From contig NC_011901.1 of assembly GCF_000021985.1 (NCBI RefSeq), positions 1,736,001-1,800,000 on the forward strand: a DNA stretch of 64,000 nt, read 5' to 3'. The DNA comes from Thioalkalivibrio sulfidiphilus HL-EbGr7 (GTDB lineage Bacteria > Pseudomonadota > Gammaproteobacteria > Ectothiorhodospirales > Ectothiorhodospiraceae). A model generated the notes under the pieces. That model saw only the letters and a program-made list of their open reading frames with translations. It was not told the origin of the DNA and ran no database searches. This document shows, one piece after another, positions 1-64,000 of this stretch. Within the stretch, counting starts at the first letter, position 1, and every line of letters starts with the position of its first letter. A program made the translations under genes and the position numbers.

Positions 1-837
1 CGTGGAGCCCACGTCGTAGTGGTCCTGCAGCATCTCCCAGACGTTGCCAGCGGCATCGACGACACCGGCACAGCTCACTGCCTTGGCGACGGTACCGGTG
101 GCTGTGCGGCCGCTGTTGGTGGTGGCGCTCCACGCTGTGTCGTTGTTGCCGTCGTTGCCCTGCGGAGCGCCGTCGGCGTAGACATAGAACTGGTCCAGCG
201 TCGGCACTCGCTTGCCGGCATTGGCGAGCAGGGTTGGATAGTCGAGATAGCGCGAATAGCCCTCGGTACCGGTCAGTGGCGTGGCGTTGTAGCGCGACAG
301 CGGCACGGTCTCGGGCCAGGGGGCGCCATCTTCGGACGCCAGGTAGATATCTACCCACCAGCCCGGCATGAACTCCACCATTCCCGATGGGTCACACTTC
401 GGCCGATGCTTCAGGTCCCAGACGCTGGTCGGCATGACGATCACCGAGGGATCGTAGGCAGCATTGTAGCGCTCGGACAGCGGCCGCCAGCGCCCGTAGT
501 GGAAGCCACCAATGCGTCGCGACTCGTCCGGCCCGTACCCATCCGGTACCGTGATGTTCTTGCTCGCCACCAGGTGCGCGCGGCCATTGGCCTGTTGCAC
601 GGCATACAGATAGACGTCATCGCCCAGCGCCAGGTTGTCCAGGCTGCCGTCCTGGTTGGCCGGGGCGGTCGGGTCCCAGTCGATGCGCGGCTGCAGGATA
701 AACCCCTTGCCGTTGCCGCCGATGTTCAGGATGCCCTCGGGCACGGCCAGGCGCACCTCGTCAGCCGTCCGGATCTTGCCCATCAGCTTGAATTCGCCGG
801 CCGCCTGGCCCGGTACCGCCAGAATGCTGTCCGCCAT
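1..837 (-). CDS. Mtd-like tail fibre/receptor-binding protein with C-type-lectin (FGE-like) domain, partial
   Basis: 279 residues are in the window; the C-terminus runs off the left edge. ATG at 837, three bases before the stop of the upstream gene (840). The N-terminal ~90 residues are tail-fibre-like. The later part carries GKRVPTLDQFYVY and, at the cut end, DAAGNVWEM, close to the GNVWEW hallmark of formylglycine-enzyme/C-type-lectin folds. In phages this fold forms major tropism determinants that bind host receptors and are often the variable targets of diversity-generating retroelements. Position at the end of the tail fibre module fits receptor binding. The residues that would be variable lie outside the window, so diversification is inference only. 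Confidence 0.7.
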   Translation of the reverse strand, partial: MADSILAVPGQAAGEFKLMGKIRTADEVRLAVPEGILNIGGNGKGFILQPRIDWDPTAPANQDGSLDNLALGDDVYLYAVQQANGRAHLVASKNITVPDGYGPDESRRIGGFHYGRWRPLSERYNAAYDPSVIVMPTSVWDLKHRPKCDPSGMVEFMPGWWVDIYLASEDGAPWPETVPLSRYNATPLTGTEGYSRYLDYPTLLANAGKRVPTLDQFYVYADGAPQGNDGNNDTAWSATTNSGRTATGTVAKAVSCAGVVDAAGNVWEMLQDHYDVGST

Positions 838-839
838 GA

Positions 840-1190
840 TTACTTGCCCTCCAGTTGCGCCAGTGCCGCCTCAACATCCTCGACCTCGAACCCCAGGCGG
901 ACCAGCCGGGAGCATTCGGTCTCGACCAGCCGGTATTGGGTCCGGGTCGCCTCACCGCTGGCCTCGTCCTCGTCGGTCATCACGCGATACTCGGGCTCCT
1001 CGCCATCCGGCGCCTCGCCTTCATCTAGCACGCGATCCACCTCGTAGGCGAAACGGCCGTCCAATAGCGCCTGCCAATGCCGGCGCAGGTCGGCCACTTC
1101 GTAGGGGCGCAGCTCGCCGGCCAGCGCCGCCTCCTGCAGCAGCATGAAATCAGCCCGCGTCTTGAGCTGGTTGCGCGGAATCCCTCTCAT
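840..1190 (-). CDS. Hypothetical protein of the tail fibre module
   Basis: 116 residues, acidic, no signal peptide or membrane segment. It begins MRGIPRNQLKT and is largely helical in composition. It sits between two fibre-type genes, four bases after the gp37-like fibre stop. By position it could be a fibre assembly chaperone, but I do not recognise a family motif and this is inference. Confidence 0.6.
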   Translation of the reverse strand: MRGIPRNQLKTRADFMLLQEAALAGELRPYEVADLRRHWQALLDGRFAYEVDRVLDEGEAPDGEEPEYRVMTDEDEASGEATRTQYRLVETECSRLVRLGFEVEDVEAALAQLEGK

Positions 1191-1194
1191 GTCA

Positions 1195-1812
1195 TCACTC
1201 CTCGGTCATGTCTTCGATACACAGCACGCCGTCCACCACCACGACCCGATAGGGCGTGCCGGTTTGCCGGTCCACTGGATCGATGCGCTCGTCGGTATAG
1301 TCCTGCGCGGCCTCCAGCGCCTCGGCGGCCACCGTCTCGGCGTAGCCGCGCGAGGCCAGTGCCACCGCCGGGTCTACCTCAAGGGTTACCGCCTCGGCGT
1401 TACCCCACTCGGTGATGGAGCGGATCAGCAGATCCTGCGCCGCCCCATCGTCCAGGCTAGGCTTGTAGGTCGGCGGGAAGCGCCCCACGGCGATCAGGTC
1501 GCCCTCGGCATCCTTCACGCCCACCTCGCGGATCATCCAGCCACCCGCATCGGTCGGAATCACCCCCTCGATCACCACCCAGTTAGGGTTCGCGTCATCC
1601 ACCGCCAGATGATTGATCGGCGCCGACCACACCTCATCCACCAGCGCCTCGAGGCCCTCCAGCGCCTCGCGGTCGTACTGCTCGTAGTAACTGTCGCCGC
1701 CCCCGGTGCCGGCATGCACCGTCGCCAGCTCCACGCGCGGCCCACCGGCCTGATAGGCCGCCTGCTTTTGCATCCCGATCGCCGTCAGGACCGTATAGAA
1801 ATCGCCAGCCAT
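1195..1812 (-). CDS. Tail-collar fibre protein (DUF3751/gpH N-terminal type)
   Basis: 205 residues from ATG 1812, which has GGAGG just upstream; an in-frame GTG one codon earlier is less likely. The segment WMIREVGVKDAEGDLIAVG is typical of the conserved N-terminal domain of P2 gpH-like and T4-like tail-collar fibres, which attaches the fibre to the baseplate. The protein is much shorter than P2 gpH (about 670 residues), so it appears to be only the attachment module. The distal receptor-binding part is probably supplied by the Mtd-like protein at 1-837. It follows gene I, as H follows I in P2. Confidence 0.75.
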   Translation of the reverse strand: MAGDFYTVLTAIGMQKQAAYQAGGPRVELATVHAGTGGGDSYYEQYDREALEGLEALVDEVWSAPINHLAVDDANPNWVVIEGVIPTDAGGWMIREVGVKDAEGDLIAVGRFPPTYKPSLDDGAAQDLLIRSITEWGNAEAVTLEVDPAVALASRGYAETVAAEALEAAQDYTDERIDPVDRQTGTPYRVVVVDGVLCIEDMTEE

Positions 1813-1821
1813 CACACCCTC

Positions 1822-2526
1822 CTATCCAGGAAAAACCGTCGTCCAAGCGGCGGCGTGCAGCCCCCAGCCCGAGCGACCCACATGCTGCTGCGCCACCTCG
1901 ACCACCAGCGCCGGGCGCACATCCACCGCCAGCCGCGTCTGCATGCCGGTACCGCTCACCCCCGGGTGAGCCTGCACCACCTGCGTCACCAGCCGCGGCC
2001 GCACCGTCGTCACCTGGCCATGCGTCGTCGCGCACGCCGCCCGAAACCGCCCGCGCCCCACCAGCGTGAACCCCACCGGGTCCAGCCACGCCGAGAGCCT
2101 GCCCGCACGCTCGATCACGCGCACCAGCTCGGCGTACTGCGCCTGATCCATGCCGCGCTCCTCGAGCGTGGCCGTGATCCGATAGGTGCCCGGCTCGCCG
2201 TCGTACTCATGCCACTCGGCGTACTCGATTCCCTCGATCTCCAGCGACTCAACCGCCTCGCGCACCGCCGCCGCCGTACCCGCCCGGCGACGAATACCCA
2301 TGGCCGCCGCCACCACCCCGCGCCGGCGGCTCTCCGGCCAGCTCGCCGACCACTCCTGCACGCCCAGCGCCCACGCCAGCCACGGCAACACCGAAGCCGG
2401 GCACGCCCAAGGGTCCCAAAGGTCATTGAAAGGCGCCTCAACCTGCGTTGAACGCACCGTCACCGCCTCCAGCTCGCGCTCCACGCGCGACCGGTTGGGC
2501 GGCAGCAGGCTCTTGGGATCGCTCAT
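1822..2526 (-). CDS. I: Phage tail protein I (P2 gpI family)
   Basis: 234 residues. The start MSDPKSLLPPNRS at 2526 is chosen because its ATG overlaps the stop of gene J (ATGA), as in the rest of this operon; an upstream in-frame extension has no family similarity. The family pattern LWDPWACPASVLPWLAWALG is visible near residue 40. In P2, gpI is a baseplate component assembled with J and W at the tail tip before fibre attachment. The W-J-I order here matches P2. Confidence 0.88.
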   Translation of the reverse strand: MSDPKSLLPPNRSRVERELEAVTVRSTQVEAPFNDLWDPWACPASVLPWLAWALGVQEWSASWPESRRRGVVAAAMGIRRRAGTAAAVREAVESLEIEGIEYAEWHEYDGEPGTYRITATLEERGMDQAQYAELVRVIERAGRLSAWLDPVGFTLVGRGRFRAACATTHGQVTTVRPRLVTQVVQAHPGVSGTGMQTRLAVDVRPALVVEVAQQHVGRSGWGLHAAAWTTVFPG

Positions 2527-3392
2527 GCCAGCGTCACCTCGATCCGCGTGCAGAAGGCCGCCTGGGTGTCGTCGCACACCACGTCATCGGCCAGTTCCAG
2601 ATTCACCCGGCGCACCCCCTCCACGTACAGCGTCGCCAGCGCCGCATCCCGCACCACCCCCAAGCCCAGCCGATGATGCGCCTCGGTGAACGCCTCGATG
2701 CGCTCCTCGGCCTCCTCGCGCACCACCTCGGGGTCCGGGCCCGGGTCCACCTCCAGGGTGGCCACGATCTCGTAGGGCAGGATCTTCGCACTCTGCGCAT
2801 GCACCAGGTCGGTCTGCGGGCGCACCGTCTCCGCGCTCGCCGCCGCCAGCACCGTCTCCAGCAGCGCCGCACTCGCCTCGCCATCGGCCTGGCGCGAAAG
2901 CACCGTCAGCATCACCTCGGTCGGCGCCGGCGTGATCGCCGTGGCATCCTTCACATCCGGGTCCGCCGACAGCGCGTGATACACGTAGCCGTCTCGCGGC
3001 CCCGCCGTGCTCCAGCCGTCCGGGGCCAGCAGGAAGCGGCGCAGATAGTCCTCGTCGCTCTCCCAGGTCGGCGGCACCGGCGGGTCCACCTCCTCGTCGC
3101 CCTCATCCAGCAGCAGTCGCGGCGTGGCGTAGTAGGTCACCCCGATATGGTCCAGCTCCTCGCCCTGCGCATAGGCCGCCAGCAGCATGCGGATACGCTC
3201 GTTCTGCTCCTGGCGCCGCACCATCTCGCGGTACGCCGCCACCTCCAGCACCTTGTAGGCCGGGTCGCTCACCAACACCGTCACGCCCAGGCGGCTTTCC
3301 AGGTCCTCGAGCATCTCCGCCAGGATCTCCTCGAAGCTCAGCTCCTCGAGCACCCGCGGCGGCGGCAACTTGCTAAGATCGATCACGCTCAT
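2523..3392 (-). CDS. J: Baseplate assembly protein J (P2 gpJ)
   Basis: 289 residues, close to the P2 gpJ length. It opens MSVIDLSKLPPPRVLEEL, the usual gpJ start. A mid-domain segment YLRRFLLAPDGWSTAGPRDGY matches baseplate J-like proteins (T4 gp6 superfamily). These form the wedge ring of the contractile baseplate. It overlaps W upstream and I downstream by four bases each, indicating translational coupling. Confidence 0.92.
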   Translation of the reverse strand: MSVIDLSKLPPPRVLEELSFEEILAEMLEDLESRLGVTVLVSDPAYKVLEVAAYREMVRRQEQNERIRMLLAAYAQGEELDHIGVTYYATPRLLLDEGDEEVDPPVPPTWESDEDYLRRFLLAPDGWSTAGPRDGYVYHALSADPDVKDATAITPAPTEVMLTVLSRQADGEASAALLETVLAAASAETVRPQTDLVHAQSAKILPYEIVATLEVDPGPDPEVVREEAEERIEAFTEAHHRLGLGVVRDAALATLYVEGVRRVNLELADDVVCDDTQAAFCTRIEVTLA

Positions 3393-3718
3393 ACGTCCTC
3401 CAGCACCACCGGGCGCCCCTCAGGCAGGTACACCCCCTCGATCGTGAACACCGGCCCCTCGTCGCGCACCTCCACCAGGCGCACCCGCTCCAGGCGCAGG
3501 CGCGGCTCCCAGCGGCGCAGCGCCTCAGCCACCGCCGCATACACCTCCACCTGGAAGCGCTGATCCACCGGATCGTCCACCAGCTCGAACAGCTGCGAGC
3601 CGTACTCGCGGTTCATCACCCGGCTACCGATCGGCGTCGACAGGATGTCGCGCACGCTCTGACGCAGGTGCGCCAGCCCCTCCAGCGCCTTGCCCGTCTC
3701 CGCGCTCATGCCCGCCAT
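3389..3718 (-). CDS. W: Baseplate assembly protein W (GPW/gp25)
   Basis: 109 residues. The segments QSVRDILSTPIGSRVMNREYG and FTIEGVYLPEGRPV are the GPW/gp25 family signature. The protein is a lysozyme-like-fold sheath initiator in the baseplate wedge. It lies next to gene D rather than next to V, unlike P2 where V and W are adjacent. An alternative ATG is three codons in. Confidence 0.92.
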   Translation of the reverse strand: MAGMSAETGKALEGLAHLRQSVRDILSTPIGSRVMNREYGSQLFELVDDPVDQRFQVEVYAAVAEALRRWEPRLRLERVRLVEVRDEGPVFTIEGVYLPEGRPVVLEDV

Positions 3719-4702
3719 CTACACCCCCTCGCACTCGACACGGCAGCGATAGCCGCGCTTGTTCAGCACATGGGTCACCCGGCGCACCAGCCACACGTCG
3801 TCCACCCGCTCGCGAAAGCCCGCCAGGCGGATCAACTGCTGGCTGGCCAGCTCCGGCCGCCCCGGCAGCTCCAGCGAAAGGCGCCGCGCCTGGCGCTGCC
3901 CCTTGGCCAGCGCGCTGTCCGCCGCCGCCTGGGCCGTGTCGGCATTCACGAAGGTGCGGTTCAGCACCTTCTGCGGCAGCCCCTCGCCGGCCACCGCCTT
4001 GGTGCGCTCGGCATGCTCGAAGTCATGCCAGAAGGCCACCACGCTCTGGTAGCGCCGGCGCGCCAGGAAGTGCGCCCGCCAGCGGCTCACCTGCGCCGGC
4101 GTGATCGTCGTGGCCGGCTCCTGCTCGGCCAGCGCCGCGTAGCTCAGAAACACCCAGTGGCCGTCCACCGGCTTGAACATCGCCCCGTAGAGGTCGGCCA
4201 TCTCCGCCGCCAGACCCAGGTCGCTCACCCCCGCCTGGTCGGTGTGCGGCAGCTCGATCTCGCCCAGGGCGGCAGGGCGGAAGAAGGTCGTGAAGCCGTG
4301 CTCGCTGGCGATCTCGTCCATCAGCCGCTTGAAGGTGCGCGGCGTACCGTCCGCGAGCACCGCGTCGAAGCTGCGCTCCCGCGGCGCCCGCGCCTGGCTG
4401 GTGAAGTTGGCGCTGGTCGCCGAGAGCTTCAGCACCCCCGGCGGGCCTTCATGGGCGATCTGGTCGATGGCGAAATTGGTAGAGACTCGCTCAAAGCCGC
4501 CGACATAGCCCAGAATCACACTCATCTCTGAACCCTCAGAGGGGAAGGAAAGCCGGCCGTCATCGGCCAGCTCCAGCTCCAGGGCGTCGGAGTAGTCGCC
4601 CGACCGATCTTCCAGACGCAGCTCCATAAGGTGGTCTTTAATCAGCGGAGTGATATCCTGATTGTTCGAGCTAACGCGATAGAACGGCGCGATCATTGAC
4701 AC
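3719..4702 (-). CDS. D: Tail protein D (P2 late control gene D protein, tail hub)
   Basis: 327 residues, the usual family length. The start is GTG 4702 with GAGG seven bases upstream; an ATG two codons in is the alternative. The segment DRSGDYSDALELELADDGRL near residue 35 is typical of the phage late control D/gp27-like hub family. The hub joins the tail tube to the baseplate spike. Its start lies only 14 bases from the divergent start of the secreted protein at 4717. Confidence 0.9.
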   Translation of the reverse strand: MSMIAPFYRVSSNNQDITPLIKDHLMELRLEDRSGDYSDALELELADDGRLSFPSEGSEMSVILGYVGGFERVSTNFAIDQIAHEGPPGVLKLSATSANFTSQARAPRERSFDAVLADGTPRTFKRLMDEIASEHGFTTFFRPAALGEIELPHTDQAGVSDLGLAAEMADLYGAMFKPVDGHWVFLSYAALAEQEPATTITPAQVSRWRAHFLARRRYQSVVAFWHDFEHAERTKAVAGEGLPQKVLNRTFVNADTAQAAADSALAKGQRQARRLSLELPGRPELASQQLIRLAGFRERVDDVWLVRRVTHVLNKRGYRCRVECEGV

Positions 4703-4716
4703 AGGGGGACCTCATC

Positions 4717-5028
4717 ATGAAAAAAGCAGCCCTTGCGCTGATCGCCGCAATGGCGCTCACCAGCGCAGCCATTGCTAGCGACCAAAAGTGCGTTGCCTGG
4801 ACCAATGACTGCACCCCGGCAGGGACTAGCGCGAAATGGCAGGCAACGCTTCACTTTGATGGCGATCGAGAGCCCGAGACGTCGGCCTATGATCACGGCA
4901 TGCGAGCCCAGACCATTGGCGAACAGGCTTGCCGCCGGACCGCCACCGCCTGGAACCCTGAGCGCGTCGCTCGGGTTGACGTAACCCGTACAAGCACCGG
5001 CGAAACGGTCACTATTCATTGCTCCTGA
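4717..5028 (+). CDS. Small secreted protein inserted in the tail operon (probable moron)
   Basis: 103 residues on the strand opposite to all neighbouring late genes. ATG 4717 is preceded by AGGGGGA. Residues 1-20 form a clear Sec signal peptide (MKKAALALIAAMALTSAAIA, cleavage before SDQK). The mature part of about 83 residues has four cysteines, compatible with two disulfides in the periplasm. No family recognised. The gene sits between D and X, replaces no tail gene, and its end overlaps the 3' end of X by 13 bases. Base composition looks less GC-rich than its neighbours. Opposite orientation, autonomy and a signal peptide are typical of moron genes expressed from a prophage; function unknown. 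Confidence 0.75.
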   Translation: MKKAALALIAAMALTSAAIASDQKCVAWTNDCTPAGTSAKWQATLHFDGDREPETSAYDHGMRAQTIGEQACRRTATAWNPERVARVDVTRTSTGETVTIHCS

Positions 5029-5240
5029 CTCCACGGCACCTTTACCCTCCGAGACTCCACCACCTCACCCTCCACCTCAGGCAGCTCCACCAGCGTCCCC
5101 GCCGGCAGGCGGGGGCCCAGCGCCGCCAGCCCCCGGTTTGCCGCATACACCCGCTCCACCACGCCCTGGGTGCGCCCGTAGTAGAGCTGGCAGATCTCGT
5201 CGACCATCTCGCCCTCCTTCGCCCGGTAGGTGGCCATCAT
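5016..5240 (-). CDS. X: Tail protein X (P2 gpX, LysM-like)
   Basis: 74 residues from ATG 5240 (a second ATG follows directly). The segment EICQLYYGRTQGVVERVYAAN is the hallmark of the P2 gpX family, small proteins with a LysM-like fold in the tail. It overlaps the stop of U by four bases. Its 3' end overlaps the convergent secreted-protein gene. Confidence 0.9.
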   Translation of the reverse strand: MMATYRAKEGEMVDEICQLYYGRTQGVVERVYAANRGLAALGPRLPAGTLVELPEVEGEVVESRRVKVPWSQEQ

Positions 5241-5710
5241 GCCTCCTCCCCGGCGTGCTCGAGCTGCAGGTGGAAGTCGATGCGCTTGGGCGCGCCCACC
5301 CGGTCGTAGACCCGCCGCGCCTCCTCCACGCGGGTGATGGCGAACTCGCCGTACACTACGCCCAGCCCATCCACCAGCAGCCAGGGCCGCCCCAGGCCGG
5401 CCAGCTCGCGCAGCGCGGCGATCTGGCCAAGCCCCCCCTTGTAGTGCGGGTACAGGGTGCCGTCCAGGCTCACCGATTCCTCCTCGGGGCCGGTCCACTG
5501 CAGCAGCGGGCGCACCCCCACCCGCGCCTGACTCGGCCAGCCGTAGCGGGCGTTATGCCGCACGCTGTCCGGCGCCGCCGTGCCCACGCTGAACATGAAC
5601 GGGCCCAGCAGCATCATCACCCGCTCACGACTCTCGGCCTGGCCGCGCACCGCCGATAGTCCCTGGCGCACCCGGCTCACCGAGCGCAGGCCGGAAATAA
5701 TGTCCACCAT
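5237..5710 (-). CDS. U: Tail protein U (P2 gpU)
   Basis: 157 residues. ATG 5710 overlaps the tape-measure stop, which decides the start; longer in-frame extensions inside the tape-measure gene are artefacts. The segments VMMLLGPFMFSVGTAA and LPHYKGGLGQ-like LYPHYKGGLGQIAALRELA match the P2 gpU family, needed for tail completion at the head-proximal end. Confidence 0.9.
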   Translation of the reverse strand: MVDIISGLRSVSRVRQGLSAVRGQAESRERVMMLLGPFMFSVGTAAPDSVRHNARYGWPSQARVGVRPLLQWTGPEEESVSLDGTLYPHYKGGLGQIAALRELAGLGRPWLLVDGLGVVYGEFAITRVEEARRVYDRVGAPKRIDFHLQLEHAGEEA

Positions 5711-8508
5711 CAGTCGGCCTCCACGCCGTGCGCCTGCTCCCACATCGTCTCGTCGCGATAGCGGGACAGCCGCTCGTCCAACAGGTTGGCCAGGTCCTCG
5801 GCGTTGGCGTTGGCCCCGGCCTCGATCGTGATCTGCGGGCGGAAGTCCACCCGCTGCACCGTGGTGCCGCCGCCCTGGCGGCGTTCGTGCTCCGGCGCTC
5901 CGCGCCGCGCCATGGTCAGCGGTTCGGCGGCCTCGGGGGCTTGCGCGGCCTCGGCGTCGCGCTGGCGCTGCCACTCCCGCACCCAGGCCGGCGCCTCATC
6001 CTGCGCCGCCGGGGCAGGCTCGCTACCCAGCAGCTCGCGCGAGCGCGCCAGGGGGTGGGGCTCGGCGGGGGGCGTGTCGCCGCCCGGCTCGGCGTCGCGG
6101 CGCGGCATCCGCGTCGGCGCCCCCGGGCCGGCCACCGCCACCACCGGCTCGTCGTTACGGCTGATGCCCAGCGCCCCGGCCGCCCGCGAAAAGGCGTTGC
6201 CCACCCACTCCAGGCGGTCGGCGATCCAGCCGATCGCCCGCTCGGCGCGCTCGGTGATGCCGTCCCACATGCCGCCGAACCAATCGGCCACGCCGCCCCA
6301 GGCCGCCTCGATCGTCGCCAGCGGCGACCAGGCCAGAATCCCCTTGAGCACGTCCCAGGCCCAGCCCGCCTCGGCGGTCAACGCGTCCCAGTGGTCGCGC
6401 AGCCAGGCCAGCGCCCCGCCAAAGCCCCGCTGCAACAGCCCCAGCGGGCTCCAGCGGTACAGCGCCTTCAGCGCGCTCCAGCCAGCCTCGGCCGCCGCCG
6501 GCCAGTCCACCCCGCCCAGGTACTCCAGCGCCCGGCCAAAGCCTCGCTGCATCACGCCCAGGGGAGACCAGCGGTACAGCGCCTTCAGCGCGCTCCAGCC
6601 AGCCTCGGCCGCCGCCTGCCAGTCCACGCCGCGCAGCCAGGCCAGCGCCTCGCCAAAGCCCCGCTGCATCACGCCCAGGGGAGACCAGCGGTACAGCGCC
6701 TTCAGCGCGCTCCAGCCACCCTCGGCCGCCGCCTGCCAGTCCACCCCGCCCAGGTAGTCCAGCGCCTGGCCAAAGCCGCGCTGCATCACGCCCAGGGGAG
6801 ACCAGCGGTACAGCGCCTTCAGCGCGCTCCAGCCAGCCTCGGCCGCCGCCTGCCAGTCCACGCCACCCAGGTACTCCAGCGCCCGGCCAAAGCCTCGCTG
6901 CATCACGCCCAGGGGAGACCAGCGGTACAGCGCCTTCAGCGCGCTCCAGCCGCCCTCGGCGGCATCGCGCCAGGTCAGCCCGGCCAGCCACTCCCGCGCC
7001 CGGCCGAAGCCGCTCACCAGCAGCCCCAGCGGGCTCCAGCGGAAGATCTCCTTCACCGCGCCCCACTCGCCGGAAAGCAGCCGCTTCCAGGCGTCCAGCT
7101 GGCGGCCCAGCCAGTCGCCGATCGGCCGCCACAGCGGCTCGAGCATCGCCAGCGGATCGAAGCCCAGCCACTCGGTCACCGCCTCCCAGCCGCGCCGCGT
7201 GGCGTCGCTCACCGTCGCCCAGGTGTCGCGGAAGAACGGGCCCACCCGGTCCCAGTTGGCGATCAGCAGCGCCGCACCGCCGGCCAGCAGCGCCACCGTC
7301 GCCAGCACCGGGTGCGCCATGGCCGCCAGCGCCAGCGTCTTCAGCCCGGCCAGCACCGCCGGCAGGGCCTTCACCGCCAGCCCCACCAGGGCGAAGCCCA
7401 CCCGGCCCAGCGCCCAGCCCAGCGACACCATCGCCGCGGTGAACTTCACCAGCGGCACGATCAAGGGCGCGCCGATCATCAGTGCCAGCGCCCCGGCCGC
7501 CACGTGCAGCGCCCCGAAGCGCTCCACCAGCGCCGCGCCCAGCTCCAGCGCCGGGTTGATCGTCACCATCAGCGCGTCGAACTCGCCGCGCAGCCAGGCA
7601 ATCCGCCCCGGCAGGTCGGCAGCGAAGCCCTCGGCCCACTCGCGCACCAGCGGCTGCACGTACAGCACCCCGGCGGTGATCTGGTCCATCAGGTCGCCGA
7701 ACGCCGGCATCAGCGCACCGCCGATGATATTGCGCAGCCCCAGCATCGACTTGCGCATGTCCAGCATCTGGTCGGCGAACTGCTCGCCCTGGCGCGCCGT
7801 CTCGTCGGAAAGGATGAAGCCCAGATCCCGCGCCCGCTCGCGCAGCCGGTCGATCTCGTCGGCGCCGTCGCGCACCATCCGCGACATGTCCATGCCGGCC
7901 CGGCTGAACGCCGCCGCCGCCATGCCGTTACGCTCGGTCTGGTCTGCCGCGCCCTCCATGGCGCGCATGTAGAGGCTCAGCGCCTCATTGGTGTCGCGCG
8001 CATGGGTCAGCTGCTCGAGCAGCTCGGGGTTGGTCTCCTTCAGTCGCGAATGCAGCGCCCCGGTGCCGTCACGGGCATCGGCCAGGCGCCGCGAGAAGGC
8101 CGCAAGCGAGCTGTTGAAGGTCGACTGACTCACCCCCATGCGCTCGGCGGCGTACTGCCACTCCTGCAGGCTCTCCACCGGGATGTCCATCTGGTCGGCG
8201 AACTTGGCCAGCTCGTCGGCGCTGTTGGCCACCGCCACCGTGATGCCGGTCAGCGCCGCCGCGCCGGCGGCGCTGACCGCCGCCAGGCGGCGACCCACGC
8301 GCCCCGCGGTGTCGTACAGCTCGCGGCCCGCCTCGCCGGCCCGGCTGAAATTCTCCGTCACCCGCTCGAAGCCCACCTGGCGGCCGATCGATTCGGCATT
8401 ACGCTTGAACGCGCCCAGGCTCTCCTGGGCGCGCTTCACCGGTGCCGTCATCTGGTCCTGCATGCGCAGCAGGACGGAAAGGGCCATGTTCGAGCCGGAT
8501 GAACTCAC
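5710..8508 (-). CDS. T: Tail tape measure protein
   Basis: 932 residues. The N-terminus (MALSVLLRMQDQMTAPVKRA) matches P2 gpT-type tape measures. A hydrophobic stretch lies around residues 360-420. The centre holds a striking tandem array, five near-identical 39-residue units of the WSALKALYRWSPLG type (6364-6948), flanked on each side by a degenerate unit. The C-terminus is proline- and charge-rich. The protein sets tail length and lines the tube. Tail length is proportional to tape-measure length, so unit number should affect the tail. It follows E/E' with a four-base overlap. Confidence 0.93.
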   Translation of the reverse strand: MSSSGSNMALSVLLRMQDQMTAPVKRAQESLGAFKRNAESIGRQVGFERVTENFSRAGEAGRELYDTAGRVGRRLAAVSAAGAAALTGITVAVANSADELAKFADQMDIPVESLQEWQYAAERMGVSQSTFNSSLAAFSRRLADARDGTGALHSRLKETNPELLEQLTHARDTNEALSLYMRAMEGAADQTERNGMAAAAFSRAGMDMSRMVRDGADEIDRLRERARDLGFILSDETARQGEQFADQMLDMRKSMLGLRNIIGGALMPAFGDLMDQITAGVLYVQPLVREWAEGFAADLPGRIAWLRGEFDALMVTINPALELGAALVERFGALHVAAGALALMIGAPLIVPLVKFTAAMVSLGWALGRVGFALVGLAVKALPAVLAGLKTLALAAMAHPVLATVALLAGGAALLIANWDRVGPFFRDTWATVSDATRRGWEAVTEWLGFDPLAMLEPLWRPIGDWLGRQLDAWKRLLSGEWGAVKEIFRWSPLGLLVSGFGRAREWLAGLTWRDAAEGGWSALKALYRWSPLGVMQRGFGRALEYLGGVDWQAAAEAGWSALKALYRWSPLGVMQRGFGQALDYLGGVDWQAAAEGGWSALKALYRWSPLGVMQRGFGEALAWLRGVDWQAAAEAGWSALKALYRWSPLGVMQRGFGRALEYLGGVDWPAAAEAGWSALKALYRWSPLGLLQRGFGGALAWLRDHWDALTAEAGWAWDVLKGILAWSPLATIEAAWGGVADWFGGMWDGITERAERAIGWIADRLEWVGNAFSRAAGALGISRNDEPVVAVAGPGAPTRMPRRDAEPGGDTPPAEPHPLARSRELLGSEPAPAAQDEAPAWVREWQRQRDAEAAQAPEAAEPLTMARRGAPEHERRQGGGTTVQRVDFRPQITIEAGANANAEDLANLLDERLSRYRDETMWEQAHGVEAD
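6364..6948 (-). repeat. Five tandem 117-bp coding repeats in the tape measure gene
   Basis: An identical anchor word (gcggtacagcgccttcagcg) recurs at 6454, 6571, 6688, 6805 and 6922, an exact 117-bp period (39 codons). Differences between units are few and mostly in the W-x-GGVDW/LRGVDW half. Degenerate versions of the unit flank the array on both sides, so the repeat arose from an older family motif and was recently homogenised. Confidence 0.95.
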
Positions 8509-8989
8509 TCTTTCGCTCCATAGGCGTGGTTCCAGCGCGCCAGGGCCTTATCGCGCCACTCCAGGATCTCGCTGGCCGCCCGGCCCATCAGCCAATCGGG
8601 CGACCAGTGGAAGACGAAGGCCACGTCGGCCATCGCCGCCTTCAGATCCCCCCACCGCGGACATCGGGCAAAAAATAGCCCAGCACCTGCCCCATGCGGG
8701 CCAGGTCCCGCGAGCCCAACCCCTTCACCTCCTCGGGGCCCAGGCCCACGCACTCGCCCAGGATGCGGAAGCTCGCCTCCACCTGGGCCTTGGCGCTGGC
8801 CGCCTTGCTCACCAGCTCCACGTGGTAGCCGGAAGGCTCGCGGAAGGTCAGCGACTCGCGGCGCTCGCCGCCGAACTCCCGCGGCGAGATCAGCTCCAAC
8901 TCCACCACGTCCACCAGCGCCTCGCGCAGCACATCCACGTCCACGTCGTCGCGCTTGCCGATCACCGCCACGCCATCCTTGATATCCAT
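8505..8989 (-). CDS. Tail assembly chaperone E+E' (frameshift product)
   Basis: The 161-residue product comes from -1 frameshifting near the end of the 115-residue E frame. The downstream frame contains MADVAFVFHWSPDWLMG and SEILEWRDKALARW, the P2 GpE family pattern. In P2 the same pair of overlapping frames upstream of the tape measure gives E and E+E', chaperones that coat the tape measure during tail assembly. The downstream frame ends overlapping the tape-measure ATG. Confidence 0.85.
8642..8989 (-). CDS. E: Tail assembly chaperone E (unshifted product)
   Basis: 115 residues from ATG 8989. The segment VELVSKAASAKAQVEASFRIL and the position between tube and tape measure fit the phage tail E family. 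The sequence LSPREFGGERRESLTFREP-like core (ISPREFGGERRESLTFREP) is typical. Terminates 27 bases after the slippery heptamer at 8669-8675, so most ribosomes would make this form and a fraction would extend into E'. Confidence 0.87.
   Translation of the reverse strand: MDIKDGVAVIGKRDDVDVDVLREALVDVVELELISPREFGGERRESLTFREPSGYHVELVSKAASAKAQVEASFRILGECVGLGPEEVKGLGSRDLARMGQVLGYFLPDVRGGGI
8669..8675 (-). other. -1 ribosomal frameshift slippery site T-TTT-TTG
   Basis: The minus strand reads TAT TTT TTG CCC in the E frame. T TTT TTG is a classic X-XXY-YYZ heptamer and is the one known from P2 E/E'. Slipping back one base gives GCC CGA TGT and continues in the E' frame to 8505. Confidence 0.85.
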
Positions 8990-9025
8990 CGTTCAAACCC
9001 CTCTCGTCGGTCGGTTAACGGGCGC

Positions 9026-9520
9026 TTAAATGCCCAGGTGGTCGCGCAGGCCGGCCAGTTGATCCTCGCCATTGACGATGCGCACCATGCGCTCCACGTC
9101 GATGTTGTGGATCTCCTCGCCGCCGATCGCCAAGCGGTAGCGGTGGGCGGCGAACTCCACCGTCAGGTTGGCCGCCGTACCGCCCACCCAGTCGCCCGGG
9201 TTCTGCACCACGAAGCGCCCGTACAGCTCGGCGGTGGCGCCCTTGGTCTCGCCGTCGTGACTGATCAGCGCCCCGCGCAGGGTCAGCGCCACATCGCCCT
9301 TGCCGAACAGCTTCAGCACTTCCGCCGGCACCGTGGCGAACTGCAGGCTGGCGCGCAGCGCCTCCATGCCCATGTCCATCTCGATCGGCGCATCCATGCC
9401 GCCCGCGCGCATCGCCTCGGTGGTGATGGTCAGCTGCGGCAGCGTCACTTGGTTGCACTGGCCGGCATAGTGGCGGCCATCCACGAAGGCCACCACGTCC
9501 CGCATCACGTCTTTGAGCAT
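9026..9520 (-). CDS. FII: Major tail tube protein FII (P2 gpFII)
   Basis: 164 residues. The segments MDAPIEMDMGMEALRASLQF and LTLRGAL match the P2 FII tube family. It polymerises into the inner tube of the contractile tail. ATG 9520 overlaps the sheath stop. Confidence 0.92.
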   Translation of the reverse strand: MLKDVMRDVVAFVDGRHYAGQCNQVTLPQLTITTEAMRAGGMDAPIEMDMGMEALRASLQFATVPAEVLKLFGKGDVALTLRGALISHDGETKGATAELYGRFVVQNPGDWVGGTAANLTVEFAAHRYRLAIGGEEIHNIDVERMVRIVNGEDQLAGLRDHLGI

Positions 9521-10716
9521 CAGAGGATCTCCTCCAGGTAGTCGTTGACCATCCGGCTACGGAAGGTCACCCGCTCGGCCACCCCGTAGGGCGAGAAGTC
9601 GAAGTCGAACACCACCCGGCCGTCCATCATGTCGGTCGGCGTGTTCAGCTCCGGGTCGGCCCACACGCTGCCGCCGGCAATCCGCCCCTCGGCGGTCAAC
9701 CGGTCGATGAACGCCTGCACCCCGCCGGTCACGTCCTCGATGTAGGTCCGGGTGATGTTGCGATCCACCGCCCACAGGTGCGCCGCCAGCAGCGAGTCGT
9801 TGATGATGTCGGCGATGCGCACGTGCGCCAGGAAGGCCCACCTGGCGTCCTCCGAGGTGGTGCGGTTGCCCCACAGGCGGTAGCCGCTCTCCTGGATGGT
9901 CACCGCGATGTCGTGGCTGTTGAGGAAGTTGGCCCGGCAGGTCGGGTCGCCCAGGGTGAAGTCGATCTCCCGCGACAGCCCCATGATCCCCGGCACGATC
10001 TGGTTGGACGGCGAGGTGTGCCAGCCGCGGCTGTTGTCGTTCCAGGCGATCACCCCCGCCACCCGCGCCGAGCCCGGGCGCGTCACCGGGCCGTCGGCCT
10101 CGGTGTCCCACACCTGGTACCACGGCTCGTGGAAGTACACGCGCTTGGTGCCGAAGTCGTCGCGCGCCGCCAGGGCGTCGTTGTCGTTGGTATTGGGGCC
10201 GTCCACGATCACGATCGCGCGCAGCTTGTCGGCCACGCTGGCCAGCGCCGCCGCCACTGGGTTGGCCAGAAACTCCCCAGGGGTCTCCGGGTCTTCCATG
10301 CGCTGGTGGGTAAAGCCCGGCGCGATCAGCAGGCGCGGCTTGGCGCCCACCGTCGAGCCCGCCGCCAGCAGCGCTTCCACGCCCAGGTACTTGCCGGTGG
10401 CGCTGTCCACGCCGCCGATCACGTTGCTCATGGTCGCGGCGTCGTCCTCGCCCTCGTCGACACGCACCACCACCACCATGGCACCGGTCACGCTCAGGAT
10501 GTCGGCCAGGGCGTCGGGCAGGGTGCCCTCAATGCCCAGCGCCGCCGCCTGGCTGCGCGAGCCCAGCACCAGCACCGGCTCGTTCAGCGGAAACGCCTCG
10601 CTGTCGGCCTCCGGCGCGGTACCCACCACGCCGATCACCGAGCTGGACGCCGTGCGGATCGGGCGAATGCCGTCGTCGATCACGACGATCTCCACCCCAT
10701 GCAGAAAATCAGGCAT
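9520..10716 (-). CDS. FI: Tail sheath protein FI (P2 gpFI)
   Basis: 398 residues, the usual length of P2-type sheaths. N-terminus MPDFLHGVEIVVIDDGIRPI and internal SSSVIGVVGTAPEAD are family patterns; NFLNSHDIAVTIQESGYRLWG and the C-terminal handshake region are also present. It forms the contractile outer sheath. Presence of sheath and tube makes this a myovirus-type particle. Confidence 0.95.
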   Translation of the reverse strand: MPDFLHGVEIVVIDDGIRPIRTASSSVIGVVGTAPEADSEAFPLNEPVLVLGSRSQAAALGIEGTLPDALADILSVTGAMVVVVRVDEGEDDAATMSNVIGGVDSATGKYLGVEALLAAGSTVGAKPRLLIAPGFTHQRMEDPETPGEFLANPVAAALASVADKLRAIVIVDGPNTNDNDALAARDDFGTKRVYFHEPWYQVWDTEADGPVTRPGSARVAGVIAWNDNSRGWHTSPSNQIVPGIMGLSREIDFTLGDPTCRANFLNSHDIAVTIQESGYRLWGNRTTSEDARWAFLAHVRIADIINDSLLAAHLWAVDRNITRTYIEDVTGGVQAFIDRLTAEGRIAGGSVWADPELNTPTDMMDGRVVFDFDFSPYGVAERVTFRSRMVNDYLEEIL

Positions 10717-10918
10717 CGCTCACCCCTCCCTTGTCCTGCCCCTCGGCCTTGGCCTTGCGCGGCTTGGCCGGGGGCGTGGTGACGCCGGGTCGCTCCAGGT
10801 GCGTGCCCAGCAGGTACTTGGCTTGCCGCGGGTGCAGCGTGATCGGCTCCCCCGGCTGATACACCCGGCCCCGATGGGGCAGGGCGGTCTTCACGGTGTA
10901 GGTCTGTTGCTTACTCAT
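10709..10918 (-). CDS. Small phage structural-region protein, unknown
   Basis: 69 residues. The fold-like stretch HRGRVYQPGEPITLHPRQAKYLL is followed by a basic lysine/alanine tail. Overlaps the sheath start by eight bases. Small proteins of this general form are common upstream of sheath genes in Mu-like phages; no function can be assigned. Confidence 0.7.
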   Translation of the reverse strand: MSKQQTYTVKTALPHRGRVYQPGEPITLHPRQAKYLLGTHLERPGVTTPPAKPRKAKAEGQDKGGVSDA

Positions 10919-10939
10919 CTCTCACCTCGCAGGAACCGC

Positions 10940-11137
10940 TCATTGCACCGGGTAGGTGCCGGCACTGGAGCCGCCGGACACCACCACCTCGGCATTGCTG
11001 GTCACCTCATCCACCACCGCATTGGCGATCGCCTCGGCCAGGCGCTCCACCCAGCTGTGCTCGCCCGTCGCGGTGGCACCCTGGGCCACCATCTCGCTGA
11101 TGATCCGCCCCTTCAGATCGCCCTTGGAAAGCGCCAT
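10940..11137 (-). CDS. Small conserved phage protein, unknown
   Basis: 65 residues. Helical N-half (AEAIANAVVDEVTSNAEV) and a glycine/serine end. It lies directly after the spike gene V and before the sheath. No family assigned; coding is supported by tight packing and strand. Confidence 0.7.
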   Translation of the reverse strand: MALSKGDLKGRIISEMVAQGATATGEHSWVERLAEAIANAVVDEVTSNAEVVVSGGSSAGTYPVQ

Positions 11138-11138
11138 G

Positions 11139-11723
11139 TCACTCTCCCGCCGTCACGGTGGAGCTGCCGTCACCGTGCGGATTGCCGGTGAAATGACAGA
11201 TGTGCCCGGTGGTCACCACGGCGTTGCCCTGGTTGAGGTGGATGCTCGCCGCGTCCACCTCGGCGGTGCCGTCCACCGTGGCCGCCAGGTTGCCGCCCAC
11301 CTGGGCGGTCACGTCGCCCACCACCTGCAGACGGGCCTCGCCGGGCAGGCTCACCGACAGCACGCTGGCCGCGCGGTCGTACTCGAACACCGCGCCGTCG
11401 GCGAAGGTGAAGCGCGCCAGGTCCGGGCGGTCGCCCGGCGCCGGGCGCTGGTCGTGGTACAGCGCCGCCAGCGCCACCGCCGCCAGCGCCTCGCCGTTGG
11501 GCGAGAGCACCATCACCTCCTCACCCACCTCCGGCGGCCACCAGCTCTTGTCGTTGCCGGCCCGGCCCGCCACGAAGGGCACCCAGTCCGACAGCCGATC
11601 GGCCAGCCGCACCCGCACCCGGGGCGGAGTAGTGGTGTACTCGGCCTGCTCGATGCGGCCCGGCTGCAGCAGGCGGAACACCCGCCGCTCCAGCTTCTCC
11701 ACGCGCCTCTCCAGGCTCTCCAT
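11139..11723 (-). CDS. V: Baseplate spike protein V (P2 gpV)
   Basis: 194 residues. ATG 11723 overlaps the stop of a 27-codon mini-frame. It opens with a coiled-coil-like MESLERRVEKLERRVFRLL, then an OB-fold region (DWVPFVAGRAGNDKSWWPP, VGEEVMVLSPNGE) and a beta-helical C-terminal half ending GNPHGDGSSTVTAGE. This is the P2 gpV layout, the membrane-piercing spike. Unlike P2 it is separated from W by the whole sheath-to-D segment. An 83-bp tandem duplication covers its first 12 codons. Confidence 0.88.
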   Translation of the reverse strand: MESLERRVEKLERRVFRLLQPGRIEQAEYTTTPPRVRVRLADRLSDWVPFVAGRAGNDKSWWPPEVGEEVMVLSPNGEALAAVALAALYHDQRPAPGDRPDLARFTFADGAVFEYDRAASVLSVSLPGEARLQVVGDVTAQVGGNLAATVDGTAEVDAASIHLNQGNAVVTTGHICHFTGNPHGDGSSTVTAGE

Positions 11724-11852
11724 CACGACACCTCCTCGCCGTCGATCCGCTCGTAGTCGTCGGGGAACTGCTCCAGCTTCTCCACGCGCCTCTCCAGGCT
11801 CTCCATCACGACACCTCCTCGCCGTCGATCCGCTCGTAGTCGTCGGGGAACT
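11687..11852. repeat. 83-bp tandem duplication across the gp37/V junction
   Basis: Copies at 11687-11769 and 11770-11852 are essentially identical. The unit contains the last ~15 codons of the gp37-like gene and the first ~12 codons of V. Because 83 is not a multiple of three, the second copy creates a new 27-codon frame instead of lengthening either gene. Confidence 0.93.
11723..11806 (-). CDS. 27-codon mini-frame created by tandem duplication
   Basis: ATG 11806 overlaps the stop of the gp37-like gene and its own stop overlaps the V ATG. The product would be the N-terminus of V (MESLERRVEKLE) joined to the C-terminus of gp37 (QFPDDYERIDGEEVS). It is probably not functional as a protein but keeps translation coupled from gp37 to V. 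Confidence 0.5.
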   Translation of the reverse strand: MESLERRVEKLEQFPDDYERIDGEEVS

Positions 11853-12357
11853 GCTCCGGCTGCCAGCCCGCCCACACCTCGCTGGGCGTCTCGCCGCTGC
11901 CGTCCCAGGCCGTCTCGCCCACCAGCACCACCTGGCGCCACACCACCGCCCACAGGGCGAAGCCCTTGGCGTCCAGGGCGGCGCTGTAGAGGTTCTCCAG
12001 CCCCGCCAGGCGGGCATGCATCACGTCCGGGGCCAGGCCCCACTGCGCGTGCTGCACCTGCTGCGCCCAGCTCACCGCCAGGCTCATCGCATCACGGCCC
12101 CGCTTGGCGGCCCCCCGCGCGTTGCGCGCCAGGCAGTACGCCGCCCAGCGCACATCCAGGGCAATGCGCCCCTCGCCGGGCTGCTCGTCGGCCAGCGGCG
12201 CCTCCAGCGCCGCCACGAAGAAGGCCGGCGCCACCACCCGCCCCTGGGTCGGCCCCTCCGGCCCGAACTGGCCGGCGTAGGGCTCCACCTGGGCCAGGCC
12301 CGGCAGCGCCTCGCCGGCCTGGACCAGAATCGCGTCCTGCACCGCCGCCAGATCCAT
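11806..12357 (-). CDS. Mu gp37-like protein (DUF1834), head-tail region
   Basis: 183 residues. ATG 12357 overlaps the stop of the gp36 gene. Layout after gp36 and segments such as FFVAALEAPLADEQPGEG and RWAAYCLARNARGA fit the Mu gp37 family, a probable tail-completion or terminator protein. The C-terminal end falls in the 83-bp duplication. Confidence 0.8.
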   Translation of the reverse strand: MDLAAVQDAILVQAGEALPGLAQVEPYAGQFGPEGPTQGRVVAPAFFVAALEAPLADEQPGEGRIALDVRWAAYCLARNARGAAKRGRDAMSLAVSWAQQVQHAQWGLAPDVMHARLAGLENLYSAALDAKGFALWAVVWRQVVLVGETAWDGSGETPSEVWAGWQPEQFPDDYERIDGEEVS

Positions 12358-12779
12358 CACAGGAACCCCTTGCTGTCGTTGCGATCCCACACCCGGCCAC
12401 CCGACACCATCTCGGCGCCGTCGGCGCTGGCCGGCGCCTCGCCCTCGGCGCTAACGCCCAGGTCGATGTCGCCGCGGCTGATGCGCAGCAGGGTGTCCAG
12501 CGCCGCCTTGAAGCGCATCACCACCTGCTCGGGGGCGTGATCGTCGTACAGGTAGTAGCGCGCCATGTCGGCGCACAGCCGCACCAGCACGGTCGGCACG
12601 TGGGCCAGCGGCAACACGTAGCGTGCCGCCAGGTAGCCGTCGATCTCCGCCGTGGCATCCACCAGGGCGCGCTCGGCGATGGCCGCGTCGATCTCGCCCT
12701 GGTGGGCGCGATCGGTGAGCTGGCGGATCTCCACCTCGCCGAAGCGCTCCACCAGGTGCGACACCTCGGCGTAGCTCAT
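12357..12779 (-). CDS. Mu gp36-like protein (DUF1320), head-tail connector
   Basis: 140 residues. The segment ALVDATAEIDGYLAARYVLPL is the diagnostic DUF1320 pattern. The family is thought to contribute to the head-tail connector. Overlaps both neighbours by four bases. Confidence 0.9.
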   Translation of the reverse strand: MSYAEVSHLVERFGEVEIRQLTDRAHQGEIDAAIAERALVDATAEIDGYLAARYVLPLAHVPTVLVRLCADMARYYLYDDHAPEQVVMRFKAALDTLLRISRGDIDLGVSAEGEAPASADGAEMVSGGRVWDRNDSKGFL

Positions 12780-13144
12780 GACCGCTTCACCTCGATCAGC
12801 GGGTCACGCTCCAGCTGGGCCAGCACCGTCTCGCTCACCACCTGCTCAGTGGCGCGGCGGGTCACCACCACGCCGCCGCGAATGCGCCGCTCCAACCGCG
12901 TCGAGACCACCACCGTTACCTGCCCCTTGGCCGGCGTTTCACCGCCGGCTGAAGCCGCCTTGGCCGGCGCCGACGGATCGGGCTTGCCCTCCTCGGGCTT
13001 GGCGGTGGCGCCATCCTTGGCGGCCGCGTCCGTGGCCGGCTCCTTCACGTCGGTCTCCGTGGCGCCCTGGCCAGGCTGGGTATCCTTGGCGTCGGCCTCG
13101 GGCGCCTTGGCGGCGCCTTTGGTGGCCCTGGTCTTCGTGGTCAT
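12776..13144 (-). CDS. Mu gp35-like protein with disordered N-terminus
   Basis: 122 residues. The first ~75 are Ala/Lys/Glu/Pro-rich and low in complexity; the last ~45 (GQVTVVVSTRLERRIRGGVVV) form a small folded part resembling the Mu/FluMu gp35 (HI1506) family. It lies immediately after the major head gene, as in Mu. Possible head decoration or stabilising role is inference. Confidence 0.75.
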   Translation of the reverse strand: MTTKTRATKGAAKAPEADAKDTQPGQGATETDVKEPATDAAAKDGATAKPEEGKPDPSAPAKAASAGGETPAKGQVTVVVSTRLERRIRGGVVVTRRATEQVVSETVLAQLERDPLIEVKRS

Positions 13145-13155
13145 GCGCTACCTCC

Positions 13156-14067
13156 TCAGGCGACCCAGGGGGTGGCCAGCAGCTCCGCGCTGTCGCGGTA
13201 GATGTTGGTGGAGCCGTTGGCCAGGCGCTCGGCCTTCAGCACTTCCAGCCCCTGCTGCTCCAGGGTCGGCGGCACCACCAGCAGGGTCGGGCGGATCGCC
13301 AGCGGGCGGCCGCCGTCGGCCTTCATCTCCATCATCGCGGTGCGCGCCTTGGCGTAGTTCTCCTGGCTCAGCGGCTGCTGGCTCTTGTAGGCCATCTGCC
13401 AGAAGCCGAAGCCCACGTTGCTGCGCGCCCGCACGCCGTAGCGGTACTCGTCCTGCATGAACACCTGCTCGTCCTTCTCGTCGAGCATCGCCTGCAGGTC
13501 ATGCGGCACCCGCTCCTGGAAGATCAGCGGCTTGATCGCCCGGCTGATGTCCAGCAGGTACCAGGCCGGGCCCGGGTTCTCGGCGGGAATGTCCTGGTTG
13601 CTCACCAGCGTCGGGTCGCCGGTGCCGTCCACCTCGGCGAACACCGGGTGCTCGTCGTCGAAGAAGTTCTGGCCGTCGTAGCAGGGCTGGTTGTGGGCAT
13701 CCTTGAGCAAGCCGAACACCAGTTCGTCGGGCTGGATCGCGGCGGCGCGCCCCATCTCCTGGAACAGCGGCGAGTAGATCCCCAGGTTGTCGTCCTCGAT
13801 GTCCACCCGGGCCACGCCCACCGTGGACTCCCACAGCTTGTTCTCGATCTGGTAGCCGTGGGCCGCCATGTCCTTTATCACCCGCGAACCGACCCACTCG
13901 CGGAACTGCGGGAACTGGCCTAGCCAGCCGTAGGTGTTGCTGCGGCTCGAGCTGGGGATGCGCGTGGCCACGCGATCCCAGGCCGGCTCGGCCATGTTCA
14001 GGCCCTGCTGGTACTCCCGGCGAAAGCCGGTCATCAGGGCGCGCAGCGTGGAAGGGGTGATGATCAT
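13156..14067 (-). CDS. T: Major head subunit T (Mu gpT, gp34)
   Basis: 303 residues, matching Mu gpT. Segments TYGWLGQFPQFREWVG, ENKLWESTVGVARVDIEDDN and NFFDDEHPVF are family hallmarks. It forms the capsid shell, assembled on the scaffold encoded inside the preceding gene. ATG overlaps the protease stop. Confidence 0.95.
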   Translation of the reverse strand: MIITPSTLRALMTGFRREYQQGLNMAEPAWDRVATRIPSSSRSNTYGWLGQFPQFREWVGSRVIKDMAAHGYQIENKLWESTVGVARVDIEDDNLGIYSPLFQEMGRAAAIQPDELVFGLLKDAHNQPCYDGQNFFDDEHPVFAEVDGTGDPTLVSNQDIPAENPGPAWYLLDISRAIKPLIFQERVPHDLQAMLDEKDEQVFMQDEYRYGVRARSNVGFGFWQMAYKSQQPLSQENYAKARTAMMEMKADGGRPLAIRPTLLVVPPTLEQQGLEVLKAERLANGSTNIYRDSAELLATPWVA

Positions 14068-14591
14068 CAGTTGGCCTCCTTCAGGCTCACGTACTCGTCA
14101 TGCGGGATACCCAGCTGCCGGCATACCGCCAGCTCCTCGTCCGACAGCCGCTTGCCGTCGCCGCCGCCCTCGGGCGCCTTGCCGCCGCTCTGCTGGCCCG
14201 ACAGCGCGGCGATCGGCGCCGCCGTCTCCAGGTAGCTGCGCAGCGCGGCAATATCCTTCTTGCCCAGCTCCCGGGCCCAGTCCTTCAGCGCCGGGGTGCT
14301 CAGCACGCCGTCGGCGTCGGCCTGGTCGATCAGCCGGTCCAGCTCGCGGCCCTCGCCCTCCTGGATCTTGCTCGACAGCGCCGCCACCTGGTCGCGCAGC
14401 TGGCTCACCGCCTCTACCGGCACGTACTTGGCCGGGTCGGGCTTGCCCGACTGGCTGCGCAGCGCGGCCAGCTCCGTCTCCTGCTCGTCGAGCCTGGCCA
14501 GTCGCGCGGTCAGCGCCGCCACCGCCTGCTCGATCTGCTCCTCGCTGGCGCCTTCCTCCAGGCCCAGCAGCTTGCGTAGTGCCTCGTTCAC
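14067..14591 (-). CDS. Z: Internal in-frame scaffold protein Z
   Basis: A GTG at 14591, in frame with the protease, is preceded by GAGGAGG at ideal spacing, and starts VNEALRKLLGLEEG. It would give a 174-residue helical protein. In Mu, scaffold Z is made from an internal start in gene I, so the same design is likely here. Confidence 0.7.
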   Translation of the reverse strand: MNEALRKLLGLEEGASEEQIEQAVAALTARLARLDEQETELAALRSQSGKPDPAKYVPVEAVSQLRDQVAALSSKIQEGEGRELDRLIDQADADGVLSTPALKDWARELGKKDIAALRSYLETAAPIAALSGQQSGGKAPEGGGDGKRLSDEELAVCRQLGIPHDEYVSLKEAN

Positions 14592-15119
14592 GGGTGCATC
14601 CTCCTCGTGGGTGTCGTCATCGGCGCCGCTCAGAGAGAAGCGTGCCGCCGCCAGGTCGGCGATACCGTCGATGGCGGGGTTGTTGGTCACCGCCGCCATC
14701 AGCAGCTCGCGTACCTCGCCGGTCTCGCGGTCGTAGGTGAAAACGGGGGACAGGTAGCGGTACTCGTCGGCCTCGATGTAGCCGGCCGCGCGCGGCGTCC
14801 ACTCCACGTCGATGGCGTACAGGCCGTCGCCGTCGCGCCACTCCAGGGCGCTGAACCACGCCGCCGCCGGGGCCGGCTGGCCGCTGGTGTCGGCCCCCAG
14901 CGTCTGGTGCTCGTAGTCGATCACGAAGGGCGTCTGGCGCGCGGCGGCCCGGGCGATCACCTGCGCCGCGGCCGCCGCGTTCAGCGTCCAGTGGGGCAGC
15001 CCCTCGGGGCGGCCGTCACGGGCACGGAAGCTCCCGGCGGGCATCAGCTGGATCTCGCGGCTCGGGCTGCGCAGGCGGGCCGCGCAGGCGGCGATATGAA
15101 AGCGGGTTGTCGTCGTCAT
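14067..15119 (-). CDS. I: Head maturation protease I (Mu gpI, gp32) with scaffold C-terminus
   Basis: 350 residues. The N-half is the Mu-type protease: LMPAGSFRARDGRPEGLPHW, PFVIDYEHQTLGADTSGQPAPAAAW and YRYLSPVFTY are typical. The C-half (from about residue 177) is a helical scaffold-like region. The protease processes scaffold and capsid proteins during head maturation. The 204-bp spacer upstream holds a motif shared with the lysis operon leader. Confidence 0.92.
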   Translation of the reverse strand: MTTTTRFHIAACAARLRSPSREIQLMPAGSFRARDGRPEGLPHWTLNAAAAAQVIARAAARQTPFVIDYEHQTLGADTSGQPAPAAAWFSALEWRDGDGLYAIDVEWTPRAAGYIEADEYRYLSPVFTYDRETGEVRELLMAAVTNNPAIDGIADLAAARFSLSGADDDTHEEDAPVNEALRKLLGLEEGASEEQIEQAVAALTARLARLDEQETELAALRSQSGKPDPAKYVPVEAVSQLRDQVAALSSKIQEGEGRELDRLIDQADADGVLSTPALKDWARELGKKDIAALRSYLETAAPIAALSGQQSGGKAPEGGGDGKRLSDEELAVCRQLGIPHDEYVSLKEAN

Positions 15120-15323
15120 GGGCGCAGCATGGCGCCCCGACGCCAGGGCGGGGATTTAGCGCGGGTTAAAGGTTGCGGCGGGATTTGGCGGGCGAGAGGG
15201 CGGGGGCGTCGGGCAAGGTGCCTTCAAACCCCCTTCAATAACGCCCCCAGGCGATCAAGTTTTTCTCCGAGTGCCAGGGCCGGGGGTCGGGCCTTGCGGC
15301 GCTCACAGGGCCGTTCTGGGCGC
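15120..15323. other. Non-coding spacer between virion morphogenesis gene and head protease
   Basis: The only sizeable gap in the late operon. Apart from the 16-bp motif at 15157 I see a GC-rich stretch and a TTGATC/TTATTG-like pair, too weak to call as a promoter. Confidence 0.5.
15157..15172 (-). promoter_or_regulatory. Shared 16-bp motif in the leader of the head operon
   Basis: The plus-strand word TAGCGCGGGTTAAAGG matches 14 of 16 positions with 22649-22664 upstream of the lysis genes. On the coding strand it contains TTTAAC, a possible -10. It sits 38 bases before the protease ATG. Candidate late promoter or activator site; inference. Confidence 0.4.
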
Positions 15324-15809
15324 TCAGCCCTCGGCATCCTCGAAGCGCTCGCGGATGTGCGCCTCGAGCAGCCGCATCACCTCGGCGCGGTCGGCGGCAT
15401 TGAAGCCCAGGAAGGGGCGGGCCGGGATGTCGCCCCAGGGGATCGGGACGTTGCGCCGGGTGCGGCCGAAGGCGCCCTGGCGGGCGCCGAACTGCTGAAC
15501 CGCAGCGTACTCCAGGCGCGTGCCTTGTGCCAGCGCGTCATCCGTCGCCCGGTAGTGGATCGAGCCGCGCAGTAGCGGCGACTCGTGCAGGATGCGCGGG
15601 TTGCGCTTGCGCAGCAGGGTCGCCGCGCTATTGCGCTCCCAGGCCCGCCCCTCGGGGTTGCGCCCGGCGGCGAAGCGATCGTCCACCACCCGCTGCATGT
15701 ACTCGCCGATGTCCGCCAGCGCCTCGCGGGGGGCGCCGGCGAACCGCGCCAGGCGCTCCAGGGCGGCGCGCACCGCGGCATCATCGACCCTCACCTCCAC
15801 GCCGGCCAT
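15324..15809 (-). CDS. Virion morphogenesis protein (Mu gpG/P2 gpS family)
   Basis: 161 residues. ATG 15809 overlaps the upstream stop. Segments EYMQRVVDDRFAAGRNPEGR, ILHESPLLRGSIHY and IPARPFLGF are the Phage_tail_S/Mu gpG signature. The family completes tails or joins heads and tails. Occupies the Mu gp31 place between gp30 and protease. Confidence 0.9.
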   Translation of the reverse strand: MAGVEVRVDDAAVRAALERLARFAGAPREALADIGEYMQRVVDDRFAAGRNPEGRAWERNSAATLLRKRNPRILHESPLLRGSIHYRATDDALAQGTRLEYAAVQQFGARQGAFGRTRRNVPIPWGDIPARPFLGFNAADRAEVMRLLEAHIRERFEDAEG

Positions 15810-16612
15810 CACTCCTCCTCGCCGGGGCTCGGCCCGGGGTCGCGCTCGGCGGCACGGGCCACGCTTTCGCGGACCCGCTCGCCCAGGTCGTCGGGCAGCT
15901 TCTCGGCCTTGCGCAGCACCGCCTCGCGGGTCCGCGCGTCCACGCTCGCGCCTGGCGCGTAGTCCCAGCCCGGATCGACGCCCTGCGGCACCTGGTGCAG
16001 CTCGCCGGTCACCGGGTCCATCCATTCGTAGCTGCCGCTCGGCGGGGCGTCGTCCACGTCCAGGTCCAGCGCCTCCAGGTCATCCTCGGAGAGTGCCACC
16101 ACGCTGCACGAGCAACCCCAGCCGTTGGGGGGATAGTGGGCGTCCCACCACGGATCGTCCGCCGGCAGCACCATGCCGTCCCACACCAGGTGCTCCGGGC
16201 GCGGGTCGGCGCTGCCGCCGTGGCGGTACTGCCAGTAGGGGCGCCGCCGGCGCACGCCGGGATCGGTCAGCTGGGCGTGCCGCCCGGCCGCCCAACTGGT
16301 GCGCAGGTTGGTCTCGTAGATCACCCGGGTGCGCCAGTTGCGCGGCCCGTTGTACTCCCAGCCCCGGGTCGCCACGATCTCGTCGAACTGCTCGCGGAAC
16401 CAGGCCAGGGTGCGGCCCTCGGCCAGCGCCTCGTCCACCGCCTCGCGCAGGTCGGCCAGCAGGTCGCCCTTGGCGGCACCGGCCACCATGAAGGCCACGT
16501 TGTGCTGCGCCTTCCACACGTCGGCCCAGCGCTCGCTGGGCACCGAGAGCTTGCCGCGCAGGAACCGAATCGCCTCGTCGAACGCCATGCCGCCGTATTC
16601 CGCCTGACTCAT
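15809..16612 (-). CDS. Head morphogenesis protein (Mu gp30/gpF, SPP1 gp7 family)
   Basis: 267 residues from ATG 16612 (MSQAEYGGMAFDEAIRFL). TRVIYETNLRTSWAAGR and PPNGWGCSCSVVAL are the typical minor head protein pattern, with the C-x-C pair. About 5-10 copies are found in SPP1-type heads near the portal; involved in DNA entry. The start overlaps the portal stop. Longer upstream frames are artefacts of the portal gene. Confidence 0.92.
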   Translation of the reverse strand: MSQAEYGGMAFDEAIRFLRGKLSVPSERWADVWKAQHNVAFMVAGAAKGDLLADLREAVDEALAEGRTLAWFREQFDEIVATRGWEYNGPRNWRTRVIYETNLRTSWAAGRHAQLTDPGVRRRRPYWQYRHGGSADPRPEHLVWDGMVLPADDPWWDAHYPPNGWGCSCSVVALSEDDLEALDLDVDDAPPSGSYEWMDPVTGELHQVPQGVDPGWDYAPGASVDARTREAVLRKAEKLPDDLGERVRESVARAAERDPGPSPGEEE

Positions 16613-18180
16613 GCCTCGCCCCCGTCCTGCTCGGCCACCTCGTCGCGCCCGGCCAGCTCGGCGGCGGCCAGGGCGCGATGCAGCAGCTGCGCCAGCTGCT
16701 CCTCGGGCATGTCGTCGTACACGTCGGCCAGGCGCTCGCGCAGCTCGGCCAGGGAGTCGACCTCGCCCAGCAGGCCGCGCAGCGGGGCCAGCAGGTTGTC
16801 GAAGGCCGCCGCGTGGTCGCGCTCCAGCCGATCGGCCCACTCGCTCACCAGGGTGTCGTCGCCAGCGGTGCGCGCCGCCGCCCGCGCCGGCGGGGCGGCG
16901 CGCCGATCGCGCAGCGCCGCGCGCCCGGGCAGCGCCGGGGCGGCCACCTCCAGCACCGGCTCGTCGCCCTCCGGCTGGGGAATGCGCAGCTTGTCGTAGG
17001 CCCAGCGCGCCGGGATGCGCATCACCTTGGCCAGTTTCGGCAGGGCGTCGGCGTAGGCCTTCAGGTCCTCCGGCTGCTCGGTGTCGAACACCCACTGCGG
17101 CATGCGCGTCAGGCGAGTGTTGAGACGCACTAGGGGCACCACCAGCGCCTGGGTCAGGGTGCGGGCGATCTGGCGCGCGTCGCTGCGCAGGATGTCGTGG
17201 CGCACCTCGTTGTGCACCTCGCCCAGGGCGTAGGAGCCGCCGCCGCTCTCGCCGGTCTGGCTGGTCAGGGTGGCGCCCAGGATCGCCTTGCTCACCGAGC
17301 GCTCGGCCCAGCCGATCATCGCCATGAAGGGGTCGCTCTGCCCCTTGGCGGCCTCCTTGAACTCCACCTGCATGCCATCGGGCACGATCCCCGCGGCGGC
17401 ATGGCCGATGTTCACCACCGCCTTCATCAGCGTGGCCTTCTCCTGCTCATTGGCGCCGTTGGGGTAGCGCCCCAGGCGCAGCGGCAGCCCGTAGATCTCC
17501 AGGAACTCGGCCATGTCCCGCGCGCTGAAGTTGCGGAACAGGAAGGGCCAGGCCAGCACCCGGGTCAGCGCGCCGCGCGCCAGGTAGCCGCTCTTGGCCT
17601 TGTGCACGTGCACTACCCAGCCCCACGGCCGCAGCGCCTCGCCCTGGCCGCCGGCGCTGCGCAGGCGCAGGGTGTCGCGCGCCTCGGGCTGCACCATGAA
17701 CCAGTCGGGCTGACGGTAGTCGATCGCCCGCGGCCGCCACTCGCCGGCGCTGCGCTCCCAGTCGATCTCCTGGCAGCTGTAGCCGTACAGGATCGCCGCC
17801 GCCGCGTCGTAGACGATCGCCTCCCAGTCCAGCTCGCGAATCAGCGCCTCGATGCGCGAGGTCTCGCGGCGCTCGCGCTCGGTGGCGCCCTCCGGCGGGC
17901 GCAGGTCCCAGTCCAGCCCCAGCAGCGCCCGGCGGCGCTTGGACAGTTCGGCGTAGAGATGGGCGTCCTTCTCCTCCATGTCCTCGCCCAGGCGCGCCTG
18001 AGCCACCAGGTCGCCCTGCTCGGCATCCTCCAGGATGCGCGCCAGCTTGGCCGGGGTCAGCCCGCGGCTCGGGTGGTCGGCGAACTCGCGGCGCAGATAC
18101 GCCACCGTGGCGGTCTGCACCTCGCCGGCCAGCTCCTGCCGGCGGATTGGCCGGCCGTGTTGATCCACCAGCGCTACCAT
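16609..18180 (-). CDS. Portal protein (Mu gp29, DUF935)
   Basis: 523 residues. Segments LYAELSKRRRALLGLDW, FLFRNFSARDMAEFLEIYGLP and SYALGEVHNEVRHDI are DUF935 hallmarks. It forms the dodecameric ring for DNA packaging at the head vertex. Start overlaps the terminase stop by seven bases. Confidence 0.95.
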   Translation of the reverse strand: MVALVDQHGRPIRRQELAGEVQTATVAYLRREFADHPSRGLTPAKLARILEDAEQGDLVAQARLGEDMEEKDAHLYAELSKRRRALLGLDWDLRPPEGATERERRETSRIEALIRELDWEAIVYDAAAAILYGYSCQEIDWERSAGEWRPRAIDYRQPDWFMVQPEARDTLRLRSAGGQGEALRPWGWVVHVHKAKSGYLARGALTRVLAWPFLFRNFSARDMAEFLEIYGLPLRLGRYPNGANEQEKATLMKAVVNIGHAAAGIVPDGMQVEFKEAAKGQSDPFMAMIGWAERSVSKAILGATLTSQTGESGGGSYALGEVHNEVRHDILRSDARQIARTLTQALVVPLVRLNTRLTRMPQWVFDTEQPEDLKAYADALPKLAKVMRIPARWAYDKLRIPQPEGDEPVLEVAAPALPGRAALRDRRAAPPARAAARTAGDDTLVSEWADRLERDHAAAFDNLLAPLRGLLGEVDSLAELRERLADVYDDMPEEQLAQLLHRALAAAELAGRDEVAEQDGGEA

Positions 18181-19727
18181 GCGCCATCCCCTCCTGCAGC
18201 GTTGATGTCGTCCAGCATGTCGAAGCCGTCGCCGGCCACCTCGTCCCAGCGATCGCGCCGGGCCGGCGCCGCCTGGAACTCGATCGGCGCCGGGTCGCGG
18301 CGGCTGGCGTAGTAGGCCAGCGCCAGGGCAATGGCGGCGTCGCCGTGACGCCCCTCCTGGCGGCTATTGCGCGGCACCATGGCCACGCCATCCACCTTGC
18401 GGATCGCCCGCAGGTCATCCACCAGGTGGCTGTCGCGGGGCAGCTCGATGTCGCCATCCTCGAAGGCCGCCTTGAGCACCGGCATGTTCTCCCGGTACCA
18501 GCCCTGCGACAGCTTGATCTCCTCTACCCGGTGGGCGCCGTAGGCCTGGGCCGTCACCTCGGCCAGGTAGGCGCCGTTGCCGGTGGCATCCAGGGCGCCG
18601 GCCTGGAACCGCGGGAAGCGATCGCACAGGTAGAACAGCACCTGGCGCTGCTGCTCGAACGGCATGTTGGCCAGCTCCACCACGAAGGGCGCCCGGCGCA
18701 CCAGGTCCTGGCCGATCACCAGCGGGATGATCACCGAGAGATCCGCGGTGCGGCCGAAGTCCTGGCCGAAGGCGATCCACAGATCGTCGGGCAGGGCCAG
18801 CAGCAGCGGCTTTAGCTGCTCCTCGCACCAGTCGCGGATCTCCGCCTCGCGCGCCGCCTTGTGCCAGTGCTTGAACTCGTCGTCCTTGCGCAGGCGCAGC
18901 ACCGGGGCCGGCACCATGCGCGACTCGATCAGCGCCCTGGGCAGGTAGTTGCCCTCGCCCTCGGACGGCACCACGTCCAGCTCCTCGCGCGCCGCCTCGC
19001 CGTAGAAGGCGTACACGCCGGCCACCCACTCGGCCTCGGCCTCGGCGCTCCAGGTCTCGCCCAGGCGCAGGCACACCCGCCGATAGAGCCCCTGGGCCAC
19101 CGCCTCACGGAAGGTGATGCGCTGCACGCTGCCGCGCCGACGGCCGCTGCGGATGTCGTCGATCAGCTGGTTGAACGGGTTCTTGTCGCCGTTGTGGGTG
19201 CTGATCACGCGCACCTTGCCGCCCCAGATCAACAGCGCCAGGGCCGCCTTGAGCAGCTCGCCGAGCCTGTCGTGGAACGCCGCCTCGTCGATCACCACCA
19301 CCCCCTGCTTGCCGCGCAGGTTGGCCGGGCGACTGGAGAGCGCCACGATACGGTGGCCACTGTCGGGAAAGCGGATGGTGAACGTCTTGATGTGCTTGTC
19401 GTCGCTGGCGTCGTCCCAGATCCCCTCCTCGACGGCGCTGGCGGCGTGGTTGAAGGCCCGCGCCCACATCGCGCAGGCCTCCACGTACTCGATGGCCATG
19501 TCCTGGTTGTAGCCGATGTAGTAGACGTTCATGCCGCCCGCGCGCTTGGCGGCGGCGGCGATCAGCACGTCGTCGGCGGCCTCGGCCCAGGTCAGGCCGG
19601 TACGCCGGCTTTTCTCGCTGACCTTGAGCTGGCTGTCGTCGGCGATCCACGCCTGCTGATAGTCCAGCAGCACCGGCGGCGGCGCGGCGGCTTCGTGGGT
19701 GGCGGGCACGCGGGCGGGCACGTTCAT
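18174..19727 (-). CDS. Terminase large subunit (Mu gp28)
   Basis: 517 residues. ATG 19727 (MNVPARVPATHE) overlaps the gp27 stop. LLDYQQAWIADDSQLKV is followed by the Walker A-like EKSRRTGLTWA, then Walker B VVVIDEAAFHD, and a nuclease-like half with GQDFGRTADLS. It drives headful packaging of phage DNA with flanking host sequence, as in Mu. Confidence 0.95.
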   Translation of the reverse strand: MNVPARVPATHEAAAPPPVLLDYQQAWIADDSQLKVSEKSRRTGLTWAEAADDVLIAAAAKRAGGMNVYYIGYNQDMAIEYVEACAMWARAFNHAASAVEEGIWDDASDDKHIKTFTIRFPDSGHRIVALSSRPANLRGKQGVVVIDEAAFHDRLGELLKAALALLIWGGKVRVISTHNGDKNPFNQLIDDIRSGRRRGSVQRITFREAVAQGLYRRVCLRLGETWSAEAEAEWVAGVYAFYGEAAREELDVVPSEGEGNYLPRALIESRMVPAPVLRLRKDDEFKHWHKAAREAEIRDWCEEQLKPLLLALPDDLWIAFGQDFGRTADLSVIIPLVIGQDLVRRAPFVVELANMPFEQQRQVLFYLCDRFPRFQAGALDATGNGAYLAEVTAQAYGAHRVEEIKLSQGWYRENMPVLKAAFEDGDIELPRDSHLVDDLRAIRKVDGVAMVPRNSRQEGRHGDAAIALALAYYASRRDPAPIEFQAAPARRDRWDEVAGDGFDMLDDINAAGGDGAW

Positions 19728-20275
19728 TTGGCGATCCCCAGCAGCTCGCGGCGCAGGTCGTTGACTACCTCGGCGGAGAGTCCGCCGCGCTTGGCCACCT
19801 CGGCCGCCTTGTCGGCGGCCTCCTGGGCCACCTCGCGGCGCACCTCGCGGGCCCACTTCTTCTGGCCCAGGCTCATGCGGCCGATGTCGGCCAGGGCGTG
19901 GGTCACGCTGGCCATGTACTTGGCGGCCTTCTCCGGCTCGTGCTCGGCCTTGCGCAGCGCGATGGTGATGCGCAGCAGCTGCTCCTGCACGATCCGCGCC
20001 GTGGCGTCCACCAGCGAGCCCTTGGCGTCGTCGTCGCCCTCGGTGAACGCCTTGGCCATCTCGGTGGTCTTGCGCACGTCGCCCATCGCCGCCTCGAACT
20101 CGGCCTGCAGCTCCGAGCCGTAGCGCTGCACGCTGGAGCGCGACACCTGGAAGCCGCGCTCGGCGAGCCACCCCGCCAGCGCCTCGTAGCCCTGGAAGCC
20201 CGTGGCCACCAGCTTCTCGTTCAGCTCCTCGCGCACGTCCTGGGGCAGTTCGAAGACCTTGGAGCGTTTCGGCAT
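19724..20275 (-). CDS. Mu gp27-like protein (DUF3486), probable small terminase subunit
   Basis: 183 residues. KRSKVFELPQDVREELNEKL and a HTH-like RGFQVSRSSVQRYG start the family pattern, followed by a long helical part. It precedes the large terminase directly and probably recognises the packaging start. Confidence 0.9.
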   Translation of the reverse strand: MPKRSKVFELPQDVREELNEKLVATGFQGYEALAGWLAERGFQVSRSSVQRYGSELQAEFEAAMGDVRKTTEMAKAFTEGDDDAKGSLVDATARIVQEQLLRITIALRKAEHEPEKAAKYMASVTHALADIGRMSLGQKKWAREVRREVAQEAADKAAEVAKRGGLSAEVVNDLRRELLGIAK

Positions 20276-20285
20276 GACCGCCTCC

Positions 20286-20603
20286 TCACACGATGCCGGG
20301 GCGCGGGCGAGCCACCCCCGGCACCTGGGCGTGGCCCTCGGCCACGTCGCCGCCGCGGGCGGTCAGCGTCACCACCCAGCCGGCACGCGGCTGCTGGACG
20401 ATCACCAGCCCCTGCTCCTCCAGCCACGCCAGGTCGCCGTGCAGGCGGTCGCGGCTCACGTGATGGGCATAGGCGCCGCGCAGCTCGTCGTTCAGGCTGT
20501 ACTCATTGGCGGTGTAGGCATTGCGCCGCGCCAGGATGCGCAGAATACCCAGCCGGCGGCCCTCGGTTTCATAGTCCTGATAAGAGTTGCCCTGGTAGCT
20601 CAT
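20286..20603 (-). CDS. Mu gp26-like winged-helix protein
   Basis: 105 residues. RRLGILRILARRNAYTANEYSL and HVSRDRLHGDLAWLEEQGLV look like a winged helix, as in the gp26/VpaChn25_0724-type phage proteins that precede gp27. Likely role in packaging or regulation is unknown. Confidence 0.75.
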   Translation of the reverse strand: MSYQGNSYQDYETEGRRLGILRILARRNAYTANEYSLNDELRGAYAHHVSRDRLHGDLAWLEEQGLVIVQQPRAGWVVTLTARGGDVAEGHAQVPGVARPRPGIV

Positions 20604-20941
20604 CGGTTCCCCCTTTCCTGGAGCATGTATTCGTGCAGGCGGTTGAGCAGCGAAGTGGTGCTCTGCAGCTGCGCCGACACCTGCGCCATGCCCCGGTTCA
20701 TCTCCGCCATCTCGGCGCGCAGCTTGTCGATCTCGCCATAGCCAGGGCGGTTGTCCAGCGTCTGCTCCAGGCGTGACACGTGGCGGTCCACTTCATCCAG
20801 GCGCAGGTGCACCTCGCGGATCGCCGCGCTGGTGGCCCGGTTGCGGTTGGTCCACCACACGTAAACGCCCACCCCGAGCAGGAAGGCGTTCTTCAGCACC
20901 TCGAAGAAGAAGCGGGCCCCCGTCCAATCGATCAACTCCAT
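20600..20941 (-). CDS. Mu gp25-like membrane-anchored coiled coil (DUF2730)
   Basis: 113 residues. One membrane segment (FFEVLKNAFLLGVGVYVWW) is followed by RNRATSAAIREVHLRLDEVD and a coiled coil; this is the DUF2730 pattern. It sits between spanins and terminase genes as in Mu. Confidence 0.87.
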   Translation of the reverse strand: MELIDWTGARFFFEVLKNAFLLGVGVYVWWTNRNRATSAAIREVHLRLDEVDRHVSRLEQTLDNRPGYGEIDKLRAEMAEMNRGMAQVSAQLQSTTSLLNRLHEYMLQERGNR

Positions 20942-20953
20942 GCATCCCCCGCA

Positions 20954-21256
20954 TCATTCATCGTTATCGTCGACGCCTGCCCGGCAGCGCGCCGCGTCGT
21001 CGCGCACCGCCGCCAGCCGCTGCCAGCCGCGGCCACCCCAGCGGTGCAGCGCCTGCACGTACAGCGCCACATCGCGCTGGGTGTAGTCGCCCGCCGGGCG
21101 CTCGGGCGCGGCCTCGGGCTCGGTCATGGCCGCCGGCGCCGCGCACGCCACCAGGGTGACGATCGGCGGCGCCAGCGGCGGCTCGGGCGGCTGGGCGGCA
21201 CAGCCGGCAAGGGCCAGCAGCGACCCGATCGCGGCGGACCTCCTCGGCAACGTCAT
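20954..21256 (-). CDS. Outer-membrane spanin lipoprotein (Rz1-like)
   Basis: 100 residues. Lipobox LAGC with lipidated Cys19 after a short basic-hydrophobic signal, then a proline-rich stretch (AAQPPEPPLAPP), the Rz1 hallmark. It would pair with the Rz-like protein to fuse inner and outer membranes at lysis. It follows Rz with a four-base overlap rather than being nested within it as in lambda. It is longer than usual for Rz1 and has extra cysteines. Confidence 0.78.
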   Translation of the reverse strand: MTLPRRSAAIGSLLALAGCAAQPPEPPLAPPIVTLVACAAPAAMTEPEAAPERPAGDYTQRDVALYVQALHRWGGRGWQRLAAVRDDAARCRAGVDDNDE

Positions 21257-21606
21257 GGCAGCGCCTCCAGGGTCTCACGCAGCACCGGCGCCACCGGGCC
21301 ATCGGCCTCGGCGGGCGCCTGACGGATGCGCCGCTGGATCTCGCGGTAATCGGCGTCGCGCTCGGCCAGCACCTCCTGCAGCTCGACCACCGCGCGCTCG
21401 GCGGCGCGGGATCGGCGGCGCTCCTCGCCGAGCTGCTCGAGCACGCTCATCGTGCGCTCGCGCCAGGCGTCGCGGTGGGCGGTCATGCGCGCAAGCGCCT
21501 CGGCTTCGATGTCCAGCATCGCGTCCAGGTGCTGGGCGCGCTGAAACTGCCACGCCGCCACGGCCAGCAGGGTGAGCAGCAGGGCGAGCAGGATGCGCGT
21601 CAGCAT
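21253..21606 (-). CDS. Inner-membrane spanin (Rz-like)
   Basis: 117 residues. N-terminal membrane anchor at about residues 4-20 (ILLALLLTLLAVAAWQF) and a long charged coiled coil in the periplasm. Start ATG 21606 overlaps the end of the transglycosylase by seven bases. Context between endolysin and Rz1 supports the call. Confidence 0.8.
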   Translation of the reverse strand: MLTRILLALLLTLLAVAAWQFQRAQHLDAMLDIEAEALARMTAHRDAWRERTMSVLEQLGEERRRSRAAERAVVELQEVLAERDADYREIQRRIRQAPAEADGPVAPVLRETLEALP

Positions 21607-22283
21607 GGCAGCCCCCCATGCCACCCGGCCCGATCGTAGCGCGGGGCCAGCTCGAGCAGGATGCGGCGCACATAGTGGCGGTTCTCGCGCTCGGCCCACC
21701 CGGCCCGGGCCGTGTAGCGCTCCACGCTGCCGAACCACACGGCGGGATCGTCGCCGGCGGCCGTGGCCAGGCGCCGGTCGCGGTTCACCCAGCCCAACCC
21801 GCCGTTATAGGCCGAGAGGGTAAAGGCCCAGCGCTCGCACACATCGGCTGCATTCTGGATGCGCCGCCAGTGCCAGCGGTTGTAGCGCACCATGGCGCGC
21901 ATGGCCCAGGCCGGCGAGTAGGGCGCGGCGCGGCCCAGGTCGGGGTAGATCTCCACGATCCAGGCGCTGGTGCCCGGCATGAACTGCGCCAGGCCCTGGG
22001 CGCCCACCGGGCTGTCCACGTGCGCCCGCCAGCCGCTCTCCTGGTGAATCTGCGCCGCATGCACCGCCACCCGACCGCCCATGCCCCACTCCTGCTGCAC
22101 CACGCGGGTCAGCTCGCGCTGGTGCTGCTGGGCGGCGGCGGGAAGGGCCTGGGCGTGCGCGGCCTCGGAAAACAGCCAGGCCAGCAGCCACAGCCCGATC
22201 AACAGGCGCAGCAGGCCGCTTGCCTGCCGCTCGGCCCGGAACCGGTCGGTCCAGTACGGCGAGAGCCGGGAAGTGCGCGCCAT
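21600..22283 (-). CDS. Phage lytic transglycosylase (SLT endolysin)
   Basis: 227 residues. A hydrophobic segment at residues 22-39 could be a signal or signal-anchor-release element. Catalytic Glu82 lies in QIHQESGWRA, followed by SPVGAQGLAQFMPGTSAW and SAYNGGLGWVNRD, the full SLT motif set. It cleaves peptidoglycan glycan strands at lysis. One base from the holin stop. Confidence 0.92.
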   Translation of the reverse strand: MARTSRLSPYWTDRFRAERQASGLLRLLIGLWLLAWLFSEAAHAQALPAAAQQHQRELTRVVQQEWGMGGRVAVHAAQIHQESGWRAHVDSPVGAQGLAQFMPGTSAWIVEIYPDLGRAAPYSPAWAMRAMVRYNRWHWRRIQNAADVCERWAFTLSAYNGGLGWVNRDRRLATAAGDDPAVWFGSVERYTARAGWAERENRHYVRRILLELAPRYDRAGWHGGLPC

Positions 22284-22284
22284 C

Positions 22285-22578
22285 TCATACCCCCAGGCCG
22301 AGGGCGATGATCACGGCGGCGATGATGATCGCCCGGCGCAGCATCAGCAGCGACACGGACTTCACGTGCAGTTGGAGAAAGTCGCCCGGACGGGCGTAGG
22401 GGAAAATCGTCCTGTCGATCCAGTAGCCGAGATAGGCGCCGAAGCTGAGCTTCGTCAGGCTCCACAGCAGCACGCCGAGTTGGTGCGGATAGAGCCAGCC
22501 GACCACGGCGGCCATGATCAGGGCGGCGATCAGCCAGGGGCCGACGCGCAGTTTGTCGAGTAGGGTTTCGCGGGTCAT
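22285..22578 (-). CDS. Putative holin
   Basis: 97 residues with membrane segments at about 13-32, 36-52 and 80-97 (LMLRRAIIIAAVIIALGLG). The pattern WLYPHQLGVLLWSLTKLSFGA and YLGYWIDRTIF is seen in Mu-like phage holins. It opens the lysis operon and would release the transglycosylase or depolarise the membrane. Confidence 0.82.
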   Translation of the reverse strand: MTRETLLDKLRVGPWLIAALIMAAVVGWLYPHQLGVLLWSLTKLSFGAYLGYWIDRTIFPYARPGDFLQLHVKSVSLLMLRRAIIIAAVIIALGLGV

Positions 22579-22648
22579 GACAGCCTCAAGCCAGTAGGGA
22601 TGGTGTGTCTGGCTTGCAGGCTAAGGGCGGGGCGGGCGGGTGTCTCAA

Positions 22649-22664
22649 TAGCCCGGGTTATAGG
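22649..22664 (-). promoter_or_regulatory. 16-bp near-palindromic motif upstream of lysis operon
   Basis: Plus-strand TAGCCCGGGTTATAGG, with core TAACCCGGGCTA nearly palindromic on the coding strand and an overlapping TATAAC. It recurs at 15157-15172. It lies between the Mor-family gene and holin, where Mu has its activator-dependent promoter. Candidate binding site of the Mor-family activator or late promoter. Confidence 0.45.
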
Positions 22665-22676
22665 TCTTTCAGGGGG

Positions 22677-23105
22677 TCAGTCGCGGCGCTCGAACAGGTC
22701 GGGCTGGCGGCGCGCACGGGCCAGCTTACGCTGTTCCGCCAGAATCTTGTAGATGCGAACCTCGTTCAGCTCGAACTCGCGGGCCAGCTCGGCCACGTTG
22801 GCGCCGTCGTGGCGCTCCCAGATCTCGCGATCGCGCAGGGCGCGGTCGATCTGCTGCCCCTTGGGCAGGTAGAAGATGTGCCCCCCATGGTAGTGCGCCA
22901 GCGCCCGCACCGCCACGAAGGCGCGCGCCCGAGCGGTCTGCTCGTCGTCGCCGCCGCGGCGGTAGGCGCCCTCGATCACCATCAACATGTCGGTCAGCGC
23001 CTGCGGCCACTTCTTGGTGATCTCCGGGTCCTGCAGCTGCTCCAGGGCGTCGGCCGGCACCTCGAAGCCCATGTCGGCCTGGGCGTCGTGTCGTGAATCA
23101 CTCAT
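22677..23105 (-). CDS. mor: Mor/C-family middle/late transcription activator
   Basis: 142 residues. ALAHYHGGHIFYLPKGQQIDR followed by RDREIWERHDGANVAELARE and a C-terminal HTH (NELNEVRIYKIL-like ELNEVRIYKILAEQRK) is the Mor family pattern. Mor and C bind DNA as dimers and activate promoters lacking a -35. Only one family member is seen, so it may drive both lysis and head/tail genes. Last gene before the lysis block. Confidence 0.92.
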   Translation of the reverse strand: MSDSRHDAQADMGFEVPADALEQLQDPEITKKWPQALTDMLMVIEGAYRRGGDDEQTARARAFVAVRALAHYHGGHIFYLPKGQQIDRALRDREIWERHDGANVAELAREFELNEVRIYKILAEQRKLARARRQPDLFERRD

Positions 23106-23484
23106 GGCGCTCTCCTCGTGTCGACTGCATGCCCAGCTCGCGCAGCATCTGCTTGAGTCGGGCCTTGTTCCTGCGGCGCTGGGCGTCGCTCATGGGCGGC
23201 TTGGGCAGCCGTGGGCGCTGGGGGCGCTCGGGCAGCTGCTCGAGCAGCTGGCGCGGTACCGGCCAGCGGTCGGCGTTGCCGGCCAGGCGGGTGAAGGCGG
23301 CACGGATGCGCCGGACGTCCAGCTCGGCGTCCCAGCCGATCGGCTGCTGCCACAGGGCATCGATCCAGGTCTGCACGGTGTACTCGGCTTCGTCTTCCCA
23401 GGGCGCGCTGGGCAGGCGCAGCACCAGCAGCCGGGCGATGCCGGCGGCGATCTCGTCGCGGAACCACTGCGCCGGGTGCGTCAT
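23098..23484 (-). CDS. Hypothetical early phage protein
   Basis: 128 residues, C-terminal half very basic (PMSDAQRRRNKARLKQML). TVQTWIDALWQQPIGWD resembles conserved early proteins of Mu-like phages, but no function is known. It overlaps both neighbours. Confidence 0.7.
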   Translation of the reverse strand: MTHPAQWFRDEIAAGIARLLVLRLPSAPWEDEAEYTVQTWIDALWQQPIGWDAELDVRRIRAAFTRLAGNADRWPVPRQLLEQLPERPQRPRLPKPPMSDAQRRRNKARLKQMLRELGMQSTRGERHE

Positions 23485-23939
23485 GCCTGGCGCCCCCGGT
23501 TGACGGCTTCCAGCGCCTTCATCACGCCACGCGAGGCGCGGCGCGGCGCCTCGCCGTCGGGCACGGCCACCGCCTGGCTGGCCTCGGCCCGGGCGCCCAG
23601 GGTCTCCACCACCCGCTTCAGGTAATTGTGGTTGCGCAACGGACGGGTGTCCTCGCCGCTGTCGCGCTTGCCGCGAATGGCCTCCACGGTGTCGGAGAGC
23701 GCCGCGCCCACCAGGGCGGTATCGGCGGCCAGTGCCAGCGCCTCGCGGGCCACGCGCAGCTGCCGCTCGTAGGCCATCGCCCGGGTCTTGCCGCGAAACA
23801 GGCCCACGTAGGCCACCAGCGGGCGCGACACCTCACGCGGCAGCTCGGCCAGCAACGCCATGAACTCGCGCAACGCCTCATCCTCGGCGGCGTGTTCCAA
23901 GGTGAACTGGGTGTGGCAGCAGGGGCAGCGGATATCCAT
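23481..23939 (-). CDS. Hypothetical early phage protein with N-terminal CxxC
   Basis: 152 residues. It opens MDIRCPCCHTQFTLEHAAEDEA, a half zinc-ribbon; the remainder is helical. Similar proteins sit between GemA and Mor in Mu-like phages. Role unknown; DNA or RNA contact is a guess from the CxxC. Confidence 0.7.
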   Translation of the reverse strand: MDIRCPCCHTQFTLEHAAEDEALREFMALLAELPREVSRPLVAYVGLFRGKTRAMAYERQLRVAREALALAADTALVGAALSDTVEAIRGKRDSGEDTRPLRNHNYLKRVVETLGARAEASQAVAVPDGEAPRRASRGVMKALEAVNRGRQA

Positions 23940-23946
23940 CGGTTAA

Positions 23947-24516
23947 TCAGTCCTTACAGGCCGGTTCATCGGTATTCCTGGGTGGCTCGGGCAACGCCTT
24001 GGCCAGCGCCTTGAGCACGGGCAGGTTGCGCTCCCAGCGCTGCGGCAGGCGGTAACGCCGGGGCAGGTTCTCGCGGGTCTCACCCATGGCCACCAGGCAG
24101 CGGTCGATGTACTCCAGGTAGCCACGCTTCTCCTGCTCGATGTGCAGCGCGGCGATCACGCCCTTGAACTGCTTTTCGGTGCGCAGCCAGTCGAGGCGCT
24201 CGATGCCTGTCTGACGCTTGGCGATGGCTTCGGCATACGCCCAGGCCAACCCCATGTCGGCCAACTGCGCCTCGATCTTGGCCATCTGCTCGTGCTTGTT
24301 GAACGTATTGGGCAAGCGCCCGGCGCGCTTCGGCACCCTGGGCTTGAAGCCCAGGCGCTTGAACTCGTTGAGCACCAGGGTCACGCCCCGATCGTCCAAC
24401 TGCTTGGAGCTGCTCACCCCGGCGGCACGGGCCAGCAGTGCACGGTAGGCCTCGTCGTCCAGGCCGAGCTGTTGCTTGGCGATATGGATCTGGGCCAGCT
24501 TCCCGCGTGAGATCAT
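23947..24516 (-). CDS. gemA: GemA/gp16 family protein
   Basis: 189 residues. ATG 24516 has GGAGGG upstream and overlaps the stop of a 31-residue gene. KLAQIHIAKQQLGLDDEAYR and LNEFKRLGFKP are the DUF1018/GemA signature. In Mu, GemA modulates host gene expression and DNA topology. The ATG is chosen over longer upstream readings because MISRGKLAQIH is the family start. Confidence 0.92.
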   Translation of the reverse strand: MISRGKLAQIHIAKQQLGLDDEAYRALLARAAGVSSSKQLDDRGVTLVLNEFKRLGFKPRVPKRAGRLPNTFNKHEQMAKIEAQLADMGLAWAYAEAIAKRQTGIERLDWLRTEKQFKGVIAALHIEQEKRGYLEYIDRCLVAMGETRENLPRRYRLPQRWERNLPVLKALAKALPEPPRNTDEPACKD

Positions 24517-24608
24517 CGGCGCAACCCTCCGCCGGCGCCGATGAAGAAGGCGATCACCAGCGGGGTGACGACGACAACGGCGATCAGGTAGTAGAGCAGC
24601 CAGGTCAT
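24513..24608 (-). CDS. 31-residue membrane micro-protein
   Basis: ATG 24608 to TGA 24513. It is essentially a single membrane segment, WLLYYLIAVVVVTPLVIAFF, then IGAGGGLRR. Its start overlaps the upstream stop and its stop overlaps the GemA ATG, both as four-base overlaps, which supports translation. Function unknown. Confidence 0.65.
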   Translation of the reverse strand: MTWLLYYLIAVVVVTPLVIAFFIGAGGGLRR

Positions 24609-25087
24609 GACGCCACCTCGTCGGCCAGCAGCGCCTCGCGGCGGCGCTTCGCCTCCTCGTCGGACAGCAGGCGGATGACCTCATTGTTCGCCACCAGGTG
24701 GCGGCGCAGCGATTGCGGCGACTCCCAATAGGGATGACGATGGCTCACCGTCTCCTCCGCCGCCTTCTTGCCAAGGGCGCGCCGAGCCAGCTTCTTGCGC
24801 TTGCCCCGGTAGACGCTGCGGGTGCGCTCCTGATAGAAGCGACGGCCTTCCTCGCTCAACTCGTCGCCGACCCAGCCCAGCCACTTCAGGTCGAACTTGC
24901 CATCCACATACACGGTGATGCCCAGGCGCAGCTTGCCCACGCGCTGGAGCATCAGCCGCACCAGGTAGCCGTCGCAGTCCAGGTGCACCGAGGAGAAAAG
25001 CGTCATCACCCGCTCCTCGATCTCCTGCCACTGCGCGGCGGTCGGTTGCTCTTTCGCCATCTTGATCACCTCACTCTGGCTGCTCAT
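24605..25087 (-). CDS. Hypothetical early phage protein
   Basis: 160 residues (MAKEQPTAAQWQ ten codons in is an alternative start). A beta-rich centre (VGKLRLGITVYVDGKFDLKW) is followed by a basic segment VYRGKRKKLARRALGKKA. Comparable proteins precede GemA in related transposable phages. No function assigned. Confidence 0.72.
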   Translation of the reverse strand: MSSQSEVIKMAKEQPTAAQWQEIEERVMTLFSSVHLDCDGYLVRLMLQRVGKLRLGITVYVDGKFDLKWLGWVGDELSEEGRRFYQERTRSVYRGKRKKLARRALGKKAAEETVSHRHPYWESPQSLRRHLVANNEVIRLLSDEEAKRRREALLADEVAS

Positions 25088-25140
25088 CAGTGCCGGGCCA
25101 CCACGCCCGGCAGACGCCCACCCGCAGGCGGGCGTTTCGC

Positions 25141-25386
25141 TCAGGTGCCGAACGTTCTCCGTCGCAGCACATTCCGGGCGCTGGCCACCAGCTGCTCCTC
25201 CTCTGGGCTCACGCCATCGACGATGCTCAGCAGCCCCTCCAGGGCCTCCTCCATCTCGTCGGCCACCTCCAGCTGGTTGCCATCGAAGTGAACCGCAACC
25301 ACGCTGCCGCCTTGGAACTCGGTACCGGCGCTGTAGGCCGGGCTCACGCCCTCAGGGAAGCGCACGACGATGGTGTGCTCGGTCAT
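25141..25386 (-). CDS. Hypothetical small acidic early protein
   Basis: 81 residues, start MTEHTIVVRFPEGVSPAY at 25386, overlapping the upstream stop. Acidic helical C-half. No family recognised. Confidence 0.68.
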   Translation of the reverse strand: MTEHTIVVRFPEGVSPAYSAGTEFQGGSVVAVHFDGNQLEVADEMEEALEGLLSIVDGVSPEEEQLVASARNVLRRRTFGT

Positions 25387-25571
25387 GACGGCTGGCCCTC
25401 TCTGGGATGAACGGGGTGGCGCTTCAGCACCTGCTCGAGCAGGGCGACGGCGGTGATGCCGGCGGACGGCATCGGGGTGTCGCCGATCTTGTCGCGGGCG
25501 GCCCGCACATCCGCCAGCAGGCGCTGGTAGCGCACTTCGAGGTCGATCAGCTCCTGTGTCTGGCTGCCCAT
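25383..25571 (-). CDS. Hypothetical small early protein
   Basis: 62 residues from ATG 25571, which overlaps the upstream stop. Helical N-half (QELIDLEVRYQRLLADVRAA) and a C-terminal ALLEQVLKRHP. No family recognised. Confidence 0.65.
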   Translation of the reverse strand: MGSQTQELIDLEVRYQRLLADVRAARDKIGDTPMPSAGITAVALLEQVLKRHPVHPREGQPS

Positions 25572-25720
25572 CACGCCACCTCCATCTGCTCGTACGCCCA
25601 GCGCCACGCCGAATGCTTCCAGTTGCGCGGCGGCGGGTTGCCCTTGAGCCACTTCTTTGCCGCCGCGGCGGTGACGCCACGCTCCTGAAGCCGGTAGTAG
25701 TAGTCGCACTTGCTCGGCAT
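25571..25720 (-). CDS. Hypothetical 49-residue basic early protein
   Basis: Starts MPSKCDYYYRLQERGVTA at 25720, rich in Trp, Tyr, Lys and Arg (KKWLKGNPPPRNWKHSAWRW). The composition suggests nucleic-acid contact but no family is recognised. Nearly abuts the DUF3164 gene. Confidence 0.6.
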   Translation of the reverse strand: MPSKCDYYYRLQERGVTAAAAKKWLKGNPPPRNWKHSAWRWAYEQMEVA

Positions 25721-25721
25721 C

Positions 25722-26342
25722 TCACACCCCCGCGATATCAAGACTGATGGGCTTGTACTGGTCGCTGTCGCCAACCCGCTCGTAGATGCGCACGTAGCTC
25801 TTGGAGCCGGTCACCTGCACCGCGTCGCTGATGGCATCCATCGCGCGCAGCCAGCGCGAGTCCTGAATATCCAGCCGGCGCAGGCTCAGCACCTGGCCGG
25901 TACGGATGTTGCCCGCGCTGTCGACCCTGAACGCATCCTGCACGATGGTGGCGATCTCGGGCCGGGCGTCGGCGGTCCACTCGCGCAGGCACTCATCCAG
26001 CAGGCCCTTGGCGGCCTGCAATCTCTCGTCGAAGGTGATGTGTTCCTGGATGGCCCTCACGACCTTGTAGCGGCCGCAGAACGAGACCAGTTGCACGTTG
26101 CCCTTCTTTCCGCCGACCTGGACGTCGTACTCGGCAGCGCTGGTCTCCACGAAGCGCTCGATCTCGCTGAAGACGTCCGCCTTGAAGTCGCGCAGCTCAT
26201 CACGCAGCTCGCAGGCACGATCGACGATCGACAGCACCAACTCGTCGCGCAGCTGGTCGATGGGCCTGATCTGCTCCTCGGGGATCAGGCGGCCCCGGGC
26301 GTCCAGGCGATAGCCCTCGGGGATCTGCTGGGGGGCGTTCAT
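25722..26342 (-). CDS. DUF3164 family phage protein
   Basis: 206 residues from ATG 26342. YRLDARGRLIPEEQIRPIDQL then GGKKGNVQLVSFCGRYKVVRA and FDERLQAAKGLLDECLREW are the DUF3164 hallmarks. Conserved in the early region of Mu-like phages; molecular role not established. Confidence 0.88.
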   Translation of the reverse strand: MNAPQQIPEGYRLDARGRLIPEEQIRPIDQLRDELVLSIVDRACELRDELRDFKADVFSEIERFVETSAAEYDVQVGGKKGNVQLVSFCGRYKVVRAIQEHITFDERLQAAKGLLDECLREWTADARPEIATIVQDAFRVDSAGNIRTGQVLSLRRLDIQDSRWLRAMDAISDAVQVTGSKSYVRIYERVGDSDQYKPISLDIAGV

Positions 26343-26593
26343 GCGTGGCTCCTCTCGCTGTTGGTTTGCTCTTGCTCGATCTGGTCGCGGACGGCCTGAA
26401 TGGCGTCCATGTAGCGGCGGGTGTCGGGGCCGTGCAGGCACACCAGGCCGCCCACGGCGTGGCCGTCGTCGGTCTCGATGGTGATGGCGGCCTGGTCGGC
26501 CCCCAGCGCGCCCATGCTGCGCATCAGGTCGTTGACGCTGGCGTCGGCCAGGGTGCGCAGGTTGACGAATTTCATCAGCATGTTGGTGCTCAT
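26339..26593 (-). CDS. Hypothetical early phage protein
   Basis: 84 residues (MSTNMLMKFVNLRTLAD). A short alpha/beta protein with no recognised motif, overlapping the DUF3164 start by four bases. Confidence 0.65.
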   Translation of the reverse strand: MSTNMLMKFVNLRTLADASVNDLMRSMGALGADQAAITIETDDGHAVGGLVCLHGPDTRRYMDAIQAVRDQIEQEQTNSERSHA

Positions 26594-26603
26594 GACGGGC
26601 TCC

Positions 26604-27110
26604 TCAGGCCTTGGCGAATCCGCCGCCGGGGCGGCGCGGGTGTCGATGGTGGTGCAGCGGCTCGACGAAGGTGCCGTTGCGTTGGGGCAGGTGGGCCACG
26701 GCGGCCTCCGCCTGCTCGGTCTCTTCTCGCCACTGGGCGAGCAGCTCGTTCACGTCCACCAGCTGGGCGTCGCTCCAGTGCGGCGCGAGCCCTTCGCGGC
26801 GGATCGGCTCGAGCGCCAGGCCGGTGTCCTGGCGCACCCAGCAGCGCAGGATGCCGCGATGCTGGGCGGGGTTCGGCGGCTCGGGCTCCAGCGCTTTCTC
26901 CTCGCAGCGCTCGGGCGCGGCCAGGTACTCGGCGAAGCCGATGCCGTGGCGGTCCATGCGCATGGCGTGGTACCGGCCCAGCAGCTCGCTGCGCGCCGGG
27001 CTGGCCAGGTACTGCTCCAGGGTCAGGCCGGCGCGCGACAGCCCCAGCAGCACGAAGCGATCGGCGTAATAGTCCAGGTGCTCGTCTCGATAGGTCCGCA
27101 TCTCAGTCAC
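26604..27110 (-). CDS. Hypothetical early phage protein
   Basis: 168 residues. The N-half is compact (FVLLGLSRAGLTLEQYLASP); the end has a His-rich stretch (PLHHHRHPRR). Not recognised. It overlaps the end of the frameshifted gene upstream. Confidence 0.65.
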   Translation of the reverse strand: MTEMRTYRDEHLDYYADRFVLLGLSRAGLTLEQYLASPARSELLGRYHAMRMDRHGIGFAEYLAAPERCEEKALEPEPPNPAQHRGILRCWVRQDTGLALEPIRREGLAPHWSDAQLVDVNELLAQWREETEQAEAAVAHLPQRNGTFVEPLHHHRHPRRPGGGFAKA

Positions 27111-27622
27111 TCCCCTGCGCGAGCGCGTCGCGCACTAGCTCCACGGTCTCCGCCAGCCACAGCCGTTCGCGGTGCGCCTGCGCGCTCTCCGGCTGGCGGT
27201 TCACCAGCTCCACCAGGGTCAGCGCCATCACGGCGCTGCGGGCAGCCAGCCGCCCCAGGTCGATGCCCGCCGGCTCGCGCCGGGGGGGGGGCGAGAGGTG
27301 TCGCGGGCGCCGCGGCCACCCTGGCCGGCGCCGGGCTTGCCGGCTTCGGCGCGGCGGGCGGCGCGCTCGCCGCCTGCGCTCGTCCTTCACGGGTCGGCAG
27401 CCAGCTGCCGCCCTCGCGGCGCTCGACCAGCCCCGCGCGCTTGAGCGCGGTCAGGGCCAGCATCACGCCCTCCATCTTCTCGGCGCTGGCGGCGTTGCAG
27501 GCGATGCACAGCATCTGCGTGCGCACCGGCTTGCGGCTGTCGGCGTGTTCGTGGCACAGCGCCGCCAGCACGCGCTGCTGGGCGCGGTCGAGGGCGGCGG
27601 CACTCGGCTTAGCGGGGTTCAT
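27103..27622 (-). pseudogene. Early gene split by a C10 homopolymer (frameshifted or slippage-controlled)
   Basis: The first frame starts at ATG 27622 (MNPAKPSAAALDRAQQ), has a winged-helix-like region (ALTALKRAGLVERREGGSWL), then an Ala/Pro linker and a run of ten C on the coding strand (plus-strand G at 27282-27291). Past it the expected ending (DLGRLAARSAVMALTLVELV to AQGSD, stop 27103) is in another frame. With nine C the reading is continuous (about 172 residues). It could be a sequencing error, a true mutation, transcript slippage or phase variation. Function unknown. Confidence 0.7.
27282..27291. repeat. Homopolymer of ten G (ten C on coding strand)
   Basis: A single-base run long enough to be slippage-prone. 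It lies exactly where the reading frame of the early gene breaks. Confidence 0.9.
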
Positions 27623-27932
27623 GGCGGTCTCCCTGGCGGGCCAGGTAGGCCCGCTTCTCGGCGGCGGTGGCTGGCCGGTCGAGCAGCTCGATGCCGATCA
27701 GCTCCAGGTTGTCGGGGTGCATGCCGGTGGCGGCGGCGTAGTCGTCGACGGCCAGCTGGTGCGCCTGGCGGGCATTGAAGGCGGCCAGCATCATCACCGC
27801 GCCGCCCACGCGACCCATGCCCGCCGGCACCACCTCCAGGCGGTAGGCCATCAGCGCGTCGACGCGGCAGGTCATGGGCGTCTCGCCGCCGAGCAGGTCG
27901 GGGTGGCGGGGGCCGGGCACCACGGCGTTCAT
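27609..27932 (-). CDS. Hypothetical early phage protein
   Basis: 107 residues. Alpha-helical centre (VMMLAAFNARQAHQLAVDDYA) and a charged C-terminus. Sits between MuB-like ATPase and the frameshifted gene, overlapping both. Not recognised. Confidence 0.67.
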   Translation of the reverse strand: MNAVVPGPRHPDLLGGETPMTCRVDALMAYRLEVVPAGMGRVGGAVMMLAAFNARQAHQLAVDDYAAATGMHPDNLELIGIELLDRPATAAEKRAYLARQGDRHEPR

Positions 27933-28903
27933 GCCTCACCTCCCTGCAGGTCGCGCCAGGCCTGCACCAGGTGTTCGCGCTGCATGGCGCCGCCCTCGCC
28001 GGCGGCGAACATGCTGGCCAGGCGCAGCGCCTTGGTCAGGCCGCGCAGGCCGCCGGGGCGCGAGCCGATCTCCTGGGCGGCATCCATCACGCGGGAGTCG
28101 TCGATGTGCCAGGCGGCGACCAGCGCGGCGATGTCCTTGGCGGTGGTCTTCTGGATGCCGACCCACTTGCCTTGGCGGCTGAACAGCTGGGCGGTGTCGT
28201 CGCTGCGGCTGCCGCCGGTGAGTCGCACGTGCACCTTCTCGCTGCCCATGTAGGCCAGCCCCACGCCGGTGGCGTCGTTGAGGGTGCGCAGCTCCTCCAG
28301 GGCGCGGGTGCTCAGGTGCTGCGCCTCGTCGATGATCAACAGGCCCTGGGTGCCGCGGATGCGCCGGGCGATGGCGCGCTTCATCCGGGCGGCGCCGTGC
28401 AGCGTGTCGCGCAGGCCCACGGCGTCGCACACCTCCTCGAGGGCGGCCGCCACCGTGGCGGTGGCCGGCGACATGGTGGCGATCCATACATTGGGCGCGC
28501 TGCGCTGGTACTCCTGGGCGGTGCAGGTCTTGCCGACCCCCGGCAGGCCGTAGACCACCGCGCTGTCGCCGAACATCTGCGCGTAGGACAGCGCGGCCTG
28601 AATGCGCTTGCCGCTGGGTGTCTCGGTATAGCCCGGCACCTCGGGGATCTCGCTCAGGCTGCGGCGCTTCTCGTGGCGGGCGTCGAGCCACTGCGCCAGC
28701 AGCGTGGCGATCTCCTCGCGCCCCTTGGCGCTGGGGTAGGTGCCGTTGAAGTACTGCGACAGCGCCGACGACGACTTGCCGATCTGCGCGGCGAGCCGCG
28801 TCTGCGACAGCCCGGACTCGTCCATTTCCTGACGAATGGCGGCAATCAGTGCGTCGTCGCTCTTGGCGCTGCTGCGCATGGTGATGACCTTTTCGTTGCT
28901 CAT
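27929..28903 (-). CDS. B: DNA transposition protein B (MuB-like AAA+ ATPase)
   Basis: 324 residues from ATG 28903 (MSNEKVITMRSS). A Cro-like HTH lies at residues 30-56 (GLSQTRLAAQIGKSSSALSQ), Walker A GLPGVGKT at 119-126 and Walker B LLIIDEA at 188-194. This is the MuB layout: an ATPase that coats target DNA, delivers it to the transposase and protects phage DNA from self-insertion. Follows the transposase gene as in Mu. Confidence 0.93.
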   Translation of the reverse strand: MSNEKVITMRSSAKSDDALIAAIRQEMDESGLSQTRLAAQIGKSSSALSQYFNGTYPSAKGREEIATLLAQWLDARHEKRRSLSEIPEVPGYTETPSGKRIQAALSYAQMFGDSAVVYGLPGVGKTCTAQEYQRSAPNVWIATMSPATATVAAALEEVCDAVGLRDTLHGAARMKRAIARRIRGTQGLLIIDEAQHLSTRALEELRTLNDATGVGLAYMGSEKVHVRLTGGSRSDDTAQLFSRQGKWVGIQKTTAKDIAALVAAWHIDDSRVMDAAQEIGSRPGGLRGLTKALRLASMFAAGEGGAMQREHLVQAWRDLQGGEA

Positions 28904-28982
28904 TGCTACACTCCTCGTGCTTTGGTTGGCAGCCTTCGGCTGCGACTTGCACTGGCCGGGGCGGCTTCCCCGGCCGGTGTTC

Positions 28983-30998
28983 CTACAGGCGCTCCCGGCG
29001 CCGCATGCGGGCGAGCATCTCCACCGTTTCATCGAAGCGGTAGCGCTCCTCCGGGCTCACCTCCTCTTGCTCGTCCTCCCGGATGTCCGATCCCACCACC
29101 TTGCGTACCGGCTGGAACACGCCGTGGGTGACCTTCTGCTCGCTCGGCGTGGGCGGCTCGGTGCCGTCGTCGGCCTCCTCGAGCAGCTGCCCCAGGCGTG
29201 CCGTGTCCATGCGTCGCTGGGCTTCCAGCTGCTCCTTGGTGGCCCGCTTGTAGGCGGCCTTGTTGCGCGCGTGGTCGCGGGCGGCCTGGGTGTCGTTGAA
29301 GCCGGTGGCGTGCAGGCAGGGCGCGAAGCAGATCTCGCGGCCGTCCAGGGTCTCCACCTGCACGCCGGCGTGCAGGTTGTCCGGGTCGAAGGCGACCATC
29401 ACCCGGCGGCGATTGGCCGGCAGGCCGGCCAGGCGCGCCAGCGGCTCGCTCCAGTAGCGGTTGCCCAGCACGTGGATGGCGCCGGTGGTCTTGTCGGCGG
29501 TGGCCCGCTCCAGGGTCAGCAGCCACTTGCGCAGCTGGCCGCGGGTCGGCCTGGGGATGCGGTGGGCGTTGGCCTGGTAGCTCTCCTGGAACACCGCATC
29601 GAAGCTGCGCCCGGCGCAGATCGCGGCGCGCCGCCCGGGCCGGGCGTTGTGCTCGCGGATGCCGCGCTCCACCACTGCCAGAAACGCCTCCAGCTCAATC
29701 GCTCGCTTGCCGTAGTTCTCCGGCTTGTTCATCGGCGTGTTGCCGGTGTAGGCGCCGGCGAACTCGGGGTGCTTGGCGATGTCGTCGCACATGTCCCGGA
29801 AGGCCCGCTCGATCGGCTTGGCCTGGCCGTGATAGGGCGTCGTCCAGTGGATGCCGTCGCTGCCCACCAGCTGGGTGAACAGGCCCAGCGGGTCCTCGGC
29901 GGTCACCTTGCCGCGGTAGCGGGTGGCCGAGCCGCCGGTCAGCATCTTGCTGGCGATGCCGCGGCCGTTGTCGACGTAGATGTGCCTGGGAATGCCGTAG
30001 TCGCGCAGCAGGTCGGCGAACGAGAGCCGGTAGCTGTCGCTGCTCTCGGTCTGGCTCACCCGCCAGGCGAGGATCTTGCCGCTGTACAGGTCCTGCCACA
30101 CGGTGAGCATCGCCCGACCCTTTTCCTTGGGCCCCATGCCGGGGAAGCGCACGAACACGTCGAACTTGTGGCCATCGGCGTTCACCGCCTCCAGCGCGTG
30201 GAACACGCTGCGGTCGCGCTGCTGGGCGGGGTAGCGGCGCATCGCCGCCTCGGCGCCCTCGCGCGCCAGGCACACCGCCACCTCGCCGACCTCCTCGCGC
30301 AGCCGGCGCAGCAGCGCCTTCACCGAGGGGATCGTCCAGCCGTTGACCTCGGCCAGCTGCGTCAGCCGCCGGTAGCACGAGTTGGCGCTGGGCTGCTCCA
30401 GGCGCAGGTAGTCCGCCTTGAAGACGTCCCACGCCTCGGGGCTGCACGGCGCCTTCTCGGTGCGCCCGGCGTAACGCGGGATCAGCGCGGCGGGCCAGTC
30501 GTGGCGGGCGAAGTGCCGCGCCCCGGGCTGGCCGTTGACACCGTAGTACCAGTTCTTGAGCGTGCCCGGCGTGGCGTCGGCGTGCTGCTCGGCCACCGCC
30601 TTGGCCGCGGCGCGGAACGGCTGGCCGCCGTTGACCAGCACCATCACCTGGTCGAGCAGCGCGGCGCGACGCTCGCCCTCCTTCTGCAGGCTGGCCGGCC
30701 GCGTGGCCGCCCAGGCCCACAGCGCCTCGGCGTCGTACTCGCCGGGCGCGCCGGCGGGCTCGCCCTGGGCGGCGCGCGCGGCTCGCGCCGCCGGCTCGGC
30801 CGCCTTCAGCAGCGCCGCCTGGGTCGCGATCGGCAGGCTGCTAAAGGCGTACTCGCGCCCGCCGCCCTTGCCGCTGCGCTTGCGGCACGCCCAGCCATCG
30901 CGCTTGGCCTTGGCTGTCACGTTCTGCTGCGTGCCAGGCATCCCCGGCAGCCCCGCCAGCGCCTTGGCCGAGAACCACTGCTCCTCGCGCGCGCTCAT
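28983..30998 (-). CDS. A: DDE transposase A (MuA-like)
   Basis: 671 residues, near MuA's 663, from ATG 30998 (MSAREEQWFS). An N-terminal Mu-type HTH with GGGREYAFSSLP is followed by the catalytic core. The acidic triad is Asp275 (NADGHKFD), Asp343 (YVDNGRG) and Glu397 (PIERAF), matching the spacing of MuA D269, D336 and E392. A Mu-type C-terminal beta-barrel and basic tail follow. It integrates and replicates the phage by transposition and recognises sites at both phage ends. Confidence 0.95.
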   Translation of the reverse strand: MSAREEQWFSAKALAGLPGMPGTQQNVTAKAKRDGWACRKRSGKGGGREYAFSSLPIATQAALLKAAEPAARAARAAQGEPAGAPGEYDAEALWAWAATRPASLQKEGERRAALLDQVMVLVNGGQPFRAAAKAVAEQHADATPGTLKNWYYGVNGQPGARHFARHDWPAALIPRYAGRTEKAPCSPEAWDVFKADYLRLEQPSANSCYRRLTQLAEVNGWTIPSVKALLRRLREEVGEVAVCLAREGAEAAMRRYPAQQRDRSVFHALEAVNADGHKFDVFVRFPGMGPKEKGRAMLTVWQDLYSGKILAWRVSQTESSDSYRLSFADLLRDYGIPRHIYVDNGRGIASKMLTGGSATRYRGKVTAEDPLGLFTQLVGSDGIHWTTPYHGQAKPIERAFRDMCDDIAKHPEFAGAYTGNTPMNKPENYGKRAIELEAFLAVVERGIREHNARPGRRAAICAGRSFDAVFQESYQANAHRIPRPTRGQLRKWLLTLERATADKTTGAIHVLGNRYWSEPLARLAGLPANRRRVMVAFDPDNLHAGVQVETLDGREICFAPCLHATGFNDTQAARDHARNKAAYKRATKEQLEAQRRMDTARLGQLLEEADDGTEPPTPSEQKVTHGVFQPVRKVVGSDIREDEQEEVSPEERYRFDETVEMLARMRRRERL

Positions 30999-31084
30999 GG
31001 CCGGCCTCCCGTGAATGGGCGGGGGCTCGCATCTCCGGTAAGTTGGAAGGCGCCAACCCAACCCAACTCGACAGAGGAACCCCC

Positions 31085-31306
31085 ATGAAGAACGAAAAGG
31101 ACTACACCCCGGCCGATGAGAAGGCGCTTGCGCTCAGCTTCGCCATGACGGCATTGATCAAAACTCTGGCTCATCAGAAGCACCTGGATATGGACCTGTT
31201 GTTCAAGGATCTTTCCGGGGCGAGAAGGCGGCTCGAATCGCTCGGAGAAGATGGAGCGGCCAAGCTGCTGGGCGCCTTTGCCGAGTCGCTGCAGGCGGTC
31301 GAGTAG
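31085..31306 (+). CDS. Hypothetical small protein divergent from transposase
   Basis: 73 residues (MKNEKDYTPADEKAL) with AGAGGAA upstream. Helical and soluble. It is on the plus strand between transposase and an HTH regulator, so early readthrough transcription from Pe must cross it in antisense. Not recognised; possibly a lysogeny-expressed gene like the repressor. Confidence 0.65.
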   Translation: MKNEKDYTPADEKALALSFAMTALIKTLAHQKHLDMDLLFKDLSGARRRLESLGEDGAAKLLGAFAESLQAVE

Positions 31307-31369
31307 CCCACCCGCGCGGCGCGTCGTGCTCTTGCCAAAACCGGTCGGGGCCGGCGTGTCGCGTATCGC

Positions 31370-31852
31370 TCATCCTTCATCTCCTTCAAACAGCGCCAGC
31401 TCCGGCGCCTCGCTCTTGATCACGTTCTCCCGGTGCCCGGCCAGCTGCCGCATCGCCAGGGTGACGCCCTGCAGCACCTCCTCCGCCTCCGCGCCGCCGC
31501 GGTAGAACCGGGTCAGCAACGACACCGCCTCGTTCAGCTGGTTTTGCAGGTCGAGCAGCGCATCCTGGTCGGCGTCCGCGCCGCGCGGGATGTCGATCAC
31601 CAGCTTCTGCGCGCTGGTGGCGATGTACTGCGTCACGAAGGTGGCGTCGCACGCGAACTCGAAGGGGCGGATGCGCTTGCTCGGAATCGAGCCCTCCTTC
31701 ATCCAGCCGTAGATCGTCCACTCCGTGGTGCCGATCAGGTCGGCCACCCTTGGCACGCTGCGGTTGTGCTTGTGCAGCGCGTAGTCCAGGCACAGCCGGA
31801 TCGCATGCTGCATGGTCTGCGGCTGCGCCGGTCTCCAGCGTTTGCGTGTCAT
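31370..31852 (-). CDS. HTH-containing early regulator
   Basis: 160 residues from ATG 31852 (AGGGGG upstream). The segment RSVPRVADLIGTTEWTIYGWMK reads as a helix-turn-helix; the rest is helical and acidic at the end. Located between Ner and the transposase, it probably tunes early transcription, but the family is not identified. Confidence 0.7.
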   Translation of the reverse strand: MTRKRWRPAQPQTMQHAIRLCLDYALHKHNRSVPRVADLIGTTEWTIYGWMKEGSIPSKRIRPFEFACDATFVTQYIATSAQKLVIDIPRGADADQDALLDLQNQLNEAVSLLTRFYRGGAEAEEVLQGVTLAMRQLAGHRENVIKSEAPELALFEGDEG

Positions 31853-31958
31853 TGGGGTCCCCCTGCTTGCCGGTGGCTGCAAACGTTGTCGCGCTCGGTA
31901 GTGCGCAGGCTCGGTAACGAGCCGTTACGCTTTGAGAGAAACGGCAACGGAGCAAACC

Positions 31959-32252
31959 TCATGCAGCCTTCCTCTCCACCCCTCGCTGCCCTTTGCGGGC
32001 ACCGGTGGTATCCTTTCCCTGGTAACGGCTTGGCCAGATCTCGGCGGGCTCGACGCCAATCGCCTCGGCGATATAGCGCTCTGCCTTGGGCCAGGGTCGA
32101 TTCAGCGCGGTCTGCAGCGTGTTCGGGTTCGCGTAGCCGTGATGCGTCGACAGCTTGCGGAGAGACCAGCCGGCCTTCTCCAGCGCCGACTTGATGTCGG
32201 CGCGATGCCAGTCCTGGGGGCTGGCTTTTTTCCGGCTCTTTCGTTCCGCCAT
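31959..32252 (-). CDS. ner: Ner-like transcriptional regulator
   Basis: 97 residues. PQDWHRADIKSALEKAGWSL then YANPNTLQTALNRPWPKAE and IAEAIGVEPAEIWPSRY is the Ner/Nlp family pattern, a lambda-repressor-like HTH. In Mu, Ner shuts down repressor and early promoters at the start of lytic growth. First gene of the leftward early operon, facing away from the repressor. Confidence 0.93.
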   Translation of the reverse strand: MAERKSRKKASPQDWHRADIKSALEKAGWSLRKLSTHHGYANPNTLQTALNRPWPKAERYIAEAIGVEPAEIWPSRYQGKDTTGARKGQRGVERKAA

Positions 32253-32267
32253 GGAATAACGCCCTCT

Positions 32268-32307
32268 GGTGCTAGTGGTTTACGTCATGCAGGCAAAGAC
32301 TAGCACC
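32268..32307. promoter_or_regulatory. Inverted repeat operator candidate
   Basis: GGTGCTAGT at 32268-32276 and ACTAGCACC at 32299-32307 form a perfect 9-bp inverted repeat. It overlaps the -10 of the candidate early promoter, so a bound regulator (Ner or repressor) could block it. Confidence 0.6.
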
Positions 32308-32326
32308 ACAGAGCTTGAATGGTCAA
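32297..32326 (-). promoter_or_regulatory. Candidate early promoter Pe
   Basis: On the minus strand TTGACC (32326-32321) and TAGTCT (32302-32297) are separated by 18 bases, directed at ner. It lies among operator-like repeats, as Mu Pe does. Confidence 0.5.
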
Positions 32327-32349
32327 ACCCTGGTTTGCATTCAGGTTTG
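32324..32349. promoter_or_regulatory. GGTTTG-type operator cluster
   Basis: CAAACC-ct-GGTTTG is a palindrome at 32324-32337 and a further GGTTTG half-site occurs at 32344-32349. It overlaps the -35 of Pe and a candidate repressor promoter (TTGCAT, 18 bases, TTTAGA). Likely repressor binding; inference. Confidence 0.5.
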
Positions 32350-32410
32350 TCATTCAACTTTAGAGCTTGTCAGGAAAGCCTTATGCCATACAAAACAATG
32401 GGTTAGCGCC

Positions 32411-32902
32411 ATGTTGAACGCCGAATCAGGATCAGAGAGTGAGGGTTCAGGTTCTTCACCTGAACTTGAGTGCGGATTTTCGGGCAGGCTCAAGCAGGCC
32501 ATTGGTGCTAGATCGGTCCTTTCGTTCGCCAAGGAGTGCGGGATAAGCGACAGCCTGGTGCGAAAATACCTAGCTGGCTCGCACCCTGGTTTGGATAAGG
32601 CTGTAGTGATGGCGCGGGTCGCGGGCGTATCACTGGAGTGGCTGGCCACGGGCGAGGGTAGCTCCGATAAAGGGGCGCAGACGCCCGCTAAGCAAGGCTT
32701 TGCTGGGGGCGAAATCGATTTAGATTTACTCGAGAGCGTGGCGGCCACCACGCTGCAGGAGCTGGAAACGCGGCGCATCCACCTGGAGCCCGCCGCCCAG
32801 GCACGCCTGCTGCGGGTGCTGTACCGCCACTTCGCCAGCCGTCACGAACAGCCGGACCACGACACGGTAAGCAACATCATTGATCTAGCCGCATACCGAT
32901 AG
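32411..32902 (+). CDS. c: Phage repressor (c-type)
   Basis: 163 residues, divergent from the early operon. HTH at about residues 30-60 (SVLSFAKECGISDSLVRKYL) followed by VSLEWLATGEG, the pattern of Mu-like and P22-type repressors. It lacks a peptidase domain, so release is probably not RecA-cleavage based. Position left of ner matches Mu c, which maintains lysogeny. Confidence 0.85.
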   Translation: MLNAESGSESEGSGSSPELECGFSGRLKQAIGARSVLSFAKECGISDSLVRKYLAGSHPGLDKAVVMARVAGVSLEWLATGEGSSDKGAQTPAKQGFAGGEIDLDLLESVAATTLQELETRRIHLEPAAQARLLRVLYRHFASRHEQPDHDTVSNIIDLAAYR

Positions 32903-32920
32903 CGGCCGCGCGAGGGAACC

Positions 32921-33748
32921 ATGAGTGATGAAGTGGCAAGGGAAATCAAGGAGATACTAGACAGAAGTCAACCAGGGAAGGAAGAGGGGGAAAGCGACCC
33001 CGCCGGCGTTCACATCAGCGTCGGCGACATCGTGAACAACCAGGGCACCGTGGTGATCGGCGGCAACCTCGACCAGGGGCGCCGCGAAGAGGACAAGCCG
33101 GGGAGCGATGACGGCAGCCACGGCCGCCGCGCCACCGACCGCGAGACCCGCCGCGAGCTGCTCGCCTTGCGCGACCAGGTGCAACGCCTCAAGCGGCTGG
33201 TAGTGGCCCTTTACGCCCGCTGCGCTTTGAACGGTTCTGAAACGCCCCATACACACTGCCGGACATGTCCCACACCATCCCGCCCAAAACGCCCCACCGC
33301 CCCGAATCGGCCCAAGTGTCGCAACTCAGCCCATGCTACACTCAGCGCCACGCGCACACCTCGCAAACCCGCGCCACTGCGCCTCTCAGCTCACCACAGC
33401 GCGCCACAACCCACAAAGACCCACTCATTCCCATACCTTGTGTCCCCCCTCATTCGGCAACGCCTCCGGCCCCGTGCCCGCCTTCGAGCCGGCCCTTCTG
33501 GCCAAGAAGGGCTCCCTGTTCCTCACCCGGCCGACCCTGTTCCACTACACCTCCACCCCCGAGGACCTGAACTGGGCCGCCGGGGATCTGTTCGAGGTGG
33601 TGGGGAGCGGGGCGGTGAAGATCGAGATCAACCAGACCTATGCGCTCAAGGACGCGGCCCAGGCCCACCGGGATCTGGAGGGCAGGAAGACGACGGGATC
33701 TACCGTGTTGCTGCCCTGAGGGGGGAGCAACACGGAAGGAAGAAGTAG
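32921..33748 (+). CDS. Phage end gene running through the left end into host DNA
   Basis: The coherent part is about residues 1-107: MSDEVAREIKEILDRSQPG, then HISVGDIVNNQGTVVIGGNL, an acidic linker and a helical DQVQRLKRLVVALYARCAL. Beyond that the frame passes through Pro/Arg-rich low-complexity translation of the phage end and then reads host qor sequence out of frame to 33748. No stop is met inside the prophage. It follows the repressor by 18 bases and is probably co-expressed in lysogeny. Function unknown. Confidence 0.6.
   Translation: MSDEVAREIKEILDRSQPGKEEGESDPAGVHISVGDIVNNQGTVVIGGNLDQGRREEDKPGSDDGSHGRRATDRETRRELLALRDQVQRLKRLVVALYARCALNGSETPHTHCRTCPTPSRPKRPTAPNRPKCRNSAHATLSATRTPRKPAPLRLSAHHSAPQPTKTHSFPYLVSPLIRQRLRPRARLRAGPSGQEGLPVPHPADPVPLHLHPRGPELGRRGSVRGGGERGGEDRDQPDLCAQGRGPGPPGSGGQEDDGIYRVAALRGEQHGRKK
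33237..33452. mobile_element. Phage left end with candidate transposase binding sites
   Basis: The minus strand from 33452 begins TGAGGGGGGACACAAGG, with the TG required at Mu-type ends. Related words occur at 33420-33437 (GGTATGGGAATGAGTGGG on minus), 33320-33337 (AGCATGGGCTGAGTTGCG) and 33237-33253 (TGTATGGGGCGTTTCAG), a possible L1-L3 set. AAACGCCCCA is repeated at 33240 and 33287. The end position is inferred from where host qor reading resumes. Confidence 0.55.
33453..33719 (+). pseudogene. qor: C-terminal fragment of NADPH:quinone oxidoreductase, split by prophage
   Basis: 88 codons beginning FGNASGPVPAFEPALLAKKG and containing SLFLTRPTLFHYT, LFEVVGSGAVKIEINQTYAL and DAAQAHRDLEGRKTTGSTVL, the C-terminal third of zeta-crystallin-type quinone oxidoreductases. 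Nothing upstream matches: the sequence turns into phage end. The N-terminal part should lie beyond the other phage end. No start codon of its own is likely, so the gene is inactivated while the phage is present. Confidence 0.85.
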
Positions 33749-33954
33749 GAAGGGCGAAGTGGGGCGTGTTACACATCAAAACCACCGTCACCACGGCGCT
33801 TCAGTCCGGGCATCCTACCCTTGGCCCTCAGGGCCGGCCTATGGGTTGCTCAAATTCGGTCACGGCTGATTGTCCCGCATGAGAGGGGGTCTTTTCGCAC
33901 TTCCCAATTCCCCCTTCGCCCTTCATCCCTCAACCTTCATCCTTCTGCCTTTGT
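33720..33954. repeat. Intergenic region with TTCCCAATTC-type repeat
   Basis: No gene seen. AGGAAGGGCGAAGT near 33750 and ACTTCCCAATTCCCCCTTCG near 33900 are inverted relative to each other. The same words recur at 42050, 42530 and 47930. It separates the convergent qor fragment and the secreted protein. Confidence 0.6.
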
Positions 33955-34671
33955 TCACAAAACCCCTTCGCTCCTCAGGCAGCTGCTGAAGGCCGCCACG
34001 GAACCGCTGGCGGTCTTGTCCCAGCAGGACACGATGCCGTCGAAGCAGTGGGCCACCCGGCCTGAGTCGCCGTTGCCGTTGCGCTGACAGGCGAAGGCGG
34101 CCTCCTCGGAGAGGGTGTCGATGGTGTGCACGCTGGCGGTCATCGGGCCTTCCTGGAGCACCCAGGCCAGGGCCCGGTCAGCGCCGCGCAGCGAGAAGCT
34201 GGTCTGGCGCAGTTCCCCCTCGGCATCCCGGTATTCAACCGTCACCTCGCGGGCCTCGGCCAGCGAACCCAGGGCTTCCGGCACTCTGCCGCCCTGTTTC
34301 TTCTCCCACAACTGCCATTCCACGCGGCTGGCCGTGCCCTCGGGTCCCTGGCCCCGGGCGGTGTCCGGTATGCGAAGACCCTCGATGCGGTACTCGGCAC
34401 CCTGGCTGAAACGCAGGTTCAGGGGATGCTCCGCATGGGCCCGGCTGCCGCTGCGCTCGTTGAGCATCAGGGCACCATCGATGGGTCCGTTGTCCTTCTG
34501 ACCGAACGCGAGCAGGTGACCCTCGCGATTGCGGGTGTAGGCGGCCAGGGTGATCTCGCCGGTCGCGGAATCGGCCCGGGAAATGACCGTCCAGTGTTCG
34601 AAGGGGATGGTCTCGGCGGCCAAGACGCTGGCGGAGAAAAACAGCAAGAACAGGGCGGACCAGAGCTTCAT
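33955..34671 (-). CDS. Secreted hypothetical protein
   Basis: 238 residues. Signal peptide about residues 1-19 (MKLWSALFLLFFSASVLAA). The mature part is beta-rich, with AFACQRNGNGDSGRVAHC and SCWDKTASGSV containing several cysteines near the C-terminus. No family recognised. Single gene between convergent and divergent neighbours; probably periplasmic. Confidence 0.7.
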   Translation of the reverse strand: MKLWSALFLLFFSASVLAAETIPFEHWTVISRADSATGEITLAAYTRNREGHLLAFGQKDNGPIDGALMLNERSGSRAHAEHPLNLRFSQGAEYRIEGLRIPDTARGQGPEGTASRVEWQLWEKKQGGRVPEALGSLAEAREVTVEYRDAEGELRQTSFSLRGADRALAWVLQEGPMTASVHTIDTLSEEAAFACQRNGNGDSGRVAHCFDGIVSCWDKTASGSVAAFSSCLRSEGVL

Positions 34672-34907
34672 GGGGACCTCCGGAGCGGTCTGGAGAGACA
34701 GGATCAGTATAGAGAGATGACCTCATCCAGAGGAAATAGTGCATGAACCGAGTGCAAAGGGGCAGACATGTGGTGTTTCGGGACAGACGAATGGCCCCCT
34801 TGGCCGTATCAATTCCTGCCGATTGTCTTGTAGCATGCACATGTATTGCACAAGTTGTGTACAAATAATAACCCGCTCAAGCAACGACACAAATCCCCGG
34901 AGTCGCC

Positions 34908-36542
34908 ATGAACAACCTACCCATTGGCATTCGTCTCACCATCGGGTTCGGCCTGCTGGTCCTCCTGATGGTCGCCCTGGCACTGGGCGCTTGGCTGCAG
35001 TACAGCGCGGTGCGCGCTTCGGTGGCGCTGAATCAGCACACTTACACCGTGATCCTGGATGCCGAGCAGATGCTCATGGGACTGGTGAACATGGAAACCG
35101 GCCAGCGCGGTTACCTGCTCTCTGGTGATGAAGAAAAACTCGCTGTCTATCGAGAAGGCCAGGAGGAGTTCAGCCAGGAACTCGCCACCCTGCGCCGCCT
35201 GACTGCGGACAACCGTGCACAGCAGGCTCGACTCGATGCTGTCGCACAGCGCTACGACACCTGGGTCCGGCAGCACCTGGAGCCGGCCATTGAATTGCGC
35301 AGGGCCAATCCGGAGATCAGCGGTGCACTGATGCGGCAACTGTCGGACATGACCGACGCTGCCCGAAACTACATGGATACCCTGCGAGAGATCATTCACG
35401 AGATCGAGTATGAAGAACACAGACTACTTGAACAGCGCTCCGCAGGCCTGGAGCGCAACGACAGCATGCTCCAGGGAATCCTGCTGTTCGGTACCCTGCT
35501 GGGCATCCTGCTCGCCGTTCTGGCCGCCTGGTTCATCACCCGCAGCGTGGTCGTACCCGTGCGACAGGCGGTCGGACTGGCGGAGAGGCTCTCCGAAGGG
35601 GATCTGACAGCACAGGTCAACTCGATCAGCCGTGATGAAACCGGACAGTTGCTGACCGCCCTTGACCGGACCACCCAGCGCCTGCGAGAGATGATCGGCA
35701 ACATCGGCAGCAGCGCCTCCCAGTTGGCCGCGGCCACCGAGCAGATGTCCGCGGTCTCTCAACAGACCCGGGCCGGCGCCAACCGGCAGCAGGGGGAAAC
35801 GGCGCTGGTGGCTACAGCCATCACCCAGATGAGCAGTTCCGTCCAGGAGATCTCCCGCAACACCCAGAGCGCCAGTGATTCCGCAGGCGCCGCCAATCGG
35901 CGCGCCGACGATGGCCGCCGGGCCATGGACGAGAATACCCGGGGCATGGAAGTCCTGGCCGAAGAACTGCTCAATGCCAGCCGCGTGATCGAGGACGTGA
36001 ACGGTCAGAGCGAATCCATCGGCACCGTCCTCGACGTGATCCGGGGCATCGCCGAGCAGACCAACCTGCTGGCGCTCAACGCCGCCATCGAGGCCGCCCG
36101 CGCCGGGGAACACGGCCGCGGTTTTGCCGTGGTCGCCGACGAGGTGCGCAGCCTGGCCAATCGCACCCAGGATTCCGTCGGTGAGATCGAGTCCATGATT
36201 GACAAGCTGCAGAAGGGTGCCCGGGAAGCCGTGAACATGATGGGCCGCAGTGGCGAGAGTGCCGCCCAGAACCTGGAGCGCACTCGCAACACGCAGCGCT
36301 TGCTGGAGGAGATCGTCGCCGCGGTGCAGACCATCAGTGACATGACCACCCAGGTCGCCAGCGCGGTTGAGGAGCAGACCGTGGTGGCCGATGACATCAA
36401 CCGCAACGCCGTGAGCATCAAGCAGGTGGCCGACGAGACCGCAGATGCCATCAGCCAGGTCGACGCCGCCAGCCTGGAACTGTCCCGCCTGGCCGCATCG
36501 CTCACCGGCATGGTCTCCCGGTTCAGACTGCAGGCTGCCTAG
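34908..36542 (+). CDS. Methyl-accepting chemotaxis protein with CHASE3 sensor
   Basis: 544 residues. TM1 at about 10-28, then a periplasmic helical domain with [12 protein letters not shown], the CHASE3 hallmark, TM2 at about 188-210, HAMP at about 211-263, and a C-terminal signalling hairpin centred on [20 protein letters not shown]. It relays ligand binding to CheA/CheW at the cell pole. No C-terminal methyltransferase-docking pentapeptide is seen. Its stop codon overlaps the TA flank of a MITE-like element. A GCCGATTG word lies upstream near 34817 but without a matching -35. Confidence 0.93.
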
Positions 36543-36677
36543 CCCGCATATCTCACCGGTCGGACACCGCCGGGCGCTCAATAGGCTGAAACATAAGTGG
36601 AATACATTGAAATGGTCGGCAACCTCAGCATGACAGTCTGTTCCCGCCGGTGTCCTATCGCGGTGAGATATGCGGGC
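36542..36677. mobile_element. TA-flanked MITE-like element
   Basis: 136 bp with terminal inverted repeats GCCCGCATATCTCACCG and GGTGAGATATGCGGGC, extending imperfectly to about 35 bp, flanked by TA on each side (36540-36541 and 36678-36679). There is no coding capacity. The arrangement is that of a TA-targeting MITE; it may also act as a terminator for the upstream chemoreceptor gene. Confidence 0.7.
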
Positions 36678-36708
36678 TAGCGACGGCCGACTGGATTAGC
36701 ATGGGTCC

Positions 36709-37593
36709 ATGGAAGGACCGATACACGCCCCTCTACGACACTTCACCGCGAGCGACGGCCTTCGCCTGGGCTACCGCGCACACCGCTGCGGGCTTCCCGA
36801 GGCACCGGCCCTGGTCACCCTGCATGGTCTGGCCAGCAACGGCACCCGCTTCAGCGAGTTCTGCGCCCACAGCCGCCTGCGTGATACCTGGGATCTCTAC
36901 CAGCCGGACCTGCGTGGCCATGGCGCCTCCATGACCCGCAAGGCCTTTAGTCGATGGCTCTGGTGCCAGGACCAGATCAGCCTGCTGGACAGGGAAGGGC
37001 ACGGACAGGCGGTGTTCATGGGCCACAGCCTGGGAGCCCAGGTGGCCATGGAACTGGCGGTACGGCATCCGGACCGGGTGCGGGCGCTGATCCTCATCGA
37101 CCCGGTGTTCCCCGAGGCACTGCGCGGCGTGCTGGCTGTCGTGCGCCGTCTCAACCTTCTCAACTGTCTGCTCGTCCCGCCCGTCAGGCTGATCGGCCGG
37201 ATCTTCGCGGCCAGTCGCCGTTTCCCCTACCGGGACCTGCATGCCCTGGATGCACAGGCACGTCAGAGGCTGGAAGAGGGAGAACTACAGGATATCGTGC
37301 GCCTGTACATGAGCCCACGGGCCGATCTGCGGTTTCTGCCCCTGGCCAACTATCTCCAGGACCTGCGCGAGGTGGTCCGGCCCTTGCCTGGGCCCGAACT
37401 GATCAGGCAACCAGTGCTGGTGCTGCAATCCGGGGAATCCGGCATCAGCGACCCGCAGATCACCACTCGCCAGATCCAGCTGTTTCCCCATGCTGAATGC
37501 GTACACATCGACGCAGATCACTGGCTGCTCACGGAACAACCCGACCAAGCACGGGATGTCATCGATCAATGGTGCCTTGCAAGGCTCATATAG
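36709..37593 (+). CDS. Alpha/beta hydrolase
   Basis: 294 residues. The nucleophile elbow is GHSLGA (Ser about 106), with the oxyanion region TLHGLASNGTRF, an acid likely in GESGISD, and catalytic His in IDADHWLL. The substrate cannot be inferred. It lies between two chemoreceptor genes on the same strand but each has its own spacing, so co-function is not evident. Confidence 0.87.
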   Translation: MEGPIHAPLRHFTASDGLRLGYRAHRCGLPEAPALVTLHGLASNGTRFSEFCAHSRLRDTWDLYQPDLRGHGASMTRKAFSRWLWCQDQISLLDREGHGQAVFMGHSLGAQVAMELAVRHPDRVRALILIDPVFPEALRGVLAVVRRLNLLNCLLVPPVRLIGRIFAASRRFPYRDLHALDAQARQRLEEGELQDIVRLYMSPRADLRFLPLANYLQDLREVVRPLPGPELIRQPVLVLQSGESGISDPQITTRQIQLFPHAECVHIDADHWLLTEQPDQARDVIDQWCLARLI

Positions 37594-37597
37594 GAAC

Positions 37598-37624
37598 TAA
37601 AGTAAATTCCTACTGCGCCAATAA
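37598..37624 (+). promoter_or_regulatory. Sigma-28 (FliA) promoter upstream of chemoreceptor
   Basis: TAAA, 15 bases, GCCAATAA matches the FliA consensus TAAA-N15-GCCGATAA at all but one position, and ends 51 bases before the ATG at 37676. This places the receptor in the late flagellar/chemotaxis regulon. Confidence 0.75.
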
Positions 37625-37675
37625 GTAATTGACCCTGTAAGCACAACAACAAATCACGACGGAGCTCCTGACAAA

Positions 37676-39307
37676 ATGAAAGGCATAAGACTCACAATCA
37701 GAATGCGACTTTATCTCATGATCACCCTGGCGCTGCTGTTCATGGTCATCGTTGGCGTCATGGGGCTGCGCGGCATGTCCCAGGCCGATGAAGGCCTGCG
37801 CACCGTCTACGAGGACCGGCTTGTTCCCACGGGTCAGATCTCGGGGATCATTGAAAGTCTCATGGACAACCGCATTCAGCTCGTCACCGTGCTTCGCGAC
37901 CCCACTCCCGCGAACATCCAGGCACGTACGCGAACCATCGAAGAAAACATTGCAGACATAGATCGCACCTGGAATGCCTTCATGGAAACCTACCTCACGC
38001 CCCGTGAACGGGAGCTCGCCGATGCATTCATTCGAGAGGAGCAGGCCTTCGTCTACCAGGGCCTCACTCCCGCCATCCAGGCCCTGCGCAATGGCAATCT
38101 GACAGAGGCGTCTCGTTTGCTGGAAACCGAGGTCGAACCCCGCTATCGCAACTTCAGAGCAGTGGCCCAGGACCTGCTGAACCTGCAGCTGGAGGTCGCC
38201 GACCAGGTCTACAAGGATGCCGTTGCCCATTACATCTGGACCCGCAACCTGACCATCGCGCTCCTGATCGCTGCGGTGCTGGTTTCACTGTTTGTCTCGT
38301 ATTTCGTGGTCCGACGCATTACCGGCGTTGTCACGGACCTGGAGGCGGCCAGCGCAAGCATGGCCAATGGTGATCTGACTGTCACCGTGCTGGAAATCGG
38401 CGACGACGAGTTGACCCGCGTCACTCGGTCTTTCAACCACATGGCAAGAGGTTTTCGCGATATCATCGGCCAGGTCACCGGGGCTGCGACTCAGCTCGCA
38501 GCGGCCTCCGAGGAACTTTCCGCGGTCACGACCCAGACGACCCAGGGCGTGAAGGAACAGCAGAGCCAGACCGACCAGGTCGCCACGGCCATGAACGAAA
38601 TGACCACCTCCGTGCACGAAGTCGCGCGCAGCGCCTCCGAGGCCTCCCAATCCGCCGCACGGGCGAACGAGGAATCCACGGAAGGCAAGCAGGTGGTGGC
38701 CAAGGCCATCGACTCCATCGAGGGTCTGAGCAATGAGGTGAACAAGGCCGCCGAGGTCATCCGGCAACTGGAGGACGACAGTGAAAAGATCGGTGCCGTG
38801 CTGGATGTGATCCAGGGGATCGCCGAGCAGACCAACCTACTGGCGCTCAACGCCGCCATCGAGGCCGCCCGGGCCGGAGAACAGGGCCGTGGATTCGCCG
38901 TGGTCGCGGACGAGGTACGCACCCTCGCCAGCCGGACGCAGCAGTCCACTCAGGAGATCGAGCAGATGATCGAACGCCTGCAGAAAGGTGCCAGGACAGC
39001 GGTAACCGTGATGCAGGAGGGCAGCAAGCAGGCCAATGAAACCACCGGGCTTGCAGCCGACGCCGCGGAATCCCTCGAGGTGATCATCCGTGCCGTCGGA
39101 TCCATCAACGACATGAATGCCCAGATCGCGAGCGCTGCCGAAGAACAGGGCGCCGTGGTTGAGGAAATCAACCGTAACGTGGTCAAGATCAACGAGGGTG
39201 TTCAGGACGTGGCCGCAGGTTCCGATCAGACCGCGACCGCCACGGAGGAACTGGCCCGCCTGGCCTCCGAACTGCGGGAGACCGTGCAACGTTTTCGCAT
39301 TGCCTGA
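37676..39307 (+). CDS. Methyl-accepting chemotaxis protein (four-helix-bundle sensor)
   Basis: 543 residues. TM1 at about 12-32, a Tar-like helical periplasmic domain to about 185, TM2 at about 190-210, HAMP, then the signalling domain with [20 protein letters not shown] and adaptation-helix Glu/Gln pairs. The sensor begins [19 protein letters not shown], typical of four-helix-bundle receptors for small ligands. Ligand unknown. A FliA-type promoter lies directly upstream. Confidence 0.93.
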
Positions 39308-39662
39308 TCAAAGGCTTGAATGTGTGCTCGTGATCATGGGTCTCCAACCATGGCCACGAGCACACATCATCCGCAACCCTCGTTTGCAGGAGTCGCAGGA
39401 GACGAGTCCCCTGCACTCGGTGTTTTACACACCATTTGTATGGACAAGGTGTGTTTCGAACGCAAGGACACTCACACCCCCTTGAAATAACAGAACTTTC
39501 GAACGCAGTGCACCCATGCCTTTCATCAATCCTTCGATACCCCCCATCTGGCGGACATTGTTGACCCGTAGCTCGCGATCTAAACTGTCAACACTTGCCT
39601 GACCCGCAAGCGCGGTGTCCTGAGCCTGGACACTTCAAACCTCCATCTCGGGCCGACAACAA
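39308..39662. other. Intergenic region before the diguanylate cyclase
   Basis: 355 bp. Apart from the stem-loop at 39320-39367, no gene or clear promoter is visible; the base composition is lower in GC than in the flanking genes. Confidence 0.5.
39320..39367 (+). terminator. Stem-loop after chemoreceptor gene
   Basis: ATGTGTGCTCGTGATCATGG pairs with CCATGGCCACGAGCACACAT (18 of 20) around an 8-base loop, 13 bases after the stop. There is no T-tract, so an RNA-end stabiliser or weak terminator. Confidence 0.5.
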
Positions 39663-41249
39663 GTGATAAAACGCCTGGCCGAGCTGATTTTTGCCAAAGA
39701 CAAGCGCCCCAGTCTCGCCCTGGTGCGGCGCAGTGCGCTGCTGACCCTGGTCCTGCTCTGCATCTATGCGGCCGTGAGCCTCTACTACCTCACCGCCCTG
39801 CAGTCCGCCATGACCCAGGTCTCCGAGGTCCACAACCGCAAGGTGGAACTGATCCACCGCATGTCCAACGTCGTCCAGGCCCGCTCCCTGCAGCTCTACA
39901 GCGCGGCCTTCAAGAACGACCCCTGGTTCCGGGACGAACGCTTCATGGAATTCCGCGCCGTGGCGGTCGAGTTCATCGATTTGCGCGACCGGCTCATTGC
40001 CCTGGGCCTGGAACCCAGGGAACAGGCCCTGCTGGACGACGCCCTGGACATCATTCGCATCACCGCACCGCTGCAGGAGGACATCATGCAGCGCATCCTG
40101 GGAGGAGAAGAAGGCCCGGAGCTCTGGTCGGCCATCGTCGACCAGGATCTGCCCCTGGAGATGGCCCTGCTGAACATCTTTCAGCGCCTGGCGCAGACCG
40201 TGCAGGACAACGCCTACGCCGCGCAGCTTGATTCCGAGGCCAGTTACCACACGGCCCTGCGTGTGATCGCCGTGGTCACGCTGCTGATCATCATCTCGGT
40301 GCTCGCCGGCGCCCTGCGTGTGCTGGTGCGCCTGAGAAGCATCGAGAACTCCCTCAACGAGGAGAAGGAACTGGCGATCGGCACCCTGAACAACATCGCC
40401 GATGGCGTGATCGTGACCGACTCCCAGGGGTTCATCCTGTCCATGAACCGGGCCGCCGGCCACATGACCGGTCTTGCACCGGAGCGCGCCCTGGGTGAAT
40501 CCATCGACGAGGTCTACCGACTGAGCCGTCCGAGCGGCGACCCCTGCATGCCCCCCGGGGTGTTTGCAACCCTGCTGTCGGGCGTGGCCACCCGCGCCCA
40601 CCGCTACCAGACACTGGAAGACCGCCAGGGTGTCCTGCACTACGTGGAGGAGACCGTTTCGCCCATCTTCGACGAGAACGACCAGCGCGTGCGGGTGAGC
40701 TTCATCTTCCGCGACGTGAGCGCGGACCTTGCGCACATGGAACAGATGACCTGGGACGCCCAGCACGATCACCTCACCGGGGCACTCAACCGCCGCGCCT
40801 TCGAGGTGGAACTGCAGCGCGCCTGCCTGGATACCAGGCAGGGCAGGGCATGCACTCTCATCTATCTGGACCTGGATGACTTCAAACACCTCAACGACAC
40901 CCACGGGCACCACGCCGGCGATGCCTTCCTGGTGGCCCTGGTGAGGACCATGTCCAGCTGCATCCGCCGTCACGACAGCCTGGCTCGCCTGGGTGGAGAC
41001 GAGTTTGCCATCCTGCTCAATGATTGCGATTTGAACAATGCCCAACAGATCGTCGACAATCTCGCCCGTTCGATTAGTGAGCTGACCTTCACCTTCGAGG
41101 GTCGCGCACTCAAGGGGGCTGGCGCCAGCATCGGCGTGCATGCCATCACATCCCGTGACACGGACCCGGAGACCGTCATGCGGCGCGTCGATGAGGCCTG
41201 TTACGTGGCCAAGCGTCGCGGCAAAAACCAGGTCTGCATCGTGGCCTGA
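39663..41249 (+). CDS. Membrane PAS-GGDEF diguanylate cyclase
   Basis: 528 residues from GTG 39663. TM1 about 24-45 and TM2 about 200-222 bracket a periplasmic helical sensor. A PAS domain follows (IADGVIVTDSQGFILSMNRA), then a GGDEF domain: DHLTGALNRRAF, LDDFKHLNDTHGHHAGD and the active site LGGDEFA. An inhibitory I-site (RRHD, five residues before GGDEF) is present. It makes cyclic di-GMP from two GTP in response to an unknown signal. No EAL domain. Confidence 0.93.
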   Translation: MIKRLAELIFAKDKRPSLALVRRSALLTLVLLCIYAAVSLYYLTALQSAMTQVSEVHNRKVELIHRMSNVVQARSLQLYSAAFKNDPWFRDERFMEFRAVAVEFIDLRDRLIALGLEPREQALLDDALDIIRITAPLQEDIMQRILGGEEGPELWSAIVDQDLPLEMALLNIFQRLAQTVQDNAYAAQLDSEASYHTALRVIAVVTLLIIISVLAGALRVLVRLRSIENSLNEEKELAIGTLNNIADGVIVTDSQGFILSMNRAAGHMTGLAPERALGESIDEVYRLSRPSGDPCMPPGVFATLLSGVATRAHRYQTLEDRQGVLHYVEETVSPIFDENDQRVRVSFIFRDVSADLAHMEQMTWDAQHDHLTGALNRRAFEVELQRACLDTRQGRACTLIYLDLDDFKHLNDTHGHHAGDAFLVALVRTMSSCIRRHDSLARLGGDEFAILLNDCDLNNAQQIVDNLARSISELTFTFEGRALKGAGASIGVHAITSRDTDPETVMRRVDEACYVAKRRGKNQVCIVA

Positions 41250-41280
41250 GGGCCGCGCTCAATCCAAACCCTTAATCCTG

Positions 41281-42045
41281 ATGATGGACGCCTTCAGTCT
41301 CAACGAGATCCTCGTGGTCGTGACCGTGGTGCTGGGCGCCGCGCTGATCCACGGGGTGTTCGGGCTGGGCTTTCCCATGGTCGCCACGCCGCTGCTGGCC
41401 CTGGTCACCGACGTGCAGACCGCCATCCTCATGACCCTGGGGCCGAACATCGCCGTCAATGTCTGGAGCATGCTGCGGGGCGGCAATCTGGGCGAGAGCC
41501 TGGGCCGTTTCTGGCACGTGGCGGCCTGGATGCTCCTCGGCTCCGTGCTGGGCACCCTGTTGCTGATCCTGCTGGATCCCAACCCGTTCCGCCTGCTGCT
41601 GGCCCTGACTATCGTGCTGTACCTGCTCAGCGACCAGATCAAGCGCATCGATTTCAGCATCATCCAGCGCCACCCCAAAGGCAGCGGCCGCGTGGCCGGA
41701 CTGGCCGGAGGCCTGATGGGGGGAACGGTGAATGTGGGCGGGCCGGCCCTGATGATCTACTTTCTGGAACTGCGGGTCGCGCCGCTCGTCGTGGTACAGG
41801 CAACCAACCTGGCCTTCCTCGTCGGCAAGAGCGCCCAGACCGCCACCTTCACCGCCTTCGGCATGATCAGCCCCGGACTTGTGCTGCTGTCCCTACCGCT
41901 GGCGATCCTGGCCCTGGTGGGATTGCGCACCGGCATGGCCATCCGCGACCGGTTCTCCGCCGATGCCTACCGGGGATGGCTGAGAGGTGTACTGTGGATA
42001 CTGAGCGGCTTGCTGGTGGTGCAGTTCTTTCGGGAACTGTTTTGA
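41281..42045 (+). CDS. TauE/SafE family permease
   Basis: 254 residues, about eight membrane segments. ALIHGVFGLGFPMVATPLLAL and the mirrored AGGLMGGTVNVGGPALMIYFL are the paired repeats of the TauE/SafE (sulfite exporter) family. It exports small organic or sulfur anions; the substrate is not predictable. Starts 31 bases after the cyclase gene and may be co-transcribed with it. ATG 41281 is followed by a second ATG. Confidence 0.88.
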   Translation: MMDAFSLNEILVVVTVVLGAALIHGVFGLGFPMVATPLLALVTDVQTAILMTLGPNIAVNVWSMLRGGNLGESLGRFWHVAAWMLLGSVLGTLLLILLDPNPFRLLLALTIVLYLLSDQIKRIDFSIIQRHPKGSGRVAGLAGGLMGGTVNVGGPALMIYFLELRVAPLVVVQATNLAFLVGKSAQTATFTAFGMISPGLVLLSLPLAILALVGLRTGMAIRDRFSADAYRGWLRGVLWILSGLLVVQFFRELF

Positions 42046-42120
42046 AGTTCGAAGGGCGAATTGGGAAGTGAGCATTGAGAAATCAAAAATGAATAAAACT
42101 GCGCACACGGAGGTGGCTGC
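42046..42120. repeat. TTCCCAATTC-type repeat, single copy
   Basis: GAAGGGCGAATTGGGAAGTGAG at about 42051-42072 belongs to the family seen at 33900, 42530 and 47930. Confidence 0.6.
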
Positions 42121-42537
42121 ATGAAGGTGTTGTGGTGGCTGATGCCTGTCGTCCTGGTACTCGGGGCCGCGTTCACCCTGAGCCGCTGGCCCGTCATCAA
42201 CGACGTGCGCACCGGGGAGACACCGGAGTACCCCGACATCCAGCCCCAGTACCTGCCTGCCCCACCGGAACAGGTCTACGAGGCAGCGCTGAACGCCGTG
42301 CGGGGTTTCGGCTGGGAGATCCTGGAGAAGGACCCGGCCACGGGCCGCATCGAGGCGGTGGCCACCACCCGGTTCCTGCGCTTCAAGGACGACATCAGCA
42401 TCCGGATCCAGGCGGCGGAGCAGGGCGGCAGCCGGGTGGAAATGCGCTCCCGCTCCCGGGTGGGCCGGGGTGACCTCGGCACCAACGCCCGGCGCATCCG
42501 GGCCTTCCAGGAAGCACTGCAAAAGTTAGAAGGGTGA
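42121..42537 (+). CDS. DUF1499 family membrane-anchored protein
   Basis: 138 residues. One N-terminal membrane segment (WWLMPVVLVLGAAFTL), then EQVYEAALNAVRGFGWEILE, IEAVATTRFLRFKDDISIRI and MRSRSRVGRGDLGTNARRI, the DUF1499 pattern. Unknown function, envelope located. Confidence 0.87.
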   Translation: MKVLWWLMPVVLVLGAAFTLSRWPVINDVRTGETPEYPDIQPQYLPAPPEQVYEAALNAVRGFGWEILEKDPATGRIEAVATTRFLRFKDDISIRIQAAEQGGSRVEMRSRSRVGRGDLGTNARRIRAFQEALQKLEG

Positions 42538-42640
42538 ATTGGGAAGTGCGAAGTTTGAGATCTTCACTTCCAACTTCCCAATCCCCACTTCTCACTTCTT
42601 TTCCCACTTCCCAATTCCCACTTCACCCTTATTCCTGTAT
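42530..42640. repeat. TTCCCAATTC-type inverted repeat cluster
   Basis: GAATTGGGAAGTGCGAAG followed by several copies of CACTTCCCAATTCC-like words in opposite orientation. The copies can pair into a long hairpin after the DUF1499 stop and may terminate its transcript. Confidence 0.65.
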
Positions 42641-42764
42641 AGTGCCCCCCATCGAACGCCCCGCCCGTCAGCGTCCGTTCATCCGATTTCCTACCCCCTG
42701 ATTTCGTCTTCCTCGATGGGCGCCCCTCCGGTACGGAGCGGCTGGTTGCCGTTGGAGTTTTTCC

Positions 42765-44108
42765 ATGTCTTCTGTTTCCAAGTTTGCCGACCTCGGGTTG
42801 GCCGATCCCCTTTTGCGTGCCCTGGAAGAGACCGGCTATGAATCGCCGACTCCGATCCAGGCCCAGGCCATCCCCGAAGTGCTCAAGGGCCGCGACCTGC
42901 GCGCCGCCGCCCAGACCGGCACCGGCAAGACCGCCGGCTTCACCCTGCCCATCCTGCAGCTGCTGTCCCACCGCCCCGCCCTCAAGAGCGGGCCGGGCCG
43001 ACCCCGCTGCCTGGTGCTGACCCCCACCCGTGAGCTGGCCGCCCAGGTGCACGAGTCCGTGGAGACCTACGGCAAGTACCTGACCCTGCGCTCCCTGGTG
43101 ATGTTCGGCGGCGTGAACATCAATCCACAGATCCGCGCCCTGCGCGGCCAGGTGGACATCATCGTGGCCACCCCTGGCCGCCTGCTGGATCACGCGGGCC
43201 AGAAGACCGTGGACCTCTCCGGCGTGGAGATCCTGGTCCTGGACGAGGCCGATCGCATGCTGGACATGGGCTTCATCCACGACATCCGCCGCATCATGAA
43301 ACTGCTGCCGGCCAGGCGTCAGAACCTGCTGTTCTCCGCCACCTTCTCCGATGAGATGCGTGCCCTGGCGGACGGCATTTTGACCAACCCGGCCAGCGTG
43401 GAAGTGGCCGCGCGCAACACCACCGCCGAGCGCGTGCAGCAGCAGGTGCACCTGGTGGAAAGCCACGCCAAGCGGGATCTGCTCAGCCACCTGATCAAGC
43501 AGAACCAGTGGCAGCAGGTGCTGGTGTTCACCCGCACCAAGCACGGCGCCAACCGCCTGGCTGAGAAGCTGTCCAAGGACGGCATCCCGGCGGCCGCCAT
43601 CCACGGCAACAAGAGTCAGGCGGCCCGCACCAAGGCCCTGGACCAGTTCAAGAACGGCCGTATCCCGGTGCTGGTGGCCACCGACATCGCCGCCCGTGGC
43701 CTGGACATCGACCAGCTGCCCCAGGTGGTGAACTTCGAGTTGCCCAACGTGCCCGAGGACTACGTGCACCGCATCGGCCGCACCGGGCGTGCCGGTGCCG
43801 CCGGCGCTGCCCTGTCCCTGGTGGACCGGGAGGAGATGCGCCTGCTGACCAGCATCGAACGGCTGATCCGCCGTCCCATCGAGCGCATCCAGACGGAAGG
43901 CTTCGTGGCACCGCCGAAATCCGCCAACGACGCCGACGGCAATCGCCCGCCCCGTGGTGGTCGTCCCGGTGGTGGACGCCCAGGCAACGGTGCCCGCCAG
44001 GGCGCACCCCGTGGCGGTCGTCCCGGTGGCGCACCTGCTGGTGCCCGCCGTCAGGGTGCCGGGGGGCGGGGCCGTGGCGGCAACGGTGCCCGCAGCGGCA
44101 ACCGCTAG
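42765..44108 (+). CDS. rhlE: DEAD-box RNA helicase RhlE
   Basis: 447 residues. Q motif ([12 protein letters not shown]), motif I AQTGTGKT, Ia [15 protein letters not shown] ([13 protein letters not shown]), III SAT, and C-terminal motifs [11 protein letters not shown] and [11 protein letters not shown] Gly/Arg/Pro-rich tail of about 60 residues ([13 protein letters not shown]) suits RNA binding. RhlE remodels ribosomal and other RNAs. Confidence 0.95.
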
Positions 44109-44225
44109 GTGTCCCGGCGCCCGGGCTGGTGGCCCGGGCGCAAAAGCCTTACAGTCATAAAACCGGCGGCCCGCGCGAATGCGCGGGCCGTTGTGCATTT
44201 GCAGTGCCTGCAGGAGAACATCGAC

Positions 44226-44639
44226 ATGACACAGCAACCGAGCATCACCCTGTCCTCCCTGGATCTGGATCGTCTCGAGCATCTGCTCGACAGCCTGCCC
44301 AGAGAGGCCCTGGCCAACCACCGCCAGCTGCTGGCCGAGCTGGAGCGTGCCAACGTGGTTGAACCGTCGCAGGTTCCGCCCACCCTGGTGACCATGAACT
44401 CCAGGGTGCGTTTCCGCGTGGAGCCGGAAGGGCGCGAATTCCAGCGCACCCTGGTCTACCCCTCGGGCATGGACGGCGACGAGGAGAAGATCTCCGTACT
44501 GGCTCCCATCGGCAGCGCCCTGCTGGGCCTGTCCGTGGGCGACAGCATCGCCTGGCCCACCCCCAAGGGCGGCGAAATGAACGTGCGCATCATGGAGATC
44601 CTCTACCAGCCGGAGGCGGCGGGAGAGATGCATCGCTGA
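44226..44639 (+). CDS. rnk: Nucleoside diphosphate kinase regulator Rnk (GreA-like)
   Basis: 137 residues from ATG 44226. The C-terminal half is a GreA/GreB-type FKBP-like domain: MNSRVRFRVEPEG, SVLAPIGSALLGLSVGDSI and MEILYQPEA. N-terminal part is a short coiled coil, as in Rnk, which binds RNA polymerase. Own ribosome site (CAGGAG) upstream. Confidence 0.88.
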   Translation: MTQQPSITLSSLDLDRLEHLLDSLPREALANHRQLLAELERANVVEPSQVPPTLVTMNSRVRFRVEPEGREFQRTLVYPSGMDGDEEKISVLAPIGSALLGLSVGDSIAWPTPKGGEMNVRIMEILYQPEAAGEMHR

Positions 44640-44644
44640 AAATA

Positions 44645-44756
44645 CTTGCCGCGGAGACGCGCAGGCGAAGAGATTCAAACAGGACGCATCGGACAGTGCC
44701 TGAATGATGTATGGTTGATGTCTCTGCGCCTGCGCATCTGCGCGGCAACCCATTCC
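44645..44756. repeat. CGCAGAGACG-type inverted repeat
   Basis: TTGCCGCGGAGACGCGCAGGCGAAGAG and its inverse TCTCTGCGCCTGCGCATCTGCGCGGCAA enclose about 55 bases. Confidence 0.65.
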
Positions 44757-44763
44757 GGATTCC

Positions 44764-45393
44764 ATGCACATGCAAAAGCACGTCGGCATCCTGATCTTCG
44801 AAAACGTGGAGGTGCTGGACTTCACCGGCCCCTACGAGGTGTTCGTCACCACGCGCCTGGATGAGACGCGTCGGCGCGAGACCGAGTCCCCGTATCGGGT
44901 GAGCCTGCTGGCGGCCACCGCTGAGCCGGTCACCTGTTCCGGCGGCATGCGCGTGCTGCCCACGTACACACTGAACGATGCACCCGCCCTGGACATCCTG
45001 GTGGTGCCGGGAGGCTGGGGCGTGCGCGCCTTGCTGGAGGATGCAGCCCTGCAGGCCTGGCTCAGGGACAGGGCAGGGCAGGTGAGCACGCTTGCCTCGG
45101 TGTGCACCGGCTCCCTGCTGTTGGCCTCAGCCGGCCTACTGGACGGACGGGACGCCACCACCCACTGGCGTTCCCTGCCCTTCATGAAAGAACATTTCCC
45201 ACGGGTCCGCGTGCACGAGGACCTGCACGTGGTGCAGGATGGTGACCTCATCAGTTCCGCCGGCATCTCCGCGGGCATGGACCTGGCACTGCACCTGGTG
45301 GCGCGGGATCATGGCGTGGAGGTGGCCGCCAACGCCGCGCGCAACATGGAATACCCCTGGCCCACGGACAACACGCGAAGGGTGACACTCTGA
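44764..45393 (+). CDS. DJ-1/PfpI family protein (isonitrile hydratase-like)
   Basis: 209 residues. ILIFENVEVLDFTGPYEVF at the start, nucleophile elbow SVCTGSLLLA with the active Cys near 118, and SAGISAGMDLALHL at the end, as in isonitrile hydratases and the N-terminal half of GlxA-type regulators. No AraC domain follows. Could be hydratase, glyoxalase or sensor. Confidence 0.85.
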   Translation: MHMQKHVGILIFENVEVLDFTGPYEVFVTTRLDETRRRETESPYRVSLLAATAEPVTCSGGMRVLPTYTLNDAPALDILVVPGGWGVRALLEDAALQAWLRDRAGQVSTLASVCTGSLLLASAGLLDGRDATTHWRSLPFMKEHFPRVRVHEDLHVVQDGDLISSAGISAGMDLALHLVARDHGVEVAANAARNMEYPWPTDNTRRVTL

Positions 45394-46139
45394 TGCCTCA
45401 CATGACACGCCGCCGCTTCCTGCTCACCCTGCTGCTGGCGGTACCCGCCGGCCAGACCCAGGCCAACTGGTGGGAGAGGGCACAAGACCTGCTGCGTGGC
45501 GTGACCGGCGGCAGCACCACCACCTCGGGTCTGACCCAGGCCGAGATCATCGACGGCCTGCGCGAGGCGCTGCGCATCGGTACCGACAACGTGGTCAGCC
45601 GGTTGGGCGCGCCCGGCGGCTTTCTCAACGACCCCCGGATACGCATCCCGCTGCCCTATGGCCTGAACCGGGCCCAGGAACAGCTGTCCCGTGTCGGCCT
45701 GAGTGGCATGCTGGACGATCTCGAGGTCCGCATGAACCGCGCCGCCGAGGCGGCCACGCCCCGGGCCAGGGCGCTGTTCGTCAACGCCATCCGCGACATG
45801 AGCATCCAGGACGCCCAGTCCATCCTGAACGGCCCGGACGATGCCGCCACCCGCTATTTCGAGTCCCGCATGCGCGAGCCCCTGGGCACGGAGATGCGCC
45901 CCATCGTGGACGAGACCCTCTCGGATGCCGGCGCCGTGCGCGTGCACGATGACCTGATGCGCCGCTACCGCAGCATCCCGTTCCTGCCCGAGGTGGACAC
46001 GGACCTGAGCGGCCACGTGGTCGACCGCGCCCTGGACGGCGTGTTCCATTACCTGGCCGTGGAAGAGGCCGCCATCCGCCAGGACCCGGCCCGGCGCACC
46101 ACGGAATTGCTCAGGAAGGTGTTTGGAAGCGGCGGATAA
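45393..46139 (+). CDS. DUF4197 domain protein, exported
   Basis: 248 residues. N-terminal signal with RRR (TRRRFLLTLLLAVPAG), possibly Tat-like. LTQAEIIDGLREALRIGTDN, DDAATRYFESRMREPL and ALDGVFHYLAVEEAAIRQDP are DUF4197 hallmarks. Overlaps the preceding stop (TGATG). Periplasmic, function unknown. Confidence 0.88.
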   Translation: MPHMTRRRFLLTLLLAVPAGQTQANWWERAQDLLRGVTGGSTTTSGLTQAEIIDGLREALRIGTDNVVSRLGAPGGFLNDPRIRIPLPYGLNRAQEQLSRVGLSGMLDDLEVRMNRAAEAATPRARALFVNAIRDMSIQDAQSILNGPDDAATRYFESRMREPLGTEMRPIVDETLSDAGAVRVHDDLMRRYRSIPFLPEVDTDLSGHVVDRALDGVFHYLAVEEAAIRQDPARRTTELLRKVFGSGG

Positions 46140-46187
46140 GGCATAAGGAGGGAGTGTGGCCCGACTCAAGGGAACACCGTCTCACGT

Positions 46188-46258
46188 CGTAGGTCGGCCT
46201 TCAGGCCGACGCCGCTGCCCATCGAAGCCTCCGCTGTCGGCCTGAAGGCCGACCTACG
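46188..46258. repeat. REP hairpin between convergent genes
   Basis: A perfect 23-bp inverted repeat starting CGTAGGTCGGCCTTCAGGC (46188-46210 and 46236-46258); each arm is itself palindromic (GGCCTTCAGGCC). Typical REP/BIME unit; probably ends transcription from both sides. Confidence 0.85.
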
Positions 46259-46268
46259 CCTGGCACGC

Positions 46269-47195
46269 CTATCTCCTGTCGCTTCTCTCCTCACGATCAA
46301 ACTTCCAATACGGCGGATCCCCGAAACTCGCCGCCAGGTGTTCCGTCAACGCCCTGACCTTGGCGGTCAGGTGCCGGTTCTGGGGGAACACCGCATACAC
46401 GCCCACCTCCGGCAGGCTCCCGTCCAGTTCCACCACCACCAGCCGCCCGTCCGCCAGGGCCTGCCAGACGATGAAGTCCGGGATCACCGCCAGGCCCAGG
46501 CCGGCGATGGCGGCATCGCGCATGGCATCGCCGTTGTTCACCTGCAGGGCCGTGGCGAAATGACCGGTGACGGTACCGTCTGCACGCCTGAAGCGCAGCT
46601 GGTCGTTGGGATGCACGTTCGAGTAGAGGATCCCCCGGTGCTCTGACAGCGCCTCCACGTGCTTCGGTCTGCCGTGTTCAGCCAGGTAAGCAGGGCTGGC
46701 AACCAGCAGGCTGCAGCTCGAGACCAGGCGCCGGGCCACCAGGGTCGAATCCGGTAGCTGACCGATGCGAATGGCCATGTCGTAGCCTTCCCCCACCAGG
46801 TCCACCATGCGGTCGTTCAGGTCCAGGTCCAGCTGGATGCCGGGGTGTTCACGCAGGAAGGGGTAGAGGGCAGGGCCCAGGTGCAGCAGGCCGAAACTCA
46901 TGGGCGCGGCCACCCGCAGCGGGCCGCGCAACTCGTGGCCCTCCTCGGCGATGCGCGACACCGCCTCGTCCAGCTCCCCCAGCATCCGGGCGCTGAAGCG
47001 GTGAAACATCTCCCCCTGCTCGGTGAGCGAAAGCCGGCGCGAGGAGCGCTGGATCAGCCGCGCACCCACCGAATCTTCCAGTTCCGAGAGCCGATGACTC
47101 ACCACCGACTTGGCCACGCCCAGGCGCCGGGCAGCGGCGGTGATGGAGCCGGCCTCGACGATGGCCACAAAGGTGCGAATACCTTCCAGTTTCAT
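46269..47195 (-). CDS. LysR-family transcriptional regulator
   Basis: 308 residues from ATG 47195 (MKLEGIRTFVAIVEAG). Winged HTH GSITAAARRLGVAKSVVSHR at about 15-40, effector-binding domain after 90. Divergent from wrbA with a 112-bp shared region, so it probably controls wrbA, sensing a redox-active or quinone-like signal (inference). Confidence 0.92.
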   Translation of the reverse strand: MKLEGIRTFVAIVEAGSITAAARRLGVAKSVVSHRLSELEDSVGARLIQRSSRRLSLTEQGEMFHRFSARMLGELDEAVSRIAEEGHELRGPLRVAAPMSFGLLHLGPALYPFLREHPGIQLDLDLNDRMVDLVGEGYDMAIRIGQLPDSTLVARRLVSSCSLLVASPAYLAEHGRPKHVEALSEHRGILYSNVHPNDQLRFRRADGTVTGHFATALQVNNGDAMRDAAIAGLGLAVIPDFIVWQALADGRLVVVELDGSLPEVGVYAVFPQNRHLTAKVRALTEHLAASFGDPPYWKFDREERSDRR

Positions 47196-47307
47196 GGTTT
47201 TGTACCAATTAACAGAACACTGGTTTCGATTCTTAATCCTTATTTCAGAAAATCGCAACAAATAAACTGGCCACGTTCCCATATCCCATCGTTCCGGAGG
47301 AGCGTCC
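47196..47307. promoter_or_regulatory. Shared divergent LysR/wrbA promoter region
   Basis: AT-rich compared with flanks (e.g. AACAAATAAACTGG). GGAGGAG precedes the wrbA ATG. A LysR box is expected here but I cannot single one out. Confidence 0.45.
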
Positions 47308-47931
47308 ATGAACACCAAAGTGCTGATCCTGTATTACTCCACCTGGGGCCACGTGGAGCAGATGGCCCAGGCCGTGGCCGAGGGCGTGCGCGAAGTGCAG
47401 GGCGCCGAGGCCGTCATCAAGCGGGTCCCGGAGCTGATGCCCGAGGACGTGGCCAAGGGCGCCGGCGCCAAGCTGGACCAGGCCGCGCCCATCGCCACCC
47501 CCGCCGAACTGGCCGACTACGACGCCATCATCATCGGCACCCCCACCCGCTACGGCCGCATGGCCGCACAGATGGCCAACTTTCTCGACCAGACCGGCCA
47601 GCTGTGGTTCCAGGACAAGCTGGTGGGCAAGGTGGGCAGCGTGTTTGCCTCCACGGCCAGCCAACACGGCGGCCAGGAAACCACGCTGATCTCCACCATC
47701 GTCAACCTCATGCATCTGGGCATGACCATCGTGGGTCTGCCCTACAGCGAGAAGCGCCAGCTGACCCTGGATGAGGTGGCGGGCGGTTCCCCCTACGGCG
47801 CCACCACCCTGGCCGCCGGCGACGGCAGCCGCCAGCCCTCCGAGATCGAGCTGGCCATGGCCCGATCCCAGGGTCGCCACGTGGCGGAGACCGCCGTGGC
47901 GCAGAAGCTGGGCAAGGCACAGATGAAGTGA
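47308..47931 (+). CDS. wrbA: NAD(P)H:quinone oxidoreductase WrbA
   Basis: 207 residues. Flavodoxin-like: [19 protein letters not shown] for the FMN phosphate, [20 protein letters not shown] and [13 protein letters not shown] are WrbA hallmarks. Two-electron quinone reduction for oxidative stress defence. Confidence 0.96.
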
Positions 47932-48035
47932 GAAGGGAGAACTGGGAAGTGAGAAGTACCCATTCTCACTTCCCAATTCACACTTCGCACTTCCATTCCC
48001 ACATCCAAATTCCTACCTCCCACTTCCTGCTAGAC
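47930..48035. repeat. TTCCCAATTC-type hairpin after wrbA
   Basis: GAACTGGGAAGTGAGAAG and TTCTCACTTCCCAATTC pair around a 7-8 base loop, followed by further degenerate copies. Likely transcript end for wrbA. Confidence 0.7.
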
Positions 48036-48063
48036 TGTGGGCTCGCCAAAGCCACCCACAGCC

Positions 48064-48480
48064 ATGCTCGCCATCTCCAACAAGGTCTCCATCCCCGATC
48101 ACGAGATCGAGATCAGCGCGATCCGCGCCCAGGGGGCGGGCGGGCAGAACGTCAACAAGGTCTCCAGCGCCATTCACCTGCGCTTCGACATCCCCGGCTC
48201 CTCGCTTCCCGACTTCTACAAGACCCGCCTGCTGGCCCTGCGTGACCATCGCATCACCCGCGAGGGGGTGGTCATCATCAAGGCCCAGCGCTTCCGCACC
48301 CAGGAAGGCAACCGGGAAGACGCCTTGCGACGCCTCGCCGAGCTGATCCGCAGCGTCGCCGTGGTGCCCAAGGCCCGCAAGCCCACCCGGCCGAGCCTCA
48401 CGGCCAAGCGCAAGCGGGTGGACGAGAAGACCCGCCGGGGTCGCACCAAGGAGCTGCGCGGCAAGGTGGACCTCCAGTGA
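48064..48480 (+). CDS. arfB: Ribosome rescue factor ArfB (YaeJ)
   Basis: 138 residues from ATG 48064 (MLAISNKVSIPDHEIE). RAQGAGGQNVNKVSSAIHLRF contains the catalytic GGQ of peptide release factors; the C-terminus is the basic tail that enters the empty mRNA channel (KRKRVDEKTRRGRTKELRGK). It hydrolyses peptidyl-tRNA on stalled ribosomes. Confidence 0.95.
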   Translation: MLAISNKVSIPDHEIEISAIRAQGAGGQNVNKVSSAIHLRFDIPGSSLPDFYKTRLLALRDHRITREGVVIIKAQRFRTQEGNREDALRRLAELIRSVAVVPKARKPTRPSLTAKRKRVDEKTRRGRTKELRGKVDLQ

Positions 48481-50297
48481 GAACACGCAGGGACAGCGAA
48501 TACCGGGGCGGCCCGGTCAACTGGCGCATCATCATCAGCCTGCTTCCCTTCCTGATGGAGTTCCGCGGCCGGGTGATGCTGGCCCTGGGCCTGCTGGCGC
48601 TGGCCAAGGTCGCCGGCGTCCTGGTGCCGGTGGCGCTCAAGTTCATCGTCGATCACTTCGAGACCCGCGGCCTGGAATCGCCCGCCGAGGTGCTGGTGGC
48701 GGTGCCCCTGGCGTTGCTGATCGGCTACGGTGCGCTGCGCTTCACCTCGGTGTTCTTCGGCGAACTGCGCGACGCGGTGTTCGCCCGGGTGGCGGAGCGG
48801 GCCATGCGCCGGGTCTCGCTCAAGGTCTTCGAACACCTGCACCGCCTGGATCTCGGCTTTCATCTCTCCCGCCAGACCGGGGGGCTCGCCCGCGACATCG
48901 AGCGCGGCACCACCGGCATCAGCTTCCTGCTGCGCTTCATGCTGTTCAACATCGTGCCCACGCTGCTGGAGATCGGCCTGATCACGGTGATCATGCTGGT
49001 GGCCTTCGATGCCAGCTTCGCGCTCACGGTGCTGGCCGCGGTGGCGGTGTACGTGATCTTCTCCATCTACGTCACCGAGTGGCGCAACCGCTTCGTGCGC
49101 GAAAGCAACCAGATGGACAACGTCTCCAACACCCGGGCCATGGACAGCCTGCTCAACTACGAGACGGTGAAGTACTTCGGCAACGAGGCCTACGAGGCCA
49201 GGGAGTACGACCGCAACCTGGAGGCCTGGGAAGAGGCGCGCATGAAGAACCGCCTGTCCCTGGCCGGCCTTAACTCCGGCCAGGCCTTCATCATCGCCGC
49301 CTCCATCACGGTGATGATGATCATGGCGGCGCACCGGGTGGCCGCCGGGCAGATGACCCTGGGCGACCTGGTCATGATCAACGCCTACATGATCCAGCTG
49401 TTCATGCCGCTCAATTTCCTGGGCTTCGTGTACCGGGAGATTCGCGAGGCCCTGATCAACATCGAGCGCCTGTTCAAGCTCATGTACCAGCCCGCCCGGG
49501 TGGTGGACGCCGCCGATGCCACGGAACTCAAGCCCGACGGCGGCGCCATCCGCTTCGAGCACGTGAGCTACGCCTACACCGAGGACCGGCCCATCCTCAA
49601 GGACGTGAGCTTCGAGATCCCCGCCGGCCAGAAACTGGCCATCGTCGGTCCCAGCGGGGCAGGGAAGTCCACCATCGCGCGCCTGCTGTTCCGCTTCTAC
49701 GACGTCACCGAGGGCCGGATCACCATCAACGGTCAGGACATCCGCAGCGTGACCCAGGAGAGCCTGCGCCGGGCCATCGGCGTGGTGCCCCAGGACACGG
49801 TGCTGTTCAACGACACGGTGCGCTACAACATCGCCTACGGCCGTCCGGATGCCAGCGAGGCCGAGATCCTGCGCGCCGTGCGCATGGCCCACCTGGAGGG
49901 CTTCATCGCCTCTCTGCCACAGGGGCTTGAGACCCAGGTGGGCGAGCGGGGACTGAAACTCTCCGGCGGCGAGAAGCAGCGCATCGCCATCGCCCGGGTG
50001 CTGCTCAAGGACCCGCCCATCCTGGTGCTGGACGAGGCCACCTCATCCCTGGATTCCCACGCCGAGAAGGTGATCCTGGACGCCCTGAACGAGGTCTCCC
50101 AGCGTCGCACCACGCTCGCCATCGCCCACCGCCTCTCCACCATCGTGGACGCCGACCGCATCATCGTGCTGGACGGCGGACGCATCGTGGAACAGGGCAG
50201 CCACGCGCAGCTGCTGGCCCAGGGCGGCACCTACGCCCAGCTCTGGACCCACCAGCAGCAGGAACGGATTGCGGCGGAATCGGCGTTGGTGGAATGA
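48477..50297 (+). CDS. Atm1/HMT1-type ABC exporter
   Basis: 606 residues. GTG start overlaps the arfB stop (GTGA). Six membrane helices in the first ~320 residues with NYETVKYFGNEAYEAREYD, the Atm1-type signature, then an ATPase with Walker A GPSGAGKST, signature LSGGEKQRI and Walker B ILVLDEATS. Half-transporter acting as homodimer. Bacterial relatives export glutathione-linked metals or sulfur species. Confidence 0.93.
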   Translation: MRTRRDSEYRGGPVNWRIIISLLPFLMEFRGRVMLALGLLALAKVAGVLVPVALKFIVDHFETRGLESPAEVLVAVPLALLIGYGALRFTSVFFGELRDAVFARVAERAMRRVSLKVFEHLHRLDLGFHLSRQTGGLARDIERGTTGISFLLRFMLFNIVPTLLEIGLITVIMLVAFDASFALTVLAAVAVYVIFSIYVTEWRNRFVRESNQMDNVSNTRAMDSLLNYETVKYFGNEAYEAREYDRNLEAWEEARMKNRLSLAGLNSGQAFIIAASITVMMIMAAHRVAAGQMTLGDLVMINAYMIQLFMPLNFLGFVYREIREALINIERLFKLMYQPARVVDAADATELKPDGGAIRFEHVSYAYTEDRPILKDVSFEIPAGQKLAIVGPSGAGKSTIARLLFRFYDVTEGRITINGQDIRSVTQESLRRAIGVVPQDTVLFNDTVRYNIAYGRPDASEAEILRAVRMAHLEGFIASLPQGLETQVGERGLKLSGGEKQRIAIARVLLKDPPILVLDEATSSLDSHAEKVILDALNEVSQRRTTLAIAHRLSTIVDADRIIVLDGGRIVEQGSHAQLLAQGGTYAQLWTHQQQERIAAESALVE

Positions 50298-50304
50298 AAA
50301 TCAA

Positions 50305-50485
50305 AAGCCTCGACGCAAAGACGCAGAGGAACGCAAAGAACATCTTTTTGTGTCAAAACTAAGGAAACTTTTGATTCCAGATCAACCCTTGGCAAGATCA
50401 TTGTCGTAACAGGGTTGTTTACCCCAGGATTTGCTTTGCGTCCTTTGCGAAACCCTTTGCGCCCTTTGCGTTCCCGCTTTTGACT
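50305..50485. repeat. CGCAGAGACG-type inverted repeat pair
   Basis: CCTCGACGCAAAGACGCAGAGG near 50308 and TTTGCGTCCTTTGCG-type words near 50435-50475 lie in opposite orientation around about 110 bases of lower GC without a gene. Confidence 0.65.
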
Positions 50486-50503
50486 TTCGCCCACGGAGTC
50501 TCG

Positions 50504-51127
50504 ATGCCCACCCCCATGCGCTGTGAACTGATCTCCCTGCAGAGCGTCATCGACCTGAGTTACCAGCTGGCCTGCCAGGTACGGGATTCGGGGTTCAGAC
50601 CGGACCTGGTGGTGGCGGTCGCCCGGGGCGGTTTCGTGCCGGCCCGTTATGTATGCGACTACCTGCACCTGCAGGACATGACCAGCATCAAGGTGCAGCA
50701 CTACACCGGCCCCGCGAAGATGGAGGCCAAGGCCTGGGTGAAGTACCCCCTGTCGGGAGACGTGCAGGGCAAGCGGGTGCTGATCGTGGACGATGTCAAC
50801 GACACCGGCGACACCCTGGTGGTAGCCCGGACCCATGTGGAGGCCGCGGGCGCGGCCGAGGTGCGCACGGCGGTGCTGCACGAGAAGGCCACCTCGCCGG
50901 TGCATGCGGATTTCCACGTGGCCGAGGTGCTGGAATGGCGCTGGATCATCTATCCCTGGGCCCGGGTCGAGGACATCGGCGGCTTCATCCGGGACATGGA
51001 TCCGCCCACCACTGACGAGGCACGGATCAAGGATCGTCTGCATGCCGACTACGGCATCCACCTGGAGGATGCCGAGTTGCAACGCATCCTTTCCCTGATT
51101 CGGATTCCGGGGCAAGATGGTACCTGA
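50504..51127 (+). CDS. Phosphoribosyltransferase-domain protein
   Basis: 207 residues from ATG 50504 (GGAG upstream). The PRPP-binding loop is VLIVDDVNDTGDTL; DLVVAVARGGFVPARYV supplies the pyrophosphate loop. Xanthine/hypoxanthine-type fold; the base is not predictable and ends with a short unique tail. Confidence 0.88.
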   Translation: MPTPMRCELISLQSVIDLSYQLACQVRDSGFRPDLVVAVARGGFVPARYVCDYLHLQDMTSIKVQHYTGPAKMEAKAWVKYPLSGDVQGKRVLIVDDVNDTGDTLVVARTHVEAAGAAEVRTAVLHEKATSPVHADFHVAEVLEWRWIIYPWARVEDIGGFIRDMDPPTTDEARIKDRLHADYGIHLEDAELQRILSLIRIPGQDGT

Positions 51128-51153
51128 CACCCCGTTCACCTGAGAGATCCACC

Positions 51154-51687
51154 ATGCGCCACCTGTTGCCCCTGGTCACCGCCCTGGTCCTGAGCCTCCT
51201 GCTGGTCCTCCCGGCCCAGGCGGACCAGACCATCATCTCTTCCACCAATGCCAAGCAGGTGGAGGGCCTCCTGAAGGAGCTTGGCTTCACCGGCACGCGC
51301 ATCGACGAGGATGATGATGTCATCGTCATGATGCACGGCCGTCCCGTGGTGGTGATTGTGGGCTCCGGCAACGGCCGTCAGTTGCAGATGAACGTGGCCT
51401 TTGTCGGCATGGGCATCACCCTGGAACAGGTCAACGCCTGGAACCGCAACCGCATCCTCGCCAAGGCCTACCTGGATCGGGATGGCGACACCATCTTCGA
51501 ATCCGACCTGGACCTGGACGGCGGCATCACCGTCGACCGCCTCAAGGACTGGCTGCAGACCTTCAACATGCTCATCGACATGTTCGTGCGCGAGGTCGTC
51601 CATGGCCAGGGCGTTGACGATTCCAAGCCCGTGACCCCGCGTCGGGATCGGGAACTGCGCGCAGGAATCTCACCGACAGTCGGATAG
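51154..51687 (+). CDS. YbjN-domain exported protein
   Basis: 177 residues with signal peptide (MRHLLPLVTALVLSLLLVLPAQA). QVEGLLKELGFTGTRIDEDD and FVGMGITLEQVNAWNRN and FESDLDLDGGITVDRLKDWL are YbjN patterns (type III chaperone-like fold). Function unknown. Its stop codon is part of the TA flank/terminal repeat of the following MITE-like element. Confidence 0.85.
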   Translation: MRHLLPLVTALVLSLLLVLPAQADQTIISSTNAKQVEGLLKELGFTGTRIDEDDDVIVMMHGRPVVVIVGSGNGRQLQMNVAFVGMGITLEQVNAWNRNRILAKAYLDRDGDTIFESDLDLDGGITVDRLKDWLQTFNMLIDMFVREVVHGQGVDDSKPVTPRRDRELRAGISPTVG

Positions 51688-51830
51688 CAGGCTGTTGAAA
51701 AAGTCTCCGGTGGATGCCAGGCAAGGCGGAAAGCGGCGAAAAAGCGCAGTGTACATGCGAGTACATGAGCATTTTGAGCCGCTTTCCAACGCAGCATGGC
51801 GCCACCCGAGGGTTATTCAACAGCCTGCTA
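51685..51830. mobile_element. MITE-like element with perfect 15-bp ends
   Basis: TAGCAGGCTGTTGAA at 51685-51699 and TTCAACAGCCTGCTA at 51816-51830; if the TA is a target duplication the element is 142 bp. An internal dyad (GTGTACATGCGAGTACAT) is present. A truncated copy is seen at 55480. Similar AGGCTGTTGAA...TTCAACAGCCT elements are widespread in proteobacteria. Confidence 0.8.
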
Positions 51831-51840
51831 GCCCCCATCC

Positions 51841-52680
51841 ATGATCGAGTTGAGGAGACACAGACCCCGCCTGGTGGTCAGGGAAAGCCCGCTCTTCCAG
51901 TTGCTGGCGATGCTGATGCTGCTGGGCCTGCTGGGCGGCTTCTTCTGGCTGGCCCTGGCGCAGGACTTCCCCCTGTTCATCATCCTCGCCTCCGGCGGTG
52001 CGCTGACGCTGCTGCTCCTGATCCAGGCCCGTATCCTCCTGGCCACCCTGCGGCCCGAGAACTGGCTGATCAGGTTCTACAGCCATGGCATCGCACTTCA
52101 GACCGGCGGCCACCTCTCCAACGAAGACCACAGGACCCTGTTCATTCCCGCCGAAGCCCTGCGGGGCGCGCGCATCGTTAGAGAACAGTGGCGCCGCCGT
52201 CCATGGACGAGGCCCCGGGAAAAGCACAAGCTGAATGATCTCACCTGCCTCGAGATCGTGGTGGACAAGTCGCGCGTCAAGGAACTGGCCGACACCCATC
52301 GGCCGTCACACATCCACCGGCCACGGCCGATCAAGCTGCGCTTCCTGTTCAACCCGATCACCGAGAACGCGGAAGGCTACCGCATCGAGCTGCGCAGTCA
52401 TCGCAGCCGCGTCACGCCCCGCATCGGTCGCATTGCCGAAGCATTCAGGATCTATGGCATCACGACGCAACGCCTGCATCTGACCGCGAACCTGGAGGCG
52501 CTGCAGGATCATGAATTCGAGGAACGGGTGGTGCGGGCGATGCACCAGGGCCACAGCCAACTGGCCATCGACATGCTGATGGACCGCGACCGCCTCACCA
52601 GCGAGCGGGCGCGCCAGCGGCTCGATCAGATCATGTCACGACAGGAAGCGCGACAGGGCACCACAGGCCCTGCAACCTGA
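51841..52680 (+). CDS. Two-TM membrane protein of unknown function
   Basis: 279 residues. Membrane segments at about 20-42 and 46-68 (LLAMLMLLGLLGGFFWLAL, FIILASGGALTLLLLI); then a soluble basic domain (KLRFLFNPITENAEGYRIEL) and a helical C-terminus. Not recognised. Begins 10 bases after a MITE-like element, so its promoter may lie in it. Confidence 0.72.
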   Translation: MIELRRHRPRLVVRESPLFQLLAMLMLLGLLGGFFWLALAQDFPLFIILASGGALTLLLLIQARILLATLRPENWLIRFYSHGIALQTGGHLSNEDHRTLFIPAEALRGARIVREQWRRRPWTRPREKHKLNDLTCLEIVVDKSRVKELADTHRPSHIHRPRPIKLRFLFNPITENAEGYRIELRSHRSRVTPRIGRIAEAFRIYGITTQRLHLTANLEALQDHEFEERVVRAMHQGHSQLAIDMLMDRDRLTSERARQRLDQIMSRQEARQGTTGPAT

Positions 52681-52708
52681 GGGACGGGACTTACACCGGG
52701 CGTTGCAT

Positions 52709-53362
52709 TCAGGACGAGAGATATTTCACGAACCAGTCCCGGGCGTGGCCCGCAGCCTGTTCCAGGGTGCCAGGCTCCTCGAACAGGTGCGTGGCGCCGG
52801 GGACGATCTCCAGGTGATGCTCGCAGTGCAGTCTTCCCGCCGCACCACGATTGAGATCGATCACCGGCCCGTCCAGGCCACCCACGATGAACAGCGTCGG
52901 CGCCTGCACCAGGGGCAGTGATGCCCCAGCCAGGTCGGGACGCCCGCCCCGGGACACCACCGCCGCCACCTCCACGGGCCTCGCGGCCGCGGCGATGAGC
53001 GCCGCCGCCGCACCCGTGCTGGCACCGAACAAGCCGAGGGACAGTGCCCCCAGGTCCGCCTGGGACTTGAGCCAGTCCACGGTGGCGATCATGCGATCGC
53101 CGAGACGGGGGATATCGAAACGATACTCGCGGGTGAACTGATCGACCTCATGCTCCTCGGCGCTGAGCAGGTCGAACAGCAGGGTGGCGAGACCCGCGCG
53201 GTTGAGGATGTCGGCCACGAACCGGTTGCGGGAACTGAACCGGCTGCTGCCGCTGCCGTGAGCGAACACCACGATGCCGCGGGCCGGAGAGGGCAGTGCC
53301 AGTATGCCCGGCAGGCTCAGTGTTCCGGCCTGGATGTCCAGTTCACGATGCTCGATGTTCAT
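52709..53362 (-). CDS. Dienelactone-hydrolase-like alpha/beta hydrolase
   Basis: 217 residues from ATG 53362, which overlaps the upstream stop. VVFAHGSGSSRFSSRNRFVA for the oxyanion region, nucleophile FGASTGAAAAL (Ser about 114) and catalytic His in GATHLFEEPG. In some bacteria this domain is fused to a phosphoribosyltransferase domain; here both are separate, adjacent and coupled. Confidence 0.87.
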   Translation of the reverse strand: MNIEHRELDIQAGTLSLPGILALPSPARGIVVFAHGSGSSRFSSRNRFVADILNRAGLATLLFDLLSAEEHEVDQFTREYRFDIPRLGDRMIATVDWLKSQADLGALSLGLFGASTGAAAALIAAAARPVEVAAVVSRGGRPDLAGASLPLVQAPTLFIVGGLDGPVIDLNRGAAGRLHCEHHLEIVPGATHLFEEPGTLEQAAGHARDWFVKYLSS

Positions 53363-54021
53363 GAGGCATCCTGCCTGGCCCAGGCCTCCGCCAGGATATC
53401 CATCACCTCCACATCCTCCACCTGAGAGAAATCCAGGTACCAGCGACCCACGGCCATGAAGTTCTCGGGCGTGGCCACGCACACCACCCGGTCCGCCTCC
53501 TGGGCAAGCACCTCCACGGTGTCGGAAGGTGCCACCGGCACGGCCACCACCACCTCCCGGGGGCCCGTGCTTTTCACCGCGTTGACCGCCGCGCGCATGG
53601 TGGCGCCGGTGGCCAGGCCGTCGTCCACCAGGATCAGGCAACGGTCCTTCATCTGCGGGAAGGGATGCGCGCCGCGGTACAGGCGTTCGCGTCGTTCCAG
53701 TTCCTTGCGCTCGCGCTCGATGATGCGCTCCAGGGCCGTGGGCGAGAGATGCATCAGGCGCACCAGGTCCTCGTTGAAGACCCGTCCGCCGCCGCTCGCG
53801 ATGGCGCCCACGGCCAGTTCCGGCTGGCCTGGCGCACCCAGCTTGCGCACGATGATCACGTCCAGCCCTGCGCCCAGCCTGCGCGCCACCTCGGCCGCCA
53901 CCGGCACGCCGCCCCGCGGCAGGCCCAGCACCAGCACATCATCCCGGCCGGCATAGTCGGACAGCGCATCGGCCAGCGCAACGGCGCCCTCTATCCTGTC
54001 CTTGAACGGAAGCCTCGTCAT
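53359..54021 (-). CDS. Phosphoribosyltransferase coupled to hydrolase
   Basis: 220 residues. MTRLPFKDRIEGAVALADAL, VLGLPRGGVPVAAEVAR and PRPP loop LILVDDGLATGATM. Family members in actinobacteria and others are fused to a dienelactone hydrolase-like domain; here the stop overlaps the hydrolase ATG. Substrate unknown. Confidence 0.9.
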   Translation of the reverse strand: MTRLPFKDRIEGAVALADALSDYAGRDDVLVLGLPRGGVPVAAEVARRLGAGLDVIIVRKLGAPGQPELAVGAIASGGGRVFNEDLVRLMHLSPTALERIIERERKELERRERLYRGAHPFPQMKDRCLILVDDGLATGATMRAAVNAVKSTGPREVVVAVPVAPSDTVEVLAQEADRVVCVATPENFMAVGRWYLDFSQVEDVEVMDILAEAWARQDAS

Positions 54022-54054
54022 GGTGTGGCTCCTTCCGGTTGTGTTTGGTGATCA

Positions 54055-54230
54055 ATAACCTCGACGCAAAGACGCAGATGACTGAAATGAATCGACAGGA
54101 TTGACAGGATTTATTCGGATTAGCAGGATCAAGACCTTAACGCTCTATAAGCGAGCTTTAATCCTGTAAATCTTGTTAATCCTGTCGATCCTGTCCAGTT
54201 GTCTTCCCTCGGCGCCTTCGCATCTTCGCG
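54055..54230. repeat. Nested intergenic repeats (CAGGATT palindrome inside CGCAAAGACG type)
   Basis: ATCGACAGGATTGACAGGAT at 54091 and its inverse ATCCTGTCGATCCTGT near 54180-54195 flank about 70 bases; outside them are CTCGACGCAAAGACGCAG and CGCATCTTCGCGTCACTGCG. No gene seen. Confidence 0.65.
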
Positions 54231-55343
54231 TCACTGCGCAAGATCCCACTGTATCCGCCCTGCATCATCCAGCCGGAATTCCGGATCATCTCCCTGGCGC
54301 TCCCGGTTGAGCATTTCGCACAGCCAGCGGGCATCGTCCTTGCCGGTGCGGTGCAGGGAGAAACGCGCCCGGCGCAGGGGGGTCATGGACATGGATCTCA
54401 ACACGCCGGTCGCCGCATCGAAGGCCGGGAAGAACATCAGGGTCAGATCCGGCTGAACAATCTCGTAACCCCGGATGCCCTCGTAGTCGTTGATGAAGTC
54501 TCCACAGCCATAGAGGATAGGACGTCCCCGGTAGAGTTCCATGCCGACCGGGTGGTGGGAGGAATGCCCGTGGATCAGGTCCGCGCCGGCCTCGACCAGC
54601 CGGTAGGCAAATTCACGGTGTCCCTTCGGGATGCGATAACCCCAGTTGCTGCCCCAGTGCACCGACACCACTGCCAGGTCACCGGGGCGCTTGTGCGCCC
54701 GGATCCGCTCGGCTACCGGTTCCGCACCGGCTGCCGAGGCCTCCGTGGCCAGCCACACGCCTGGCCGGCCCCTGGCCGCATGCCACTCGGGCGGGATGCC
54801 GCTGTCGGTCATGCCGAGGCTGAAGACCCACACCCGGTGCCCCGTGGTCACGTCGAGGCGTGCCGGTTTCATCGCTGCCCCCAGATCCTCGCCGGCACCG
54901 GCGTGGGCGATGCCCAGTCCGTCCAGCACCCGGCAGGTCTCCCGCAAGGCATCCACGCCCCAGTCCATGACGTGGTTGTTGGCCAGCGAGCAACAGTCGA
55001 TCCTTGCCGCCTGCAGGCAGGCGGCGTTCTCGGGACTCATGCGGTAATGGATGCCCTTGTCCGGCCAGGGCGTGCCGTGGCGCGTGATGCCGGTTTCCAG
55101 GTTGATCAGGCGCAAGTGCGGCCTGAAATGCGCCAGTTCGGCCAGGGCATCGCCCCAGATGTGGGCGGGCGCCATCGGCTTCGGGAATTCGCCGTTGGCG
55201 GCCTCGGCAAGACTCACGTACTCCCTGGCATCCTGCACCCAGAGCTCGTACAGGTCGGGCGGCGCCGGGTGGGGCAGGGCCTGGTCGATGCCCCGGCCTG
55301 TCATGACATCGCCGCACAGAAACAGGGTGATCACGTCGTTCAC
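54231..55343 (-). CDS. CapA/PgsA-family protein (calcineurin-like)
   Basis: 370 residues. ITLFLCGDVMTGRGIDQALP, CCSLANNHVMDWG, VVSVHWGSNW and IHGHSSHHPVGMELYRGRPI are the metallophosphatase-type motifs of CapA. No signal peptide or membrane anchor is seen, unlike poly-gamma-glutamate CapA. Enzymatic role unproven. Confidence 0.87.
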   Translation of the reverse strand: MNDVITLFLCGDVMTGRGIDQALPHPAPPDLYELWVQDAREYVSLAEAANGEFPKPMAPAHIWGDALAELAHFRPHLRLINLETGITRHGTPWPDKGIHYRMSPENAACLQAARIDCCSLANNHVMDWGVDALRETCRVLDGLGIAHAGAGEDLGAAMKPARLDVTTGHRVWVFSLGMTDSGIPPEWHAARGRPGVWLATEASAAGAEPVAERIRAHKRPGDLAVVSVHWGSNWGYRIPKGHREFAYRLVEAGADLIHGHSSHHPVGMELYRGRPILYGCGDFINDYEGIRGYEIVQPDLTLMFFPAFDAATGVLRSMSMTPLRRARFSLHRTGKDDARWLCEMLNRERQGDDPEFRLDDAGRIQWDLAQ

Positions 55344-55694
55344 CGCGCCAGACCCCCAGACCGAAGCTTTTCCAGGTCACGGTTCAGCATCAGGAAGCAT
55401 AGTACGTCGGGCCGGTTGCGGTGCCTGGCGCCAAGCGGGATAGTGGATGGGAGTCGGAATCAGCCGGCGTAGTGCACCAGGCAGGCTGTTTAATCAGTCT
55501 CCGGTGGAGCCAGCTCATAGGGCGGCCCGTGGCCGCCTGCTGACAATGAACCTGCGGCTGACGGCGGGCACGGCCCGCCCTATGCGGGATAGGCTGACGG
55601 CGGGCACGGCCCGCCCTATGCGGGATAGGCTGATGGCGGGCATGGCCCGCCCTATGTGGGATGGTGGATGGAACACGGGATTCGGGTGAGCACC
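55344..55694. other. Intergenic region between capA-like gene and rtcA
   Basis: 351 bp without a gene. It holds a truncated MITE end (55480-55512, GCAGGCTGTT and AGTCTCCGGTGG) and the 36-bp tandem array. Confidence 0.7.
55556..55663. repeat. Three tandem 36-bp repeats upstream of rtcA
   Basis: Units at 55556, 55592 and 55628, each containing GGCGGGCACGGCCCGCC, an internal palindrome, followed by CTATGCGGGAT. The third unit has drifted slightly. They end 31 bases before the rtcA ATG. Confidence 0.93.
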
Positions 55695-56741
55695 ATGACG
55701 GACCTGATCCACATCGACGGCACCATGGGCGAGGGCGGCGGCCAGGTGCTGCGCAGCGCCCTGAGCCTCGCCCTGATCACCGGGCGCGGGGTGCGCCTCG
55801 AACACATCCGCGCCCGGCGCGACAACCCGGGTCTCGGCTTCCAGCACGCCATGGCGGTACAGGCCGCCGCCCGGGTGAGCGGCGCGCGGGTGGAGGGCGA
55901 CCGCATCGGCTCCCAGACCCTGGCGTTCCTGCCCGGTCCCGTGGTGCCCGGCGACTACCACTTCGACATCGGCACCGCCGGCGCCACCTCCCTGGTCCTG
56001 CAGACCGTCCTGCCGCCCCTGGCCATGGCCGATGGCGCCTCCCGGGTCACGGTCACCGGCGGCACCCACGTGCCCCACAGCCCCTGTTTCCATTACCTGG
56101 ACTGGCACTGGCGGGTGATGCTCGGACGCATCGGCATGCCCTTCGAGCTGCACATGCCCATGGCGGGCTTCTATCCACCGGGCGGCGGCGAGATCCAGGC
56201 CGGGATCCCGGGCAGCGCCCGGCCCCGCGGCCTGGACCTCACCGACCGGGGCAGGCTCCTGTCCATCCAGGGGCTGTCGGCGGTTGCCAACCTGCCGGAG
56301 GAGATCGCCGAACGCCAGCGGGGCAGGGCGCTGCGGCGCCTGCAGACACTGAACAGCGACGTGGACATCGCCATCGAACACCTGCCGGCCTGCTCACCGG
56401 GCACGGTGCTGGCCCTGCTGGCCCGTTTCGAGCAGGGCCAGGCCTGTTTCTTCGCCCTCGGCGAGCGTGGCAAGCGCGCCGAGCGGGTGGCGGACGAGGC
56501 GGTGGACGACCTGCTTGGCTTCCTGGCCACCGGGGCCGCCGTGGACCGCTGGCTGGCGGACCAGCTGTTGCTGCCCCTGGCGCTGGCGGACGCTGCGTCG
56601 ACCCTGCGCACCAGCCAGGTGACCCTGCACCTGCTCACCCAGTCCCGGGTGATCCAGGCCTTCCTGCCCGTGGAGATCCGTATCGAGGGCGAACTGGGCC
56701 AACCCGGCACGGTTTACCTCATGCCGGGGCACGCCGGATAA
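55695..56741 (+). CDS. rtcA: RNA 3'-terminal phosphate cyclase
   Basis: 348 residues from ATG 55695. IDGTMGEGGGQVLRSALSLAL is the diagnostic start; GGTHVPHSPCFHYL, FYPPGGGEI and the C-terminal THLLTQ-like LHLLTQSRVIQAFL follow, with catalytic His expected in the C-terminal part (family knowledge). It makes 2',3'-cyclic phosphate RNA ends using ATP. No rtcB or rtcR is next to it in this window. Confidence 0.94.
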   Translation: MTDLIHIDGTMGEGGGQVLRSALSLALITGRGVRLEHIRARRDNPGLGFQHAMAVQAAARVSGARVEGDRIGSQTLAFLPGPVVPGDYHFDIGTAGATSLVLQTVLPPLAMADGASRVTVTGGTHVPHSPCFHYLDWHWRVMLGRIGMPFELHMPMAGFYPPGGGEIQAGIPGSARPRGLDLTDRGRLLSIQGLSAVANLPEEIAERQRGRALRRLQTLNSDVDIAIEHLPACSPGTVLALLARFEQGQACFFALGERGKRAERVADEAVDDLLGFLATGAAVDRWLADQLLLPLALADAASTLRTSQVTLHLLTQSRVIQAFLPVEIRIEGELGQPGTVYLMPGHAG

Positions 56742-56857
56742 CCAAGCTGATTAATCAATTAAATCAATTTGTAATAGCAATCTATTCATGTTTTTTGTCA
56801 CTATCTAGCTCGCGTCAGACAGCGTTCCCGATGACGACGCCAAGCCCTGAAATCCCC

Positions 56858-56891
56858 TTGACAGGGCAACATCACTAATTCCTAATAGGAA
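56858..56891 (+). promoter_or_regulatory. Candidate purU promoter with palindromic operator
   Basis: TTGACA (56858) and TAATAG (56883) are 19 bases apart; the -10 is inside the palindrome TTCCTAATAGGAA (56879-56891). A dimeric regulator bound there would block transcription of the methylamine operon. Confidence 0.5.
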
Positions 56892-56916
56892 CTATTGTTT
56901 CATGAAAGGAAACAAC

Positions 56917-57774
56917 GTGAGCCACCACACCTACCGACTCATCGTCTCCTGCCCCGACCGGGTAGGCATCGTCGCCGCCGTCAGCGGTTTCCTGTCCCGC
57001 CACGGCGGCTGGATCACCGAGGCCAGCCAGCACGCGGACCAGGGTTCCGGCTGGTTCTTCATGCGCTACGAGATCCGCGCCGACTCGCTGCCCTTCGACG
57101 ATCAGGGTCTGCGCGAGGCCTTCGCCCCCATCGCCGAGCAGTTCGAGATGCAGTGGCAGGTCACCGACGCCCAGGTGCCCAAGCGGGTGGTGCTGATGGT
57201 GAGCAAGCTGGACCACTGCCTCACGGACCTGCTGTACCGCTGGCGCAGCAAGGAGATGTTCTTCGACATCCCCTGCGTGATCTCCAACCACGAGGACATG
57301 CGCGACTACGTGGAATGGCACGGCATCCCCTACCACCACGTGCCCGTGGACAGGGACAACAAGGCCCCGGCCTTCGCCGAGGTCACGCGCCTGGTGGAGT
57401 CCTATGACGCCGATGCCGTGGTGCTGGCGCGCTACATGCAGATCCTGCCCCCGGACATGTGCCACACCTACGCCGGCCGGGTGATCAACATCCACCACAG
57501 CTTCCTGCCGTCCTTCATCGGCGCCAAGCCCTACCACAAGGCCTTCGAGCGCGGTGTGAAGTTGATCGGCGCCACCTGTCACTACGTCACCGAGGAACTG
57601 GACGCCGGTCCCATCATCGAGCAGGACGTGATCCGCGTGCGCCACGACGACACCGCCAACGACCTGGTGCGCCTGGGCCGCGACGTGGAGAAGGCGGTGC
57701 TCGCCCGGGGCCTGCGCTACCACCTGGAGGACCGGGTGCTGATCCACGGCAACAAGACCGTGGTGTTCGACTGA
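56917..57774 (+). CDS. purU: Formyltetrahydrofolate deformylase PurU
   Basis: 285 residues from GTG 56917, chosen because AAAGGA lies seven bases upstream; an ATG five codons earlier is the alternative but leaves almost no leader. N-terminal ACT domain (YRLIVSCPDRVGIVAAVSGF), then a formyltransferase-like domain with INIHHSFLPSFIGAKPYHKA and TEELDAGPIIEQD. It splits 10-formyl-tetrahydrofolate to formate and tetrahydrofolate. Directly precedes mgdA (TGATG). Confidence 0.94.
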   Translation: MSHHTYRLIVSCPDRVGIVAAVSGFLSRHGGWITEASQHADQGSGWFFMRYEIRADSLPFDDQGLREAFAPIAEQFEMQWQVTDAQVPKRVVLMVSKLDHCLTDLLYRWRSKEMFFDIPCVISNHEDMRDYVEWHGIPYHHVPVDRDNKAPAFAEVTRLVESYDADAVVLARYMQILPPDMCHTYAGRVINIHHSFLPSFIGAKPYHKAFERGVKLIGATCHYVTEELDAGPIIEQDVIRVRHDDTANDLVRLGRDVEKAVLARGLRYHLEDRVLIHGNKTVVFD

Positions 57775-59012
57775 TGCCGCTGCGCCTGCTCAAAAACGCC
57801 TTCAGCGACGCGCCGGACCCGCGTTTCTTCAACACGCCCAGGGGCCTGCGCGACAGCTACGACGTGGTGATCATCGGCGGCGGCGGCCATGGCCTGGCCT
57901 GCGCCTACTACCTTGCCCGGGACCACGGCATCACCAACGTGGCGGTGCTGGAGCAGGGCTACATCGGCGGCGGCAACACCGGGCGCAACACCACCATCGT
58001 GCGCTCCAACTACCTCACCCCCGAGGGCGTGAAGTTCTACGACGAGAGCGTGCGCCTGTTCCAGGATCTGGCCGAGGACTTCGACCTCAACATCTTCTAC
58101 TCCGAGCGCGGCCACTTCACCCTGGCCCACACGGACGCGGCGATGCGCACCATGCGCTGGCGCGCGGAGGTGAACAAGCACTTCGGCATCGACAGTGAAG
58201 TGGTGGACCGGGACAGCATCGCCGAGGCGGTGCCCATGATGGACCTGGACTGCGGCGGCGAACATCCCGTGCTCGGCGCCCTCTACCACGCCCCCGGCGC
58301 GGTGGTGCGCCACGACGCCGTGGCCTGGGGCTACGGGCGCGGCGCCGACAAGCGCGGCGTGGAGATCCACCAGAAGACCCGGGTCACCGGCATCCGCGTG
58401 GAGCAGGGCAAGGTCACCGGCGTGGAGACCGACCGCGGTGTCATCAAGACCGGCAAGGTGATCTCCATGGTGGCCGGCTCCACGCCGCGGGTGACGAAGA
58501 TGGCGGGCATCACCACGCCCATCGTGATCCACCCGCTGCAGGCCTGCGTCACCGAGCCCATGAAGCCCTGGCTCGACACCATCATCGTCTCCGGCAGCCT
58601 GCACGTGTACGTGTCCCAGTCCTCCCGCGGCGAACTCGTGATGGGCGCCGCCCTGGACCCCGCCATCCTGCATTCCACCCGCTCGACGCTCGACTTCGTC
58701 GAAGGCCTCGCCGACCAGATGCTGGATCTGTTCCCGTTCCTGGGCAACAGCAAGGTGATGCGCCAGTGGGCGGGCATGGCGGACATGACCCCGGACTTCG
58801 CCCCCATCATGGGCAGGACGGCGGTGGACGGTTTCTACATCGACGCCGGCTGGGGCACCTGGGGCTTCAAGGCCACGCCGGTCTCCGGCAAGACCATGGC
58901 CTGGACCGTCGCCAACGACCGCGATCACGCACTCATCGAACCCTTCAGCCTGGCCCGCTTCGACCGCTTCGAACTCGTGGGCGAGCGGGGGGCTGCTTCG
59001 GTGGGGCACTGA
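57774..59012 (+). CDS. mgdA: N-methylglutamate dehydrogenase subunit A (sarcosine oxidase beta-like)
   Basis: 412 residues. FAD-binding VVIIGGGGHGLACAYYLA at 31-48 and GYIGGGNTGRNTTIVRSNYL next. His180 in VVRHDAVAWGYGR is the expected covalent FMN site of SoxB-type subunits. WGTWGFKATPVSGKTMAW closes the fold. By sequence alone sarcosine oxidase beta is equally possible; the gmaS neighbour favours N-methylglutamate. ATG overlaps the purU stop. Confidence 0.85.
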   Translation: MPLRLLKNAFSDAPDPRFFNTPRGLRDSYDVVIIGGGGHGLACAYYLARDHGITNVAVLEQGYIGGGNTGRNTTIVRSNYLTPEGVKFYDESVRLFQDLAEDFDLNIFYSERGHFTLAHTDAAMRTMRWRAEVNKHFGIDSEVVDRDSIAEAVPMMDLDCGGEHPVLGALYHAPGAVVRHDAVAWGYGRGADKRGVEIHQKTRVTGIRVEQGKVTGVETDRGVIKTGKVISMVAGSTPRVTKMAGITTPIVIHPLQACVTEPMKPWLDTIIVSGSLHVYVSQSSRGELVMGAALDPAILHSTRSTLDFVEGLADQMLDLFPFLGNSKVMRQWAGMADMTPDFAPIMGRTAVDGFYIDAGWGTWGFKATPVSGKTMAWTVANDRDHALIEPFSLARFDRFELVGERGAASVGH

Positions 59013-59227
59013 GGTTTCTATCTCTCGCCTCGGCTGATCACGCAGAGGACGCAGAGACGCGGAGAACGCAAAGGAACATTGATGTTGAATTGTATGCAGA
59101 GTGAGCAGCAAATCCCGATGCCTTCAGATTTAGAGGGCTCAGTGTCTTTGTACAAAAGACCTCTGCGCTCTCTGCGTCTCTGCGCCCTCCGCGTCCCAAC
59201 ACGAACACCAGCAAAACCCACGCACCC
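59013..59227. repeat. CGCAGAGACG-type repeat pair inside the mgd operon
   Basis: ATCACGCAGAGGACGCAGAG near 59038 and its inverse CTCTGCGTCTCTGCGCCCTC near 59172 enclose about 100 bases. No gene in this gap. Elsewhere in the operon genes overlap, so this is the only long spacer. Confidence 0.75.
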
Positions 59228-59503
59228 ATGAAACTCATCCCCTGTCCCAAAGTCGGCACCCGCCCCGCGTCCGAGTTCGTCTACGGCGGCCTCTGGCGCC
59301 CCATGCCCGACCCGGACAGCACCACGGACATGGCATGGTCCCACTACGTCTTCCATCGCGACGGCGCGCCCGGGGTGCAGCGGGAGTGGTGGTGCCACGC
59401 GCCCACGGGCATGTGGTTCGTGGCGGAGCGGGACACCCTGAAGGATGAATTCCTGCGCACCCTGACCGTGGCCGAGGCCATGAAGGACCTGGCCCATGGC
59501 TAA
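59228..59503 (+). CDS. mgdB: N-methylglutamate dehydrogenase subunit B (sarcosine oxidase delta-like)
   Basis: 91 residues. MKLIPCPKVGTRPASEFVYGG and MWFVAERDTL align with SoxD. The zinc ligands of TSOX delta (Cys6, Cys9, His59, Cys63) are only partly kept: Cys6 is there, position 9 is Val, and the His/Cys pair is altered (WWCHAPTGMW). Zinc may be absent. It overlaps mgdC by eight bases. Confidence 0.85.
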   Translation: MKLIPCPKVGTRPASEFVYGGLWRPMPDPDSTTDMAWSHYVFHRDGAPGVQREWWCHAPTGMWFVAERDTLKDEFLRTLTVAEAMKDLAHG

Positions 59504-62387
59504 GCGTCTGCCGGCACGGGACGGGGAGTGGATCGACCGCTCGCGCACCCTGCGCTTCAGCTTCGAGGGACGCGAGTACAGCGCGTTTGCGGGCGACACC
59601 ATCAGCTCTGCGCTGCTGGCCAATGGCGTGCGCGTGCTGGGACGCAGCTTCAAGTACCACCGGCCCCGGGGCGTGTTCTCGGCGGCCAACCACGACAGCA
59701 ACGTGCTGCTGCAGTCGGACTCCGATTTCAACATCCGTGGCGACGTCACCGCCGTTGCAGACGGCATGCGGCTCAGCGCCATCAACACCCAGGGCGGCCT
59801 GGACAAGGACCGGGGCCGGTTCCTGGACAGGCTCTCGCCCCTGCTGCCGGTGGGCTTCTATTACAAGACCTTCCACCGCCCCAAGGCGCTGTTCCCCTTC
59901 TGGGAGAACCAGATCCGCAAGCGGGCGGGACTCGGGCGTATCGACACCCAATGGCCCGAACTGCGCCTGCCCAAGCGCCACGGCTTCTGCGACCTGCTGG
60001 TGGTGGGCGCGGGTCCCTCGGGCCTGAGCGCCGCGATAGCTGCCGCGGAAAGCGGCGCCCGTGTCTGGCTGGTGGATGAGAACGCCCGCGCCGGCGGCAG
60101 CCTCAACGACCGGCAGGACGGCGCGCTGCGCGATCAACTGCTCGCGCGCCTGGCGGATCTCCCCAATCTCACCTTCCTGCCGGACACCGTCGCCGCCGGC
60201 TGGTACGCGGATCACTACGTGCCCCTGGTCACACCGAAGGGCCTCATCCGCCTGCGCGCCCGTGCGGTCATCGTGGCCGGCGGCGTCTACGAGCAGCCCG
60301 CGGTGTTTCGCAACAACGACCTGCCGGGCGTGATGCTCGCGAGCGCGGCCCTGCGGCTCGCCCGCCGCTACGGCGTAGCCGCCTGCGAGTCCGCCGTGAT
60401 CCTCGCCGCCAACAGCGATGCCTACCGCAACGCCCTGGAACTGAAGGCGCTCGGCATCCCCGTCAAGGCCATCGTGGACCTGGACGCCCCCGAAACGCGG
60501 GGCGATCTGCACGATCAGGTACGGGCCGCGGGCATCGCCGTCCATGGCCGCAGCACCGTCTACAGCGCCGAGGGCGAGGGCCTGCTCCAGGCCGTCACCG
60601 TCTGCGCCCTGGATGCCGAGGGCAGGGCGAAACCGGAGACCGCCCAGCGCATCGACTGCGACGGCCTGCTCATGTCCGTGGGCTACGCACCCGCCGCCCC
60701 GATCCTCTACCAGTCTGGCACCCGCATGGTGTTCGCCGAGATCCCGGGCCAGTTCGTGCCGGAACAGTTGCCACCCGGGGTCTTCGCCTGCGGCCGGGTC
60801 AACGGCGTGTTCGATCTCGATGCCCGCGTGGCGGACGGCGCCGCCGCCGCCGGCGAGGCGCTGGCACACCTGGGCATGCAGGCAGGGCCCACCGCGCGGC
60901 CCGGGCGCAGCAGTGAACGCATGTCCCATCCCTGGCCCGTGTTCCCCCACCCCAAGGGCAAGAACTTCGTGGACCTGGACGAAGACCTGCAACTCAAGGA
61001 CCTGGAGCGTGCGGCGGCCGAAGGCTTCGACAACATCGAACTGCTCAAGCGCTACTCCACCGTGGGCATGGGCCCCAGCCAGGGCAAGCACGCCAACATG
61101 AACGCCGTACGCATCCTGGCACGCCTCAACAAGCAGTCCATCGGCGCGACCGGCACCACCACGGCGCGTCCTTTCTACCATCCCGTGCCCATCAAGCACC
61201 TGGCGGGCCGACGCCTGCGTCCGGAGCGGCGCACGCCCATGCACGGCTGGCACCGGGATCACGGCGCGGTGTTCATGCCCGCCGGCCACTGGCAGCGCCC
61301 CAAGTACTACGGACCCGCATCGGAGGCGGAGGCCATCCGTGCCGAGGTGATGGCGGTGCGCGAAGGGGTGGGGCTCATCGATGTCTCGACGCTCGGCAAG
61401 GTGGAGGTGTTCGGCCCCGACGCCGCACGCTTCATGGACCAGCTCTATACGCTGAAGCTCTCCACCGTGAAGCAGGGCATGACCCGCTACGCGCTCATGG
61501 TGGACGAGGCGGGCGTGGTCATCGACGACGGGGTGTGCGCCCGCTGGGGCGAGGAGCATTTCTACGTCAGCACCACCACCACCGGCGCCGAGGCCATCTT
61601 CCGCCAGATGCAGCGGATGATCGGCGAATGGAACCTCAAGGTGGACGTGGTCAACCGCACCAGCCAGCTGGCCTCCATGAACATCGCAGGCCCCCTGACC
61701 CGCGATGTGCTGCAGCCGCTCACCGACGTGGATCTCTCCCAGGCCGCGTTCCCCTTCCTCGGCGCGCGCCAGGGGAGGGTGGCGGGCGTGCCCGCCTGGC
61801 TGTTCCGGGTCGGCTTCGTCGGTGAACTGGGCTTCGAGATCCACGTGCCCGCCGCCCAGGCGCTGCACGTGTGGGAGGCGCTCATGGAGGCGGGCGCGTC
61901 CAGGGGCATCCGGCCCTTCGGCGTGGAGGCACAGCGCCAGCTGCGCCTGGAGAAGGGCCACCTGATCGTGGGCCAGGACACCGACGGCACCTCCAGCCCC
62001 TTCGACGCCAACATGGCCTGGGCGGTGAAGTTCGACAAGCCCTTCTTCCAGGGCAAGCGCAGCCTGCAGATCCTGAAAGAGCGCGCCGCCAACCGCCTGG
62101 TGGGCTTCCGCCTGCCGGGCAGCCATCCGGGCCCGATTCCCAGGGAATGCCACCTGGTGATCCACGACGACGACATCGCCGGCCGGGTCACCAGCATCGG
62201 CTACAGCCCGAGCCTCAAGGCCTGGGTGGGGCTCGCCATGGTGGACAAGACGCTGGCCGATGCGGCGCAGCTCTCCATCCGCGTGGAAGGCGCGGTGATC
62301 ATCCAGGCCGACGTGGTGCCCACGCCCTTCTACGACCCGGAAGGTCTGCGCCAGAAACCGGAAACGGCCGGGGAGGTGAACGCATGA
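59496..62387 (+). CDS. mgdC: N-methylglutamate dehydrogenase subunit C (sarcosine oxidase alpha-like)
   Basis: 963 residues, as usual for SoxA. N-terminal ferredoxin-like domain (FEGREYSAFAGDTISSALLA and SFKYHRPRGVFS), NAD-binding GAGPSG at 171-176 within LLVVGAGPSGLSAAIAAAES, and a C-terminal aminomethyltransferase (GcvT) domain from about residue 570 (EAEAIRAEVMAVREGVGLID) that binds tetrahydrofolate. Oxidises the N-methyl group and transfers it as methylene-THF. Confidence 0.88.
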   Translation: MAKRLPARDGEWIDRSRTLRFSFEGREYSAFAGDTISSALLANGVRVLGRSFKYHRPRGVFSAANHDSNVLLQSDSDFNIRGDVTAVADGMRLSAINTQGGLDKDRGRFLDRLSPLLPVGFYYKTFHRPKALFPFWENQIRKRAGLGRIDTQWPELRLPKRHGFCDLLVVGAGPSGLSAAIAAAESGARVWLVDENARAGGSLNDRQDGALRDQLLARLADLPNLTFLPDTVAAGWYADHYVPLVTPKGLIRLRARAVIVAGGVYEQPAVFRNNDLPGVMLASAALRLARRYGVAACESAVILAANSDAYRNALELKALGIPVKAIVDLDAPETRGDLHDQVRAAGIAVHGRSTVYSAEGEGLLQAVTVCALDAEGRAKPETAQRIDCDGLLMSVGYAPAAPILYQSGTRMVFAEIPGQFVPEQLPPGVFACGRVNGVFDLDARVADGAAAAGEALAHLGMQAGPTARPGRSSERMSHPWPVFPHPKGKNFVDLDEDLQLKDLERAAAEGFDNIELLKRYSTVGMGPSQGKHANMNAVRILARLNKQSIGATGTTTARPFYHPVPIKHLAGRRLRPERRTPMHGWHRDHGAVFMPAGHWQRPKYYGPASEAEAIRAEVMAVREGVGLIDVSTLGKVEVFGPDAARFMDQLYTLKLSTVKQGMTRYALMVDEAGVVIDDGVCARWGEEHFYVSTTTTGAEAIFRQMQRMIGEWNLKVDVVNRTSQLASMNIAGPLTRDVLQPLTDVDLSQAAFPFLGARQGRVAGVPAWLFRVGFVGELGFEIHVPAAQALHVWEALMEAGASRGIRPFGVEAQRQLRLEKGHLIVGQDTDGTSSPFDANMAWAVKFDKPFFQGKRSLQILKERAANRLVGFRLPGSHPGPIPRECHLVIHDDDIAGRVTSIGYSPSLKAWVGLAMVDKTLADAAQLSIRVEGAVIIQADVVPTPFYDPEGLRQKPETAGEVNA

Positions 62388-63028
62388 AACGTCTGAGCCC
62401 CGCCCATGGCCTCCTGCCCCGCGACGGCTTCGAGTGGGGCGAGGTGCGCGGCATGCCCGCGCCGCTCAAGGCAGTGCAACTGCCGGACACCTGGCTCGCC
62501 GACCTGAGCCCGCTGCTTCGCGTGCTGGTCAAGGGCGGTGACGCGGCAGGCTGGATGCGCGCCCACGAACTGCCGGTGTCCGAGGACTGGTTCGTCTGCC
62601 AGGACCTGCCGCAGTTCGGGCCCGACGCCTTCCTGGCCCGCACCGGCAACGCCGAGTTCCTGCTCCACGACGGGCCCTCGGGCGGCCTTGCCCGGCACCT
62701 GGGTCCGCTGTCCGAAGGCCTCGACAACGGCACCCGCATCCTGGTGCGCGACGACCAGGAGATCGCCCTGGGCGGTGAACACGCGGCGCAGCTCATGGCA
62801 GAGTTCTGCTCGCTGGATCTCGCAAGCGTGGGAGATGCGCTGCTCTACACCCGCGTGGCGGGGGTGGGTGTGTGGTTGCGGGTCGAACCCGGCCCGGTGT
62901 ATCGCATGGGCTGCGAGCCCAGCTACGGAGAATACCTATTCGAGACCCTGATGCACGGGGTCCATGACATGCAGGGGGAAGTCATCGGCTTTTCCGACTT
63001 CTACATATCCCGGGAGGATAAAAAATGA
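62384..63028 (+). CDS. mgdD: N-methylglutamate dehydrogenase subunit D (sarcosine oxidase gamma-like)
   Basis: 214 residues. Low-conservation GcvT-like gamma subunit; [13 protein letters not shown] and [20 protein letters not shown] fit SoxG. Its ATG overlaps the mgdC stop and its stop overlaps the gmaS ATG, both as ATGA. Confidence 0.82.
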
Positions 63029-64000
63029 CACCACAGGAAGCGAAGACCTATCTGGAGAGTCACCAGGTCAAGTACATCCTGGCCCAGTTCGTGGACATCC
63101 ACGGCGTGGCCAAGACCAAGTCCGTGCCCGTCAGTCACCTGGAGGACGTGCTCACCGACGGCGCCGGTTTCGCCGGCTTCGCCGTGTGGGGCCTGCGCAT
63201 GGGTCCCCACGAGGCGGACTACATGGCCCGGGGCGATCTCAGCACCCTGTCCATCGTGCCCTGGCAGCCCGGCTATGCGCGCATCGTCTGCGACGGCTAC
63301 GTCAACGGCGAGCCCTACATGCTGGACACCCGCAACATCCTCGCCGCCCAGGTGAAGCGCCTCAAGGAGCGCGGCTGGACCATGAACACCGGGCTCGAGC
63401 CCGAGTTCAGCCTGCTGCGCCGCGACGGCAACGGCTGCGTCGTCCCCGCCGACGATTCCGACCGGCTCGACAAGCCCTGCTACGACTACAAGGGGCTGTC
63501 CCGTTCCCGTGAGTTCCTGGAGCGCCTGGTGGAGTCCCTGCAGGCGGTGAACTTCGATGTCTACCAGGTGGACCACGAGGACGCCAATGGCCAGTTCGAG
63601 ATCAACTACACCTACTCGGACTGCATGACCTCCGCGGACCGCTACGTGTTCTTCCGCATGGCCGCCGGCGAGATCGCCAACCAGCTGGGACTCATCTGCT
63701 CCTTCATGCCCAAGCCCTTCTCCAACCGCACGGGCAACGGCATGCACATGCACATCTCCATCGCCGATGAATCCAATCCCAACATCTTCCAGGACCCGTC
63801 GGACCCCCGCGGCCTGGAACTCTCCAAGACCGCCTATCACTTCGCAGCGGGCCTGCTGGCCCACGCCCCGGCGCTGACCGCGCTCCTGGCGCCGAGTGTG
63901 AACTCCTACAAGCGCCTGGTGGTGGGCCGCGCACTGTCCGGTTCCACCTGGGCCCCGGCCTTCATCTCCTACGGCGACAACAACCGCACCTCCATGGTGC
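63025..64000 (+). CDS. gmaS: Type III glutamine synthetase, probable gamma-glutamylmethylamide synthetase, partial
   Basis: 325 residues in the window; C-terminus outside. ATG 63025 follows [26 protein letters not shown] near the start, [55 protein letters not shown] and [18 protein letters not shown] are GlnT/GmaS motifs. GmaS joins methylamine to glutamate with ATP. A plain glutamine synthetase role cannot be excluded, but linkage to the SoxABDG-like genes supports GmaS. Confidence 0.87.

What the first reader, a model, noticed from the sequence alone, without database searches (positions are those of the whole stretch)
1..837. Tropism-determinant-like lectin protein at the window edge: possible diversity-generating retroelement just outside
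The protein ends in the window with VVDAAGNVWEMLQDHYDVGS, the core of the FGE/C-type-lectin fold used by Mtd-type receptor-binding proteins. In known systems the variable repeat is at the 3' end of such a gene, followed by avd, a template repeat and a reverse transcriptase. All of these would fall directly left of position 1. The gene lies at the fibre end of a phage, the classic setting.
Basis: partly seen in the sequence, partly recalled or inferred. Interest (0 to 1): 0.72.

Follow-up and report, generated by a model that had tools for sequence, protein, structure and literature searches.

The report
Phage tail tip with mutation machine
A dormant Mu-like virus in this bacterium carries a complete reverse-transcriptase cassette that rewrites the tip of its tail protein, a known kind of host-switching device, and nearly the same cassette sits in an otherwise unrelated P1-related virus, which points to a recent swap.

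Summary
The gene cut by the left window edge encodes a 351-aa homologue of Bordetella phage BPP-1 Mtd. Directly left of position 1, in BPP-1 order, lie a 130-bp variable repeat (VR) at its 3' end, avd, a 130-bp template repeat (TR), a 175-nt structured spacer and a reverse transcriptase (RT). TR and VR differ at 8 positions, all 8 at TR adenines. The cassette is the last module of an intact-looking 35,463-bp Mu-like prophage with MuA, MuB, TG...CA ends and a 5-bp target duplication. Across 23 distinct TR/VR pairs, 238 of 245 mismatches are at TR adenines. A 3.1-kb block is 99.4% identical to a Halomonas salipaludis prophage with a P1-related backbone. The TRs are identical, yet the VRs differ at 15 sites, all at TR adenines, against 5 differences in the other 2,973 bp. 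That is sequence evidence of recent activity and of a module swap. DGRs in Mu-like phages are already in print (hankyphage; Chromohalobacter phage YPCBV-1), so this is a new member of a known kind. In YPCBV-1 the homologous target was published as an antioxidant gene; it holds a VR.

The parts
1..837 (-). mtd-like receptor-binding protein gene (DGR target), part inside the window; whole gene 351 aa at L003:15782-16837 (window x = L003 x minus 16000), its 3' end with the VR lies left of the window
   Evidence: PF21916, PF03781; phrog_11262; PDB Mtd 1yu4 E 6.4e-16
1..1 (-). Marker for the parts just left of the window, minus strand of L003: VR 15791-15920; hairpin GCCCCGC/GGCA/GCGGGGC 15747-15764; avd 15426-15785; TR 15272-15401 (25 adenines); RNA spacer 15097-15271; RT 14053-15096; phage end 13990; left copy of TTCGG 13985-13989
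   Evidence: VR/TR; hairpin by eye; avd: NF033474 97.1 bits, cut-off 80, PF22296, PDB 4dwl E 0.0087; spacer; RT: PF00078, phrog_1423, PDB 8ub7; ends:
1..1296 (-). Window part of the block shared at 99.4% with the P1-related prophage of Halomonas salipaludis (whole block L003:14194-17296)
1..33452 (.). Window part of the Mu-like prophage (whole: G000:C1:1733990-1769452, 35,463 bp, ends TG...CA)
   Evidence: Mu genes
33453..33457 (.). 5-bp target-site duplication TTCGG, right copy, inside the quinone reductase gene
28983..31061 (-). MuA-type transposase
   Evidence: PF02914 E 4.4e-50, PF09039, PF02316, PF09299
27929..29032 (-). MuB-type ATPase
   Evidence: PF09077 E 1.8e-31, PF13401
1195..1815 (-). 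tail-collar fibre protein; upstream edge of the shared block lies in its 3' part
   Evidence: PF12571 E 3e-52; edge at window 1296

Best explanation
This is a complete BPP-1-type diversity-generating retroelement (DGR) at the right end of a Mu-like transposable prophage. Inferred mechanism: the TR RNA with its structured spacer is bound by Avd and the RT; cDNA is made with random bases opposite TR adenines; the mutated cDNA replaces the VR in the 3' end of the mtd-like gene, guided by the identical 3' end of the repeats and the hairpin downstream. Up to 25 adenines can thus be re-drawn while TR stays fixed, which changes the binding face of a C-type-lectin-like tail-tip protein and so the receptor the phage can use. 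Shown here: the parts, the adenine-only differences, and VR divergence from an identical TR in three pairs of near-identical cassettes. Inferred: the biochemical steps (known from BPP-1), and that this protein binds host receptors. Also inferred from sequence: the whole module (3' end of the collar-fibre gene to most of RT) was recently exchanged between this Mu-like phage, or a close relative, and a P1-related phage of Halomonas.
For: Gene order mtd(VR)-avd-TR-RT as in BPP-1. Families and solved-structure matches for all three proteins. TR/VR 8 of 8 at adenines, probability 6.7e-7 if sites were random. 23 distinct pairs: 238 of 245 mismatches at TR adenines. Own against L072: TR identical, 0 of 1,189 bp different in avd, spacer and the first 625 bp of RT, 2 of 917 in mtd before VR, 15 in VR, all 15 at TR adenines. 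L037/L038: 14 VR differences, all at adenines, 0 elsewhere in what was compared; L025/L041: 12, all at adenines, 1 elsewhere. Spacer covariation. Prophage ends, target duplication and an open reductase frame across the joined flanks.
Against: No experiment. Rfam's Phage_DGR model is hit only below its gathering score. The structure model of the target is poor (mean pLDDT 48.2), so the lectin fold rests on sequence homology to Mtd (27-28% identity to the Bordetella phages; PDB E 6.4e-16). 7 of 245 pooled mismatches are not at adenines. In four more divergent pairs of the 8 compared, TR differs too and adenines account for 9 of 16, 13 of 19, 15 of 23 and 13 of 28 VR differences; in L074/L075 for 11 of 13. 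NCBIfam's best RT model is the group II intron maturase, below cut-off. Towards the 3' end RT of the two shared copies differs strongly: 71 of 1,041 positions in all.
Confidence: 0.96

Rival explanations
1. A fossil DGR: the parts are intact by descent but the element no longer retrohomes in this phage.
For: No expression or activity data exist here; the prophage was seen in a single genome. Which of the two compared copies was active after the split is not known.
Against: avd, TR, spacer and the first 625 bp of RT are identical to the H. [quoted passage not shown] In the window's own copy VR differs from TR only at adenines.
Confidence: 0.08
2. The near-repeat is an ordinary gene duplication and the RT belongs to a group II intron or an anti-phage RT.
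For: NCBIfam ranks the group II intron RT/maturase model first (E 8.9e-35), but below cut-off, 120 against 300 bits.
Against: 8 of 8 differences at adenines, 238 of 245 in 23 pairs, Avd above its curated cut-off, phrog_1423 and PDB 8ub7 as best RT matches.
Confidence: 0.01
3. The target is a phage-carried metabolic enzyme (SUMF1/EgtB type, antioxidant), as published for the homologue in Chromohalobacter phage YPCBV-1.
For: PF03781 FGE-sulfatase match; the annotation and the reading in PMC9769972 (passages seen).
Against: PF21916 and six PDB Mtd matches; in YPCBV-1 the same gene ends in a VR with 14 of 14 mismatches at adenines of a TR beside its RT.
Confidence: 0.02
4. The 99.4% block shared with the P1-related prophage is an assembly chimera in H. 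salipaludis, not an exchange.
For: Only one H. salipaludis assembly was seen; the IMG/VR copy (L024) has the same TR and VR as L072 and may derive from the same genome.
Against: Both edges lie inside genes that stay open (collar fibre 234 aa, RT 372 aa); the VR differs at 15 sites, so it is not a copied contaminant; the P1-type portal lies on the same contig, ending 9.6 kb upstream of RT (coordinates).
Confidence: 0.07

Closest known systems
Bordetella phage BPP-1 DGR (mtd-avd-TR-brt)
   Same: Gene order, VR at the 3' end of mtd, repeat size class (134 bp there, 130 here), Avd, RT (about 40% identity), GC hairpin with GRNA-type loop after VR (the GRNA rule is recalled)
   Different: BPP-1 is not on a Mu-like backbone (recalled); Mtd only 27% identical; hairpin lies 26 nt after VR here; avd overlaps the mtd stop here but not in BPP-1
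Chromohalobacter phage YPCBV-1 (OP380511.1)
   Same: Same Mu-like layout and the same cassette at the right end: Mtd-like 64.5%, RT 81.6% identity, TR/VR 126 bp with 14 of 14 adenine differences
   Different: DNA about 76% identical over 84% of the block; target published as an antioxidant metabolic gene; the paper names avd and RT, and the term 'template repeat' has no occurrence in its main text
Bacteroides dorei hankyphage DGR
   Same: Mu-like transposable prophage with 5-bp flanking repeats and a DGR (PMC6199706, passages seen)
   Different: Target is a protein of about 2,200 residues with no sequence similarity to characterised proteins; here it is a Mtd homologue
P1-related prophage of Halomonas salipaludis WRN001 (L072, G005/G020)
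   Same: 3,103-bp block at 99.4%, TR identical
   Different: Backbone with P1-type portal, PmgG/PmgB-like and DarA/DdrB-type proteins, no MuA or Mu portal match; VR differs at 15 adenine sites

Membership tests
Diversity-generating retroelement | Near-identical TR and VR that differ at TR adenines | tested here: met
   130 bp, 8 of 8 differences at adenines; 238 of 245 over 23 distinct pairs
Diversity-generating retroelement | DGR-type reverse transcriptase beside TR | tested here: met
   phrog_1423 E 3.1e-122, PDB 8ub7 E 1.7e-68, RVT_1; no RT tree was built
Diversity-generating retroelement | VR in the 3' end of a C-type-lectin/FGE-fold target gene | tested here: met
   VR ends 9 bp before the end of the gene, stop included; PF03781, PF21916, Mtd PDB matches through residue 351; the fold model itself was poor and was not used
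Diversity-generating retroelement | Accessory protein Avd | tested here: met
   NF033474 above cut-off, PF22296
Diversity-generating retroelement | TR stays fixed while VR diversifies | tested here: met
   Three pairs with identical TR and 15, 14 and 12 VR differences, all at adenines
BPP-1-type DGR | Hairpin/cruciform just after VR | tested here: met
   7-bp GC stem, loop GGCA, 26 nt after VR; like elements in 23 of 23 retained pairs by eye and in BPP-1; function not tested
BPP-1-type DGR | IMH in VR differing from IMH* in TR | tested here: inconclusive
   Repeats share ...CTGCGCGGTGTCTGTGAC and diverge right after it; no mismatch marks an IMH border
BPP-1-type DGR | Mutagenic retrohoming and tropism switching in vivo | not testable with these tools
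   needs a lysogen and phage stocks
Mu-like transposable phage | MuA and MuB, Mu-type portal, TG...CA ends, 5-bp target duplication | tested here: met
P1-related backbone (H. salipaludis prophage) | P1-type virion proteins | tested here: met
   portal phrog_1497 and 25% identity to P1 portals, PmgG/PmgB-like, DarA_N and ddrB-ParB; against: the sheath matches 2 phage records at E <= 1e-5, neither named P1; plasmid replication and Cin not looked for

The most novel reading that the evidence does not exclude
The DGR travels as a ready-made host-range module between unrelated phage backbones, here a Mu-like transposable phage and a P1-related phage. TR, Avd and most of RT arrive unchanged and the VR is re-drawn afterwards. 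Mu and P1 classically share a homologous invertible tail-fibre segment (G and C; recalled, not tested), so this would be the retroelement counterpart of that exchange: the same tail position swapped by the same two phage kinds, with reverse transcription in place of DNA inversion.
Probability: 0.6. Interest if true: 0.55.

Novelty: new member of a known kind. Interest (0 to 1): 0.42.

Why it matters
It turns a window-edge guess into a fully laid-out cassette and adds a natural experiment: two copies of one 3.1-kb module in different phage backbones, with nearly everything fixed except the adenine-templated sites. That makes it possible to measure how fast and where a DGR writes, apart from ordinary mutation. 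It also corrects a published reading: the YPCBV-1 'antioxidant' gene ends in a DGR variable repeat, so annotation pipelines that see the FGE-sulfatase fold in phages should check for a TR before calling a metabolic gene.

Tried and rejected
Group II intron or anti-phage RT: rejected on Avd, TR/VR adenine bias and best matches. RT hits elsewhere in the genus (G003, G004; 23-30% identity) were not followed as DGRs. Other VRs: a genome search with TR found only TR and VR at E <= 0.001. L076 (Achromobacter pulmonis): the script returned a 273-bp near-repeat instead of a TR/VR pair; its contig holds 1,127 N and doubled stretches, so it was set aside as an assembly problem. AlphaFold model of the target: mean pLDDT 48.2, not used, no fold search made. 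Host identity: a 16S search of the window's genome found nothing; not pursued. A first version of the TR/VR extension favoured mismatches at adenines; it was repeated with uniform penalties before counting, but started from the places found. The TR/VR survey used 28 of the 86 loci returned (20 of 48, 8 of 38), those with RT identity of 61% or more; the other 58 were not examined. Of 13 pairs of cassettes over 88% identical, 8 were compared in detail, among them all 3 over 99%. Searches of plasmids and phages with the 3.1-kb block found 1 record each: a distant DGR in Ideonella, and YPCBV-1; an exact 54-base piece of TR is in 1 IMG/VR contig, the H. salipaludis one. A phrase search for papers on Mu and P1 invertible segments found none, so that comparison is recalled. 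'Diversity-generating retroelements' with 'P1-like' gave 0 papers; 'diversity-generating retroelement' with 'Halomonas' 1.

Full report
What was checked. The window lies at G000:C1:1736001-1800000 of a 3,464,554-bp genome held as one contig, so the sequence left of position 1 could be read (L003 = 1720001-1738000). The minus-strand gene at window 1-837 is 351 aa long and ends at L003:15782; 72 codons and the stop lie outside the window. It is a Mtd homologue: PF21916 E 3.9e-19 and PF03781 E 1.6e-5, phrog_11262, and 6 PDB Mtd sequences as the only solved relatives at E <= 0.01.

The predicted retroelement is there. A 130-bp direct repeat lies at L003:15791-15920 (in the 3' end of the gene, VR) and 15272-15401 (TR). 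Within it there are 8 differences and all 8 are at adenines of the TR on the coding strand; with 25 adenines in 130 bases the chance of that is 6.7e-7. The 8 changes fall in 8 codons and all change the residue. Between the repeats lies avd (L003:15426-15785; NF033474 97.1 bits against a cut-off of 80), and after TR the RT (L003:14053-15096 from the likely GTG start; PF00078 E 9.6e-18; phrog_1423 E 3.1e-122; PDB 8ub7 E 1.7e-68). It is the only RVT_1 match in the genome at E <= 0.001, and TR and VR are the only two matches to the repeat. The order mtd-avd-TR-RT is that of BPP-1.

The RNA and the target site. The 175-nt spacer between TR and RT folds into helices supported by 18 sequences: 97.0% of cells paired, 14 of 36 pairs with changes on both sides, 0 of 500 shuffles reaching any of the five measures; slid versions reach at most 49.9% paired and 9 such pairs. 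The structure was predicted from the same alignment, which favours it. Rfam RF03022 Phage_DGR matches the same place and strand over its full length but below its gathering score (26.6 against 50 bits, E 0.071). A 7-bp GC hairpin with loop GGCA lies 26 nt after VR; by eye a like element follows VR in 23 of 23 retained pairs, and BPP-1 has one with loop GAAA.

The phage. MuA (PF02914 and three further Mu domains), MuB and a Mu F-like head protein and a Mu portal (PF06074) are present, with major head protein, protease, terminase subunits, tape measure and endolysin. The prophage runs from 1733990 to 1769452 (35,463 bp), starts with TG, ends with CA and is flanked by the 5-bp repeat TTCGG; joining the flanks gives one open frame of the quinone reductase, whose two parts are found apart by NF008024. 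The cassette is the last module; RT stops 63 bp from the phage end. Not every phage gene was examined; 3 of 10 proteins had no family.

Relatives. Of 48 IMG/VR and 38 GTDB loci, the 28 with RT identity of 61% or more were examined, with YPCBV-1 and the window's own copy. One (L076) was set aside as an assembly problem; 6 duplicates were counted once. In the 23 distinct TR/VR pairs left, 238 of 245 mismatches are at TR adenines, 4 at T, 2 at G, 1 at C (uniform penalties). Hosts include Halomonas, Bordetella hinzii, Pusillimonas caeni, Halothiobacillus (MAG) and Desulfobulbus elongatus.

Activity. Eight of 13 pairs of similar cassettes were compared in detail. In three the cassette is nearly identical outside VR: own against L072 (Halomonas salipaludis), 2 of 917 bp before VR and 0 of 1,189 after it, TR identical, VR 15 differences, 15 at TR adenines; L037/L038, 0 of 917 and 0 of 1,196, VR 14 of 14; L025/L041, 1 of 1,099 and 0 of 1,086, VR 12 of 12. 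L074/L075: 13 VR differences, 11 at adenines. In the other four, more divergent pairs the TRs differ too and adenines account for 9 of 16, 13 of 19, 15 of 23 and 13 of 28 VR differences. So the first three show targeted writing from a fixed template after the copies split; which of the two copies wrote is not known.

Module exchange. The block shared with H. salipaludis is 3,103 bp at 99.4%, from the 3' part of the collar-fibre gene to about codon 300 of RT, with sharp edges; 20 differences in all, 15 of them in VR and 3 of the other 5 in the last 40 bp (Fisher p 1.2e-17 for VR against the rest). Beyond it RT differs strongly (71 of 1,041 positions over the gene). Within the 21-kb locus L072 the only further DNA match is the N-terminal part of the collar fibre (69.8% over 470 bp); L110 and L111 were not compared as DNA. 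The H. salipaludis prophage has no match to this phage's MuA or portal nor to PF02914, but has a P1-type portal on the same contig (phrog_1497; 2 of 22 records, which are this prophage twice), PmgG- and PmgB-like proteins and DarA/DdrB-type domains. Its portal is 62% identical to Xanthomonas phage Rb1 and 25% to P1; its sheath is 62% identical to Rb1 and matches only one other phage record, not a P1. Hence a P1-related, not a Mu-like, backbone. Among the records searched, 12 of 21 match this phage's MuA, 15 of 21 its portal, 9 of 22 PF02914; many are fragments. Where matched, MuA identity is 31-59% and portal 27-48%, against 61-94% for RT, which fits a cassette that moves or is more constrained than the backbone; the two were not told apart.

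What is known. DGRs in Mu-like phages are in print: hankyphage with 5-bp flanking repeats (PMC6199706, passages) and YPCBV-1 (PMC9769972, passages). Roux et al. [quoted passage not shown] TR identical in three genomes with hypervariable VRs is reported for Pseudoalteromonas ACA phages (PMC10612066, passages). So kind and mechanism are known; the system is a new member. In PMC9769972 the homologue of the target (ORF53) is presented as an antioxidant auxiliary metabolic gene; here it ends in a VR with 14 of 14 adenine differences. One search of the library for DGRs with 'P1-like' gave no paper.

Limits. No experiment; a poor structure model; host unnamed. The Mu G / P1 C segment comparison is recalled.

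Noticed in passing
L011 (OP380511.1) 33159-34208 and 34074-34199 / 34591-34716: YPCBV-1 ORF53, published as a SUMF1/EgtB antioxidant auxiliary metabolic gene, is a homologue of this Mtd-like gene and ends in a DGR variable repeat (14 of 14 adenine differences).
   Followed up: yes
L072 (Halomonas salipaludis) 7801-10903: The RT of the shared cassette looks like a hybrid: about 300 codons match the window's phage almost exactly, then the C-terminal part switches to a different sequence.
   Followed up: partly
window 6408-7011: Tandem repeat of 117 bp x 5.2 (39-residue units with ...WSALKALYRWSPLG...) inside the tape-measure gene; copy number might set tail length (a guess).
   Followed up: no
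window 11687-11861: 83-bp tandem repeat, 2.1 copies at 98%, at overlapping reading frames in the baseplate region; looks like a recent slip near a gene boundary.
   Followed up: no
window 4696-5028, plus strand: Small ORF with a signal-peptide-like start (by eye), opposite in strand to the tail genes; YPCBV-1 also has a reversed gene among its tail genes (L011:27246-27452). Possible lysogeny-expressed extra gene.
   Followed up: no
G004 in the same genus: L016-L020: Five RT frames of equal length (482 aa) and near-equal score (27% identity to the DGR RT) scattered in one genome, probably group II intron copies; not aligned with each other.
   Followed up: no
L076 (Achromobacter pulmonis ANB-1 scaffold24): A DGR locus broken by N gaps and doubled stretches in a draft assembly; such cassettes may be under-counted in drafts.
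   Followed up: partly
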